This document shows positions 1 to 38,034 of a stretch of 38,034 bases of DNA, piece by piece (the first letter of the stretch is position 1; every line of letters begins with the position of its first letter). The notes below the pieces were generated by a model that did no database searches, was not told the origin of the DNA, and worked only from the letters and a program-made list of their open reading frames with translations. This DNA comes from a virus. A program made the translations under genes and the position numbers. The stretch covers positions 1-38,034 of IMG/VR virus record IMGVR_UViG_3300030101_004730. One strand, given 5' to 3'.

Positions 1-98
1 TTGTTCCAGTTTTTTAACTGGTTTGTTCTTTGTAAAAGGGGTATCTATAAAATTCATTTCACCACTTTCAAAAGGTCTGTAATACTTCCAAAATTTAT
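1..98. repeat. Terminal overlap, left copy
   Basis: These 98 bases are identical to 37935-38032; the next base differs (T at 99, C at 38033) and the one after agrees. The gene running off base 1 continues in frame from 37934. This is the signature of a circular or circularly permuted genome whose assembled ends overlap, not of a biological repeat inside a gene. Confidence 0.93.
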
Positions 99-1626
99 TA
101 TGTAAGTTTGCCATACCTTGCGGGGCATTTGGGGAGTATTCACCAGTAATTGCCCCATTTTCGGCCCTTGTGCCGTTCTGGTCTGCTTGTGGTGCTAAGC
201 TGTTGGGGGTAATAGCTACAATGCCATCATTGGGGTATGCCTCTGGGTCATTTATTATGCTTTCAACCTCACTATAAAACTTTGATGTGTTGTAACTTTT
301 TACACCCTCAGAACATGAATTGTTGTACACAATATCAACGCCCGTAAAATCAATACTTGAATCTAAGCTAGGAAAATTTTCAGCTTTTGGTATGTCGCTA
401 TTATCATACTCATACTTGTTTTTTAGCTTGGTATATTTACCGCTTTGTATGGCTGACAAGTCTATAGAACCAATGTTGTTAAGGTCATTATAATGCTCAA
501 TAATCAAACGCTTTGTACCCTCGTCAACCCTCCAAAAACAATTCAATTTTGAACTAATATAGCTATCTAAAATATCCTTTAAACTAATATTTTCAACCGT
601 TGCTGGTTCTGTTGCTGGTGGGTCTTTTACATCGCTTATTGAATGAAATTGTATGGCCTCTGTTGAACTTGGATTGTTGCCCGTTACGGGGTTTAAAATG
701 TTTGTAAGAAATTGTGATTGCAAGTCTAGTTCTGGACAAAATTTATTAAGGCCTAAATCAATAACATCTTTTAACAAACGCCCATTGTCTATTGGTTGGG
801 GTGTTATTGCACTACTAAAATCAACCCATATACCAAAAGCCCCGCCCAGTAGCGGTATGATATCGAAAAATTCCCAGTATTGAGGCGGTACCGCTGTTGG
901 TGGCGGTGGTGTACAATTATTAGTATTACATATTGTAATAGCAAAATTTGGATTGTTTGGTGCTGGCTGTGTAAATATAGGGGGCTTTCTATACCAAACC
1001 GCTAAATTTTCAGATTCACAATTATTAAAAAGCAATTTCCATCCCGTACCCGCTGGGGCTTGTGGCTCGCCACCTTGACAGTATGTTGATTTTGTTTCTC
1101 TGGCATAATAACAAAAAGCTGGTATAAAATTACCTCCAACAAGTTCAAAAAATGGTACTTCTAAACACGTTACACCAGCACCAGAAACATTACCAGTTGC
1201 TAAATATTCAAAATTTGTTCTGTTTGTAATGTACGTACTTGATACAATTTGACGGGCCTCTAATATGTTAAATTCCCTTTCATAATTATCTGTTAAGCAC
1301 TTGTACAAGCTGTCTTGTTTTGGGCTTATTTCAACCCGTTTTTCATCGGGGCTGAAAGAACAATCACGAATTGTGAAATATCCATACCAAACAACAAAAA
1401 CACCCTCGCCGCAAAACTCCTTAATAGTAAGTTCTATTTTCTGGCATTCATCATGCAGCAATATAAAATCATAAGCGGCATTTTTGAAATTTATTGAGCC
1501 GTTCAACTCCTTTACATATTGATAGCTGCCAGCCTCTTGTACTAAGTTTATATCTAAGGTAAAATTACCCGTATTTGTGGGGGTGTATTCTACATCATTT
1601 AAAAAATATTTATATATCGTACTCAT
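1..1626 (-). CDS. Large structural protein, probably tail-associated (N-terminal 542 of 589 residues; crosses contig join)
   Basis: Starts with ATG at 1626 in an ATGA overlap with the stop of the MuF gene and stays open to base 1 (542 codons). Because base 1 equals 37935, reading continues in frame at 37934 and stops at 37791, giving 589 residues. The N-terminal third is a beta-rich stretch beginning MSTIYKYFLNDVEYTP, a proline-rich linker with CTPPPPTAVPP follows, and the rest is acidic and Asn-rich with many cysteines. I do not recognise a family. Its place between the head proteins (portal, MuF) and tail-completion-like genes, and its size, suggest a virion protein, perhaps a neck or tail-tip component. 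Function is inferred from context only. Confidence 0.8.
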   Translation of the reverse strand, partial: MSTIYKYFLNDVEYTPTNTGNFTLDINLVQEAGSYQYVKELNGSINFKNAAYDFILLHDECQKIELTIKEFCGEGVFVVWYGYFTIRDCSFSPDEKRVEISPKQDSLYKCLTDNYEREFNILEARQIVSSTYITNRTNFEYLATGNVSGAGVTCLEVPFFELVGGNFIPAFCYYARETKSTYCQGGEPQAPAGTGWKLLFNNCESENLAVWYRKPPIFTQPAPNNPNFAITICNTNNCTPPPPTAVPPQYWEFFDIIPLLGGAFGIWVDFSSAITPQPIDNGRLLKDVIDLGLNKFCPELDLQSQFLTNILNPVTGNNPSSTEAIQFHSISDVKDPPATEPATVENISLKDILDSYISSKLNCFWRVDEGTKRLIIEHYNDLNNIGSIDLSAIQSGKYTKLKNKYEYDNSDIPKAENFPSLDSSIDFTGVDIVYNNSCSEGVKSYNTSKFYSEVESIINDPEAYPNDGIVAITPNSLAPQADQNGTRAENGAITGEYSPNAPQGMANLHNKFWKYYRPFESGEMNFIDTPFTKNKPVKKLEQ

Positions 1627-2498
1627 GTTACTTTATCAAATTTTGAACGCTCAATGTTTGGGTCTATTTGTTGTGCAAGTTCCCAGCTTACCCAGTCTAA
1701 ATCATGGCGGCAATTATAACCGCCCATATCAATCAAAATGTTATTATTTGGCTTTCTACCCGCCCAAGTTGCTGGGGTATTATTCCAGCCAAGTATCGTT
1801 TCACGGTTGTATAAATTGCCGCTTCTTTGTTGGCAAAAATCACGGGTACTTTTAATCTTACCACCAGCATAAAAAGCATAGTTCAATTTTAGTGCTTTGC
1901 TGTACTGTTCATCAAGGCTTCTTGAATAGCTTTGAAATTGGTCGAAACCATTTTTATAATGATAGCTTTGTACTGAACCTAATTTGTCATTCTTGCCCTT
2001 TATTTGGTCTGTTAATAGCTGTTTTAAGTCTGTTGTTCTTTGCTCTGTTATAATAGAATTTCTAATTGTATTTTGTATGTCTTTTATTATCTCGTTATTA
2101 TCAAAAAGTTCATCAACAAAACCATCTGTAATTGTTTGGCCTCTGCTTATTATACGTTCTTTTGTTGCTTCTGTTGGTTCAAACTTATTAAAGTACTGGT
2201 TTGATAGTCTATTGATGCCAGTGAACTGGTTTTCATAGTATTCAAGCATCGCCAAATCAACAACATTTTTCATGAACTTTTTCAATCCAGAAACATTGTT
2301 TACCTTGTTCAAATTATTAGCCGTATTTGTTAGGCGGTTGTTTCTCATTTGAAAGGTAGGTACCAACATATTCAAAACATAAGCATTTAATTTTCTTTGC
2401 ATACTTGCCGCCCTTGACATTAACCCTTTTTCACTATCCCTTAAATACTTGGAACGCTTGCGGGCTATCTTTCGTAAATCTGACAAATTAGGTGTCAT
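1623..2498 (-). CDS. MuF-type minor head protein
   Basis: A 291-residue protein directly downstream of the portal gene (3-bp gap). The last 100 residues carry the MuF/head-morphogenesis signature: STRDFCQQRSG, then a Trp-rich stretch with WAGRKP, then GGYNCRHDLDWVSWELA with the paired Cys/His typical of the family. The N-terminal 180 residues are mostly helical and charged. Such proteins are capsid-internal minor head proteins made next to the portal. The gene ends in an ATGA overlap with the next gene, implying coupled translation. Confidence 0.85.
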   Translation of the reverse strand: MTPNLSDLRKIARKRSKYLRDSEKGLMSRAASMQRKLNAYVLNMLVPTFQMRNNRLTNTANNLNKVNNVSGLKKFMKNVVDLAMLEYYENQFTGINRLSNQYFNKFEPTEATKERIISRGQTITDGFVDELFDNNEIIKDIQNTIRNSIITEQRTTDLKQLLTDQIKGKNDKLGSVQSYHYKNGFDQFQSYSRSLDEQYSKALKLNYAFYAGGKIKSTRDFCQQRSGNLYNRETILGWNNTPATWAGRKPNNNILIDMGGYNCRHDLDWVSWELAQQIDPNIERSKFDKVT

Positions 2499-2501
2499 GG
2501 C

Positions 2502-4334
2502 TTATTCTGTTTCTGGTTCTTCTGTATCGTCAAAATCTGTAATATTAAACCCCCTAATTTCACGTACTGAATTTTGAGCCGTTGCCATTTCAGCAAATGC
2601 AAGTGCTTTATCTTTTATTATTTCTTTTTGCTGGTTATAATCAAGCAATAAAAAGGCTGGTTCATTGGCCACAATATCTTCAGTAATCTCTTTAAAATTC
2701 AACAATAATGCCTTTTGTGGGCTGCTGTCTGGTAACTGTAAAACAATGTTAGCTTTCAGTTCTGGTGTTAAGTTGCTGAACGGTTCAAATTTCCGCATGA
2801 TGTTATAAATTGTCATGTAACTTGAATCTGTTCTGTTTTGTTTTACAACTATTCTTTTGTTGATGTTTTCAATCACCTCTGGACTGGCCCCCGCTTCTTT
2901 TGCAAGCTTTAAAAGTTGTATCAAATATTCCTCACTTTCAAGGTCATATTCATTGGTGTATAAAAGCTTTGTTTCTAGGTCTTGAACCTCTAAACTTTGG
3001 GCCATAATATCAACCGTAAAGGTGAACAACCTTTGAGGTGATTTAGTAAACTCAAACATGGCATCTTGTGCCGTATCATAGTAGTTTTGTATTTGTGTAG
3101 CCGTTGCCATTGCTCCTTGCTGGTGGCTAATATCCACACCAAAAACAGCCTCTGTAATTTTGGGGGTATATTCTTGTACGTCCTCTTTTTGTTGCTTTAC
3201 AATATCAAAAGGTACATCAACATAAAATACAAAATCTTTTGGCGTTATGCTTATATTTTCGCCGTCCTCACTTGGCAGCTGTACTTCAATAACATCTTGG
3301 CTTGATGTATGCACCTTTTTACCAGAACCCGAACAGCTAGGGCATACATGGCCGCTAGGGTGTAAGATACCACCTTGACAAATGCTGTGTGAATCATCTT
3401 GATAATCACAAGGGGTATAATATTGTACCTTTTGCAAGAAAGCATGGAGGGTTAAAGATAGGTCATATTCAGAACCCCTATTTACTAGCTGTTTGTATTC
3501 CTCTGTCGCACTATCCCAGAATGAAACGTATGTTTGTTTATCTGTGTTTTTATCATGCAAATACCCCACCCTAGTAATTGGTAAACGGTCAATTTCTGAT
3601 TGCTCAAAAGTTACAATAAAAGTCTTTTCATTTACAGTTTCAACATCACCAAAAAAGAACCCCTCATCATCAGTAAATTGCTTGTAAAATTCTGAATATT
3701 GTTGTACATCATCATCAAGTTCAATGGCCATTTCAAGCCCCTCAGAATTAAAATAATAATATACACAAATATTTTTATGATAGGTGGCCCCATCTTTTTG
3801 ATAGCTTACAACCTCAATCAGCTTGCAACAACATTGAACAACCTTACCTTTGTAAATCTTATAGTCTAAAACATCATGAGCCCTAAATATAAAAGGGTTG
3901 AAAGTGTCAACCTCATTAATGCGCTCATGTTGCACCCAGTAAAATGAATTTGGGTCTATGTTGTTATAATATAAAGCGGATTCCTCACACCAATGCAATA
4001 AGCTTTGGCCATCATCACCATAATTCGCCGTAAATTGCCCTATTTTTTGACTTTCTTGTTCATCTTGGTGTGATATATCAAAAGCCAATTTATCTGCCCT
4101 AAAAACCCGTTTAAAAAAGCCTTCTATTTTCCCAGCTATTGACTTAGTTCTATTCTGGGTAATTTCAACCCGCTGCATTTTCTGTTGGTCTGTTTCTCTG
4201 GGCTTGTAGTTAACTATCAATTCACCGTACCCCTCACCCGTCACAATTTGGCTGTAAAAGTGCGCTAGTTCACACGTATAATCATAATGCTTGTGAGTAT
4301 ACCCCTCAATACATTTTTCTAAATTCTGATTCAT
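2502..4334 (-). CDS. Portal protein with an inserted zinc-ribbon-like Cys cluster
   Basis: A 610-residue protein in the portal position, after terminase and before MuF. It has the acidic N-terminus and long central helices with a Gln-rich stretch (VDISHQQGAMATATQIQN) seen in SPP1-gp6-like portals, followed by a long helical C-terminal region. It would form the dodecameric DNA channel to which terminase docks. Odd feature: residues 309-334 contain C309, C319, C331 and C334, the last two in CPSCSGSGKK, resembling half of a DnaJ-type zinc motif. This suggests a metal-bound insert in the clip or wing region. The ATG at 4334 is the first good start; a small gap separates it from the upstream basic-protein gene. 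Confidence 0.85.
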   Translation of the reverse strand: MNQNLEKCIEGYTHKHYDYTCELAHFYSQIVTGEGYGELIVNYKPRETDQQKMQRVEITQNRTKSIAGKIEGFFKRVFRADKLAFDISHQDEQESQKIGQFTANYGDDGQSLLHWCEESALYYNNIDPNSFYWVQHERINEVDTFNPFIFRAHDVLDYKIYKGKVVQCCCKLIEVVSYQKDGATYHKNICVYYYFNSEGLEMAIELDDDVQQYSEFYKQFTDDEGFFFGDVETVNEKTFIVTFEQSEIDRLPITRVGYLHDKNTDKQTYVSFWDSATEEYKQLVNRGSEYDLSLTLHAFLQKVQYYTPCDYQDDSHSICQGGILHPSGHVCPSCSGSGKKVHTSSQDVIEVQLPSEDGENISITPKDFVFYVDVPFDIVKQQKEDVQEYTPKITEAVFGVDISHQQGAMATATQIQNYYDTAQDAMFEFTKSPQRLFTFTVDIMAQSLEVQDLETKLLYTNEYDLESEEYLIQLLKLAKEAGASPEVIENINKRIVVKQNRTDSSYMTIYNIMRKFEPFSNLTPELKANIVLQLPDSSPQKALLLNFKEITEDIVANEPAFLLLDYNQQKEIIKDKALAFAEMATAQNSVREIRGFNITDFDDTEEPETE

Positions 4335-4413
4335 TTTTTACCTTTTTTGATTCGTGTTTTTTTGTTAGTCTTTACACGTTGACCCCGTTTGGGGTATTTA
4401 GTCTTTTTACCTT

Positions 4414-4800
4414 TCATCTTACTCTAGATTTTTTTGTATTTGGTGTCACCTTATTTGGTGTTTTGAGTTTCTTTTTTGCTGTTGCTGCCCTCTGGCTCTT
4501 AGTCAATTTTTTAGCTGTCTTTGTTGGTAGGCATCTGTATTGTTTGCCCGTGCTGGTTCTTTTACTACCACAAGGGCCGACAATCTTACCCGCTGAATTT
4601 ATAGCCACCCATTTTTCATTTTGCCAGCTTTGGAGGCTTGAACCCTTTTTGGTTCCAGAATATTTGCCGCCAGCTTTTTTGTATCTATTGACTAATTGTT
4701 GGCTTGCTCTGGCTGACCACCTTTGGCCCTTTCTTTTTAGTTCGCTTTTGATACGACTTTTAATAGAATCATAAAGCTTTTTGTTCTTAGGTTCTGGCAT
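4414..4800 (-). CDS. Small basic DUF5872-like protein
   Basis: A 128-residue, very Lys/Arg-rich protein between terminase and portal. The first 60 residues follow the pattern I associate with DUF5872: KLYDSIKSRIK, RWSARASQQLVNRYK, AGGKYSG, then LQSWQNEKWV. The C-terminal half has a Cys pair (GPCGSKRT, YRCLPTK) and a poly-basic tail. The role is unknown; such proteins occur in dsDNA phages and some large eukaryotic viruses. It is third of three consecutive small basic genes, so a virion- or DNA-associated role is a reasonable guess. Confidence 0.7.
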   Translation of the reverse strand: MPEPKNKKLYDSIKSRIKSELKRKGQRWSARASQQLVNRYKKAGGKYSGTKKGSSLQSWQNEKWVAINSAGKIVGPCGSKRTSTGKQYRCLPTKTAKKLTKSQRAATAKKKLKTPNKVTPNTKKSRVR

Positions 4801-4805
4801 AACTT

Positions 4806-5096
4806 TTATTTTTTCATACTTTTTTTACCGTTACAATTCCACAGCATACGTGCAAAATCATTGGGTGTTGCCCCCTTTTGTGTTGACTTGATACCAGCGG
4901 AACGGGCACAATAAGAATCGCCCCGTTTTGTGGCTGGGCCTACCTTGTACCCCTTAGCCCCAAACTGTATTGTTTTACCTTTACCGCTTATGGGTGTGGC
5001 CTTATATTTTTTACCTTTTCGAGTGCCAGCACCTATTCTGTATTTCTTACCTTTTACTGTAACTATTTTACCAATTTGTATTCTACTTTTTGCCAT
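4806..5096 (-). CDS. Small basic protein with SYCARS...W-C motif
   Basis: A 96-residue protein. I start it at ATG 5096, which overlaps the preceding stop as ATGA, rather than at the GTG three bases upstream. The first 55 residues are a Gly/Lys-rich basic repeat (KGKKYRIGAG, KGKKYKATPISGKGK); the end carries GDSYCARSAGIK then ARMLWNCNGKKS. The SxCARSxG...W-C arrangement recalls small basic proteins such as DUF6321 found in phages and algal viruses; this is from memory, not a search. Function unknown. Confidence 0.7.
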   Translation of the reverse strand: MAKSRIQIGKIVTVKGKKYRIGAGTRKGKKYKATPISGKGKTIQFGAKGYKVGPATKRGDSYCARSAGIKSTQKGATPNDFARMLWNCNGKKSMKK

Positions 5097-5296
5097 CACT
5101 TACCAACTTTTTTCATTGCCATATTATGAGCAAAATTAAAACTTAAACCTTGTTTCATTAGTTTTTCCATTTCGTTCATATGCTTTTTTGTATGATGTAC
5201 AGAATGCAATTTTAATTTTGCCTTTTGTGCTTTGGTTAATCCTTTTTTCATTTTTGCCTTTTTTCGGCTTGTTGATTTATTGTTGTATTTTTTCAT
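5096..5296 (-). CDS. Small basic His/Lys-rich protein
   Basis: A 66-residue protein starting at ATG 5296, four bases after the large terminase stop. The N-terminal half is almost purely basic (KSTSRKKAKMKKGLTK). The C-terminal half, HHTKKHMNEMEKLMKQG followed by SFNFAHNMAMKKVGK, is an amphipathic helical pair of a type recurring in phage structural clusters. It heads the run of three basic proteins between terL and the portal gene. Function unknown. Confidence 0.7.
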   Translation of the reverse strand: MKKYNNKSTSRKKAKMKKGLTKAQKAKLKLHSVHHTKKHMNEMEKLMKQGLSFNFAHNMAMKKVGK

Positions 5297-5300
5297 AGTT

Positions 5301-6884
5301 TTACTTTTTAATTTTTGCCAAATACCCTACACTTTTAGGGTGACATAAAAAATATTCAAATGCTTGTAACATATGCCCTCTAGGCTCATGTCCATCTTTG
5401 TTTTTAGGCTTGGCCAATTTACCGTTTGCATCTTGTGTGCATTCTTGCAAATCTTGTATCAATTCATCACATTTGGGGTCAATCAATATTCGTACTGGAT
5501 AATTACCCTCTAAAAGTTCATTCAAAAAAACCCGTCTACCAAGCATCCCAGCCCCTATACTTCTGTACTGGGGGTTTCTGTTTGGGATTCTCTTTTGAAC
5601 ATTGGCTTTGGCTGCTATACTCAAACCGCTTAATAAATCTGAAAATAACGTTTTTGTTTTGGTGGTGTTTGCAGTTGTACTGATACCAGTATTATTGTTT
5701 CCGCTTGCATCACCATACAAGAAAAAGCCCGTTTCAATTTGTGGGTATTTTGCTTCAAAGAATTTGCCCAATGCTTGAGCCGAATTATTGGGGCTAGATA
5801 AGGCAAATTGATGAATTATTGATATTTCCCAGTATTCTGAATAATTTTTCCAGAAACCGTCCTTAATGTATTCCATCTGTATTGCAAGCCCAGACATATA
5901 AGGTGACGTATTAAAGTCCACCGTATAATGTAAAGGTACAAAATTTTTGTAACTTATTTCTTTAACTATACGTCCATATTTGAAACCCGTTGCATACTGG
6001 GTTGATTTATTTGGTTTGGGGTCACCTTGATATAGGGCATTGAATGTTCTAGGATTAGCCCTAGCAATATTCATTATTTTTTCTTTTGAGTGCTGCTCTG
6101 GCCATAATGCTTGACCGTATGCTCTAGGGTCGTTTATATCTGTTGTATTTTGCTTGATAGCCTCCAACCTTAGTACTTGCCACCCATCGGGCATTTTGTT
6201 TAAAATTTGGCCGCATAAATCATTCTTGTGCCATCTGGTCATGGTAATTAATTGCTGGCTGTCATTGTGCAAACGTGTTAAAAGTACATTTGTGTACCAT
6301 TCCCATTTTCTTGCTTGGTCTGTCAAGCTGTTACCCTCAATAGCATCCTTTACGGGGTCATCAATTATGGCTATATCAACCGTTGTACCAGTCAATGAAC
6401 CACCAACCCCAACCGACTTATAAAAGCCCCTAAAATTGACCGTTTCAAACATATCAGAATTTCTAAGATAAGAACCGCTTATTGTTTTGACATTGGTTGA
6501 ATTTAGCTTGGTATCTGGAAATACTTCTTTATATTCTTTTTCATCAATGATTCTTTGTACATCACGGTTGAAAGACTTGGCAAGGTCTGAGGAATAAGAA
6601 CACCCCACAATTTTAAGTTTTGGGTTTTTTCCTAAAAGATAAGCTGGTAGCCGCCTTGATGTCAATTCTGATTTGCCGTGCTGGGGCGGCATGAATACCA
6701 TTAGCTTTTTAATCTCACCAGCTGCAAATTTTTGCAAGTGCTGGGCCAACAATTCATGATGCCAGTTTGTTTGATAGTCTGGCTTTGTGTGGGTCACAAA
6801 GTTAATGAATTTACGCCTCGCCCTCTCCGCTTGTATCTGGTTGAATGATGGCAGATAATTTGGCAAATTGTTCAAGTTGTTCAT
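5301..6884 (-). CDS. terL: Terminase large subunit
   Basis: A 527-residue packaging motor. Walker A is MPPQHGKSE (about residues 65-73), Walker B is VDIAIIDDP (169-177), and TMTRW follows as the coupling motif. The C-terminal RNase H-like nuclease domain shows HYTVDFNTSPY and FFLYGDASGNNN, supplying the expected acidic residues. It cuts and pumps phage DNA through the portal. The ATG at 6884 lies inside the terS gene (74-bp overlap); no later in-frame ATG precedes Walker A, so this start is kept. Length and order (terS-terL-portal) are normal. Confidence 0.95.
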   Translation of the reverse strand: MNNLNNLPNYLPSFNQIQAERARRKFINFVTHTKPDYQTNWHHELLAQHLQKFAAGEIKKLMVFMPPQHGKSELTSRRLPAYLLGKNPKLKIVGCSYSSDLAKSFNRDVQRIIDEKEYKEVFPDTKLNSTNVKTISGSYLRNSDMFETVNFRGFYKSVGVGGSLTGTTVDIAIIDDPVKDAIEGNSLTDQARKWEWYTNVLLTRLHNDSQQLITMTRWHKNDLCGQILNKMPDGWQVLRLEAIKQNTTDINDPRAYGQALWPEQHSKEKIMNIARANPRTFNALYQGDPKPNKSTQYATGFKYGRIVKEISYKNFVPLHYTVDFNTSPYMSGLAIQMEYIKDGFWKNYSEYWEISIIHQFALSSPNNSAQALGKFFEAKYPQIETGFFLYGDASGNNNTGISTTANTTKTKTLFSDLLSGLSIAAKANVQKRIPNRNPQYRSIGAGMLGRRVFLNELLEGNYPVRILIDPKCDELIQDLQECTQDANGKLAKPKNKDGHEPRGHMLQAFEYFLCHPKSVGYLAKIKK

Positions 6885-7212
6885 CTGTCAAATTTGAAAG
6901 GTCAAAACTGTTAGTATTTTTGTTTTCGCTCACCACCTCTTTTTTGTCGGTCTGGCCTAGTCTGTTTTTGCCTAGCCAAATTTGCATAGGTACTGAACCA
7001 TTTAAAGCAGAATCAAATTGTTTGGCTTTTAACAAGCTGTCACCTTTTGCCCTTTTTTGGGCTTTATAATCACAAAATTCACTTTTCTTTTCTTTCTTAC
7101 ATTTTAGTGATAATGTATTGAAATGTATGCCAATATGGGCTGCAATTTCTGTTCCATCACATCCAGCCTCTAGCAATTCATCTACTAAATCCCAGTTAAT
7201 TTTAACAGCCAT
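6811..7212 (-). CDS. terS: Terminase small subunit
   Basis: A 133-residue protein immediately upstream of terL and overlapping it by 74 bp. Residues about 10-40 form a helix-turn-helix (LVDELLEAGCDGTEIAAHIG), followed by QIWLGKNRLGQTDK, a pattern common in small terminases, and an acidic tail likely to contact TerL. It would recognise the packaging site and nucleate the terminase complex. Start ATG 7212. Confidence 0.85.
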   Translation of the reverse strand: MAVKINWDLVDELLEAGCDGTEIAAHIGIHFNTLSLKCKKEKKSEFCDYKAQKRAKGDSLLKAKQFDSALNGSVPMQIWLGKNRLGQTDKKEVVSENKNTNSFDLSNLTDEQLEQFAKLSAIIQPDTSGEGEA

Positions 7213-7215
7213 AAT

Positions 7216-7536
7216 TCATTTTTTATTCTTTATAAAAGTACCGTTTACTGTTACACCCTTTCTATCTTTAATTTCATGCCATGCAAACTGCAAACATTGT
7301 TCAATGTTCATGCCTTGTGTTTCTGCAAGTATTATCAAAGTCACTAATACATCACCAATTGAATCTTTGATGTTTTCGGTGTCGTTTTTTAGCAATGCAC
7401 TTGCTAGTTCACCCATTTCTTCAAAGGACTTTAAAAGCTGGCTTTTTGCATTGTCTGGGTTTGTTATGTTTTTTTCAATTGCCCAGTCTAAAATCTTATT
7501 TTGTAAATCAATTATTTTGGGTTTGGTTGTATTCAT
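7216..7536 (-). CDS. MazG-like nucleotide pyrophosphohydrolase
   Basis: A 106-residue all-helical protein with the MazG core: FEEMGELASALL (E39, E40, E43) followed by IKDSIGDVLVTLIIL (D58, D62), the metal-binding ExxE...ExxD-like set. Family members hydrolyse (d)NTPs or (p)ppGpp-type nucleotides; phage versions are thought to adjust host nucleotide pools or stringent signalling. It ends 4 bp before terS and overlaps the upstream gene by 29 bp, so it is carried at the head of the packaging operon. Confidence 0.8.
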   Translation of the reverse strand: MNTTKPKIIDLQNKILDWAIEKNITNPDNAKSQLLKSFEEMGELASALLKNDTENIKDSIGDVLVTLIILAETQGMNIEQCLQFAWHEIKDRKGVTVNGTFIKNKK

Positions 7537-7771
7537 TTTCTTGTTTTTCTAGTATTTCAATAATCTGGTTTTCATCCTCTTTTGTTAGCTGGCTGTATAT
7601 TGTATGCACAACCTCAGCTAAAGTTTTTCTTACTCTTTTTTCTGTATATGTCAACCCCCCGTTTTTCACCTCCATTTTTTGAATGTATTCTAATGAATTT
7701 ATAAGATATTGAGCCAAGTCAAAACCTTGAAATGATGTTATGTTTAATTGTATGTTTTTAAGCTTTGTCAT
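7508..7771 (-). CDS. Small protein of unknown function
   Basis: An 87-residue protein, helical by composition, rich in Glu/Lys/Asn, with no motif I recognise. It is the first gene after the terminator at 7790-7824, so it probably marks the start of the late transcript, and it overlaps the MazG-like gene by 29 bp. Start ATG 7771. Confidence 0.65.
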   Translation of the reverse strand: MTKLKNIQLNITSFQGFDLAQYLINSLEYIQKMEVKNGGLTYTEKRVRKTLAEVVHTIYSQLTKEDENQIIEILEKQENEYNQTQNN

Positions 7772-7789
7772 TGTTGGTTTTTTGGTATT

Positions 7790-7824
7790 AAAAAAGGCGG
7801 CGCATTCACAACAACGGCACCGCC
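7790..7824 (-). terminator. Rho-independent terminator
   Basis: On the minus strand an 8-bp GC-rich stem (GGCGGTGC with GCGCCGCC, one G-U pair) with a 13-nt loop is followed directly by TTTTTT. It separates the early block (RHH gene and its partner) from the late block starting at 7771. Confidence 0.85.
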
Positions 7825-7860
7825 CTTAACTTAAAATCAAGGCTCATGAAAAACCTTTAT

Positions 7861-7918
7861 ATCTGGCCTTTATTCTTACTAACCTTTCTTGTTAAAAAAA
7901 AAATTATAATTGCCAGAT
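7861..7918. other. Long-range inverted repeat ATCTGGC/GCCAGAT
   Basis: A perfect 7-bp inverted repeat (7861-7867 and 7912-7918) flanks a 44-nt loop that includes a run of ten A on the plus strand. It lies in the non-coding gap between the coiled-coil gene and the terminator. Only a 13-codon ORF is present here, which I do not accept as a gene. It may be an RNA structure or operator at the early/late border. Confidence 0.35.
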
Positions 7919-7932
7919 GTTATCTAATTTAC

Positions 7933-8169
7933 TTATTTATTCTGTGCTTTGGCTACCGCTTTTTCAATAGTTTCTATAAGGTCAATCAATAAACGTCCAT
8001 AAGCAAAAAAGCGTTTGAAAGGCCCCATTTTTTTAATCTCTTCAACCTTAGCAATCAAAGCATCTTGAAACTCGTTTTGTTCTTTTATTATCTGTTTGTT
8101 AGTTTCTTTAAGTGTATCATTTTCGATTTCTAGATGCTGTATTTTTTGTTGTGCTTGTACTATGTTCAT
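7933..8169 (-). CDS. Small coiled-coil protein
   Basis: A 78-residue protein. Residues 1-47 form a clear coiled coil (QAQQKIQHLEIENDTLKE then KVEEIKKM); the rest is amphipathic and basic (GPFKRFFAYGRLL). It overlaps the RHH gene by 53 bp in another frame and probably shares its transcript. Function unknown; it could oligomerise with its neighbour. Confidence 0.65.
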   Translation of the reverse strand: MNIVQAQQKIQHLEIENDTLKETNKQIIKEQNEFQDALIAKVEEIKKMGPFKRFFAYGRLLIDLIETIEKAVAKAQNK

Positions 8170-8326
8170 TTTTACTTTTTACGTGATTTCTTAATATTAT
8201 GCCTATGTAGTTTGATAGGCTTCTGCCCTCCTCGTATGCCAACATTCGTATCTGTTCAACCAAGCCTTTGTTCTGGGCTGATTCTACAAACGTACATGAA
8301 TTTCTTTTTGTGCTTAATTTACTCAT
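8117..8326 (-). CDS. Ribbon-helix-helix DNA-binding protein
   Basis: A 69-residue protein with the RHH/Arc-CopG shape: a short polar strand near residues 8-14, then helices at about 17-32 (LVEQIRMLAYEEGRSLS) and 36-50 (NYIGIILRNHV), and a basic disordered tail. RHH dimers bind operator DNA, so this is the best candidate for a phage transcription regulator. Its start is almost at the expected transcript start of the promoter at 8331-8362 (see there). It overlaps the coiled-coil gene downstream. Confidence 0.7.
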   Translation of the reverse strand: MSKLSTKRNSCTFVESAQNKGLVEQIRMLAYEEGRSLSNYIGIILRNHVKSKNEHSTSTTKNTASRNRK

Positions 8327-8330
8327 GCAT

Positions 8331-8362
8331 CAAATATAGTACAATCTTTTTAATTATCCTAA
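8331..8362 (-). promoter_or_regulatory. Bacteroidetes-type promoter, possibly giving a leaderless mRNA
   Basis: On the minus strand TATATTTG (8338-8331) matches the -7 motif TAnnTTTG. Twenty bases further upstream is TTAG, one mismatch from the -33 TTTG. The RHH start ATG (8326) is only five bases past the -7 motif. A second ATG at 8330 opens a three-codon ORF (ATG CAT GAG TAA) across the start. Confidence 0.5.
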
Positions 8363-8442
8363 CTTTTTAAAACTTGTTTTATTTGTTTGAAATATGTCGT
8401 TTAACGGGCTTTTGTGGGTTGGGTAGGGTGTTTATACCAGAT

Positions 8443-8472
8443 ATAAAAAAAGCCCCAAAATTTGAGGCTTTT
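8443..8472 (-). terminator. Rho-independent terminator
   Basis: Minus strand: AAAAGCCTC pairs with GGGGCTTTT (9 bp, one G-U) around a 7-nt loop and is followed by a T run. It lies just after the stop of the gene at 8490-8789 and closes the transcript from the promoter at 9036-9067. Confidence 0.85.
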
Positions 8473-8489
8473 AAAGTTTGTTAATTTAA

Positions 8490-8789
8490 CTATTGCTTCA
8501 TACAATAAATTGCATCTTCATGAGCACCCCTTATGGCTTCTGCAAAGTTTTTGCCGTACGAACCCCACATAACACCATTTGTATAAAATGCTACAACTTC
8601 ACGCGGTGCATCTTCATAGCCTTTTGCAAGGTATAATATTACCCTATCATTAAAATGTAATGTAACTTTGTAAAATTTTGTAAAACCGTCTAATTCTTTA
8701 TTTTCAATTTGTATTTCTTTTCTATCAATTGACTTTACAATACAATTTGCCATTAGATTTGTATCTGAATATGAGATTGTTTTTTTCAT
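8490..8789 (-). CDS. Small protein of unknown function
   Basis: A 99-residue protein with alternating beta-like segments (FTKFYKVTLHFNDRVILYLA) and an aromatic C-terminal part (VMWGSYGKNFAEAIRGAHE). I do not recognise it. It starts right after a copy of the start-associated leader, and that leader's TAA is the stop codon of the preceding gene. Second gene of a two-gene operon ended by the terminator at 8443-8472. Confidence 0.7.
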   Translation of the reverse strand: MKKTISYSDTNLMANCIVKSIDRKEIQIENKELDGFTKFYKVTLHFNDRVILYLAKGYEDAPREVVAFYTNGVMWGSYGKNFAEAIRGAHEDAIYCMKQ

Positions 8790-8810
8790 GATTTGTTGTT
8801 TTAAGTTGTT
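8790..8810 (-). promoter_or_regulatory. Start-associated leader without its own promoter
   Basis: Minus strand AACAACTTAAAACAACAAATC directly precedes the ATG at 8789. It matches the leader before nine other early genes. Its TAA (8801-8803) doubles as the stop codon of the upstream gene, so that gene's last codons (Leu-Thr-Thr) are encoded by leader sequence. Confidence 0.6.
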
Positions 8811-8986
8811 AATATTTTTTCTATCTTTTTTTTAATAGTAGAAAACGTTTTTGATGTGTGTATAATAGAGCCGTTCAACTCTAAACCAAATTTTTGCAAC
8901 CTATTTGAATATGATACAATTAATTCATTTTCACTGTCAGAATCGGTTAATTCAATAATTTTACCATTCAATAATTGTTCTTTCAT
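8801..8986 (-). CDS. Small protein of unknown function
   Basis: A 61-residue protein, acidic in the first half (ELTDSDSENELIVSYS) and Lys-rich at the end. No recognised family. It is first gene after the promoter at 9036-9067, preceded by the start-associated leader, and its stop codon lies inside the leader of the next gene. Confidence 0.65.
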   Translation of the reverse strand: MKEQLLNGKIIELTDSDSENELIVSYSNRLQKFGLELNGSIIHTSKTFSTIKKKIEKILTT

Positions 8987-9067
8987 GATTTGTTGTTTTA
9001 AGTTGTTTAAAATTATTTCGTTGTTGTTGATAAATCAAATATCGAACCTTTAAACCATATTTCCAAA
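8987..9067 (-). promoter_or_regulatory. Early promoter P1 with leader
   Basis: Minus strand: TTTG (9067-9064), 20-bp spacer, GATATTTG (9043-9036, one mismatch from TAnnTTTG). Downstream come ATCAACAACAACGAAATAAT and then the start-associated leader ending at ATG 8986. The block upstream of -33 (ACTCAAATTTTTGGAAATA) matches the other four promoters. It drives the two small genes down to 8490. The remaining gap 9068-9260 holds only AT-rich DNA, the terminator at 9173-9203 and a small hairpin. Confidence 0.75.
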
Positions 9068-9172
9068 AATTTGAGTATAATAATTCAATCTTTTTTTATA
9101 ATTATTTCATAACTGCTTGATAATCAATAAAACTTTTTTTAACCTTTTTTTGAAAATTCATAAAAACCCACC

Positions 9173-9203
9173 AAAAAAGGCCACCAGCTTTCACCGATGG
9201 CCT
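9173..9203 (-). terminator. Rho-independent terminator of the replication operon
   Basis: Minus strand: AGGCCATC pairs with GGTGGCCT (8 bp, one G-U) around a 10-nt loop, followed by TTTTTT. It lies just past the 45-residue gene at 9261-9398. A second small hairpin (AGTCT/AGACT with an A-rich loop) is at 9213-9230. Confidence 0.85.
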
Positions 9204-9260
9204 AACACATATAAGTCTAAAAAAAAGACTAGCGGATATTCCCTTTAACCGCTCCCATGC

Positions 9261-9398
9261 TTACTTTTTTGATTCCCAGAATGCGGCACAGATGGCCACC
9301 GCTTGTTTGAGGTTCTTAGCTGTACCCTTTTTGATAACTGCTGGAATGCATCTGGCTATAAATTTAACCTTTGTTTCTTGTTTCTTTGGTGCTGGCAT
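9261..9398 (-). CDS. Very small basic protein (45 aa)
   Basis: ATG 9398 to TAA 9261-9263. The protein begins MPAPKKQETKVKFIARC and ends AVAICAAFWESKK. The pairing of an N-terminal IARC-like stretch with a C-terminal AVAICxxxWE resembles short helical motifs found in several phage structural proteins, but this is weak evidence. It overlaps the 56-residue gene by 35 bp in a different frame and is the last gene before a strong terminator. Confidence 0.55.
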   Translation of the reverse strand: MPAPKKQETKVKFIARCIPAVIKKGTAKNLKQAVAICAAFWESKK

Positions 9399-9534
9399 CT
9401 GGTTTGTGTATTGTACCGTTATTTACAAAGTTTAAAGCCTCTAAAGCCTTTTTATACTGGTTTCTTATTAACTCCTTTAAAAAGGCATTTTCAGAGCGTA
9501 AACGAATCAATTCTGTTTTTGTTTCTTTGTCCAT
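9364..9534 (-). CDS. Very small helical protein (56 aa)
   Basis: ATG 9534 to TAA 9364-9366, starting MDKETKTELIRLRSENAFLK. It is largely one amphipathic helix with a charged tail, perhaps a coiled coil. It follows the PD-(D/E)XK gene by 7 bp in the same operon. Function unknown. Confidence 0.55.
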   Translation of the reverse strand: MDKETKTELIRLRSENAFLKELIRNQYKKALEALNFVNNGTIHKPDASTKETRNKG

Positions 9535-9541
9535 TACTGAT

Positions 9542-9955
9542 TTAAAGTTTAGTCATTAAAGACCTATCAAAATGTATTAAAAACTCTACATCATTAGGGC
9601 AATAACTTCTGGGCTTGTTTCTACCTCCTAACTTGATGTTGTTTAAAGGTATCAAATTTGCATGAATAAAATAAATGCCGTCTGTATATTTACACAAAAA
9701 ATATGATGGTAAGTACCTATTACAATTCATCAACCTTTGGTACTTATGAAATGATAAAAACTGCGTATCAAAATCATTGTACTTGTTTGTTCTACATTTT
9801 ACCTCAATAAATGCAATACCGTTTCCATCTCTATGAATTAAAAAATCAATATCAAATTTTGGTAGCTTGGTATAGTTGCATTGTTTGACCTTGCAAAATT
9901 CTTTGATAGCTTGTACCTCATTATTGATGTGCTGTTTTGTTTCTACCCTATCCAT
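9542..9955 (-). CDS. PD-(D/E)XK-type nuclease
   Basis: A 137-residue protein with a compact restriction-nuclease-like core: a helix with E13, then KFDIDFLIHRDG (D35, D37), then AFIEVKCRT (E51, K53), followed by a helix with SFHKYQRL. This matches the D-(E)xK active site of Holliday-junction resolvase-like or VRR-type nucleases. In a replication operon, three bases after the SSB-like gene, it probably processes recombination or replication intermediates. The substrate cannot be told from sequence. Confidence 0.7.
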   Translation of the reverse strand: MDRVETKQHINNEVQAIKEFCKVKQCNYTKLPKFDIDFLIHRDGNGIAFIEVKCRTNKYNDFDTQFLSFHKYQRLMNCNRYLPSYFLCKYTDGIYFIHANLIPLNNIKLGGRNKPRSYCPNDVEFLIHFDRSLMTKL

Positions 9956-9958
9956 AAA

Positions 9959-10309
9959 TTAAAAGGGCAATTCATCATTAAAAGCGTTCGCTTCTGGGTT
10001 TTGTACGGCGGTATCGGGCATCGGTATGTATTCAATGTTTTGAAGCACCTCAATACGCCAGCCGTTCAAACCTACAAAATATTTATCTTGCCATTGGCGG
10101 CCTCTTACATTAAAATGCACTTTTACTGTTTGCCCCTCTTTCTTATCATCAAGTAAGCTGATTTGATTCTGGGTAAAATCAATTTTTACAGTCTGGGGGT
10201 ACCTATCATCTGTTGAAATAATCAGTTCCCTTTTTGTGAATGTTTCAGATACTTTAACAGCATCAAAAATTTTAATAATTTTTCCCTCAATTGCTAATTC
10301 GTTGTTCAT
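9959..10309 (-). CDS. SSB-like OB-fold protein (DUF3127 type)
   Basis: A 116-residue protein. The first 85 residues are beta-rich with a DUF3127-like pattern (ELAIEGKIIKIFD, then TKRELIISTDDRYPQTVKID). The C-terminus is a flexible acidic tail ending NDELPF, very like the SSB tip that recruits partner proteins. It probably coats single-stranded DNA during phage replication. It lies between the probable initiator partner and the nuclease. Confidence 0.75.
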   Translation of the reverse strand: MNNELAIEGKIIKIFDAVKVSETFTKRELIISTDDRYPQTVKIDFTQNQISLLDDKKEGQTVKVHFNVRGRQWQDKYFVGLNGWRIEVLQNIEYIPMPDTAVQNPEANAFNDELPF

Positions 10310-10328
10310 AATGTTACCTATTTAATTG

Positions 10329-11099
10329 TTATTTAATAATTGATTTTAGTATTAATAATTTTGAATAATTAGTTATACATTTTGTTTCATAATCATTGTG
10401 CTTTTCACCCCCAGAAATGGCCCTTAGTATGGCTCTTAAGTTTTGTTTCTTGTTCTTGTTTATGCTGTCGCTGTGTAAACTGGTCTTGATTTCTTTTGTT
10501 GTCAATTCTTTTGCTTCAAACCAGATTTGATTTTTTTCTTTTACATCAAACACAATATGGCCCGTATTTATCAATATTTTAGCCCAATAAGCGTTTATAT
10601 TTTCTTTTTGGGGTATTTCCCCATGATTCAAAAATAAAGCCCTTAAATAATTGAATTTTGAAACAATGTCTTTTTGTGTCTTTTCGTTTAGGCTTTTTTC
10701 AAGCTGTTTTTCTTGTTCTTTGATTTCTTGTTCAATTAGCTTGCCTTGCTTGATTATTACTTTGTTTCTTAGCTGGGTAAAAGCTTTTAATATTTTACCT
10801 AGAATTGTTACTGTAAATTTACCAAAGTATGTTTCAAGGTTCACCCCCTCAAACTTACCAGCAGCAGCCAGATTAAAAGCCAATTCTAGTTCATTGATTG
10901 ATAGATGCGGGTACATATCACAAATAAAATTTGTACACGTTCTAAGGCTGGCTAAGTCTGTTTGATTTGGTGGGTTTTTGTAATTAGCCCCAGTATAAGA
11001 ATTTGCCAAAAAAAGAATTGTAAAGCTAATATCATTTTTGGTTTGCCTAACCTTTGTTTCATCACCAGACCTTAACATCTGACGTATGTTGCTATTCAT
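10329..11099 (-). CDS. Probable replication protein, partner of the initiator
   Basis: I start this gene at ATG 11099, which overlaps the initiator stop by 8 bp (ATGAATAG); a longer reading to 11285 would run inside the initiator gene. The 256-residue product begins MNSNIRQMLRSGDE and has a helical core (LSINELELAFNLAAAGKFEG, then YFGKFTVTILGKILKAFTQL) and a Lys-rich coiled segment. No Walker or nuclease motif is visible. Its position right after an initiator is that of lambda P or DnaT-like helicase loaders, but that role is inference from order only. Confidence 0.65.
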   Translation of the reverse strand: MNSNIRQMLRSGDETKVRQTKNDISFTILFLANSYTGANYKNPPNQTDLASLRTCTNFICDMYPHLSINELELAFNLAAAGKFEGVNLETYFGKFTVTILGKILKAFTQLRNKVIIKQGKLIEQEIKEQEKQLEKSLNEKTQKDIVSKFNYLRALFLNHGEIPQKENINAYWAKILINTGHIVFDVKEKNQIWFEAKELTTKEIKTSLHSDSINKNKKQNLRAILRAISGGEKHNDYETKCITNYSKLLILKSIIK

Positions 11100-11940
11100 C
11101 CCAGTCAATATCAATTGTATTGTTTTGGGCTTCTGGTTCGTTGTTGTAGATAGCGTCATAATACGCTTGGTAAAATCCTTTTGTTGGCTGGTTGTTATTT
11201 TGTTCATGTTTTGATTTTTTGTTGTGATAATCTTGTACAAAGATGCCCATATATTCTGAACCCGTTGAAAATTCAATTGCACCAATTACGGTTTCAACAC
11301 CAAATTTTGTACAGTCTTTGGCAAGGGCTCTAATTTTTGTTTCAATTCCTTTGAGTGTTTTGTATGGTTTCTTACAGTCTTTCCGCATCTGGGCAAACTC
11401 TAAAAAGGTATTTTTTAATATAGCATTTTTTTCAAAAACTGGGGGCCATGTGATGTCATTAAAATCTAAACCTTTTTTTCTTTTTGGCGCAACTTTTTCT
11501 TTTTTTGGTTTGGGGGTTTTTAATGAATCTTGATGTTTAACTGTTGGCTCTGGTTCAATTTCTTTTTTAATACTTTTTTCTTTATATGTTAATAATGTAT
11601 TATTAATATCTGTATTATTATCTTTAGCATTTTCTAAATACCCCCCTTTAGAAAAATAAACACCCCCCTTTAGAATATTTAATACCCGTTTAACAATTTG
11701 TTTACCCTCATAATGGTACTTTACTTGTATCATTTTCTTTTCCTCTAAGCTTTTTATTATCTGGCTGCATCTACCTTTAGAGATACCAAAAAATTCAGCA
11801 AAATAACCATTTGATGCAAAGCACCCAGCCTCATTATCTAGGCTGTCAATTTCCACCAAAAAACATTTTTCAATCAATTTCAATTCTTTGTTTAACCAAA
11901 TTTCTTTTGGTATCCAGATACCTTTAAAATCTCTATTCAC
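11092..11940 (-). CDS. Replication initiator with winged helix and internal iterons
   Basis: A 282-residue protein starting with GTG at 11940 (GTGAATAG overlaps the upstream stop by 8 bp; no ATG occurs before residue 70). Residues about 22-90 form a winged helix-turn-helix (NGYFAEFFGISKGRCSQIIK, then LEEKKMIQVKYHYEGKQ). A low-complexity linker at about 90-158 is followed by a conserved-looking C-terminal domain (FNDITWPPVFEKNAILKN). This two-domain layout is like lambda O-type initiators. The linker is encoded by DNA carrying a 14-bp direct repeat and an AT-rich block, a likely origin. Neighbours (partner, SSB-like, nuclease) support a replication role. Confidence 0.75.
   Translation of the reverse strand: MNRDFKGIWIPKEIWLNKELKLIEKCFLVEIDSLDNEAGCFASNGYFAEFFGISKGRCSQIIKSLEEKKMIQVKYHYEGKQIVKRVLNILKGGVYFSKGGYLENAKDNNTDINNTLLTYKEKSIKKEIEPEPTVKHQDSLKTPKPKKEKVAPKRKKGLDFNDITWPPVFEKNAILKNTFLEFAQMRKDCKKPYKTLKGIETKIRALAKDCTKFGVETVIGAIEFSTGSEYMGIFVQDYHNKKSKHEQNNNQPTKGFYQAYYDAIYNNEPEAQNNTIDIDWDE
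11558..11675. other. Candidate replication origin (iterons plus AT-rich block)
   Basis: Two exact copies of the 14-mer TTCTAAAGGGGGGT (minus strand) lie at 11662-11675 and 11640-11653, 22 bp apart (about two helical turns). They are followed by about 80 bp of nearly pure A/T (11558-11639). Because 22 is not a multiple of three, the copies are read in different frames, so the repeat is not there for the protein. The arrangement (iterons, then AT-rich DNA, inside the initiator gene) copies lambdoid origins. Confidence 0.55.
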
Positions 11941-12304
11941 TTTTTCTTATTTTTTCATCGTTTGCAATTGCCTCCAGACAAATTTCTGTAAACTTTTTTT
12001 CTATAAAATCAATCTGGCTGGTTGGCATGATTGAACATGATGCACAAATACTGGCAATCAAACTAATGTTGTCAAGTACGATATCTTCACCCTCGTTTAT
12101 CTGTTGTTTTGTGGCCTTAGATGATTTGTTTATTTTGTTGATTTGTTGCTGTACATACTTGAATTTTCGCTTGACCATGTAGCGGTCATTTTCTCTTATT
12201 AGCGGGCTGTCAAGTATCTCACGGTATGCATATTCTTGTAGCATCAATGCAGTATAGGCAATTCGCTTATTGAGATACAATTTTTGTTCTTGGTTAAATT
12301 CCAT
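11933..12304 (-). CDS. Helical protein of unknown function, first gene of the replication operon
   Basis: A 123-residue, all-helical, charged protein (KLYLNKRIAYTALMLQEYAY, then KFKYVQQQINKINKSS) with no recognised domain. It overlaps the initiator gene by 8 bp, so the two are probably translated together. It starts just after the large hairpin at 12320-12399. Start ATG 12304. Confidence 0.65.
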   Translation of the reverse strand: MEFNQEQKLYLNKRIAYTALMLQEYAYREILDSPLIRENDRYMVKRKFKYVQQQINKINKSSKATKQQINEGEDIVLDNISLIASICASCSIMPTSQIDFIEKKFTEICLEAIANDEKIRKSE

Positions 12305-12319
12305 ATTTAAAACATTAAA

Positions 12320-12399
12320 AAACCCCGCTTAAATGGCTGTTAAGTTTGACATGAACGGAAAGTGAAACGCTCCAAAACAAAACCATTTAAACGGGGTTT
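12320..12399 (-). terminator. Large-loop hairpin / terminator
   Basis: A 17-bp inverted repeat with one mismatch (12320-12336 and 12383-12399) encloses a 46-nt loop. On the minus strand the stem ends in CGGGGTTTTTT, so it can terminate transcripts from the DGQHR gene. The loop is unusually long for a terminator. The rest of the gap 12400-12511 shows nothing I can name. Confidence 0.65.
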
Positions 12400-12511
12400 A
12401 TTATTAACATTATTACCCAGTTTATTATCACTTTCATATTATCTAAGGCCTTTTAAAATGGTTGTCAAGCATTGTGCCCCAGACATACAAATATATAAAA
12501 ATTAATTAATA

Positions 12512-13417
12512 TTACCCTTTTTTTATGCTCTTAATTTTGGGCATATCTTTTGGCATTACAAATCTTGTTATTGTTTTATTATCAAGATAACTATTCCAAG
12601 TTTTTAAAATTAAAAAAATCAATTCTCTTTGTTTGATTTTATATTTTTTTTGATTTACTCCAAATTTTGATGCAAATATTTTTTTTCTTAATGTATATAT
12701 TGGTGATGATTTTTTTAAACCTATACCATCGGAAAGCATTTGAAAAAATATATCTGATTCAGTTTTATTATACTTATCTAAAACCCATTTTAAACCACAA
12801 AAAACAGATGCTTTTATTAATCTATCACCATTTGCAACAATTATCATAGTTTCACCAATAAAATCAATAATTTCTGGGTTTTTATCAATCCATTTCAAAA
12901 AAGTTTCAGTTGTTAAATTACTTTTATTTATGCCGTTACCACCAGCTGTAAATATAGATTTTTGAAACCTTATAATAAATTTTACAGATGCAGTAATTAC
13001 ATTACAATATTTATAATTAGTTCTATGATTTATTTCCAAAACATCTGTGAAAGTTCTTGTTTTTTGGCCAATATCAATTGTTTTTATTGTATCGGTTTGT
13101 AAACCCTTAACAAATATTGTTTTTAAAGTAAAGTTTGCATCTATACAAGCAGCCAAACGGTGTTGACCATCAATTATATTACCCTCTATATCTTGGCGTA
13201 TTGTATCACCGTTATTCTGTTTAAATTGTTTTTCTTTCATTGTATTTGAAAGCCATATAACGTGTGTTCTTTTAAGCTTTCTTTGCACTTTACTATCTGT
13301 TAAATCCAAAAGTCTTTTGGCTATTTCTGGGGTAATTTCTACGCTGTGAAATTCTATGTGAGGTGTGGGCTGAAAAAATAATTTTTCAATGTTGTTTTTT
13401 TGCATTAAATTTGACAT
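12512..13417 (-). CDS. DGQHR (ParB/Srx-like) protein
   Basis: A 301-residue protein whose N-terminal 130 residues carry the ParB/sulfiredoxin-like signature IIDGQHRLAACIDA (DGQHR at 83-87), preceded by VIWLSNTMKEKQFKQ and followed by LQTDTIKTIDIGQKTRTF. The rest is helical and Lys/Ile/Phe-rich. Family members bind or hydrolyse nucleotides, or act on DNA; the phage role is unknown. The gene is visibly more AT-rich than its neighbours and stands alone between hairpins at 13446-13478 and 12320-12399, suggesting an acquired single-gene insert. Confidence 0.75.
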   Translation of the reverse strand: MSNLMQKNNIEKLFFQPTPHIEFHSVEITPEIAKRLLDLTDSKVQRKLKRTHVIWLSNTMKEKQFKQNNGDTIRQDIEGNIIDGQHRLAACIDANFTLKTIFVKGLQTDTIKTIDIGQKTRTFTDVLEINHRTNYKYCNVITASVKFIIRFQKSIFTAGGNGINKSNLTTETFLKWIDKNPEIIDFIGETMIIVANGDRLIKASVFCGLKWVLDKYNKTESDIFFQMLSDGIGLKKSSPIYTLRKKIFASKFGVNQKKYKIKQRELIFLILKTWNSYLDNKTITRFVMPKDMPKIKSIKKG

Positions 13418-13445
13418 AAATAAATATTTAATATTTGAATTAATG

Positions 13446-13478
13446 GGTGCATACTTTGGACGGTGAGCACCTTTTTTT
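13446..13478 (+). terminator. Plus-strand hairpin followed by T7
   Basis: On the plus strand GGTGC (13446-13450) pairs with GCACC (13467-13471) and is followed by TTTTTTT. The 5-bp stem is short but this is a terminator shape in the direction opposite to every gene. On the minus strand no T run follows. It may stop antisense transcription into the amidase gene, or be chance. Confidence 0.4.
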
Positions 13479-13511
13479 GTTTCTGTAAAAATATATAAAA
13501 AATCCTACAAT

Positions 13512-14087
13512 TTACAAAGATGCAAGATAGTTTTTTATTGCTGTGAATATCCAGAGGGCTATTCTATCACGGCCAGTACTGGTCATCAAATACTTTTTAC
13601 ATTCCCGCTCTGTATCCATAAAAAAGCACTCAATCAAAACCGCTGGCATCTTGGTTTTTTGAATTACATAAAAATCTTTTTTCTTGATACCTCGCCAGCG
13701 TTCCCCGTTAAAATGGGGCTGGTATTCCTTTTGTAATGATTCAGCAATTTTAGTACTTGCCTTGCTACAATTTACAGCCGTGAAAACCTCGCACCCAGTA
13801 CCACCCCCAGCATTTGCATGAATTGATATAAATATGCTGTTATCATAGCAGTTTGCAACATCCACCCTATCATACAAATCTAAGTCAGTATCTTGCGGGT
13901 TTATGTCCACATAAGGGTACCCCTCAGCTTGAAACATTTCTTTCAATCTGTACTTAATCTGGCGGTTAAATTCACCCTCATAAAGTATGCTTCCATCCTC
14001 CCAAATAGGGCTTCTTTTTCCAGCTGTACTGTAATGGCCAGCTAGGCAGCCACCATGCCCCGCATCTAGTAAAATTATAGTATTCAT
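13512..14087 (-). CDS. N-acetylmuramoyl-L-alanine amidase (endolysin)
   Basis: A 191-residue Amidase_3-type enzyme. I prefer ATG 14087, which begins MNTIILLDAGHGG as the family does, over an upstream ATG close to the terminator T run. Zinc ligands are H11 (DAGHGG), E39 (YEGEFN) and H90 (SIHANAGGG); the catalytic Glu is E153 (AVLIECFF). It cleaves the amide bond between MurNAc and the stem peptide. There is no signal peptide, so it needs a holin. It lies after the terminator at 14117-14166, so expression may depend on readthrough. Confidence 0.9.
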   Translation of the reverse strand: MNTIILLDAGHGGCLAGHYSTAGKRSPIWEDGSILYEGEFNRQIKYRLKEMFQAEGYPYVDINPQDTDLDLYDRVDVANCYDNSIFISIHANAGGGTGCEVFTAVNCSKASTKIAESLQKEYQPHFNGERWRGIKKKDFYVIQKTKMPAVLIECFFMDTERECKKYLMTSTGRDRIALWIFTAIKNYLASL

Positions 14088-14116
14088 CTTTGAATTTTTT
14101 ATGTAATAACTCATTT

Positions 14117-14166
14117 AAAAAAAAAAGGGGTTTTTAGTATGTCTTATATTCCACAGTAAAAACCCC
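14117..14166 (-). terminator. Rho-independent terminator before the amidase gene
   Basis: Minus strand: a perfect 10-bp stem (GGGGTTTTTA with TAAAAACCCC; plus 14127-14136 and 14157-14166) is followed by ten T. It lies 8 bp past the ArdC-like gene and 30 bp before the amidase start, so it could limit lysin expression until antitermination. Confidence 0.85.
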
Positions 14167-14173
14167 AAATGTA

Positions 14174-14527
14174 TTATTTTTTTTCTACTTGGTCAGCTGT
14201 AAACACACAAGCCACGTTGAAAAACTTGTATTTTGTTTCTTTGGTTTCTTGTGTTTCGTCATTTGATTCAGTCTTTTTTGCTTTTATAGGTTTGCTCCAA
14301 AACTTGTATGATTTGCTGCCCTTTTTAATTTTGTAGCCTTTGTCCTTCCACATTTTAAAGGTGCCAGTAACAATGCCCTCAAGGTTATAATAAACGCTTA
14401 ATTTTTGGTTCATTGTTTGGGCTTCTTTGTACTCCTCACCAAGTTGACCCATATCAGATTTAAGTTTTAACATTTCAGATATTTCAATCAATTCTAATTT
14501 GGCTGGGCTTGTTTTATACTTTTTCAT
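14174..14527 (-). CDS. ArdC-like single-strand DNA-binding domain protein
   Basis: A 117-residue protein. After a helical N-terminus it has KGYKIKKGSKSYKFWSKP (about 63-80), an acidic insert, and KFFNVACVFTADQVEK (101-116). The GxxVxKGxKxxxxxFW...FNVF-ADQ arrangement resembles the N-terminal ssDNA-binding domain of ArdC antirestriction proteins. The zincin protease half of ArdC is absent. It follows promoter P2 as a single-gene transcript closed by a strong terminator. An early role in protecting incoming DNA is plausible but inferred. Confidence 0.6.
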   Translation of the reverse strand: MKKYKTSPAKLELIEISEMLKLKSDMGQLGEEYKEAQTMNQKLSVYYNLEGIVTGTFKMWKDKGYKIKKGSKSYKFWSKPIKAKKTESNDETQETKETKYKFFNVACVFTADQVEKK

Positions 14528-14603
14528 GATGTTTGATTTTTAATTTATTATTATTTCGTTGTTGTTAATAACAAATTTATATCAACTTTCCTTTATTTCC
14601 AAA
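14528..14603 (-). promoter_or_regulatory. Early promoter P2 with leader
   Basis: Minus strand: TTTG (14603-14600), 20-bp spacer, TAAATTTG (14579-14572), then TTATTAACAACAACGAAATA and leader ATTAAAAATCAAACATC before ATG 14527. Upstream of -33 is GTTCAAATATTTGGAAATA, shared with P3 and P5. Confidence 0.8.
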
Positions 14604-14647
14604 TATTTGAACATATATTTTTAATCTTTTTCAAACTTTTTTTCAAT

Positions 14648-14684
14648 AAAAAAGGCTAACTCATTAAAAATTAACAAGTTAGCC
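14648..14684 (-). terminator. Rho-independent terminator after the glucosaminidase gene
   Basis: Minus strand: GGCTAACT pairs perfectly with AGTTAGCC (plus 14654-14661 and 14677-14684) around an AT-rich 15-nt loop, followed by TTTTTT. It separates the glucosaminidase operon from promoter P2. Confidence 0.88.
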
Positions 14685-14708
14685 CCAAAACAATAAATTA
14701 CCATAAAA

Positions 14709-15461
14709 CTAAAATGTTTCTAATTTATAACTTTTTATGATTCTTTTCAACTTTTGGCCGTACCCAGTACCACATAAACATGATGTTGCATAAACTTTGC
14801 CGCCTTTGGCCCTCCATTTAAGGCTCTGGGCTGGGTTTGAGCCCCCGCATAAGGCGGTCAACCATTTGTCAAGTGTTGGGGTGCCAGTTATCCTTTTGCG
14901 GTACCTATTCATCAATAATTTACTATGTGAACGCAAGCTGTACCATTGGCTTTTGAACTTAGTAAATTTGTCGGTTGGGCTATCATCAGCAGCAACCAAA
15001 AACCCGTCTTTCTGGCCTCTGTATTTGTGGCCATAAAGGTTGTTGCCATCAACTGCAAGCCTAGACAAAGCAAAGTTGCTTTCAAGTATAGCTTGTGCAA
15101 TGTAAAGGGCTGGCGGTATGTCTGGATAAACTTGTGATTCTTTCACAGCCTCAGCGCCAAAAAACTTGATGAATGATTCAATATGTATTTTTTTCCAAGC
15201 CTTAAATCTTGATTTTACAATATGATTTTTGATGTGTTTACCCCTCCATTCTTTGGAGGTCAACCATAGACGGTTTGTAGGTAGGCCCATTGTGTTGTAT
15301 GTTGTATGCTCTGGGGTTTTGTCTTTGGTGCCAGCCCAGATGCTTTTAAATTCTTGTTTTTCGGCTTTATTTGATGCGCTTGATAAGAATATAAGGATTA
15401 ATACTAAAGTGCTAAATTTGTTTAATTTTTGGGCCAATTTTGCCCCGCTAATATGTACCAT
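14709..15461 (-). CDS. Glucosaminidase (peptidoglycan hydrolase) with N-terminal membrane segment
   Basis: A 250-residue protein. Residues about 17-29 (STLVLILIFLSSA) form a signal peptide or membrane anchor. Residues 90-250 are a GH73-type glucosaminidase domain: YIAQAILESNFALS with catalytic E127, then DGNNLYGHKY (138-147), and a typical aromatic YSLRSHSKLL stretch. It would cut the GlcNAc-MurNAc backbone outside the membrane. Together with the amidase 600 bp away this gives two wall hydrolases in the early block; it might serve lysis or DNA entry. Start ATG 15461 after hairpin module R4. Confidence 0.85.
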   Translation of the reverse strand: MVHISGAKLAQKLNKFSTLVLILIFLSSASNKAEKQEFKSIWAGTKDKTPEHTTYNTMGLPTNRLWLTSKEWRGKHIKNHIVKSRFKAWKKIHIESFIKFFGAEAVKESQVYPDIPPALYIAQAILESNFALSRLAVDGNNLYGHKYRGQKDGFLVAADDSPTDKFTKFKSQWYSLRSHSKLLMNRYRKRITGTPTLDKWLTALCGGSNPAQSLKWRAKGGKVYATSCLCGTGYGQKLKRIIKSYKLETF

Positions 15462-15515
15462 AATTTATATTTTTTAAGTGTTGAATAGTGCGAGGGTTTG
15501 AGCCCCCGCTGTTTA
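15462..15515 (-). repeat. Intergenic hairpin-leader module R4 (degenerate copy)
   Basis: Minus strand: TAAACAGCGGGGGCTC... opens the module, with an imperfect 7-bp stem (plus 15490-15496 and 15503-15509), then TTCAACACTTAAAAAATA before ATG 15461. The TAA at 15513-15515 is in frame with the upstream gene, six codons past its actual stop. Confidence 0.6.
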
Positions 15516-15530
15516 CAAAATTTGAGATAA

Positions 15531-15755
15531 TTACAAAAGTCCATAATACTTATGTTCTGGGCTGATTCTTGAACGGTTTATGCGGTCTTTCATCTCCCAT
15601 GTTTTCCAGTCTTTGTAATTGTCAAGTTCCCATTCTTCTTCTGAATTGAAGCCCTCTAAAACCCACGCTGGCGGGCATTCATTTTCTTGCTGTTGGTGGT
15701 GTTCAAATCTTTCTTGCTGTTCGTTGTTCATCTGTTCAAAAAATTTACTTTTCAT
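15531..15755 (-). CDS. Small acidic protein of unknown function
   Basis: A 74-residue protein, Glu/Gln-rich at the start (EQMNNEQQERFEHHQQQE) and Trp-rich in the middle (EEEWELDNYKDWKTWEMKD). No recognised domain. Its ATG lies inside the 3' end of the upstream gene (11-bp overlap), whose last codons are formed by the start-associated leader. Confidence 0.65.
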   Translation of the reverse strand: MKSKFFEQMNNEQQERFEHHQQQENECPPAWVLEGFNSEEEWELDNYKDWKTWEMKDRINRSRISPEHKYYGLL

Positions 15756-16065
15756 TTTGTTTGATTTTAAGTTTAAAATATTGGCTGCTTATCGCCTTAT
15801 AAATAGCACTAAATTCGTTGTGCGCTTCTGGGCTCAAAGTTTCTTTTATCACTTTATAATTACGTACAAAAGCAAAGTAAATTATTTCTAAATCATCAAC
15901 ATCAAAAATTTCAATGTGGCGATATGTTGAAACAATATCATCTAATACTTGTACATGGTGTCTTTCGCCACCTTCAGCAGTTATCACCCCAGCGAGCATA
16001 TAAAATGTAAATGTAAGGGGCTCACGGGGCCAGTTATCTGCTGGCATTCTGTTTTCTTTGTTCAT
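15745..16065 (-). CDS. Small protein of unknown function
   Basis: A 106-residue protein, helical, acidic centre (IFDVDDLEIIYFAFV), no recognised family. It follows hairpin module R3. Its C-terminal residues KLKIKQNEK are encoded by the leader (AAACTTAAAATCAAACAAAA) of the next gene, so the leader has been overprinted as coding sequence. Confidence 0.68.
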   Translation of the reverse strand: MNKENRMPADNWPREPLTFTFYMLAGVITAEGGERHHVQVLDDIVSTYRHIEIFDVDDLEIIYFAFVRNYKVIKETLSPEAHNEFSAIYKAISSQYFKLKIKQNEK

Positions 16066-16118
16066 AATGTTTGATTTTAAGTTGTGAAAAATGGGGGTTG
16101 CCCCCCGTAGGTGGTTTA
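16066..16118 (-). repeat. Intergenic hairpin-leader module R3
   Basis: Minus strand: TAAACCACCTACGGGGGGCA, a GGGGG-GCAA-CCCCC hairpin with a GNRA tetraloop (plus 16093-16106), ATTTTT, then CACAACTTAAAATCAAACAT before ATG 16065. The first TAA (16116-16118) is in frame with the upstream gene, 21 codons after its TAG stop. Confidence 0.75.
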
Positions 16119-16178
16119 TGCCAAATGTTTTTCAAATTCAAAAGCAGAATTTTTACCCAACAATAAAGAATTATCGAA

Positions 16179-16673
16179 CTATAAATTTTTAATATTAAAA
16201 AATGCTTTTATGTCAGTTGGTTTGTATTCGCCGATATGGACATACAGCTTTTTTCGTGGGTAAATTGTGTCATTACTTGCAATGTAAAAATATTTATCCA
16301 AACCGACCAACCAAGAAGCATCACGACTAGAATATTTGAGGCCGCCTTGTCTCCAACCTTTATATTTTCTGGGGTTAATTTTTCTATCTAAATTTACCAT
16401 TTGCCATATATAATTTTGCTTTGGGTTTCGCTCAAACGATGATAAAATTGTACGTAAAAAAGGCATAACATTTTGTTCTTTTGCATTTTTCAAAAAAGAC
16501 TTTCTGTATTTACCTTTTTGGGTATATACTTTTACCCCATTTTCTTGTTCAGATTTTATATAAAGCATCATTGCCCATTCAAGAAATATTGGGCTCGTGA
16601 GTCTGCGATATAATTTATTGTCTTTTTTTACTAATCCGTAAGCATTAACAGTTTTATAATTGATAGTAAGCAT
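16179..16673 (-). CDS. Protein of unknown function, with in-frame open extension after its TAG stop
   Basis: A 164-residue basic, Tyr-rich protein (RKYKGWRQGGLKYSSRDASW, LYVHIGEYKP); no recognised domain. It is the first gene after promoter P3 but lacks the usual start-associated leader. After TAG (16179-16181) the same frame stays open for 20 sense codons ending at TAA 16116-16118, where repeat module R3 begins; that segment reads FDNSLLLGKNSAFEFEKHLA and looks coding. TAG could be a recent nonsense change or a readthrough site. Confidence 0.7.
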   Translation of the reverse strand: MLTINYKTVNAYGLVKKDNKLYRRLTSPIFLEWAMMLYIKSEQENGVKVYTQKGKYRKSFLKNAKEQNVMPFLRTILSSFERNPKQNYIWQMVNLDRKINPRKYKGWRQGGLKYSSRDASWLVGLDKYFYIASNDTIYPRKKLYVHIGEYKPTDIKAFFNIKNL

Positions 16674-16725
16674 AATACCCAGATTTAAAGAATGAAAAAA
16701 AAATAATTCGTTGTTGTTGTTAAAT

Positions 16726-16757
16726 CAAATATAGGGCAACTTTTCCATATTTCCAAA
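16726..16757 (-). promoter_or_regulatory. Early promoter P3
   Basis: Minus strand: TTTG (16757-16754), exact 20-bp spacer, TATATTTG (16733-16726). Flanks match the other promoters: GTTCAAATATTTGGAAATA upstream, ATTTAACAACAACAACGAAT downstream. The leader to ATG 16673 is different from the other promoter leaders. Confidence 0.82.
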
Positions 16758-16836
16758 TATTTGAACATAAAAAGATAAAAAAAATACAACTTTTTTTGCT
16801 GCACAATCATAACTAATTGAAAATCAATAGCACCAA

Positions 16837-17274
16837 TTATAAAAATTTTTTTAAGGTTTCCAGTTCTTTTTCAATTTCTTGCAAATATACAAGTTCATTT
16901 GGCTGGGGTAAGTACAGCCCATTATCAGCTGAATAATTACGAAACCTATCAATTGCGGTGGTCATTTCGGCTGTGCTCAAATCGGCTGAACTCCTTATAT
17001 CTGTATAGCTGGTGCCATCTTTGGGGTTGGTGCGCTCCACAAAAAATAAATCTTTGTTACATACCTTTTTAAAGAACCTTAGCTTTACATATGCCAGCGA
17101 ATACCCAAAGGATGCACCAAACCAGCCCAGCAACAAATGTAAATAGTTATTCTGGCTCAAACTCCTTTTTGTTATGTTTCTAAGTTCAACAAACTTAGCA
17201 GATTTTATAAGGCTTTCAGAATACCTTTTAAACTTGTCAACATCAAGGGGGCTGGATAGGTTATATTTTGCCAT
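16837..17274 (-). CDS. NinB-like recombination protein
   Basis: A 145-residue protein. RSLSQNNYLHLLLGWFG (about 38-54) and RSSADLSTAEMTTAIDRF with YSADNGLYLPQPNE (about 92-127) follow the layout of NinB/Orf-type proteins: R-(S/T)LxQN near the start and a Ser-rich strand before a final helix and Pro-rich end. NinB proteins assist recombination on single-stranded DNA, which fits its neighbours (Gp157-like, ERF, RuvC-like). The C-terminus is a short Glu/Lys helix. Assignment rests on motif reading. Confidence 0.55.
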   Translation of the reverse strand: MAKYNLSSPLDVDKFKRYSESLIKSAKFVELRNITKRSLSQNNYLHLLLGWFGASFGYSLAYVKLRFFKKVCNKDLFFVERTNPKDGTSYTDIRSSADLSTAEMTTAIDRFRNYSADNGLYLPQPNELVYLQEIEKELETLKKFL

Positions 17275-17389
17275 TTCTGCGGTCTATTTCTTTTTGTATA
17301 GCAAATAATACAGCCCCAACAATTAAAGCCAAATAAAACAGAATTACGGGGGCCAAAAAGATTATTAATAAAAATATTATAGTATTCAT
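17261..17389 (-). CDS. Small hydrophobic membrane protein (42 aa)
   Basis: ATG 17389 to TAA 17261-17263. Residues 2-31 are almost entirely hydrophobic (IIFLLIIFLAPVILFYLALI) and end in a charged tail (QKEIDRRNGKI). It overlaps the start of the NinB-like gene by 14 bp. A hairpin stands 5-34 bases upstream of its ATG. It could be a small holin-like or membrane-modulating protein; no specific family recognised. Confidence 0.55.
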   Translation of the reverse strand: MNTIIFLLIIFLAPVILFYLALIVGAVLFAIQKEIDRRNGKI

Positions 17390-17393
17390 AATT

Positions 17394-17423
17394 AAAAGGG
17401 GGCACCCTTGTACAGAATGCCCC
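17394..17423 (-). terminator. Hairpin between Gp157-like and membrane-protein genes
   Basis: Minus strand: GGGGCATTC pairs with GGGTGCCCC (9 bp, two G-U) around a 7-nt loop, followed by CTTTT and, 5 bp on, the next ATG. The T run is short, so it may be a weak terminator or attenuate expression of the membrane protein. Confidence 0.55.
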
Positions 17424-17432
17424 AGAATTTAT

Positions 17433-17960
17433 TTATCTAAAGTTTACAGATATATTGCTTTCATCAATTATGGCACCCTCAATTTCGGCACCGTTTTGAA
17501 TGTCTTTTTTTAGCTGGGTATTATCAATTTTGATGCTGTAAACCTCACGTTTGTATGCTTCTGGGATTTTGGTTTCATCAACTATTTTGAGCCGCTTTGT
17601 GTTGCTGGCTGTTACTTTAAACAAATCAGTTTTATAAGTATGATTGCCGCTTTTGTTGGTATCGCCGTACAAACTCAATCCAGCATGAACATAAGATTTC
17701 AAGCGGTCAATCTGTTTTTCAATGTTCTTTTTTTTCTGTTGCATCTGGTTAACATGGTCTTTTATGGTTTGAACTTTACCTTGCAAATCTTTGATGTAAA
17801 AATAGTAATTAGTTAGCTTGGTTTCTAACTGGTCACGGTTGATGGCTAAAGCATCATCCAAATGCTGGGGCACCTCGTCTGTATCATTTTCAATCATCCA
17901 ATTTTCAAGTTCTTGGATAGTTTGCAAATAGTGTTCTGAAATTTCAAAAATAGTTTTCAT
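17433..17960 (-). CDS. Siphovirus Gp157-like protein
   Basis: A 175-residue protein with the Gp157 plan: helical N-terminal half with a long coiled coil (VQTIKDHVNQMQQKKKNIEK) leading to IDRLKSYVHAGL, then a beta-rich C-terminal part with TDLFKVTASNTKRLKIVD, IPEAYKR and a final EGAIIDES segment. In streptococcal phages Gp157 is linked to phage resistance or recombination; in many genomes it sits next to the annealing protein, as here (ERF directly upstream). Confidence 0.75.
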   Translation of the reverse strand: MKTIFEISEHYLQTIQELENWMIENDTDEVPQHLDDALAINRDQLETKLTNYYFYIKDLQGKVQTIKDHVNQMQQKKKNIEKQIDRLKSYVHAGLSLYGDTNKSGNHTYKTDLFKVTASNTKRLKIVDETKIPEAYKREVYSIKIDNTQLKKDIQNGAEIEGAIIDESNISVNFR

Positions 17961-17980
17961 GATTATAATTTAAAGTTGTA
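17961..17980 (-). promoter_or_regulatory. Start-associated leader before the Gp157-like gene
   Basis: Minus strand ACAACTTTAAATTATAATC precedes ATG 17960. It is a looser match to the common leader CAACTTAAAATCAAACATC, with the same spacing to the start codon. Confidence 0.5.
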
Positions 17981-18071
17981 AAAAAATAAGGGGGCTCTTA
18001 TCATTAGCGTTTTCAAAGAATCACTTTTTTTGTATCGGTAATTTACCAAGATTTATAAAAGTTACCCCCTT
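17981..18071 (-). terminator. Large-loop hairpin with T run after the ERF gene
   Basis: Minus strand: AAGGGGG (18071-18065) and CCCCCTT (17994-17988) can pair across about 70 nt and are followed by ATTTTTTT. The loop contains an 11-bp palindrome GGTAAATTACC (18037-18047). Either a leaky terminator or a structured RNA between two recombination genes. Confidence 0.45.
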
Positions 18072-18078
18072 TAAATAT

Positions 18079-18729
18079 TTATTTTATTGCTTGTAAAATT
18101 GTTGCTTTCTGGGCTGGTGTCAGCTTGTATGCACTTTCAACATTTTTAATGCTGTACCCCTTATCATTTGCCCATTTAATAATTTGTTCAACTTGGTCAT
18201 CTTGTACAGCTTTTTTTGCTGGTGACTTTTTAGCTGGGGCTTTTTTGGGCTTTGGCTGGGTCTTTGGTTGGGGTACTGGTATACTGTCGCTGTGTGTTGT
18301 ATCAGTATCATCAATAGTACCAACTGGAGTCATAAAGGTATAAAGTAAAGCGTTTTTTAGGGCATAAGTTTGAGCCTTGCCAGCCGCCTTGTCTTGTGGG
18401 TCAATGCCATGACCGTACCCACAAATTTCTATTGATTCGCCAGATTCATGCATCAACAAATATTTTGTTGATACAGCACAAAAAACTGATTGCTTTTGTT
18501 TGGGGCCCCATTGGGTTTCCTCAACCCAGCGTTCAACCTTTGTATCGGGTTCAATGCTGATTGGTAAGATGCACAAGCCGTTCTTTGTCATGGCCTCATT
18601 AAAAGCCAATTTAACGTCTTTGTCTTTTACACCATTATAAGCATTTTTGCCGCTGCCAATGGTCATATTTTTTTCAATGCCTTTCACGGCTGCCATCACT
18701 TTGATAATGGCTTTTGTAAGATTTTTCAT
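18079..18729 (-). CDS. ERF-family single-strand annealing protein
   Basis: A 216-residue protein. Residues 1-130 match the ERF superfamily: an N-terminal helix (LTKAIIKVMAAVKGIEK), GKNAYNGVKDKDV, then GYGHGIDPQDKAAGKAQTYA and a helix ending in LLYTF. A Pro/Lys-rich linker (PKPKKAPAKKSPAKK) joins a small helical C-terminal domain. ERF proteins anneal complementary single strands in phage recombination. Hairpin module R2 and a start-associated leader precede the ATG at 18729; a Gp157-like gene follows. Confidence 0.88.
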   Translation of the reverse strand: MKNLTKAIIKVMAAVKGIEKNMTIGSGKNAYNGVKDKDVKLAFNEAMTKNGLCILPISIEPDTKVERWVEETQWGPKQKQSVFCAVSTKYLLMHESGESIEICGYGHGIDPQDKAAGKAQTYALKNALLYTFMTPVGTIDDTDTTHSDSIPVPQPKTQPKPKKAPAKKSPAKKAVQDDQVEQIIKWANDKGYSIKNVESAYKLTPAQKATILQAIK

Positions 18730-18784
18730 TTGTTGTTGATTTTAAGTTGTGTAATAGGGGGCGGGCCCCCGTTGTGGTTGTTTA
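18730..18784 (-). repeat. Intergenic hairpin-leader module R2
   Basis: Minus strand: TAAACAACCACAACGGGGGC, a GGGGG/CCCCC stem (plus 18757-18770), TATTA, then CACAACTTAAAATCAACAAC before ATG 18729. Its first TAA is the stop codon of the upstream gene. Confidence 0.75.
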
Positions 18785-19009
18785 AATAGCTCCTACTGTA
18801 ATTTTTGCAGAACCTATATTGATTAACCTTAGTAATAAATCTTTTTTAATGCTAAGACAATTGTTTTTGTTAGGCTTTAAAATTTGACCTTTTTTACCAC
18901 ATTTTACAAAGTGCATCACTGACGTTACATTGTAACAAAAATATAACACGTTGTTAATTTCTACTTGACAAGACTTATTTAAAATTTCGTTGTTGTTGTA
19001 AGTTCTCAT
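18782..19009 (-). CDS. Small protein of unknown function
   Basis: A 75-residue Asn/Lys/Cys-rich protein with no recognised family. It follows promoter P4 and a start-associated leader. Its first codons (MRTYNNNEIL) contain ACAACAACAACGAAAT, the same motif that lies downstream of the -7 element in the five promoters, so part of the regulatory DNA seems duplicated into the coding start. Its stop codon opens module R2. Confidence 0.62.
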   Translation of the reverse strand: MRTYNNNEILNKSCQVEINNVLYFCYNVTSVMHFVKCGKKGQILKPNKNNCLSIKKDLLLRLINIGSAKITVGAI

Positions 19010-19085
19010 GATTTTGATTTTTTAAGTTGTGAATTACTGCGTTGTTGTTAATACAAATTTATACTTTCTTTTTATTATTTCCAAA
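19010..19085 (-). promoter_or_regulatory. Early promoter P4 with leader
   Basis: Minus strand: TTTG (19085-19082), 20-bp spacer, TAAATTTG (19061-19054), then TATTAACAACAACGCAGTAA and leader CACAACTTAAAAAATCAAAA before ATG 19009. Upstream element reads ACTCAAACATTTGGAAATA. Confidence 0.8.
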
Positions 19086-19128
19086 TGTTTGAGTATAATA
19101 ATTAAAAAAACATCAAAAAAAGTTGAAT

Positions 19129-19602
19129 TTACCTTGCCAAGTACGGTTTTTTCATGGCAATAAGGGCCAATTTTGCCGCATCCCTTTTATCTTGGTTGGT
19201 TCTGGATTCGTTTTGGCTTATGCCCTCAGATTTCAACACCCTTGCAAGGCTTACGCTTGACCATTTAACACCCTTATTTTTAGGGCTCATGTCAATAACC
19301 TTGTAGCCCTTATCTTTGAGTATATCAACTACATATTGGCTGGTAGCTTGGTTCTTGCCAACATCACGACTTTTGCGAGCCACAACCAGCCTTGAACCCC
19401 GCATATCAAAAGACTTGTTTGTAAGGTTGCTATTTTCCACGCAAATAAGGCACTTTGTAGGTTCTGGGGCTGATTGTACCAGCCAACGGTAAAACTCTAT
19501 AAAACCCCCTTTAAATTGAATATAAGATATGGTTTTATCTTGTATCATAGCAAGTGCAAAACCGTTACGCCTAAATGCTGGGTCAATGCCAATGTAAATC
19601 AT
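19129..19602 (-). CDS. RuvC-like Holliday junction resolvase
   Basis: I start at ATG 19602 (ATGA overlap with the upstream gene), which places MIYIGIDPAFRRNG at the N-terminus as in RuvC-type RNase H-fold nucleases. Acidic active-site candidates are D7, E56 (CLICVENSN), and D138 with D141 (QDKRDAAKLAL), the classic D-E-D-D spacing; 157 residues is the usual RuvC length. It would resolve four-way junctions during recombination and before packaging. Promoter P4 lies just downstream of its stop. Confidence 0.82.
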   Translation of the reverse strand: MIYIGIDPAFRRNGFALAMIQDKTISYIQFKGGFIEFYRWLVQSAPEPTKCLICVENSNLTNKSFDMRGSRLVVARKSRDVGKNQATSQYVVDILKDKGYKVIDMSPKNKGVKWSSVSLARVLKSEGISQNESRTNQDKRDAAKLALIAMKKPYLAR

Positions 19603-19943
19603 TTGATAAATATTGTGCCGCAATCTTGAATATAATCAACCTTTAATGCTTTTAATAGCTTGATAAGGGCAAACCGTGACGGTTCGTAGCTGTCATCTTT
19701 TAGTATTTTATTTACTGTATTTATACCGATGCCCAGAGGCTTTTTACCATGCTTTAGCATCATTCTTATTTTGTAGGTGTTCAATTCGTTATCAGCCATA
19801 TAATTCAATATATGGTTTCTCAATTTCTGTCTTTGTGTCATCTCACATTGTTTTATAAGTTTATTAATCTGTTCAAGGCCCCGCAACTGGGCGGGGCTCA
19901 TTTCGTTTTTAATCTGGTTTCTTATATTCCTCAAATTTGACAT
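19599..19943 (-). CDS. Probable helix-turn-helix protein
   Basis: A 114-residue protein; ATG 19943 is preferred to a TTG two codons upstream. The first 35 residues form a basic helix (NLRNIRNQIKNEM). Residues about 48-105 look like a small HTH domain (LRNHILNYMADNELNTYKIR, then GINTVNKILKDDS, ALIKLLKALKV). It may be a DNA-binding regulator. It overlaps the upstream small gene by 35 bp and ends in an ATGA overlap with the RuvC-like gene. Confidence 0.6.
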   Translation of the reverse strand: MSNLRNIRNQIKNEMSPAQLRGLEQINKLIKQCEMTQRQKLRNHILNYMADNELNTYKIRMMLKHGKKPLGIGINTVNKILKDDSYEPSRFALIKLLKALKVDYIQDCGTIFIK

Positions 19944-20124
19944 TTTCAATATATTTTAATTGATTTAATAATTTTAATGATTTAAAATCTTTATCAATTT
20001 GAATCTTTTTAAAAAATTGTTTTTTCTTGTTTTTTACCTCAAAAACTGTAAAAATGTACAAAAACTTATCTTTTAAAAAAGTTCCATATTTTTTTGAGCA
20101 CAATTCTGTTCTTAGTTTTTTCAT
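19909..20124 (-). CDS. Small basic protein of unknown function
   Basis: A 71-residue Lys/Phe-rich protein. The ATG at 20124 lies one base after the stop of the helicase-methyltransferase gene, so I prefer it to a longer reading that would enter that gene. Very AT-rich like its upstream neighbour. No recognised domain; the beta/helix mix (TFLKDKFLYIFTVFEVKNK) is compatible with a small DNA- or RNA-binding protein. Confidence 0.55.
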   Translation of the reverse strand: MKKLRTELCSKKYGTFLKDKFLYIFTVFEVKNKKKQFFKKIQIDKDFKSLKLLNQLKYIENVKFEEYKKPD

Positions 20125-20125
20125 A

Positions 20126-22624
20126 TTACAATAAATCAAATAAAGTAGGTACATTAATTTTATATTCAATAGCCTTTAAATAATACAAGCCATCATCATA
20201 ATAATCTGGGTTAAGTTCAACACTTGTACAATTTCTATTCATTTCAAGTGCCTTATAAGCAGTTGAAAAAAGCCCCCCAAATGGGTCACAAATTAAGTCG
20301 CCTTTCATTGTATATCTATTTATCAACCTTTCTATAATATCCAATTGTAAAGGGCAAATGTGCTTTTGTTTTTTTCTATTTGATTGATTTGTGTTTAAAG
20401 TATTCATTCTATTTATATCTGTCCAAACTAAATCATTATTTGAATGTTGAGGCAACGTCATAAATAAACTTGACAATTTACCTTGAGCTTCCAGAATTTC
20501 ACAAACATTTAAATGCTCTTTAAAAGAATAAACCTCTTTTGTATTATGCTTTTTCCAGTAATTGCAAATTGATTTAACATCTCTTTGTTTCATTTCTTTA
20601 CTGGATAAAAATCTATTTCCATCAGACTTCCAATAAGCATGAGCATCTAACTGCCAATTTGCCCTTGTATATTCTTGTTTTGTTTTTTTGCATGGCTGGT
20701 CAGCATAAGCATTATTATTTTCAGTTGGGGCCTTTCTAAAAAGCAAAATATATTCTGGTAAACCAACACCCATTTTTGTTGCATCTTTGCATTGTTCAGA
20801 CCAGCCTAATCTGTAAGTTTGATTATTTTCTCTTACAACATCTGTTGTTACTGTAATTTTACCAATTAGATAAAAACCATGTTTTAAAAAATGCTGTACA
20901 GTTTTACCGCTGAAATCGTCAATTGTAGTAAAAGAAGTGCCGTTTTGATATGAATATCTAATCCTATCTTTTACATGAATAGCAGCTATTTTACCAGCTT
21001 TCAAACATCTTAATAAATTAGGCGTTAAATAGTCCATTTGTTTAAAGAAATTATCATTGCCATGATTGTGGCCCATGTCATTATAATTATCTGAATACTC
21101 ATAATGGTCACCAAATGGAATAGAAGTCAATATCATATCATAAATATTACTTTTTTGTTCTTGGTGAAATGTGACAGTATCTTCATTGTAAACATTTGCG
21201 CCACCTATTTTTGCACTTCTTCTATTATTAAACATTTGCCTTTTCATATCACTTCTAACTTTATCTTTATTTAAACCGTATTCTCTAACTAAATTTATCA
21301 TTTCTGTTTGTAATTCAATATGCTTTCGCCATTTCTCTTTTAATGCTTTTAAAACGTGTCTTTCGTTTTGTGTAAATATAATATGCACATTGACTTCTTT
21401 ATCTTGTTTAAATCTATAACAGCGGTGCACAGCTTGTATGAAATCATTGAATTTATAATCAATGCCAACAAATATCATATTATTGCAATTGTGCTGAAAA
21501 TTACATCCGCTGCCAGCTATCTTTGGTTTTGTTGATAGTATTTGATATTCACCACGTTTAAAGCTTATTAAAAGGCTTTCTTTTTCTGTGTTTTTTTGTG
21601 AACCAAAAACAGATTTAATACAAAATTTTTCTTTGAATGCCTTATTTATAGCTTGTCTTTCAGCTTCCAGATGATGCCACAAAATAAAATTATCATCACT
21701 TTGACAATTTACAATATCTAAAGCTTTTTTAACTCTCAAATCTATTGTACTACTTTTTTCTCTGGCTGTATCAATCAAGCTTTTTGAATTGTCTTTAAAT
21801 AGAACAATATCACCTTTTTTATTTGTTATAATTCCCTTTTCAATGTGTTGCACTTCATGTTCAATTAAGTTCAATTTAGGCAAGATATACCCATCATCAT
21901 TATAGCCTAAGTCAGATGGTTTATTTATAAATACAGCCCATGTGCTAACCCATTTCCAAAACTCCTCTTTTTTGTTTGGGTATAGGGTTAAATTACCAGC
22001 TTTTGTACTATCTCTTTGAAAAAATCTTGTAAGTGCATGGCCCCTATCAATTACACCTAAATAGTCAGCATAATTTAAAATCTCTATAAAATCATTTGGA
22101 GTTGGGGTTGCTGTTGCAACAAAACGATAATTTATATTTGAAAAATATTTTAACACAAAGTTAGTTGTTTGAGTTTTAAGATTTCTTATCATTGATGCTT
22201 CATCAAATGAAACGCCACCAAACTTATCTGGCCTCACATCACCTTTCCTTATTCTTTCATAGTTAGTGCAATATATTGTATTTGTGTATTCTGTAACTGT
22301 GTCAGAATCGGTTATATATTTGATGCTCATTTTTGAATCTAAAAATTTTAAATCATCTTTAAACTCACCAATAACGCCCAGCGGCATACAAACCAAAAAC
22401 GGTTTATTTGTTATTTCAATTATCTTTCTTGCAATTTCCAATTGCATCATTGTTTTACCAAGTCCAAAGCTGGCAAAAATAGCCCTACGGCCACCAGATA
22501 TACACCATTTTACAATATCCTTTTGATGAGGTAAAAGATTTGAATCTATATTTGACTTCAAATCATCTGTGCCATAATCTTTTGCAATTACAACTTTGCT
22601 TTCTAAAAATTTTTTGTACTCCAT
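20126..22624 (-). CDS. SNF2-type helicase fused to a beta-class amino-methyltransferase
   Basis: An 832-residue two-part enzyme. Residues 30-460 are a superfamily 2 helicase: Walker A SFGLGKTM (52-59), motif II FDEAS (140-144), motif III TATP (171-174), and motifs V/VI AGSGCNFQ (370-377) and QAVHRCYRF (397-405). Residues about 495-832 are an N4/N6 DNA methyltransferase with motif IV first (LTSIPFG, 499-505) and motif I last (LICDPFGGLFST, 777-788), i.e. beta order; VELNPDYY follows. Motif IV has SIPF where SPPY/W is usual. Such a fusion could methylate phage DNA processively as antirestriction, as proposed for P1 DarB, or act in replication. It is second gene after P5, behind hairpin module R1. 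Confidence 0.85.
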   Translation of the reverse strand: MEYKKFLESKVVIAKDYGTDDLKSNIDSNLLPHQKDIVKWCISGGRRAIFASFGLGKTMMQLEIARKIIEITNKPFLVCMPLGVIGEFKDDLKFLDSKMSIKYITDSDTVTEYTNTIYCTNYERIRKGDVRPDKFGGVSFDEASMIRNLKTQTTNFVLKYFSNINYRFVATATPTPNDFIEILNYADYLGVIDRGHALTRFFQRDSTKAGNLTLYPNKKEEFWKWVSTWAVFINKPSDLGYNDDGYILPKLNLIEHEVQHIEKGIITNKKGDIVLFKDNSKSLIDTAREKSSTIDLRVKKALDIVNCQSDDNFILWHHLEAERQAINKAFKEKFCIKSVFGSQKNTEKESLLISFKRGEYQILSTKPKIAGSGCNFQHNCNNMIFVGIDYKFNDFIQAVHRCYRFKQDKEVNVHIIFTQNERHVLKALKEKWRKHIELQTEMINLVREYGLNKDKVRSDMKRQMFNNRRSAKIGGANVYNEDTVTFHQEQKSNIYDMILTSIPFGDHYEYSDNYNDMGHNHGNDNFFKQMDYLTPNLLRCLKAGKIAAIHVKDRIRYSYQNGTSFTTIDDFSGKTVQHFLKHGFYLIGKITVTTDVVRENNQTYRLGWSEQCKDATKMGVGLPEYILLFRKAPTENNNAYADQPCKKTKQEYTRANWQLDAHAYWKSDGNRFLSSKEMKQRDVKSICNYWKKHNTKEVYSFKEHLNVCEILEAQGKLSSLFMTLPQHSNNDLVWTDINRMNTLNTNQSNRKKQKHICPLQLDIIERLINRYTMKGDLICDPFGGLFSTAYKALEMNRNCTSVELNPDYYDDGLYYLKAIEYKINVPTLFDLL

Positions 22625-22678
22625 GATTTTTTGTTTTTAAGTTGTGAAAAAGGGGCTGGGCCCCGTTTGGGTTGTTTA
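22625..22678 (-). repeat. Intergenic hairpin-leader module R1
   Basis: Minus strand: TAAACAACCCAAACGGGGCC, a GGGGC-CCA-GCCCC hairpin (plus 22652-22664), TTTTT, then CACAACTTAAAAACAAAAAA before ATG 22624. Its first TAA (22676-22678) is the stop codon of the upstream gene. Confidence 0.75.
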
Positions 22679-22885
22679 TAAATTACCTACATTATTTAAG
22701 GCTTTATTAAGTGCGGTTTCATAATTTTCATGATTTCCGCATCCTAAACCGTTTTTGGTTTCTACCATTACAAACCATTTGTTGCAAACTGATTCATCGT
22801 AAACATTATAAACTTTTTTTGTAAACAATGATTTTGATGTTTTTTGTACTATAAATTCTTTTGAGATAATTTTGTAAGATTCCAT
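22676..22885 (-). CDS. Small protein of unknown function, first early gene after P5
   Basis: A 69-residue beta-rich protein (YKIISKEFIVQKTSKSLF, KWFVMVETKNGLGCG) with no recognised family. It is the first gene after promoter P5 and after the late terminator, so it may be among the first genes expressed. Its stop opens module R1. Confidence 0.65.
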   Translation of the reverse strand: MESYKIISKEFIVQKTSKSLFTKKVYNVYDESVCNKWFVMVETKNGLGCGNHENYETALNKALNNVGNL

Positions 22886-22959
22886 GATGTTTGATTTTTA
22901 AGTATTATTTAATTGTTGTTGTTATAACAAATATAAGGGGTATTTCTGTTATTTCCAAA
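22886..22959 (-). promoter_or_regulatory. Early promoter P5 with leader
   Basis: Minus strand: TTTG (22959-22956), 20-bp spacer, TATATTTG (22935-22928), then TTATAACAACAACAATTAAA and leader ACTTAAAAATCAAACATC before ATG 22885. Upstream: GTTCAAATATTTGGAAATA. It sits about 45 bp past the late terminator. Nothing else is visible in 22960-23002. Confidence 0.82.
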
Positions 22960-23002
22960 TATTTGAACATAATAATACAAAAAAATATAAAATAAATTTC
23001 AC

Positions 23003-23040
23003 AAAAAAACGCTAAACCATTTATTTTCAATGATTTAACG
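23003..23040 (-). terminator. Rho-independent terminator of the late operon
   Basis: Minus strand: CGTTAAATCATT pairs with AATGGTTTAGCG (12 bp, two G-U) around a 7-nt loop, followed by TTTTTTT. It is the first clear terminator after the whole packaging-head-tail-fibre series. Confidence 0.88.
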
Positions 23041-23102
23041 CCAAAAATATTATCAACCTTTTTTAACTAAAGTTGTAATTTTACTATGAAAAATGCAAGT
23101 AT

Positions 23103-23213
23103 TTATTTTTTATCTTTGCACCTATCTTTAAGCCGCTTGATACGTTCTTTTGTCTTTTTGATAAACTCTTCAATTGTCTTGTTCTGGTCAATCTGTATAT
23201 CTTGAACACCCAT
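23103..23213 (-). CDS. Very small charged protein (36 aa), last late gene
   Basis: ATG 23213 to TAA 23103-23105. Sequence begins MGVQDIQIDQNKTIEEFIKK and is a single Lys/Arg/Asp-rich helix. It lies 11 bp after the holin candidate and before the late terminator, so it may belong to the lysis genes. No recognised family. Confidence 0.5.
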   Translation of the reverse strand: MGVQDIQIDQNKTIEEFIKKTKERIKRLKDRCKDKK

Positions 23214-23224
23214 AATAATATATT

Positions 23225-23560
23225 TTAATCCAACAATCTAAACTTTTGATTTATTAATTTGTAAACGGCCTCAATCGCAGTAACAGAACTTTGCAAGCTT
23301 TCTTGTGTTTCAAGGTCACGTTCTCTAGTATAAGCGTTTAACTCTTTCAATTCTGCTGTGTGTTTGTCGTTTATCTGGCGTATCTCATTGGTATAGCTGC
23401 TTATTAATTCTCGTACCTCTGTTTGCCGTTCTTGGCGTTCAACCCTCAGCAAAGCTTTTTCCTCTTTATACATCTTTAAAAGCTGCCAGATTATGAGCCC
23501 ACATAATATGATAAGCGGGCTTTGTTCTGCAAACCTTTGAAATAAAATTGTAAAATCCAT
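23225..23560 (-). CDS. Holin candidate (UviB/BhlA-like): one membrane helix plus coiled coil
   Basis: A 111-residue protein with a single N-terminal membrane helix (about 15-30, PLIILCGLIIWQLLKMY) followed immediately by a long charged coiled coil (KEEKALLRVERQERQTEVRE). This layout, QSPL before the helix and a Lys/Glu coil after it, is that of UviB/BhlA-type holins. A virion-tail membrane-contact role is an alternative. It starts one base after the stop of the gene upstream, near the end of the late operon where lysis genes are expected, yet both wall hydrolases are encoded elsewhere. Confidence 0.6.
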   Translation of the reverse strand: MDFTILFQRFAEQSPLIILCGLIIWQLLKMYKEEKALLRVERQERQTEVRELISSYTNEIRQINDKHTAELKELNAYTRERDLETQESLQSSVTAIEAVYKLINQKFRLLD

Positions 23561-23561
23561 T

Positions 23562-23966
23562 TTAATTAAACTGCGCTAAATATTCAGTAATCATCTGTAT
23601 ATACTTATCTTTTCGTTCTTGTGTAAATACATCATCTGTTGGTATATCTGGCAAATAGGCATTAATTGAGGTAATTGCACCAGTCTGGGCAAACCCTAAA
23701 ATATCTCTAAATTTCACTAGCACCTCTTCTGATTGCTGGGGTGTAATTACCATCTTTCTGTTATCTTCAACAAAAGAATAAATAAGCTGATTCCCAAATT
23801 GTAAATCTAAATTTAACCGCTCTTCTAAAGTAATAGGCACAACGGGGCCGACATATTCCACGGTGTAACCCTCGCCAAGCGTGGCGGCGTATGCTTCAGC
23901 GGCTTCTATATTTTCAAATTTCACAACCGTTGCCCAATTGTTTTTATATATTTTATAATAATTCAT
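23562..23966 (-). CDS. Probable tail-fibre assembly or accessory protein
   Basis: A 134-residue acidic protein: a beta N-terminus (YYKIYKNNWATVVKFENIEA, AEAYAATLGEGYTVEYVG), then helices (LEERLNLDLQFGNQLIYSFV). No recognised family. Position directly after the distal fibre gene is typical of fibre chaperones. Confidence 0.6.
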   Translation of the reverse strand: MNYYKIYKNNWATVVKFENIEAAEAYAATLGEGYTVEYVGPVVPITLEERLNLDLQFGNQLIYSFVEDNRKMVITPQQSEEVLVKFRDILGFAQTGAITSINAYLPDIPTDDVFTQERKDKYIQMITEYLAQFN

Positions 23967-23972
23967 TTTATT

Positions 23973-24764
23973 TTATGCGTTTTGAACTGTTATAGCTAAT
24001 TGATTATTTGAAAAATTCTGATTTGTTTGTCCTTCAAACCATATTGTAGACGGTAAGGTAGGGTGACTATATACAAGGTTATACGGAGAGGGTAAAGATG
24101 TGGACGCTCTTAAAGCTTTTTCGGGTGTAAAATTTGTTGAAATATTCCAATTTAATAACTTGCTAGAACCTATAAATCTTGGCGCAGTAATTAAAGAATT
24201 TGGACCCCCCGATAAATAATCGCTCATCCCTATAACTACGTAAGTTTTCCCCGCTTTAAATGTAAAATTTGGGCTTATTGTCAAAGTTTGTACCCCATTA
24301 ACCGCACCCGCAGACCAAATAAAAACAGGTGTAAATTGTTGTACTTTGTTGTACTCGTAATAATTTAAACCGCTTGCAGTTGCAGCACTATTCAATTCAT
24401 AAACTCCACATGGAGCAGTAAAACCGCCACCGCTTAGAGGGTGATTAATATAAGTTTTTATTTCGGTAAGTTTTACATCTTGCTGAAAAACCATAGGCGA
24501 GGTATCTATTGTATATCTATTCATTCCATGCAAACCCATCGACGTAGTGCTTGTTGAATCGCCAACTTGAAAGGGGTAAATAGTTGTAGGTTCTTGGAAT
24601 CCTTCTACACCTAAACGACTACCTATTGGTTTTTTATCTGTGCCGTCAAAATATACAAATTGTTTATTGGTTGTATCGTATACAAAAGCACCACTATTCA
24701 TTGTTAAATTGTTGATGCTGGTTTCGCTTAATAACGCTACCCTTAATTGGTCTAGTATTTCCAT
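23973..24764 (-). CDS. Probable distal tail-fibre / receptor-binding protein
   Basis: A 263-residue protein. The N-terminus contains the fibre-type segment GAFVYDTTNKQFVYFDGT (about 26-43). The rest is a beta-rich, Ser/Thr/Gly/aromatic domain (TAPCGVYELNSAATASG, FKAGKTYVVIGMSDYLSG) like a receptor-binding tip. Its codon use looks less AT-biased than its neighbours, which would fit exchange of a host-range module; I did not compute this. Last of a run of fibre-like genes. Confidence 0.65.
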   Translation of the reverse strand: MEILDQLRVALLSETSINNLTMNSGAFVYDTTNKQFVYFDGTDKKPIGSRLGVEGFQEPTTIYPFQVGDSTSTTSMGLHGMNRYTIDTSPMVFQQDVKLTEIKTYINHPLSGGGFTAPCGVYELNSAATASGLNYYEYNKVQQFTPVFIWSAGAVNGVQTLTISPNFTFKAGKTYVVIGMSDYLSGGPNSLITAPRFIGSSKLLNWNISTNFTPEKALRASTSLPSPYNLVYSHPTLPSTIWFEGQTNQNFSNNQLAITVQNA

Positions 24765-24765
24765 T

Positions 24766-25182
24766 TTAATATAAAATTAATAGTTTATAATCTCCGCTGC
24801 TTATAGTTTGTGCGGATTCTATTTTGATTGTGTTTGGTGTCATTATATACATAGTTGTATAGTATATTTCATCAAAACCGCCGTCGTTACTATAAATTTG
24901 CGGAACAATATCCGCATTATTTAAATTATGTACAACATCAATTATTGTTTTGCCTCCAGCGCTTGAAAAAGTTACATTTGATAAACTGCCGTCCAATTCT
25001 ATAACATATTTATTTACACCACCGCCACCGCCGCCGCTTATACTTTGATAATCGACACCGTTCCAATAATAGGCCGTATTTGTGGCCGTATCTATGTATA
25101 TTATATTGTCTTGGCCCGTTGCTGGAAAACTTGCCAAATTAGCATAATTTTCAACATTGTTTGTTGTTATATTAAAACTCAT
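24766..25182 (-). CDS. Tail-fibre-like protein with polyglycine hinge
   Basis: A 138-residue protein. NIIYIDTATNTAYYWNG (about 26-42) is the short beta-hairpin repeat common in phage fibres; a run of six Gly (about 50-55) follows, then a beta-rich C-terminal domain. One base separates it from the next fibre gene, which begins with a similar Y-D-T-xN-xxxYF/W-G unit, suggesting related building blocks. Confidence 0.65.
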   Translation of the reverse strand: MSFNITTNNVENYANLASFPATGQDNIIYIDTATNTAYYWNGVDYQSISGGGGGGVNKYVIELDGSLSNVTFSSAGGKTIIDVVHNLNNADIVPQIYSNDGGFDEIYYTTMYIMTPNTIKIESAQTISSGDYKLLILY

Positions 25183-25183
25183 T

Positions 25184-25816
25184 TTAAGCTTGTTTTTTGA
25201 TTAATAAAACGGTACCAGTACCATTGAATGTTGCTGCATTTGTGCTTACATTGTCGGCCTCAAATTCAGCCCCAAAAGACTTGCTAGCACCATCTAAAGT
25301 GAAAGGGTAAACAATTGAATTACCATCTAAGGTCACGGTTATTGCACCAGTACAAACAAATGATAATTTTTTCCATCCGCTTACTGATACACTAGAGGGA
25401 TTTGTCAATTGCTCATGGCTGGGGCTGTTGGCGTTTGTTAGTTTTTGGAGTTCTGCAATTTGCAATGTTTGGTTTGCTGCGGAGGCATCACCGCCACCGC
25501 CACCGCCACCACCAGAGCCAGTAACTTTATTATCAAAATATACATCATTCAGCTTGTTTGCCAGTTCATCGGTTGTGCCCGAAAATACTGTTGGTGAACC
25601 TCCGAAATCTTGAGTTTTTAAAGTACCATCATTTACAACTATCATTGTTGGTTTACCGTCGGCATCCATGATATGTAAAGTATCATCATTTGGTGTTTTA
25701 TGCTGTACCTTTGCAACACAATTAACAGATAGTGAATTTATGATTGTTTCACCAGCTGGTCGGGTGTCATCAATGATGTTTATTACGTTTGTTAATTTTT
25801 GAATTAAAATTGCCAT
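25184..25816 (-). CDS. Tail-fibre-like protein with polyglycine hinge
   Basis: A 210-residue protein: an N-terminal half with beta strands (TLHIMDADGKPTMIVVNDG), an eight-Gly run (about 102-109) encoded by alternating GGT/GGC codons, a short helical trimerisation-like stretch (ASAANQTLQIAELQKLTN), and a beta C-terminal domain. The Gly hinge and helix-then-beta layout are fibre-like. Confidence 0.65.
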   Translation of the reverse strand: MAILIQKLTNVINIIDDTRPAGETIINSLSVNCVAKVQHKTPNDDTLHIMDADGKPTMIVVNDGTLKTQDFGGSPTVFSGTTDELANKLNDVYFDNKVTGSGGGGGGGGDASAANQTLQIAELQKLTNANSPSHEQLTNPSSVSVSGWKKLSFVCTGAITVTLDGNSIVYPFTLDGASKSFGAEFEADNVSTNAATFNGTGTVLLIKKQA

Positions 25817-25826
25817 TTTTCAAAGT

Positions 25827-26204
25827 TTAAATTTTTTTTATAATAACAAAACCAGCATCATTAATTTGTTTCAACATCTGGGCCGCTGGTAAGTCAATAT
25901 TAATATTTTGTATAGATTTATTCTGTACAATATCAATCAAATCTTTTTTATTAATAGATATATCGCTATTAATTAAATAAAGGGCATTTTCAGCACCTCT
26001 ATTGTTTTTTATAGCATTATATACCAAAACATTTATTAAGCCCAAATTTAAAGCCTTTTTGAGGTTTATGTCTTGTGCTGGGTATTGTTTATCTTTTTCA
26101 ATAATTATACTTCCATCAATTTGGCTTTGTTCCTCGTTTGTAGTCAAAAAACAAAAGCCCAGAGGCGGTACAATATTATTTATATTTCCAGATTGAATAT
26201 ACAT
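25827..26204 (-). CDS. Probable tail protein of unknown function
   Basis: A 125-residue protein rich in Ile/Asn (SIIIEKDKQYPAQDINLKK, DISINKKDLIDIVQNKS). No recognised family. Its ATG overlaps the upstream stop by one base (TAATG). It lies between the 508-residue tail protein and the fibre genes, so a baseplate or adaptor role is possible. Confidence 0.6.
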   Translation of the reverse strand: MYIQSGNINNIVPPLGFCFLTTNEEQSQIDGSIIIEKDKQYPAQDINLKKALNLGLINVLVYNAIKNNRGAENALYLINSDISINKKDLIDIVQNKSIQNINIDLPAAQMLKQINDAGFVIIKKI

Positions 26205-27730
26205 TAAAAATATGGTTTTAGTTGCACTTGAAATTCTGTAAATATATCAAAACCCGTTGTTGTTGGTACTGTGAATTTTATTGTATTAATATCTGTGTTT
26301 GTCAACGTTATGTCTTGAAATGCGCTTATTTGTGTTGTTGTTGGTGTTATTGATAAACCATTATTCACTACACTACCATTCAATAAAATTTGTGCTGCAC
26401 TTCCAGAGGTAACCTCCCCATGTTTTGGATAAGTTGAATTTATTCTTTCAAAATTCCATAAAATACGTACCAAATAAGGTGACGTTCCAGAGGTAAAATT
26501 TAATACATTGAAAAAGTTTCCAATTGCATTTGTACTTGACGGGCCAAAGCAAAAATTATCTCTAGAAATTGATGCCCTAAAGTTTTTACCAGTATAGCCA
26601 CCAGCGGTAACAATTGCACCACCAAAACCAAGTTCATTTGTATTGGCTGTATCAAATGTATATTCATTACTAAAAGCCGTTGTACCCGTTTGTACATAGC
26701 TTGAAATTAAAGTTGTGGTACTTCCCTCTGTTCGTATATCTTGAAAGGTATCTAGGCTGTTTTTTACATTGTCAGATAATACCGTTGCACCATAAGCACC
26801 GCTTGTGACATTTAATATTTCAGCCCTATGGAATGCACCAAAAATTGTATATACAAGTTCTTGTGTTGTTCTTTGAATAGTACCATTATCAATGCTTAAA
26901 TCAAAATGTAATTTTACTGCTCTATTTTCGGTTTCATCACTTTGGTACCCGTTATCATTTGCAAAAGTTTGTTTGAAAAATTCAATGACATTTGTATGCC
27001 CAACACTAGAGCCCACACTAAAATAATTATACAAATTTTGTGTGCTTTGCCATTTAGTTGAATCTGTAAACAAGTCACCGAAAGCCCCTTGAAAAATACC
27101 TAGCAAATTTTCTGTACCCGCTACACTTTCAGCATAAACAAACATCTTTATATTTCCGCTTGTTGCTGGTGTCGTACCATCATTTTCAAAGTATAGCTGA
27201 TGACTTGTAAATTTGTTGTTAGGCTGGTCATAAATCATGTCACCATTGATGTCAGCCGTGCCATCATTGTTATTATCCCAAAAGGCTTTTTTCTGGTCAG
27301 AAACCGTGTAAATATTTGAACTTACCTTTGTAATTGGTTCATCCTCAAAATTGATATATACAAGGTTGTTAGGTGTCAATATTTCGCCAGTATCATCAAT
27401 ATCAATATTCTTGATATTATATACCGCCCCAGTATCAATAAGTTCAATTGTTTTAACATCATGCTTATCAATAGCCTTTAGAAATTGTAGCAAAGGAGTT
27501 GTGGCTAATAAAGATAAATTGAATCGTTCAATGCTGGTGTTCTGGGTGCGTTCACTTTGCCCCGTAACATCGGTTTCTGTTTCTATAATATCCTCAAAAG
27601 TCGAACGCCCAAAATCACCACACAGATAAAATACATTCTTGTAATTATTACCCCAGTAACAATTTAAAGAAAAATCTGTGCAGCCCTCGTTCTGGCTATC
27701 AAAATTATATGCTGTTATTTTTGCCCTCAT
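26204..27730 (-). CDS. Large tail protein, probably tip or baseplate
   Basis: A 508-residue beta-rich protein, Thr/Asn/Ser/Gly-rich, beginning MRAKITAYNFDSQNEG (ATG 27730; a TTG lies one codon upstream). The N-terminal 140 residues with NTSIERFNLSLLATTPLLQF and VKTIELIDTGAVYNIKNID look like a structured tail-tip domain; the long remainder resembles repeated beta-sandwich modules. No catalytic motif seen. Context: after the tail-tube candidate and before fibres. Confidence 0.65.
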   Translation of the reverse strand: MRAKITAYNFDSQNEGCTDFSLNCYWGNNYKNVFYLCGDFGRSTFEDIIETETDVTGQSERTQNTSIERFNLSLLATTPLLQFLKAIDKHDVKTIELIDTGAVYNIKNIDIDDTGEILTPNNLVYINFEDEPITKVSSNIYTVSDQKKAFWDNNNDGTADINGDMIYDQPNNKFTSHQLYFENDGTTPATSGNIKMFVYAESVAGTENLLGIFQGAFGDLFTDSTKWQSTQNLYNYFSVGSSVGHTNVIEFFKQTFANDNGYQSDETENRAVKLHFDLSIDNGTIQRTTQELVYTIFGAFHRAEILNVTSGAYGATVLSDNVKNSLDTFQDIRTEGSTTTLISSYVQTGTTAFSNEYTFDTANTNELGFGGAIVTAGGYTGKNFRASISRDNFCFGPSSTNAIGNFFNVLNFTSGTSPYLVRILWNFERINSTYPKHGEVTSGSAAQILLNGSVVNNGLSITPTTTQISAFQDITLTNTDINTIKFTVPTTTGFDIFTEFQVQLKPYF

Positions 27731-27743
27731 CAACTTTTATTAT

Positions 27744-27782
27744 AAAGGCCCAAAGTACATTTTTGTGTTCAATGGGCCCTTT
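27744..27782. other. Intergenic hairpin
   Basis: AAAGGCCCA (27744-27752) can pair with TGGGCCCTTT (27773-27782) apart from one bulged base. It fills the short gap before the 508-residue tail gene. No T run follows on the minus strand, so it is not an obvious terminator; an RNA-processing or translational role is possible. Confidence 0.35.
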
Positions 27783-27807
27783 GTATAAATAGGTAAATTA
27801 GCCTTTT

Positions 27808-28392
27808 TTATGGTAGAGGATTTGGCACCTTATCTGGTGCTGTTTGTCCTTTCCAAGTAATTACAAAAGTCCATTTTTCAATACTTTCCTCGCCTCTATC
27901 TAGTACGGGGCTCAACCTCATTTGTGTAGGTATGATGCCGCCATCTTTGCCGTACAAATAACCGCCAACAGTACTGAATATAAATTTAGGTTTTACCTTG
28001 CTACATTCTAACTTTCTAAGATAATCATAGGTATCACTTCCAAACTCAAATAAATCAAAGTTCAAAGTCCAAGTTGCTGCAATGTCTACAGTATTAAAAT
28101 TGTTGACCGTTACGCTTTGAAATTCTGGGGCTGGTGCATCACCAATACCAAAAATTTGTTTAAGTTTTAAATCTGTTGAATCTGTATTATCAATATCAAA
28201 ATCAGATGCAGCCATATTTGGCCCCCAGTTTGACGGGGGTACTCCCAATGTAGGGTGCCAAAAAATAATAGAATTTACCTCACTTTGTGTAACACTATTA
28301 CAATTCTGGTTTTGTGCATTCATAGCACCTAGTGCGCCATCTGGACACACTAAGGCTGAACAATCAACCGAAAATAAATTTATTGCACTCAT
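27808..28392 (-). CDS. Probable major tail (tube) protein
   Basis: A 194-residue protein. The second half is beta-rich with alternating hydrophobic residues (FQSVTVNNFNTVDIAATWTL, then EESIEKWTFVITWKG), consistent with a tail-tube fold, and the size is normal for major tail proteins. The N-terminus is Cys/Asn-rich. It follows the 380-residue protein and precedes the large tail-tip protein. Assigned from size and position; not from a clear motif. Confidence 0.5.
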   Translation of the reverse strand: MSAINLFSVDCSALVCPDGALGAMNAQNQNCNSVTQSEVNSIIFWHPTLGVPPSNWGPNMAASDFDIDNTDSTDLKLKQIFGIGDAPAPEFQSVTVNNFNTVDIAATWTLNFDLFEFGSDTYDYLRKLECSKVKPKFIFSTVGGYLYGKDGGIIPTQMRLSPVLDRGEESIEKWTFVITWKGQTAPDKVPNPLP

Positions 28393-28408
28393 TTTTTATA
28401 GTTTTTTT

Positions 28409-29551
28409 TTATACTAAAATTTGTCCTTTTACCATCCTTTTATCGTTACCACATACCAAACAATCTGTCACATCCGCTGGCATATAATAAACCAGATTTT
28501 TAATAGCCATTCTATATATTTTTATAAAATGGTTTTGTATGCTGTACAACTGTTTAGGGTCAAGCACCATTGTATAATGATTGATTCGCCCAGACATTAA
28601 AATACTAGCAGCAAGATTAAAGATTGCTTTTGCTTGTATTCCATCAGCTAGGGCCATCCCCAGCGACAACCGCTGGCCACCAATTAAGGTTGCATCATTT
28701 GGCTTTTGTGCTAAATCACACAACCAGCTGTAATAATCACATTCCATTGATGCGTTCAAAACAAGGCCGTTCATTGTTGCACTTCCATATCGGTTTGCAT
28801 TCAAATTTTCAACCGTATCAGATTGCACACCACCAGCACAAAGAATCTGCAAAAATGGATTTTCACGGTACTTTGTACGGCTGTTACATTGACAACCTTT
28901 TTCAATATTGTTCTTTACTGGCCTAGCCCCAACGGGTATTGTATAAGCTATGTATAAACGTTCGTTTAAATCATCTCTTATATCACCTAGTTCAATAATT
29001 ACTGGGCTTGAAAATGTAGCCGTAAAATACTGCTTATTTGCTGTAACATTGGCCGTTGCTGTTGCTATTGGCGTACTTAAATTTAAGCTTGAATATATTG
29101 ATATATCAACGCTTGTAGGCGCTGCTATCCCATCCCAAAAAGCAATATCTATACTATCAAATCTTAGCTTTGCACCCCTTATATTATAAGGCTCTAACCA
29201 GACACCAGCAACCGCATCATGAACGGTTTCGGCTTGCTTATTGTAGCTGTCACCAATTTTTGTAAATGGTAAAAATTGTTCTTGTTTTACTCGTTTTGTT
29301 TCGGCTAGGTAATCGGTCAATAAATCCCTTACAGCCTTATTTCTAGCTTGCAAGATTAATTCCCAAATACCACCATTTTCACAGTCCGCCGCACTATTAG
29401 TCCAACGAATAGGAATTGTATCTGGCTGGGATACATACAAACCACTTGTGCTTTGATTTAAAGCATTGAAATCAGTTGGCTTGGATGAATCCCAGCAGTT
29501 ACAACTTGAGGCCGAAAGGCCAACGATATTGTCTAAACAATTTAAAGACAT
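28409..29551 (-). CDS. Cys-rich virion protein downstream of the capsid gene
   Basis: A 380-residue protein with many cysteines (LNCLDNIVGLSASSCNCW at the N-terminus; KGCQCNSRTKY and DCLVCGN later). The middle contains a beta-sandwich-like insert (VDISIYSSLNLSTPIATATA); the last 120 residues are helical. Four bases separate it from the capsid stop, so it is probably made in similar amounts to virion proteins. I do not recognise the family; head-completion, decoration or tail roles are all possible. Confidence 0.6.
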   Translation of the reverse strand: MSLNCLDNIVGLSASSCNCWDSSKPTDFNALNQSTSGLYVSQPDTIPIRWTNSAADCENGGIWELILQARNKAVRDLLTDYLAETKRVKQEQFLPFTKIGDSYNKQAETVHDAVAGVWLEPYNIRGAKLRFDSIDIAFWDGIAAPTSVDISIYSSLNLSTPIATATANVTANKQYFTATFSSPVIIELGDIRDDLNERLYIAYTIPVGARPVKNNIEKGCQCNSRTKYRENPFLQILCAGGVQSDTVENLNANRYGSATMNGLVLNASMECDYYSWLCDLAQKPNDATLIGGQRLSLGMALADGIQAKAIFNLAASILMSGRINHYTMVLDPKQLYSIQNHFIKIYRMAIKNLVYYMPADVTDCLVCGNDKRMVKGQILV

Positions 29552-29554
29552 TTA

Positions 29555-30682
29555 TTAAGCTTTATCAACTCTAATGATACCAGTATTGTCACCAACCGCT
29601 GGTACTAAATCGAATAAACCAACAAGGTCAAGTTCCCAAACATGGTCAAGACTTGGCTTACCGTATTTGCTTGCAGTTGAATTACAGCTTTTTTGGTATC
29701 TTACGTCAATCATTACATCTTGCATGACACCATTATTGGCAAACTGTAAAATACTTACATTGCTTGAACCATCTTGGTACATATCGTAGTATGAAAGAGG
29801 TAGTGAAAATTGAACAGTATTGTTTTTATCACCTACTTCCTCACCTTCTTCTGGGTATTGGCTATAAAAGTATGATACTAATGCGTTAGGGTCTACTAAA
29901 TAGATAACATCCGCTCCAATAATACCGTCCAAATTATCTTCATCAAAGAAAATATCTCTTTTTTGAAATGTCAAAGCGTAAGACCGTTCATTGTCATTTA
30001 CTGCATGGTCTTGAGCAATTGAAAATGGTACTCTTAATGCTTTTCCAGAAACAATATAATAGTTGTTAGGTAGGCCTTTTACCCTTGCTAATTGGTCAAG
30101 GATTGACAGCGTATCAGCGGCGCCCTCACCTTTCCAGAATGCAGCACCAGTTATAGTGTAATTACCCGCTACAACAGTAACATCATCGGGTAAATTTGTA
30201 GCACTAGCAACAGATTTATTGGCTTCTAAGCTATTGATAACAGTTGTATTAAAAGCTTGTACCATCAAGGTCATTTTGTGTGCTAATAAAAAGGCTGTTC
30301 TATCAGCAAATTTGCTGAAATTATCACAATCTTTATCATTAAGAGCAATAGACGGTTTTTCAAAAATATTAAAGTCATAATCTTGACTAGCCGTACTCAT
30401 GCCATCGCCAGTTGTTAGGTCACATTCTCCAGCAATTGGAGTTGCTGAAACGGTTGGTAAGCTTGTTACATCTGCTACATTATACCATACTTTTACACCC
30501 GTACACAATTCACCAGCACCAGCCAACAAAGGTTCAATTGTTGCTGTTTGTTTCATCAATACTGCTGGGGCTGCAACTGGTACAGCTGTTAATTCTGGGT
30601 TAACTGTTGCCTTACTAGCAAATACCGTATCTAGTTTTGTTCTTAAAATCGGAATTACTGAGGCTGTGAAATTATTTGCCAT
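29555..30682 (-). CDS. Major capsid protein
   Basis: A 375-residue protein directly after a scaffold-like gene. It begins MANNFTASVIPILRTKLD, has an N-terminal helical arm, a spine-helix region (DNFSKFADRTAFLLAHKMTL), a beta-rich core (TFQKRDIFFDEDNLDGIIGA, ADVIYLVDPNALVSYF) and ends in a small beta domain, compatible with the HK97 fold. Length is normal for this class. No protease gene was found, so head maturation may rely on the scaffold leaving uncut. It lies downstream of the tape measure, an unusual place. Confidence 0.8.
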   Translation of the reverse strand: MANNFTASVIPILRTKLDTVFASKATVNPELTAVPVAAPAVLMKQTATIEPLLAGAGELCTGVKVWYNVADVTSLPTVSATPIAGECDLTTGDGMSTASQDYDFNIFEKPSIALNDKDCDNFSKFADRTAFLLAHKMTLMVQAFNTTVINSLEANKSVASATNLPDDVTVVAGNYTITGAAFWKGEGAADTLSILDQLARVKGLPNNYYIVSGKALRVPFSIAQDHAVNDNERSYALTFQKRDIFFDEDNLDGIIGADVIYLVDPNALVSYFYSQYPEEGEEVGDKNNTVQFSLPLSYYDMYQDGSSNVSILQFANNGVMQDVMIDVRYQKSCNSTASKYGKPSLDHVWELDLVGLFDLVPAVGDNTGIIRVDKA

Positions 30683-30693
30683 TGTTTAAAATT

Positions 30694-31617
30694 TTACTTG
30701 TTAGAGTTTTCAAAATTAGCAATCATTTGTTCTTGAATAAAATTGGCCTCGTCTTTATTGCCAGCTTTATTCGCTCGGTTGAAATCATCATAAGTAAACT
30801 TTGAAATTTGAGTTTTTGAATACCCAAAATTGTTTGATACTTGGTTGCTTTCGTTCTTTGGAACAAACGTTGTTTTATTTTCTTTTTTTACTTGTTCAGT
30901 AACAAAATCAACGGGCGAAAGACTAGCAATATAATCTCCAAAATTCCAATGGTTAGCAGTTTCTTTATTATACAATGGGCTTTCTCCATCATCGTCTAAA
31001 ATAACCAATGAACCATCTTGGTTTCTTTTGAATTTTATGTTGCTTAACTCATTTTCTAGGGCTTGTAATTGTAGCTTTTTAATCTTTGGATTTTCGCTAA
31101 ATTTGGCACCCCTTGAGGTTAGTTCGTTTAATGCATCGGCTTTTATTTCTTGCAAAGTTTTAAAGCGGCTAAATTCAGTCTTTATTGTTTCTGCTTGGTC
31201 AGCTTTGCTTTGTAATTGCTCAATATAGTTTCGTACCTCTTCTGAGTTTAATGCTTGTTGAATTGTTATCTTTGATTTGTCAGATTTTGTGGCTTTATTA
31301 TTCATGTTGTTTTTATGCTCCATAAATAAATCTTCAAGCCGCTTACCAGTAATATCTTCTTGAAATACATCAGCCCAAAGGCGTTCAGTTTTTTTGCTAG
31401 CTTGGCGGTATCCTTTGTTTAAAGATTCCTCACGTAACTTGTTTAGGTGTTTGACTGCAAAAGGCTTCAAAAAGCTTGATAAATTTTCAACTTCTGTTAA
31501 ATCATTATCCTCAATTTTATTAATTAAGTCCTCTGGCTGGGTGCCAATTAATGATGCGGTCAAATTAATAACCTCCTTTACAGAAAAAGTTTTTTCTGTG
31601 TTTGCTGAATTTTCCAT
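30694..31617 (-). CDS. Capsid scaffold protein
   Basis: A 307-residue, highly charged helical protein 11 bp upstream of the capsid gene. The middle (about 120-195) is a coiled coil (RNYIEQLQSKADQAETIKTE) and the C-terminus has basic and aromatic residues (KTQISKFTYDDFNRANKAG) suited to capsid contact. Composition, size and position are those of scaffolding proteins. Confidence 0.75.
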   Translation of the reverse strand: MENSANTEKTFSVKEVINLTASLIGTQPEDLINKIEDNDLTEVENLSSFLKPFAVKHLNKLREESLNKGYRQASKKTERLWADVFQEDITGKRLEDLFMEHKNNMNNKATKSDKSKITIQQALNSEEVRNYIEQLQSKADQAETIKTEFSRFKTLQEIKADALNELTSRGAKFSENPKIKKLQLQALENELSNIKFKRNQDGSLVILDDDGESPLYNKETANHWNFGDYIASLSPVDFVTEQVKKENKTTFVPKNESNQVSNNFGYSKTQISKFTYDDFNRANKAGNKDEANFIQEQMIANFENSNK

Positions 31618-31652
31618 AAATATACGCTAAAATTTTAATATTTGTTTACTTA

Positions 31653-31874
31653 TTAATCGTTTTCTTTTTTTTCTGTTTCCTCAATCACCATGTTTGGTGT
31701 TGGTTCTGGTGGGGCTTTTAGCTTGAACTCATAAGCATTAGGGTACATCTTTTCAATCTTATTTTTTGCCTCCAATGTGCATTCATTCCACTTTTGATGC
31801 TGCGATATCTTTTGAAATTCTGGTAAGAGCCTATACAAAAATTCTTTTTCTGATTGCTTTTTTTTCTTAGCCAT
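31653..31874 (-). CDS. Small charged protein of unknown function
   Basis: A 73-residue Lys/Glu-rich protein (MAKKKKQSEKEFLYRLLPEF, then ECTLEAKNKIEKMYPNAYEF) with a Pro-rich acidic tail. It overlaps the preceding gene by 8 bp and comes before the scaffold gene. No recognised family. Confidence 0.6.
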   Translation of the reverse strand: MAKKKKQSEKEFLYRLLPEFQKISQHQKWNECTLEAKNKIEKMYPNAYEFKLKAPPEPTPNMVIEETEKKEND

Positions 31875-32448
31875 TTGATATTGATTTAAGGTAAGGTTTT
31901 AAAATTGTTTGAGTAACTTTCAAGTGTTTAGCCAGTTCTTTAATATCCATGTCACCAGCCAAAAACAATTCTTTTGCCATTTCCTTTTGCTTGGCTGTTA
32001 AATCTTTTTTCTTAGCAACCTTTTTAGGTTTTGATACTGGCTTTGGTGCTGCCATGCTAGGGGTTGGTACTGGCTCACTAAATCTTTGTAATAACCAGCT
32101 TAATTCATTTTCAATAAAATTGCCATCAATGTACTCAAACTTCTTGGCTTTGGCTTTCATGATACCCTTTAAAAACTCGGCACCCTCTGGGCTGGTGGCG
32201 GTATGTCTGGCAATATCATATTCAGCAACCGTTTTGGCAGTAATAACATACTTAATATCATTGATATCAATAATCTGTTTATCAATAAAACCACCATTCG
32301 CAGCCATTCTACTTGTTCGCTTTTGGGCACAATCTCTATACCCTAGCTGTTGGGGGAAATTTGTGATTTCAATAACCTCTAAATCTGATTTAGAAAGTTT
32401 GCTTTTGTCTAATGTCCATTTCTTAATGTCCTTGCTAATTTTGTGCAT
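31867..32448 (-). CDS. Protein with C-terminal helix-turn-helix, between tape measure and scaffold
   Basis: A 193-residue protein. Residues 1-125 form an unrecognised domain; a Pro/Lys linker (PKPVSKPKKVAKKKD) leads to a C-terminal HTH-like segment (MDIKELAKHLKVTQTILKPY, about 168-187). A DNA-binding tail inside a virion gene cluster is unusual; it may regulate late genes or act in head assembly. Confidence 0.6.
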   Translation of the reverse strand: MHKISKDIKKWTLDKSKLSKSDLEVIEITNFPQQLGYRDCAQKRTSRMAANGGFIDKQIIDINDIKYVITAKTVAEYDIARHTATSPEGAEFLKGIMKAKAKKFEYIDGNFIENELSWLLQRFSEPVPTPSMAAPKPVSKPKKVAKKKDLTAKQKEMAKELFLAGDMDIKELAKHLKVTQTILKPYLKSISNG

Positions 32449-32476
32449 AATTTATACAATTTGATTTAATAATAAT

Positions 32477-34921
32477 TTACTTTTTAATTTTCTTAATTTC
32501 CTTTTTGAACTTGCCACGTTCAATCAAATATTTATCATCACCCAGAGGAAAAACAATTGGTGTGCTTTCGGTAGCTTTCAATATACCTTTTAATATTGAA
32601 TTTTGCCCATTTAAAGCATTTTGTATTCCTCGTTCATAAGATAGCAACACTTGTTCTTTTTGTTGCCTTATTTGGTTGTTTATGCGGCTTGATATTTTTT
32701 TGTTCTTGCGGCCTATTGTCTGGGCTGTTGGTATGTCGCTGTAATGTTCACCCATAACACCGTCAAAATCTGCCATTGATTTGTTTCTCAATCCAAGTCT
32801 TTGTGTGGTTTCTTTATCAACAACAAATTCACCCTTGTGTACTATTCCAGCGGGTTCATACTTGCCACCATCACCAGTATATGCACCGTCACCAGTATAA
32901 CCACCATCAGCGAAACCAACAGCCGCCGCCGCTTGTGCTTTTGCCCCAATAAATGAGGCCAACAAAACACCACTTAAAGCCGTTGCCAAACCAACTCCAA
33001 TACCCAAAGGTAATTTGCTTAATGATAGATAAAGGTTTGCTATACTTGTAACCAATGCAGATGCTTGCAAGGCTGTATCAATTGCAAATTGTGCTTGTGC
33101 TGCTTTTTTCCTTTCGCTTTCTGCTTTGTCACGTTCAGTTTTTTCAAGTTCCAAACGTTCTTGCAAGTTACGAATATTAGATGCTTTGCCAAGTTTGTTC
33201 AATTCAATTTCATTAGCCAAGTCAGCTTGTATTTCACTTATCCTTTCATTCCTAAAATCAACCTCTTTTTCTAGTGCTGCTATTCTATCGGCCACCCCTT
33301 TTTGAATCAATGATACTGATTCGTTTATTGTTTGCTTAAGTGCATCATTTGCCTTTTTAGATTCTTCTTCATTAAGCCCTAAAAGCCCGCCAAAACCTTT
33401 GCCCTTTTTCTTAACATCTTTTGATGTTTCCTCAGCTTGCTGAACAACCACAACACCCAGACCAGCCAACCTTTCTTTAAGCAGTTTTATTTCAGCATCA
33501 ATTGCATTTTTTCTTTCCTTTGATATTTGCTTGTCAAAATTCTTAATGATTTCTAGCTTTTTAATTTGAAAATTTAATTCGTTTTGTTCACGTTCTAAAT
33601 TTTGTTCTTTTTCAAATTCTGTAATAGCCTCCTCACTTTGTTTTTTCTGGGCAAATATCTGTCTTTGGTTTTCTAATTCCAATTCAATTTCAGCGGTTTT
33701 CAAACGTTGTTTTGACTCTAAAAATTCTAATTCGCTTTCAAGCCTTTCTTGTGCCCGTTCAGAAAATATGGCCTCGCTTGCTAACTTTTCAGCATCGGCA
33801 AATTGCTTTCTTAATGCTGTTTTATCCTCTTCAAGCACCTTTTGTGATTCTAGTACAAAAGCATTTATTTTTTCAGTTGCAATTTTCTTTTCTCCAAACT
33901 CAATTTTGGTGGCTATCTTAAATCTTTTTTCTCTTTTTTCAGCTGCCCTATCTAAATCTGTTAATTGTTTTTGTAGTTCATTACGTATTAAAGAATCTGT
34001 TAATTTTTGGGCTTCAGCAGCGGCTTTTTCTATTAACAACAATTTATCTTGTTCAATTTTTAAAGCCTTTGCAGCCTCAGCAGATTCATTTTCTAATATT
34101 TTTTTTATTTTTTCTCTTTCTGATTTTATTTGTAATTGAACATTTTTCAATTTTACCTCATCTGATAATTCGCTTGCCTTTGATTCTTTTGATTGCTTGT
34201 TAATTTTTAGAATTTCCTCTTCTGTTTTTTTTATGTTGAATAATTGTCCAACTTTTTTAATTTGTTCATTATTATTAATGTTATCAAATACATTTTGAAT
34301 GTCTTTAGTTTCTTTTATTTTATTCTCTAATTCAAGTTCTTTTTCTTTTAATATTTCAATATTTTTTAAAGCTTTTTCTCGGTCACTAAGTCCGCTTAAA
34401 TCTATTTGTTGTTTTCTTAATTCTAATTCAGATTCTTTAATATCTTGATTTAAATCTTTAATGTTTTTATTTAAATCTTTAATGTTTTTTTCCTCGTCTT
34501 TGGCAGCCTTACCAAACATATTAATTGCTATTGATGCCGCCCCCGCTGCAATGGCAAAAGGGCCAAAAGGCGTACCCGCTAACATGGCACCCAAACTACC
34601 CAGACGGCCAGCCGTTCTAAATGATGCACCGCCAAACCTACCAAGCGCAGAAACACCACGTCCAGCACCCCTTGTGAAACGGCCAAAACTTCTAGTGCCT
34701 TTTTTTGTTTCAGCATCTAAGCCCTTGACACCTTTTGTGGCTTGTGCTGTTGAATCTGTAAAACCATCAACAACGCTACCATCTAATGAATCAGAAATAT
34801 TACTTGATACGTCACCAATAACACTATCAAGCCCCTCAGCTTGATTAGAAATGTTGTTTAAGCTGGCAACCAATTCTGAATCATCAGCGGTTATTCTTAC
34901 AACTATATTTTCATCGGCCAT
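32477..34921 (-). CDS. Tape measure protein
   Basis: An 814-residue protein. The N-terminus (about 75-145) has a Gly/Arg-rich and hydrophobic stretch (SALGRFGGASFRTAGRLGSL); residues about 150-560 are long coiled coil with a 7-residue tandem repeat; a membrane-active segment follows (GIGVGLATALSGVLLASFIG), then the tape-measure hallmark FADGGYTGDG...PAGIVHKGEFVVDKE (670-704). It sets tail length (by the usual 0.15 nm per residue, about 120 nm) and enters the host envelope. It starts in an 11-bp overlap with the chaperone frameshift product. Confidence 0.92.
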   Translation of the reverse strand: MADENIVVRITADDSELVASLNNISNQAEGLDSVIGDVSSNISDSLDGSVVDGFTDSTAQATKGVKGLDAETKKGTRSFGRFTRGAGRGVSALGRFGGASFRTAGRLGSLGAMLAGTPFGPFAIAAGAASIAINMFGKAAKDEEKNIKDLNKNIKDLNQDIKESELELRKQQIDLSGLSDREKALKNIEILKEKELELENKIKETKDIQNVFDNINNNEQIKKVGQLFNIKKTEEEILKINKQSKESKASELSDEVKLKNVQLQIKSEREKIKKILENESAEAAKALKIEQDKLLLIEKAAAEAQKLTDSLIRNELQKQLTDLDRAAEKREKRFKIATKIEFGEKKIATEKINAFVLESQKVLEEDKTALRKQFADAEKLASEAIFSERAQERLESELEFLESKQRLKTAEIELELENQRQIFAQKKQSEEAITEFEKEQNLEREQNELNFQIKKLEIIKNFDKQISKERKNAIDAEIKLLKERLAGLGVVVVQQAEETSKDVKKKGKGFGGLLGLNEEESKKANDALKQTINESVSLIQKGVADRIAALEKEVDFRNERISEIQADLANEIELNKLGKASNIRNLQERLELEKTERDKAESERKKAAQAQFAIDTALQASALVTSIANLYLSLSKLPLGIGVGLATALSGVLLASFIGAKAQAAAAVGFADGGYTGDGAYTGDGGKYEPAGIVHKGEFVVDKETTQRLGLRNKSMADFDGVMGEHYSDIPTAQTIGRKNKKISSRINNQIRQQKEQVLLSYERGIQNALNGQNSILKGILKATESTPIVFPLGDDKYLIERGKFKKEIKKIKK
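34448..34489 (-). repeat. 21-bp tandem repeat in the tape measure gene
   Basis: Two exact 21-bp copies (34448-34468, 34469-34489) encode the heptad KNIKDLN twice. The unit equals one heptad, so slippage here would lengthen or shorten the coiled coil, and hence the tail, in frame. Confidence 0.85.
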
Positions 34922-35210
34922 TTTGTTCTTTTAATTTTTTTTCCAGCCGCTTTAAGATTCTGTAAAAATCAACGGCATAAATCTTTTTCAAATATTCTGG
35001 ATGATAATTTGTATTGTTTACAATTATATCAAAACTGTTGAATGTTGATTGCTCATTTAATATCAAATTATCTTTATATGCTAACCCCTTACGGGTCATT
35101 TTAACTCTTATATATCTGTGTTGCTCTGGCACCTTTTTACGGCCAATAAATGTACCTAGTTTTGTTCCAAAATCTTTTGAGATTCTTGCGAGGCGGCCAG
35201 AGCTAAACCG
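34911..35210 (-). CDS. gpT-like extension of the tape-measure chaperone, reached by -1 frameshift
   Basis: This segment has no plausible start of its own: only a GTG at 35132, inside a longer open frame. The frame is open from just after a TGA at 35217-35219 and begins at the T_TTT_TTC heptamer in the upstream gene. A -1 slip gives 99 residues after residue 167, including ISKDFGTKLGTFIGRKK and VPEQHRYIRVKMTRK, for a total of 266. This copies the gpG/gpGT pair of lambda (140 and 279 residues), where the fusion recruits tail-tube protein to the tape measure. It overlaps the tape measure start by 11 bp. Confidence 0.8.
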   Translation of the reverse strand, partial: RFSSGRLARISKDFGTKLGTFIGRKKVPEQHRYIRVKMTRKGLAYKDNLILNEQSTFNSFDIIVNNTNYHPEYLKKIYAVDFYRILKRLEKKLKEQNGR

Positions 35211-35710
35211 AAAAAATCAACGGCTTTTAAATTCTCCTTGCACCAGTCATCAATCTTAGCATTCGCCAAATCAAAATTCCATGTATTCAAGTCCTCACCC
35301 TCTTTAATTATAAACAGACTACAAATGTAATAAGCTGCTGGGTAACGGCTTGTTAATTCGCCCTTAAAAGAATCTAAATTATTCATGCAATCACGTAGCA
35401 AATTATCCATATTTTTTTGCCAGTCCTCGCCCGTTGCTTGCATCAACCTTATCACAGTATTCCAAGTTTTTACAAACCTTGATTTGATGGCTGTTGGCGT
35501 TTGGTTCAATGCAAAGGCTGTTTCAATGTTATGGTATGCAACTTGTCTATCTATATTAAAAACTTTATCCGCTGGCATCACAAAATACTTTGTGCCATTG
35601 GCTGTAAATTCATCCAAAAACTTTCCATCTTGAATAAGGCTTTTAGGTTGATTGATAGCCCCTATCTTTTTAAGGGTGATTTCAAAATTGTCTTTTACTT
35701 GGTCATTCAT
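35156..35710 (-). CDS. gpG-like tape-measure chaperone
   Basis: A 184-residue acidic, helical protein just upstream of the tape measure, in the normal position of lambda gpG. It contains WNTVIRLMQATGEDWQKNM and an acidic helix-rich C-terminus. Codon 165 onward (GAT TTT TTC) holds the slippery heptamer; most ribosomes would go on to the stop at 35156 (ending LEQN), a minority would shift to make the longer fusion. Confidence 0.78.
   Translation of the reverse strand: MNDQVKDNFEITLKKIGAINQPKSLIQDGKFLDEFTANGTKYFVMPADKVFNIDRQVAYHNIETAFALNQTPTAIKSRFVKTWNTVIRLMQATGEDWQKNMDNLLRDCMNNLDSFKGELTSRYPAAYYICSLFIIKEGEDLNTWNFDLANAKIDDWCKENLKAVDFFGLALAASQESQKILEQN
35210..35216 (-). other. Slippery heptamer for programmed -1 frameshift
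   Basis: Minus strand T_TTT_TTC, positioned in the zero frame as GAT-TTT-TTC. A TGA stop in the -1 frame overlaps its 5' edge (35217-35219), so the -1 frame is open exactly from here on, as expected for a selected site. Confidence 0.82.
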
Positions 35711-35734
35711 TATTTACCTATTTAAAGTGCTAAT

Positions 35735-36037
35735 TTATTTATACGGTATTGTTATAAGCTTGTTAATTATTCCAACAAGTATCATGGTATATAAAGGTAC
35801 TACAAAAACATAAAAGATTGCATCATCGCCAAATGTTTTGTGGCTGTATATGGTTGCACCAATAGATACCCATCCAGCGACACAAAAAGAGCAATTTAAG
35901 AGCCTTTCTAGTAAACGAGGGTAATAACTAGGTAACCAGTCTAAAAAGCCATAATTTGCCGTAAATTTTTCAACATACAACCAGCCAAAACAAGCGGAGG
36001 TAAAACAAATTTTTAATATCATCAAAGTAACTTCCAT
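35735..36037 (-). CDS. Small multi-span membrane protein
   Basis: A 100-residue protein with about three hydrophobic segments: near 4-20 (LMILKICFTSACFGWLYV), 47-63 (LNCSFCVAGWVSIGATI) and 74-92 (FYVFVVPLYTMILVGIINK). No recognised family. It sits between tail-completion genes and the tape-measure chaperones, not with lysis genes. It could be a holin or a membrane-associated assembly protein. Confidence 0.65.
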   Translation of the reverse strand: MEVTLMILKICFTSACFGWLYVEKFTANYGFLDWLPSYYPRLLERLLNCSFCVAGWVSIGATIYSHKTFGDDAIFYVFVVPLYTMILVGIINKLITIPYK

Positions 36038-36047
36038 TTCATTACGT

Positions 36048-36146
36048 TTATATCAGTTCAAAAAAGCTTTTAAGCATATACCAGAAAAAAGCCAAACAAG
36101 CCAATAAAAGACCAATAGTGTTTTTATATTTTTTTACATTTTTCAT
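36048..36146 (-). CDS. Single-span membrane micro-protein (32 aa)
   Basis: ATG 36146 to TAA 36048-36050: a basic N-terminus (MKNVKKYKN) followed by one membrane helix (TIGLLLACLAFFWYMLKSFF). It lies 3 bp after the upstream gene and 10 bp before the 100-residue membrane protein, so the two may work together. Confidence 0.55.
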   Translation of the reverse strand: MKNVKKYKNTIGLLLACLAFFWYMLKSFFELI

Positions 36147-36149
36147 AAT

Positions 36150-36803
36150 CTAAGGTATTTCATTGACACAATCAGCAGCGGGTAAAATTGGAAATGTACC
36201 ACCCTTGTCTAGGCATTGTTCTAATGTAAATTGAACATCTATTGCAAAAAAATCAAAGGGGTACAAATAAAAGTTTTTAAGCTTGTTATAATCGTACTTG
36301 CCAAAGACCGTGTTTATTTCTTGGTTGACCATTCTTAGGGGCTGTATTCTTAGTTGTGCGCCCTCAAAAATGCCGCTCGTAATCTTACCCCTCATAGTAA
36401 TTTCTTTTTCAAGAATAGGTATAATATTTACAGCATCTGTACAGTTTTCAATACCTAGCTTTGCAAGGTTCAACCATACCACCAAACGGGCTGTACCTCT
36501 AAATCTTTTTTCAAAAAAATTTCTGGTGCTAGTGTACCCTACATTTGACATTGGTTGTATCATCTCCCAGTAAATAATTGATTTTTTTGAATCGTCTGGC
36601 ACTAGGTTTTGATAGATACCAATATTGGCACAATCGGCACCCGTAACATTGCAAGCAACTGGGTATCTTTTTACAATGCCCGTTTCAGTACCGTTACCCT
36701 CTGCAATGTTTATTGTTCGTACTATACCAGCATATCTATCAACAAAATCAAGTACAGATATTTTGGGTGTTAATATGGTATCAATTAAATATTTTATTTT
36801 CAT
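36150..36803 (-). CDS. Probable tail completion protein
   Basis: A 217-residue mixed alpha/beta protein (KRFRGTARLVVWLNLAKLGI, FFAIDVQFTLEQC) with an ATGA overlap to the upstream gene. Position after a gp10-like gene and before the tape-measure chaperones is that of tail-terminator or tail-tube proteins. No decisive motif. Confidence 0.55.
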   Translation of the reverse strand: MKIKYLIDTILTPKISVLDFVDRYAGIVRTINIAEGNGTETGIVKRYPVACNVTGADCANIGIYQNLVPDDSKKSIIYWEMIQPMSNVGYTSTRNFFEKRFRGTARLVVWLNLAKLGIENCTDAVNIIPILEKEITMRGKITSGIFEGAQLRIQPLRMVNQEINTVFGKYDYNKLKNFYLYPFDFFAIDVQFTLEQCLDKGGTFPILPAADCVNEIP

Positions 36804-37336
36804 TGGAATACTCTATTAATTAAGTTTTCAATTCTTTTTCTATGGGCATTAAATGCAAATTCTTGTTCTTGTTCACTGGGCTCAATTATGTTGCCGTATC
36901 TGGGTTCTTGCCATTCTAGTATTTGTTCGCTTCTAGCATTTTGACCACCAAGAACGACCGTTGTAATATCATTTTCATTTTCTACTTTTACAATGCCCGT
37001 TGTTCTAAATAAATCACCCGTAAAAGTGAAATTTATATCATCACTAGGTAAATTATTATATTCTCTAAAATCAGCATAAGAAACAAAATAAGGCCCCGTT
37101 TTAAGCTTCTTATCAGCCCCTAAACTTATTGATTTATCATAAAAGAACCATTGGGGCACTAAGGCTTGTGAATACTGGCCAAAGGCCGTTCCATCTGCAT
37201 CAACTTTTCTTTCTTGTACTCTGTTACGTACTTGAGCCATCACATCATTGGCAATAAGTATGCTTTCATCCTCACGGCTAGCATTCATTTCATCAACTAA
37301 AACTTTTAACCTTATTGCAAAATCTAAAAAACTCAT
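36800..37336 (-). CDS. Head-tail joining protein of the gp10/virion-morphogenesis type
   Basis: A 178-residue protein. An N-terminal helix leads to IANDVMAQVRNRVQERKVDA, followed by FTFTGDLFRTTGIVKVE and a final Arg-rich helix (EFAFNAHRKRIENLINRVF). The I/V-xxR...DGTxF...TGxLxxS/T pattern is that of HK97 gp10-like and Mu virion-morphogenesis proteins, which act at the head-tail joint. Confidence 0.65.
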   Translation of the reverse strand: MSFLDFAIRLKVLVDEMNASREDESILIANDVMAQVRNRVQERKVDADGTAFGQYSQALVPQWFFYDKSISLGADKKLKTGPYFVSYADFREYNNLPSDDINFTFTGDLFRTTGIVKVENENDITTVVLGGQNARSEQILEWQEPRYGNIIEPSEQEQEFAFNAHRKRIENLINRVFQ

Positions 37337-37345
37337 AATACAAAA

Positions 37346-37798
37346 TTAGCAGCAATCGCCAACCATAAATTCTTCGCTCCAAAGTTCTAAACTCTGGGTG
37401 CCCGTTGCTGAATCATTAAGAATTAAATTTATCACATATCTACCCTCTGGGGCTGGTGTAATTAAGCTGCCCGCATCGCTTGTTTGATACACTAATTTTT
37501 GCACCCCATTAACTGTAACGGCCTTGCTATTTACAGAACCTATTGGAGGGCTAAAAGTACCCGTGAAAACATTGCCGCCCTTTGTTAAAAGATAATCAAA
37601 AGCAAGTACATTATCATATAAAGCGGGTACAAATATTTGAAAGGTGGGCACCTTGTTTGGAGGTACAGACCACAAGCCCAAAGGAGCATTGAAACCGTTG
37701 TTGTTTTTACTGAAAATATAGTTGTTATTATCATAAAAAGGTAAGCCGCCCCCTTGATGGCTAGCTGTACATCTATTCAAAATATTAATGCTACTCAT
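37346..37798 (-). CDS. Virion-cluster protein of unknown function
   Basis: A 150-residue beta-rich protein (GSLITPAPEGRYVINLILND) with Cys residues at both ends (NRCTASHQGGG and MVGDCC). Its ATG overlaps the stop of the 589-residue protein by 8 bp (ATGAGTAG). No recognised family. Confidence 0.62.
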   Translation of the reverse strand: MSSINILNRCTASHQGGGLPFYDNNNYIFSKNNNGFNAPLGLWSVPPNKVPTFQIFVPALYDNVLAFDYLLTKGGNVFTGTFSPPIGSVNSKAVTVNGVQKLVYQTSDAGSLITPAPEGRYVINLILNDSATGTQSLELWSEEFMVGDCC

Positions 37799-38034
37799 AG
37801 TAATTTATATTTAATGTCAAAAAGCCAGTTTTTAAGTTTAGGCTGGCACTTTGTAACTGTCCATTATTAAAGTTGTTACCAATAAAGCTGCTATAAGGAT
37901 TGAATAAGAAAAAACAGCATAAAGGTATCTGTAATTGTTCCAGTTTTTTAACTGGTTTGTTCTTTGTAAAAGGGGTATCTATAAAATTCATTTCACCACT
38001 TTCAAAAGGTCTGTAATACTTCCAAAATTTATCA
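37791..38034 (-). CDS. C-terminal end of the 589-residue structural protein (partial)
   Basis: The part from 37934 down to TAG at 37791-37793 encodes the last 47 residues of the gene that starts at 1626. Bases 37935-38034 repeat the window's first 100 bases and encode the same protein region again. An apparent ATG at 37991 (MNFIDTPFTKNK) is internal to the long gene. Confidence 0.85.
   Translation of the reverse strand, partial: DKFWKYYRPFESGEMNFIDTPFTKNKPVKKLEQLQIPLCCFFLFNPYSSFIGNNFNNGQLQSASLNLKTGFLTLNINYYE
37935..38032. repeat. Terminal overlap, right copy
   Basis: Identical to 1-98; see the left copy. The single difference at 38033 (C versus T at 99) is either an assembly-end error or real variation in the population. 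Confidence 0.93.

Follow-up and report, generated by a model that had tools for sequence, protein, structure and literature searches.

The early region of this viral genome raises the question whether its genes carry standardised starts and ends and what such repeated parts would do. The window, that is the whole stretch of 38,034 nucleotides that was analysed, had been read from sequence alone as containing ten early genes with variants of one leader directly before the ATG and four junctions at which the leader is preceded by a TAAAC-hairpin module. This overall observation was confirmed by a leader scan and by the finding of all four modules in frame, and the interpretation placed on it as a whole is partly supported. 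The features are listed in Table 1.

The leaders were scored by leave-one-out with a 20-nt matrix registered on the ATG, and the genome was scanned on both strands. Eight of the ten leaders were found within the top 12 sites of the genome (rank 4 for 8789, 8986 and 14527, rank 6 for 22624, rank 8 for 16065 and 22885, rank 10 for 15755 and rank 12 for 19009). The leader at 18729 was found at rank 210 because its register is off by a few bases (CAACTTAAAATCAACAACAA-ATG), and the leader at 17960 (ACAACTTTAAATTATAATC) was weak, with no in-register matrix score. The start at 15461 (ACACTTAAAAAATATAAATT-ATG) scored 10.6 and is therefore taken as an eleventh, weaker copy, additional to the proposed ten. 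The matrix comparison proposed together with the leader came out in its favour, scores above 14 being obtained at 8 sites on the gene strand, at none on the opposite strand and at 0.3 in shuffles. The leader consensus, CAACTTAAAATCAAACATC, was without a Shine-Dalgarno sequence and was matched with at most 3 mismatches at 3 sites against 0.11 expected. With columns shuffled across 50 starts, a null that preserves the A-rich start bias, 14 similar start pairs were observed against 1.3 (null maximum 5), whereas start similarity in phages 1/32 and FCL-2 was not above their own column-shuffled nulls.

The leaders adjoin the ATG at 10-11 genes, none of which was recognised as structural; only part of the early genes carries a leader and only four carry the hairpin. 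Six of the ten leaders belong to operon-internal genes, and the possibility that the leader is a mere hitch-hiker on duplicated promoters was therefore rejected. The leader at 15755 was found within the upstream coding sequence, where neither a promoter nor a gene boundary is present, which argues for a start-linked role, and the leader at 8789 includes the stop of the upstream gene. With these two cases, the claim that gene ends are standardised as well as starts holds at the hairpin joints only.

TAAAC was found to open the module at 22624, 18729, 16065 and 15461 (4/4). As had been described, the TAA is the actual stop in two modules (22676-22678 and 18782-18784) and lies in frame beyond the stop in the other two, by 63 nt (21 codons) at 16118 and by 18 nt (6 codons) at 15515. 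The hairpins of all four modules are real, but the arms at 15461 are GCGGGGG/CCCTCGC and not simple CGGGG/CCCC. The pattern GGGG-N3-9-CCCC was found at 4 gene-strand sites against a mean of 0.7 in shuffles, and three of the four end exactly 27 nt upstream of an ATG. No match to the covariance models of Rfam 15 was found in the window at gathering score. A reading of the G-run as a Shine-Dalgarno sequence was set aside because it is sequestered in the stem and because Shine-Dalgarno pairing is unused in Bacteroidetes (PMC6847099, PMC9976891). The hairpins vary in stem and loop, and their arms were misplaced by MAFFT.

The Bacteroidetes promoter consensus is TTTG/TAnnTTTG. Five strong promoters of this type were found in the window, each with a palindrome across the -33 box and with the same architecture (spacing of 20 between -33 and -7; one with GATATTTG), in agreement with the primary pattern TTTG-N~19-20-TAnnTTTG; the spacer in the relative L091 is 19. 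Terminator-promoter composites were found upstream of units 22885, 14527 and 8986, and the joint hairpins, which have no promoter of their own, sit within the transcription units of the five promoters. An HTH-like protein is encoded at 19599-19949. The leader layout put forward in the sequence-only reading is real, but the five promoters had been overlooked, the units are promoter-driven and the promoter-bearing gene 16673 is leaderless.

Table 1. Positions of joints, promoters, terminator-like hairpins and leaders in the window.
Feature	Coordinates	Strand	Description
Joint J22624	22625..22678	(-)	TAAAC with the actual stop; GGGGC-CCA-GCCCC hairpin (22652-22664) ending 27 nt before the helicase/methylase gene ATG
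Joint J18729	18730..18784	(-)	TAAAC with the actual stop; GGGGG-CCCG-CCCCC hairpin (18757-18770) ending 27 nt before the ERF-type annealing protein gene ATG
Joint J16065	16066..16118	(-)	TAAAC in frame, 21 codons beyond the stop; GGGGG-GCAA-CCCCC hairpin (16093-16106) ending 27 nt before the ATG
Joint J15461	15462..15515	(-)	TAAAC in frame, 6 codons beyond the stop; GCGGGGG-CTCAAA-CCCTCGC hairpin (15490-15509) ending 28 nt before the glucosaminidase gene ATG
Promoter P22885	22928..22967	(-)	palindrome TTCAAATATTTGGAAATA over -33 TTTG, N20, -7 TATATTTG; then 5' UTR AACAACAACAA
Promoter P19009	19054..19093	(-)	CTCAAACATTTGGAAATA ... TAAATTTG, then AACAACAACG
Promoter P16673	16726..16765	(-)	TTCAAATATTTGGAAATA ... 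TATATTTG, then AACAACAACAACG; gene without leader
Promoter P14527	14572..14611	(-)	TTCAAATATTTGGAAATA ... TAAATTTG, then AACAACAACG
Promoter P8986	9036..9075	(-)	CTCAAATTTTTGGAAATA ... GATATTTG, then CAACAACAACG
Intrinsic-terminator-like hairpin	23008..23042	(-)	directly upstream of P22885
Intrinsic-terminator-like hairpin	14652..14686	(-)	between gene 14709 and P14527
Terminator, T10 tail	14127..14166	(-)	after ArdC gene; L348 has joint hairpin and two-gene cassette at same place
Intrinsic-terminator-like hairpin	9178..9203	(-)	upstream of P8986
Intrinsic-terminator-like hairpin	8448..8472	(-)	end of 8986-8490 unit
Leader ATACTTAAAAATCAAACATC	22886..22905	(-)	before ATG 22885; matrix
Leader CAACTTAAAAACAAAAAATC	22625..22644	(-)	before ATG 22624; matrix
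Leader CAACTTAAAAAATCAAAATC	19010..19029	(-)	before ATG 19009; matrix
Leader CAACTTAAAATCAACAACAA, shifted register	18730..18749	(-)	before ATG 18729; matrix
Weak leader TACAACTTTAAATTATAATC	17961..17980	(-)	before ATG 17960; matrix
Leader ACAACTTAAAATCAAACATT	16066..16085	(-)	before ATG 16065; matrix and consensus scan
Leader TAAACTTAAAATCAAACAAA	15756..15775	(-)	before ATG 15755, within upstream CDS; matrix
Leader TAAATTAAAAATCAAACATC	14528..14547	(-)	before ATG 14527 (ArdC-N-like gene); matrix; kept at L348 orthologue
Leader ACAACTTAAAACAACAAATC	8987..9006	(-)	before ATG 8986; matrix
Leader ACAACTTAAAACAACAAATC	8790..8809	(-)	before ATG 8789; holds upstream gene's stop; matrix

The modules were found to recur in further relatives and in the cultured Flavobacterium phage 1/32. 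Gene content differed while the modules persisted, as the modular reading had anticipated, at three slots in two relatives (L244/L091 and L348), the relatives being few and mostly short contigs in which cargo exchange is seen as presence or absence and not as breakpoints inside modules. At the ArdC slot, L348 contained a hairpin joint and two genes where the window contains a terminator only, and at the 8986 slot L244/L091 retained the promoter and leader with unrelated genes. The SSB slot differed in L244 and L348, a C5 methylase with its own leader being inserted before SSB. The leader was kept at the ArdC orthologue in L348, the only orthologous start with a module that a true relative offers for comparison. 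A homologue of the 191-aa gene tied to the L244 promoter occurs in phage 1/32, where it stands behind a repeated promoter of 1/32 itself. Phage 1/32 was also found to contain one TAAAC-hairpin gap with swapped arms (ACCCC/GGGGT), in the segment 8613-9643, which holds in order a promoter, a gene, a TAAAC-UUCG hairpin and gene 9299; the statement that no equivalent is described in Bacteroidetes phages stands for the literature searched, in which neither such a paper nor a description of the 1/32 copy was found, but a copy is carried by this deposited genome.

The joint stems contained 4-8 pairs, and pairing was kept despite sequence change, including the swapped arms, as expected for RNA structure. 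Stems were G-first, or AGGCTGG/CCAGCCT in L101, or had the swapped arms of 1/32, and several joints contained UUCG or GCAA loops. Within the clade, 5 of the 9 hairpin gaps but none of the 72 others measured 50-52 nt from stop to start (p = 5e-6), and TAAAC occurred at 6 of the 9 and at 5 of the 72 (p = 1e-4). Neither link holds in the other phages compared. The hairpin end was usually found 26-28 nt before the ATG in the clade, but only 12-17 nt before it in L091 and G001, and the geometry is therefore not obligatory. Leader copies from one phage did not clearly resemble each other more than copies from different phages did (90 of 2000 permutations); concerted evolution within each phage was dropped as weak, and a co-evolving trans-acting factor is therefore unsupported. 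The leader was absent from contigs sharing the helicase/methylase gene or the ERF gene, which is uninformative because these contigs have only those genes in common and are not relatives of the phage. The strict promoter pattern had no match in viral contigs, and a looser pattern was found in 113 stretches, only L091 and L244 being real among the 80 listed. The leader pattern gave no module-like match in the records of further relatives and in three host genomes.

The favoured explanation, which is judged moderately probable, is that the early units are built from reusable parts, the leader being an initiation region free of Shine-Dalgarno pairing and the joint a mostly non-terminating insulator or 3'-end stabiliser. 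A unit would contain, in order, a terminator (in some units), a promoter with a shared operator-like palindrome, a leader, the first gene, a hairpin joint, a leader, the next gene or genes and a terminator, and would presumably be expressed early. The leader, which has adenines at -3 and ~-6, an A run from -10 to -13 and no predicted structure, would serve as a repeated translation-initiation region for hosts without Shine-Dalgarno pairing. It fits the start determinants of F. johnsoniae, A-3, A-6, A-12/-13 and low structure (PMC6847099), which counts for this explanation. The joint would form an intercistronic RNA hairpin that follows the stop codon directly and as a rule ends 26-28 nt ahead of the next start. 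The downstream gene would be reached through read-through, because most joints lack a terminator U-tract, and partial termination would take place at the copies that have one. Its main effect would be to keep the end of a reading frame apart from the start that follows, and it would cap or stabilise the upstream message. With starts and ends standardised, genes could be gained, lost or replaced between units; the modules may themselves be the points of recombination, and they may exert shared post-transcriptional control, the other possibility named in the sequence-only reading. The constant spacing in the four window copies may be due to copying of one module and not to selection. A bolder version, in which the TAAAC-hairpin-leader joint would be a plug-and-play intercistronic connector of ribosome scale (stop - ~27 nt - hairpin end - ~27 nt - AUG), taking the place of coupling through Shine-Dalgarno sequences in Bacteroidetes phages and insulating each cistron, so that any gene could be inserted without retuning expression, is regarded as doubtful.

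A reading of the joints as leaky terminators (attenuators), in which a weakened intrinsic terminator would keep the first gene above the downstream gene and the leader would merely restart translation, is rather unlikely. The unit-end hairpins were found above the terminator threshold in 8 of 10 cases, with U6-U10 tracts in most, as expected of a GC hairpin with a U-tract, whereas 6 of 7 joint hairpins scored below that threshold (zero). The joints of J18729, J15461, L091, L348 and G001 contained almost no U-tract (scores of -23 to -73), and 26-28 nt to the ATG is a recurring distance, although a terminator would not require a constant one. In its favour, J22624 contained U5 after the stem (score +9.6), the L096 copy contained a U-tract (+19.5) and the L101 copies contained 5-6 T in 8; the L348 joint after ArdC takes the place of the strong terminator of the window, with CTAAAAACCCC common to both; and, in the transcriptome of Flavobacterium psychrophilum, sites of partial termination form an established class (PMC9723704). 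At J22624 and L096, where a U-tract goes with a positive score, the hairpin may act chiefly as an attenuator.

Processing, in which a host or phage nuclease would cut near the hairpins and so separate and differentially stabilise two messages, is improbable. In its favour, the joints are stable hairpins between cistrons, set in A-rich RNA without structure, and so resemble processed intercistronic regions in other phages, and their UUCG/GCAA loops are stable; but no conserved cleavage sequence was found at the joints and their stems are short for RNase III. It is very improbable that the similarity is compositional, from an ordinary A-rich Bacteroidetes start context and ordinary gene-end hairpins. 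For this reading, A-rich starts are normal for F. johnsoniae (PMC6847099), the phage genome is AT-rich throughout, and the in-register fit of 17960 and 18729 to the matrix is poor. Against it, the excess of similar start pairs over column-shuffled starts is absent from FCL-2 and 1/32, and only in the clade of the window do TAAAC and the 50-52 nt gap go with hairpin gaps.

In mycobacteriophage cluster K, the SAS is a short repeat just upstream of non-structural gene starts, about half with an extra upstream inverted repeat, with varied gene families behind it and the upstream stop sometimes within it (PMC3203893). The window likewise contains a start-adjacent repeat at non-structural genes with different cargo and a stop sometimes inside the repeat. 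The SAS follows a 13-bp GGGATAGGAGCCC consensus with at most 2 mismatches and a Shine-Dalgarno core (PMC3203893, PMC12699233), to which the window leader is unrelated. The ESAS are imperfect inverted repeats of 17 bp, and RNA hairpins find no support in the way they vary (PMC3203893), whereas the joint stems stay paired as their sequence changes; the window hairpin, unlike SAS/ESAS, sits directly after the stop and opens with TAAAC, with no sequence relation. The T4-type PeSLs (promoter early stem-loops; Arbiol 2010 and Comeau 2014, cited in PMC4503421) are repeated intergenic cassettes of promoter and stem-loop associated with early-gene shuffling. The change of gene content at three slots is in line with PeSLs, and the terminator-promoter composites at P22885, P14527 and P8986 may be comparable to them, whereas the window joints carry no promoter, occur within transcription units and are combined with a start leader, and phage family and host differ. 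General Bacteroidetes initiation regions, A-rich and Kozak-like (Baez et al. 2019, PMC6847099), have the same adenine positions, no structure and no Shine-Dalgarno sequence, but the window repeats a specific 16-20 nt sequence beyond positional bias.

If the favoured explanation is true, the standardised exchangeable joints of cluster K and T4-type phages would extend to phages of hosts without Shine-Dalgarno pairing. The joint would be a concrete, testable element of multi-gene message organisation in such phages. It would offer Flavobacterium genetics a natural expression part, could serve as a marker in finding phage gene cassettes and, through the copy in phage 1/32, is open to tests in a cultured system.

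Very stable UUCG hairpins are found in T4-like phages between the stop codon and the next ribosome-binding region, preceding Shine-Dalgarno sites; the placement of stop, hairpin and start is the same, but the shared leader of the window clade is absent. Gaps with a stop, a UUCG hairpin and a start were also found in the unrelated contigs L278, L296 and L302.

The window, a viral record of 38,034 bases (34% G+C), was found to carry practically every gene on the minus strand. The sequence-only reading had placed variants of a leader directly before the ATG of ten genes, which we infer to be early from gene content, and inspection of the 110 upstream bases at each listed start located it at all ten. 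It was strongest before genes 22624, 8986, 8789, 14527, 22885, 16065, 19009 and 15755 (named by ATG position), shifted at 18729 and weak at 17960, with an additional weak copy at 15461. In a leave-one-out matrix scan of both strands, eight of the ten leaders were among the best 12 sites, and the eight sites scoring >14 were every one at a gene start. Because Bacteroidetes starts are A-rich in general, each upstream column was shuffled among 50 starts (300 shuffles) as a null for this bias, and 14 similar start pairs were observed versus a mean of 1.3 and a maximum of 5. The same shuffle gave no excess of similar starts in Flavobacterium phages 1/32 and FCL-2, and the leader is therefore a genuine repeated sequence, beyond base composition. 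Concerted evolution of the leaders was tested and found unsupported; the regular spacing in the window may come partly from copying of the module.

Adenines were present in the leader at -3, near -6 and at roughly -10 to -13, and most of it was predicted to be unpaired. Since these adenines and the low structure agree with what makes starts efficient in F. johnsoniae (PMC6847099), we read the leader, by analogy, as a recurring translation-initiation region. The promoter type and the similarity to Flavobacterium phages suggest a flavobacterial host.

Five units were found to start with a strong Bacteroidetes-type promoter, overlooked in the sequence-only reading, of TTTG, 20 bases and TAnnTTTG (GATATTTG at P8986, the promoter of gene 8986), followed by a 5′ leader beginning (T)AACAACAACG. 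The palindromes over the -33 boxes (table) are likely an operator for one regulator, for which a 116-aa protein is a candidate; the relative L091 contained a perfect palindrome, TTTCAAAATGTTTTGAAA, at the equivalent promoter position. Terminator-like hairpins were found upstream of three of the five promoters and also at unit ends. Repetition of early promoters seems to be a common trait of flavobacterial phages in general, since 1/32 and FCL-2 each contained their own.

Features and their coordinates in the window and in other phages
Locus	Position	Strand	Feature
Window	22950-22967		Palindrome TTCAAATATTTGGAAATA, with small changes, over -33 box, P22885
Window	19076-19093		Same, P19009
Window	16748-16765		Same, P16673
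Window	14594-14611		Same, P14527
Window	9058-9075		Same, P8986
Window	19599-19949	-	116-aa protein that weakly matches a Cro/CI-type helix-turn-helix (HTH_3, 0.0034; does not reach cut-off)
Window	18970-19009	-	Coding start of gene 19009 (MRTYNNNEIL), holding ACAACAACAACGAAATTTTAAA, nearly the promoter modules' 5′ leader
Window	9959-11285		Hypervariable slot between two conserved genes: empty, C5 or D12-class DNA methylase
Window	37791-38034		Right-end ORF, matched by last 64 residues of the single 592-aa gene of L089
Window	1-1626		ORF beside left end, matched by the L089 gene preceding the 592-aa gene
Phage 1/32 (L349)	5853, 8613, 33930, 41630		Own repeated promoter before several small genes
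FCL-2 (L088)	3424, 28817, 42600		Own repeated promoter before several small genes
L084 (other phage contig)	937, 2548		Repeated promoter-plus-leader unit ending CACTAAAAACTACCACG-ATG

All four joints (TAAAC, hairpin and leader between two genes) were internal to promoter-led units, with no promoter of the TTTG/TAnnTTTG type between joint and start. As originally described, TAAAC opened all four modules; in two its TAA is the actual stop, and in the others it is an in-frame triplet 6 and 21 codons beyond the stop. The distance from the hairpin end to the ATG was 27 nt in three joints and 28 nt in one, and GGGG-N3-9-CCCC was found at four places on the gene strand, three of them joints, versus a shuffle average of 0.7. 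On a standard terminator score the window joint hairpins reached +9.6, -23, -6.5 and -48 and those of relatives -50 (L091), -49 (L348) and -73 (G001). By contrast, positive scores were obtained for eight of the ten hairpins at unit ends; most joints should thus not fully stop transcription, and the joint J22624 might be partly terminating. The hairpin would sit where a terminating ribosome leaves, ahead of the footprint of the new initiation complex, and loops of stable types (UUCG, GCAA) on stems that change in sequence point to action of the hairpin as RNA. Insulation or 3′-end stabilisation is our first choice, with leaky termination as the main rival; the two roles may be combined in some copies.

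Searches with the helicase/methylase and ERF genes retrieved many phages that have only those genes in common with this one and are otherwise unrelated. Close relatives were found through the terminase, at 86% identity (L089, L090, L091), 62-77% (L092, L095, L096, L097, L098) and 68% (G001, the record of L086/L097); L244, whose virus overlaps L091 in sequence, was found by promoter pattern and L348 through the 10329 gene. G001 contained a promoter with ATCAACAACGAAA followed by a gene ending TAAAC, GGGG-UUCG-CCCC and the next ATG. Hairpin gaps with U-tracts measured 51 and 52 nt in L096 and L101, and L101 contained AGGCTGG-GCAA-CCAGCCT in two copies before starts. An own start leader, ACAGAC-ATG, was present in L101, L092 and L094. 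Within the clade, TAAAC opened 6/9 hairpin gaps versus 5/72 others (p = 1e-4) and a 50-52 nt gap occurred in 5/9 versus 0/72 (p = 5e-6), both values being descriptive, because the pattern was already known from part of these loci when the statistics were calculated. Loci outside the clade contained neither association (TAAAC in 3/66 hairpin gaps versus 43/1292 others). One of the three was the cultured Flavobacterium phage 1/32, with its repeated promoter at 8613, gene 8672-9249, TAAAC, ACCCC-UUCG-GGGGT, 27 nt and ATG 9299; compared with the window the two arms have changed places, so what is kept is the pairing and not the sequence.

L244 plus L091 were colinear with the window from 11285 to 4806, and gene content was found to differ in three slots among the window, L244/L091 and L348, the relatives being few and mostly short contigs. 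The first slot, from the 10329 gene to SSB, held no gene in the window. In L244 it held a 40-aa gene and a C5 methylase (Pfam DNA_methylase, 7.6e-44) whose start carries the leader TACTTAAAAACAAACATCAC-ATG, and in L348 a D12-class methylase (1.4e-17) that lacked a leader. In the second slot, flanked by the 9261 and 8326 genes, the window contained promoter-leader-61 aa-leader-99 aa-terminator and L244/L091 promoter-leader-191 aa-TAAAC hairpin-63 aa-terminator, with no relation between these genes by BLASTP. The ArdC-N-like gene was 72% identical between the window and L348, leader retained, followed in L348 by TAAAC-GGGGG-CTAAAAA-CCCCC-leader-55 aa-leader-43 aa, then terminator and endolysin, and in the window by the terminator only. 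The check proposed in the sequence-only reading, whether gene content varies between persisting modules, was positive in these slots, with the presence/absence pattern predicted by modular cargo. For the 191-aa gene behind the L244 promoter module, phage 1/32 encodes a 34% homologue, which follows one of the repeated promoters of 1/32 itself; this is the pattern expected of cargo that moves and takes up, or encounters, the modules present locally.

The likeness to the start-associated sequences of mycobacteriophage cluster K, raised in the same reading, extends to the position before starts and to an inverted repeat that accompanies some of the copies; unlike here, those sequences contain a Shine-Dalgarno core and their repeats do not vary as paired RNA arms would (PMC3203893). 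In the T4-type PeSLs, as cited in PMC4503421, a promoter is joined to a stem-loop, and these elements are associated with the shuffling of genes. A limited literature search found no description of such an element in Bacteroidetes phages, in line with the original statement. By the L089 matches (table), the window probably represents a near-complete genome in circular permutation, opened within the counterpart of the 592-aa gene.

Follow-up and report, generated by a model that had tools for sequence, protein, structure and literature searches.

A probable programmed -1 frameshift in the gene preceding the tape measure of a putative Bacteroidota phage, and a possible mirror-image site in a single-frame family

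Introduction

The gene located directly upstream of the tape measure gene in a 38-kb virus record (IMG/VR record IMGVR_UViG_3300030101_004730, positions 1 to 38,034; this entire stretch of 38,034 nt is termed the window) contains a potentially slippery heptamer, which raises the question of whether the gene encodes a single protein or two products of different length. Frameshifting of the lambda G/GT type is well known (PMC5009743; PMC10885494), and a tail-assembly frameshift is described as conserved in long-tailed phages (Xu, Hendrix and Duda 2004, as cited in PMC5009743 and PMC10885494). The data presented below indicate, with high confidence, that the window gene encodes a tail assembly chaperone expressed via programmed -1 ribosomal frameshifting. 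The layout, its conservation, the coding nature of the -1 frame, the missing start codon of this frame in one relative and synteny are read from the sequences, while the occurrence and efficiency of the shift, the help provided by a downstream stem and the chaperone function are inferred.

Results

Slippery site and reading frames of the window

The zero-frame, gpG-like product comprises 184 residues and extends from ATG 35710 to the TAG at 35158-35156 (35156-35710, minus strand). The codons GAT TTT TTC GGT of this frame place the heptamer T_TTT_TTC (35210-35216, minus strand) in the X_XXY_YYZ phase; assignment of the site is based on the in-phase heptamers of related loci and on synonymous constraint, as described below. 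The -1 frame is closed by a TGA located directly 5' of the heptamer (35217-35219, minus strand) and then remains open for 101 codons, forming a gpT-like extension (34911-35216 including the stop, minus strand) that terminates at a TGA at 34913-34911, such that its end overlaps the tape measure ATG at 34921. Joined to the zero-frame part, the -1 frame generates a fusion of 266 residues. The position and phase of the heptamer in the gene upstream of the tape measure, the TGA that shuts the -1 frame, the opening down to 34911 and the two product lengths had all been proposed in the initial annotation, and each was reproduced from the reading frames.

Heptamers were surveyed in ATG-initiated open reading frames of at least 80 aa on the minus strand of the window. 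Among 169 in-phase X_XXY_YYZ heptamers, the site at 35216-35210 displays the longest -1 extension past its own stop, at 82 codons, the next longest being 51, and, of the 16 in-phase T6N sites, it is the sole one to run past its stop. At least 98 open codons were obtained in 5 of 20,000 dinucleotide shuffles. The decisive argument that the layout exceeds chance is its recurrence in every relative that retains the junction. Two further in-phase heptamers were recorded on the minus strand, at 16852 (A_AAA_AAA) and 13536 (A_AAA_AAC), with -1 frames running 51 and 36 codons, respectively, past the stop of the open reading frame.

The gene that follows encodes a tape measure protein of 814 aa (32477-34921, minus strand), identified by its match to phrog_24 (E 1.6e-16) and to other tape measure families. 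The heptamer is thus placed just ahead of the tape measure, as in the tail-assembly frameshift of long-tailed phages. On the other side, a small DUF1360-like protein is encoded upstream of the chaperone gene (35735-36037, minus strand; phrog_781, E 2.7e-4). Its Pfam DUF1360 match lies below the family cutoff, its pairwise BLASTP comparison with gp55 of Parabacteroides phage PDS1 gave an E value of 4e-7, and it contains a conserved C-x-x-C motif. The DUF1360-like gene immediately precedes the chaperone gene in L006, L007, L009, L010, L011 and the cultured phage PDS1. Elsewhere in the record, proteins of 307 and 375 aa encoded downstream of the tape measure (27808-32448), with no family matches, look like scaffold and capsid proteins by appearance only. 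With the portal gene (2502-4334) and the terminase gene (5301-6884) at the opposite end, this order would be unusual if the capsid guess holds. At 20126-22624, an 832-aa protein combines a DNA helicase with a DNA methyltransferase, as judged from PHROG matches.

Conservation of the heptamer and of the -1 frame

Related loci were retrieved via the neighbouring gene at 36150-36803, followed by a chaperone profile and by the -1 product. Used as direct queries, neither the window protein nor the tape measure recovered relatives in viral contigs; the window protein recovered none in phage records, and scans of cellular genomes identified none. Sixteen related loci, originating from different metagenomes, contain the junction (L013, L014, L015, L017, L018, L019, L021, L022, L024, L026-L030, L032 and L035). 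L023 and L025 are near-identical to L022 and were grouped with it, the -1 frame of L024 is cut by the contig end, and L016 is cut before the site.

An in-phase slippery heptamer occupies the same place in all 16 loci, over zero-frame identities of about 18-74%. T_TTT_TTC within a run of six T is present in the window, L013, L026, L027 and L032, while the other T-type relatives display the heptamer (T_TTT_TTC or T_TTT_TTT) inside a longer T run, reaching 8-10 T in several. One sublineage (L022, L025, L029) contains A_AAA_AAA within a run of 10 A. The initial annotation had named loss of the heptamer in relatives that keep both frames as evidence against a programmed shift; retention was instead observed in every relative with the junction, including these distant members in which the encoded residues have changed. 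All 14 T-run members have T as the last base of the codon preceding the run and TTT as the first Phe codon, compared with 32% T-ending codons (for Asp, Ala and Gly) and 73% TTT for Phe elsewhere in the same genes. Counted from the heptamer, the -1 frame of all complete relatives is 91-111 codons long, and its end coincides with the start of the tape measure gene or slightly overlaps it; the order of chaperone gene and tape measure is the same.

Products of the -1 frame are 37-78% identical among close relatives, with L013 and L032 sharing 78%. Those of the window and L013 display 47% identity over 98 residues (E 5e-29), and the portion beyond the zero-frame stop, taken by itself, is again 47% identical (E 6e-22). 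Beyond this stop, the differences between L013 and L032 at the three codon positions of the -1 frame number 10/8/26, and those between L022 and L025 number 1/0/7, falling mostly on third positions. Within the dual-coded overlap of L013 and L032 the differences are evenly distributed (3/3/3). As judged from these comparisons, the -1 frame is coding.

Predicted stem and proposed expression of the gene

A stem beginning 6 nt past the heptamer is predicted by RNAfold, with 5' arm GCTCTGGC (35196-35203, minus strand) and 3' arm GCCAGAGC (35123-35130, minus strand), for which covariation is thin. When the best uninterrupted stem beginning 4-9 nt past the heptamer was compared with shuffled sequences, p values of 0.002 for the window and 0.016 for L026 were obtained, and the stems of L013 and L032 were each matched by 0 of 500 shuffles. 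These four strong-stem members all possess the T6C site. In members with longer runs the test gave weaker values (0.03 to 0.87), and the stem is weak or absent in several. The same stem was recovered by RNAalifold from a five-sequence alignment, its register sliding by 2 nt in L013 and L032. A claim of strict covariation was rejected: base pairs altered on both sides numbered two in the eight-pair version and one in that of RNAalifold, counts that also occur among shuffled sequences. On the basis of these predictions the stem is a likely, though unproven, stimulator. We hypothesize, from 16 sequences, that a short run combined with a strong stem and a long run combined with a weak stem represent two configurations of the site.

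Under the mechanism proposed here, most ribosomes would read GAT TTT TTC through to TAG 35158, producing the 184-residue short form, while a minority would slip back by one base on T_TTT_TTC and, translating in the -1 frame as far as 34911, produce the 266-residue long form; the slip would probably be aided by the predicted stem 6 nt downstream. By analogy with lambda, many copies of the short form would coat the tape measure protein and a few copies of the long form would recruit the tail tube protein.

Chaperone identity and remote homologues

Searches of both parts against Pfam, PHROGs and PDB sequences revealed no significant match, and PDB profile matches to de novo helical bundles and spectrin were judged compositional. 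AlphaFold models of the two parts are of modest confidence (pLDDT of 73 and 68), and no Foldseek match of these models reached E 0.001; the weak viral fold matches included a few tail assembly chaperones, which were discounted as evidence.

Cultured Bacteroidota phages encode, just before the tape measure, an uninterrupted protein of ~250 aa (phrog_8914; 77 records match), which in PDS1 sits behind the DUF1360-like gene. This protein is annotated as a tail assembly chaperone in TCUEAP2 and FpV9, and as structural or hypothetical in others. A profile built from the virtual 0/-1 fusions of the window family aligned colinearly with the phrog_8914 family; the 212 aligned columns span both frames, and the similarity is remote (hhalign score of 46.2, probability of 85% and 11% identity), the best of 40 decoys scoring 17.6. 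The window gene, without a match to phrog_8914 and split between two frames, is a remote relative of the family and not a member. Chaperone identity rests on synteny and on remote colinear similarity to a single-frame protein. This similarity, together with the PDS1 match of the DUF1360-like gene, supports the assignment as a chaperone and also the view that the fusion is real. The gpG/gpGT-like pair of the initial annotation is supported as an analogy with respect to position, layout and likely function, but not as sequence homology with lambda gpG. Because of the PDS1 and phrog_8914 matches, together with part of the tape measure matches, the host group is probably Bacteroidota; terminase matches are mixed.

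Alternative explanations

The downstream frame could be a separate gene with an internal start, and the window does contain a GTG at residue 29 of the -1 frame (GTG 35132, which the initial annotation had put forward as a possible independent start) and an ATG at residue 40. The GTG is not conserved as a start, and the 98 codons of the L013 -1 frame contain no ATG, GTG or TTG, for which reasons independent initiation of the -1 frame is unlikely on comparative grounds. Start codons are also missing from the matching place in L032, L015 and L035, similarity between -1 products begins upstream of the GTG, and the single-frame homologues hold both parts in one chain; we thus accord a separate gene only a very slight chance. 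The same homologues might suggest that a frameshift mutation, an assembly error or gene decay has split what was one frame. This has next to no probability, as the split is at an identical position in 16 relatives of different metagenomes and both parts are under purifying selection.

It could also be slippage of the RNA polymerase on the homopolymer run, and not of the ribosome, that joins the frames. Runs of 8-10 T or 10 A are present in several relatives, and runs of 9 A or T slip during bacterial transcription (PMC5009743). However, the window, L013, L026, L027 and L032 contain only 6 T, below the reported slipping lengths, and in the window, L013, L026 and L032 a strong stem is placed as for ribosomal frameshifting. 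Transcriptional slippage consequently retains a small chance, and slippage at the T6C site of the window is more likely to be ribosomal.

A conserved A run in the single-frame family

Single-frame genes of the phrog_8914 family were examined in 91 cases (80 IMG/VR loci and 11 phage records; L037:1205-1972, L051:1492-2241, L039:1816-2565 and 88 further in L038, L045-L050 and L052-L132). In all 91, an invariant Lys-Lys-Lys at about codon 132 is encoded by AAA AAA AAA, as part of an A run that is 10 nt long in all but three genes (9 or 11 A). The Lys codons at the run are AAA in 273 of 273 instances, against 962 AAA and 766 AAG elsewhere (84 genes), and the other conserved Lys columns of the family are 33-88% AAA; the naive probability of this bias, calculated with one representative per 70%-identity cluster and ignoring kinship, is ~10^-29. 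Both alternative frames stop almost immediately after the run, at medians of 2 and 0 codons compared with 10 elsewhere, such that a short form of ~136 aa would result from slippage. The loci were fetched with two search patterns, one of which contained KKK at the protein level (back-translated). Fetching probably does not explain the run, because the same A run is present in the named phages retrieved by tblastn and in seven loci that fall outside that pattern, having A, S or T in front of KKK. The codon usage and frame closure suggest that the run is likely a programmed slippage site giving a short form. Slippage at the A-run sites may be transcriptional, given that stretches of 9 A or T undergo slippage when transcribed in bacteria (PMC5009743).

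These observations lean towards the view that long-tailed phages of Bacteroidota possess two mirror-image forms of the chaperone gene, with slip sites that nearly match. The window lineage would produce the short form by default and the long form by slippage, while phrog_8914 genes would produce the long form by default and the short form by slippage, and a small frame change beside the run would exchange one default for the other. The C-A10-T site is shared by L022, L025 and L029, in which the short frame is the default; in the alignment their site falls no more than two columns from that of the single-frame genes, and the window's T-run site is ~8 residues upstream.

In Croceibacter phage P2559S (L036:1247-2012), the single-frame chaperone gene is divided between two frames at a run of eight A. 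This break, which may reflect either a homopolymer sequencing error or a natural variant with the short form as default, was left out as evidence. In P2559S, TCUEAP2 and BF503P4 a script also called slip sites at the ends of genes preceding the chaperone; these were rejected because a shift there only leads back into the following gene.

Discussion

For the window itself, the proposed frameshift would be of a known kind; the wider mirror-image pattern holds more interest and lends itself better to testing. The best-known phage frameshift would be extended here to a family without chaperone annotation. Gene callers will truncate chaperone genes of the window type, with loss of the long form. 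Whether both chaperone lengths are always needed could be tested directly in cultured phages, FpV9 and B40-8 among them, because their plain single-frame genes keep a strictly conserved, slippage-prone A run. Searches of the open-access literature, with subscription journals mostly outside this scope, identified no paper joining tail assembly chaperones with Bacteroides phages or Flavobacterium, and none with a title or abstract addressing slippage of this type in Bacteroidota phages; the novelty of such slippage is provisional.

Compared with lambda gpG/gpGT, the window family lacks sequence similarity detectable by family searches, uses a T-run (or A-run) heptamer followed by a predicted downstream stem, and would belong to phages of Bacteroidota. 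The phrog_8914 protein resembles the window fusion in its location between a DUF1360-like gene and the tape measure and in its remote colinear similarity, but differs from the window gene in having one uninterrupted frame, the long form as default and a conserved run of 10 A. A further parallel, restricted to the phrog_8914 family, is the programmed slippage of dnaX (tau/gamma): the family would likewise make the long form by default, with the short form expected via homopolymer slippage. dnaX is nevertheless unrelated in gene and function, and the arrangement of the window is the reverse.
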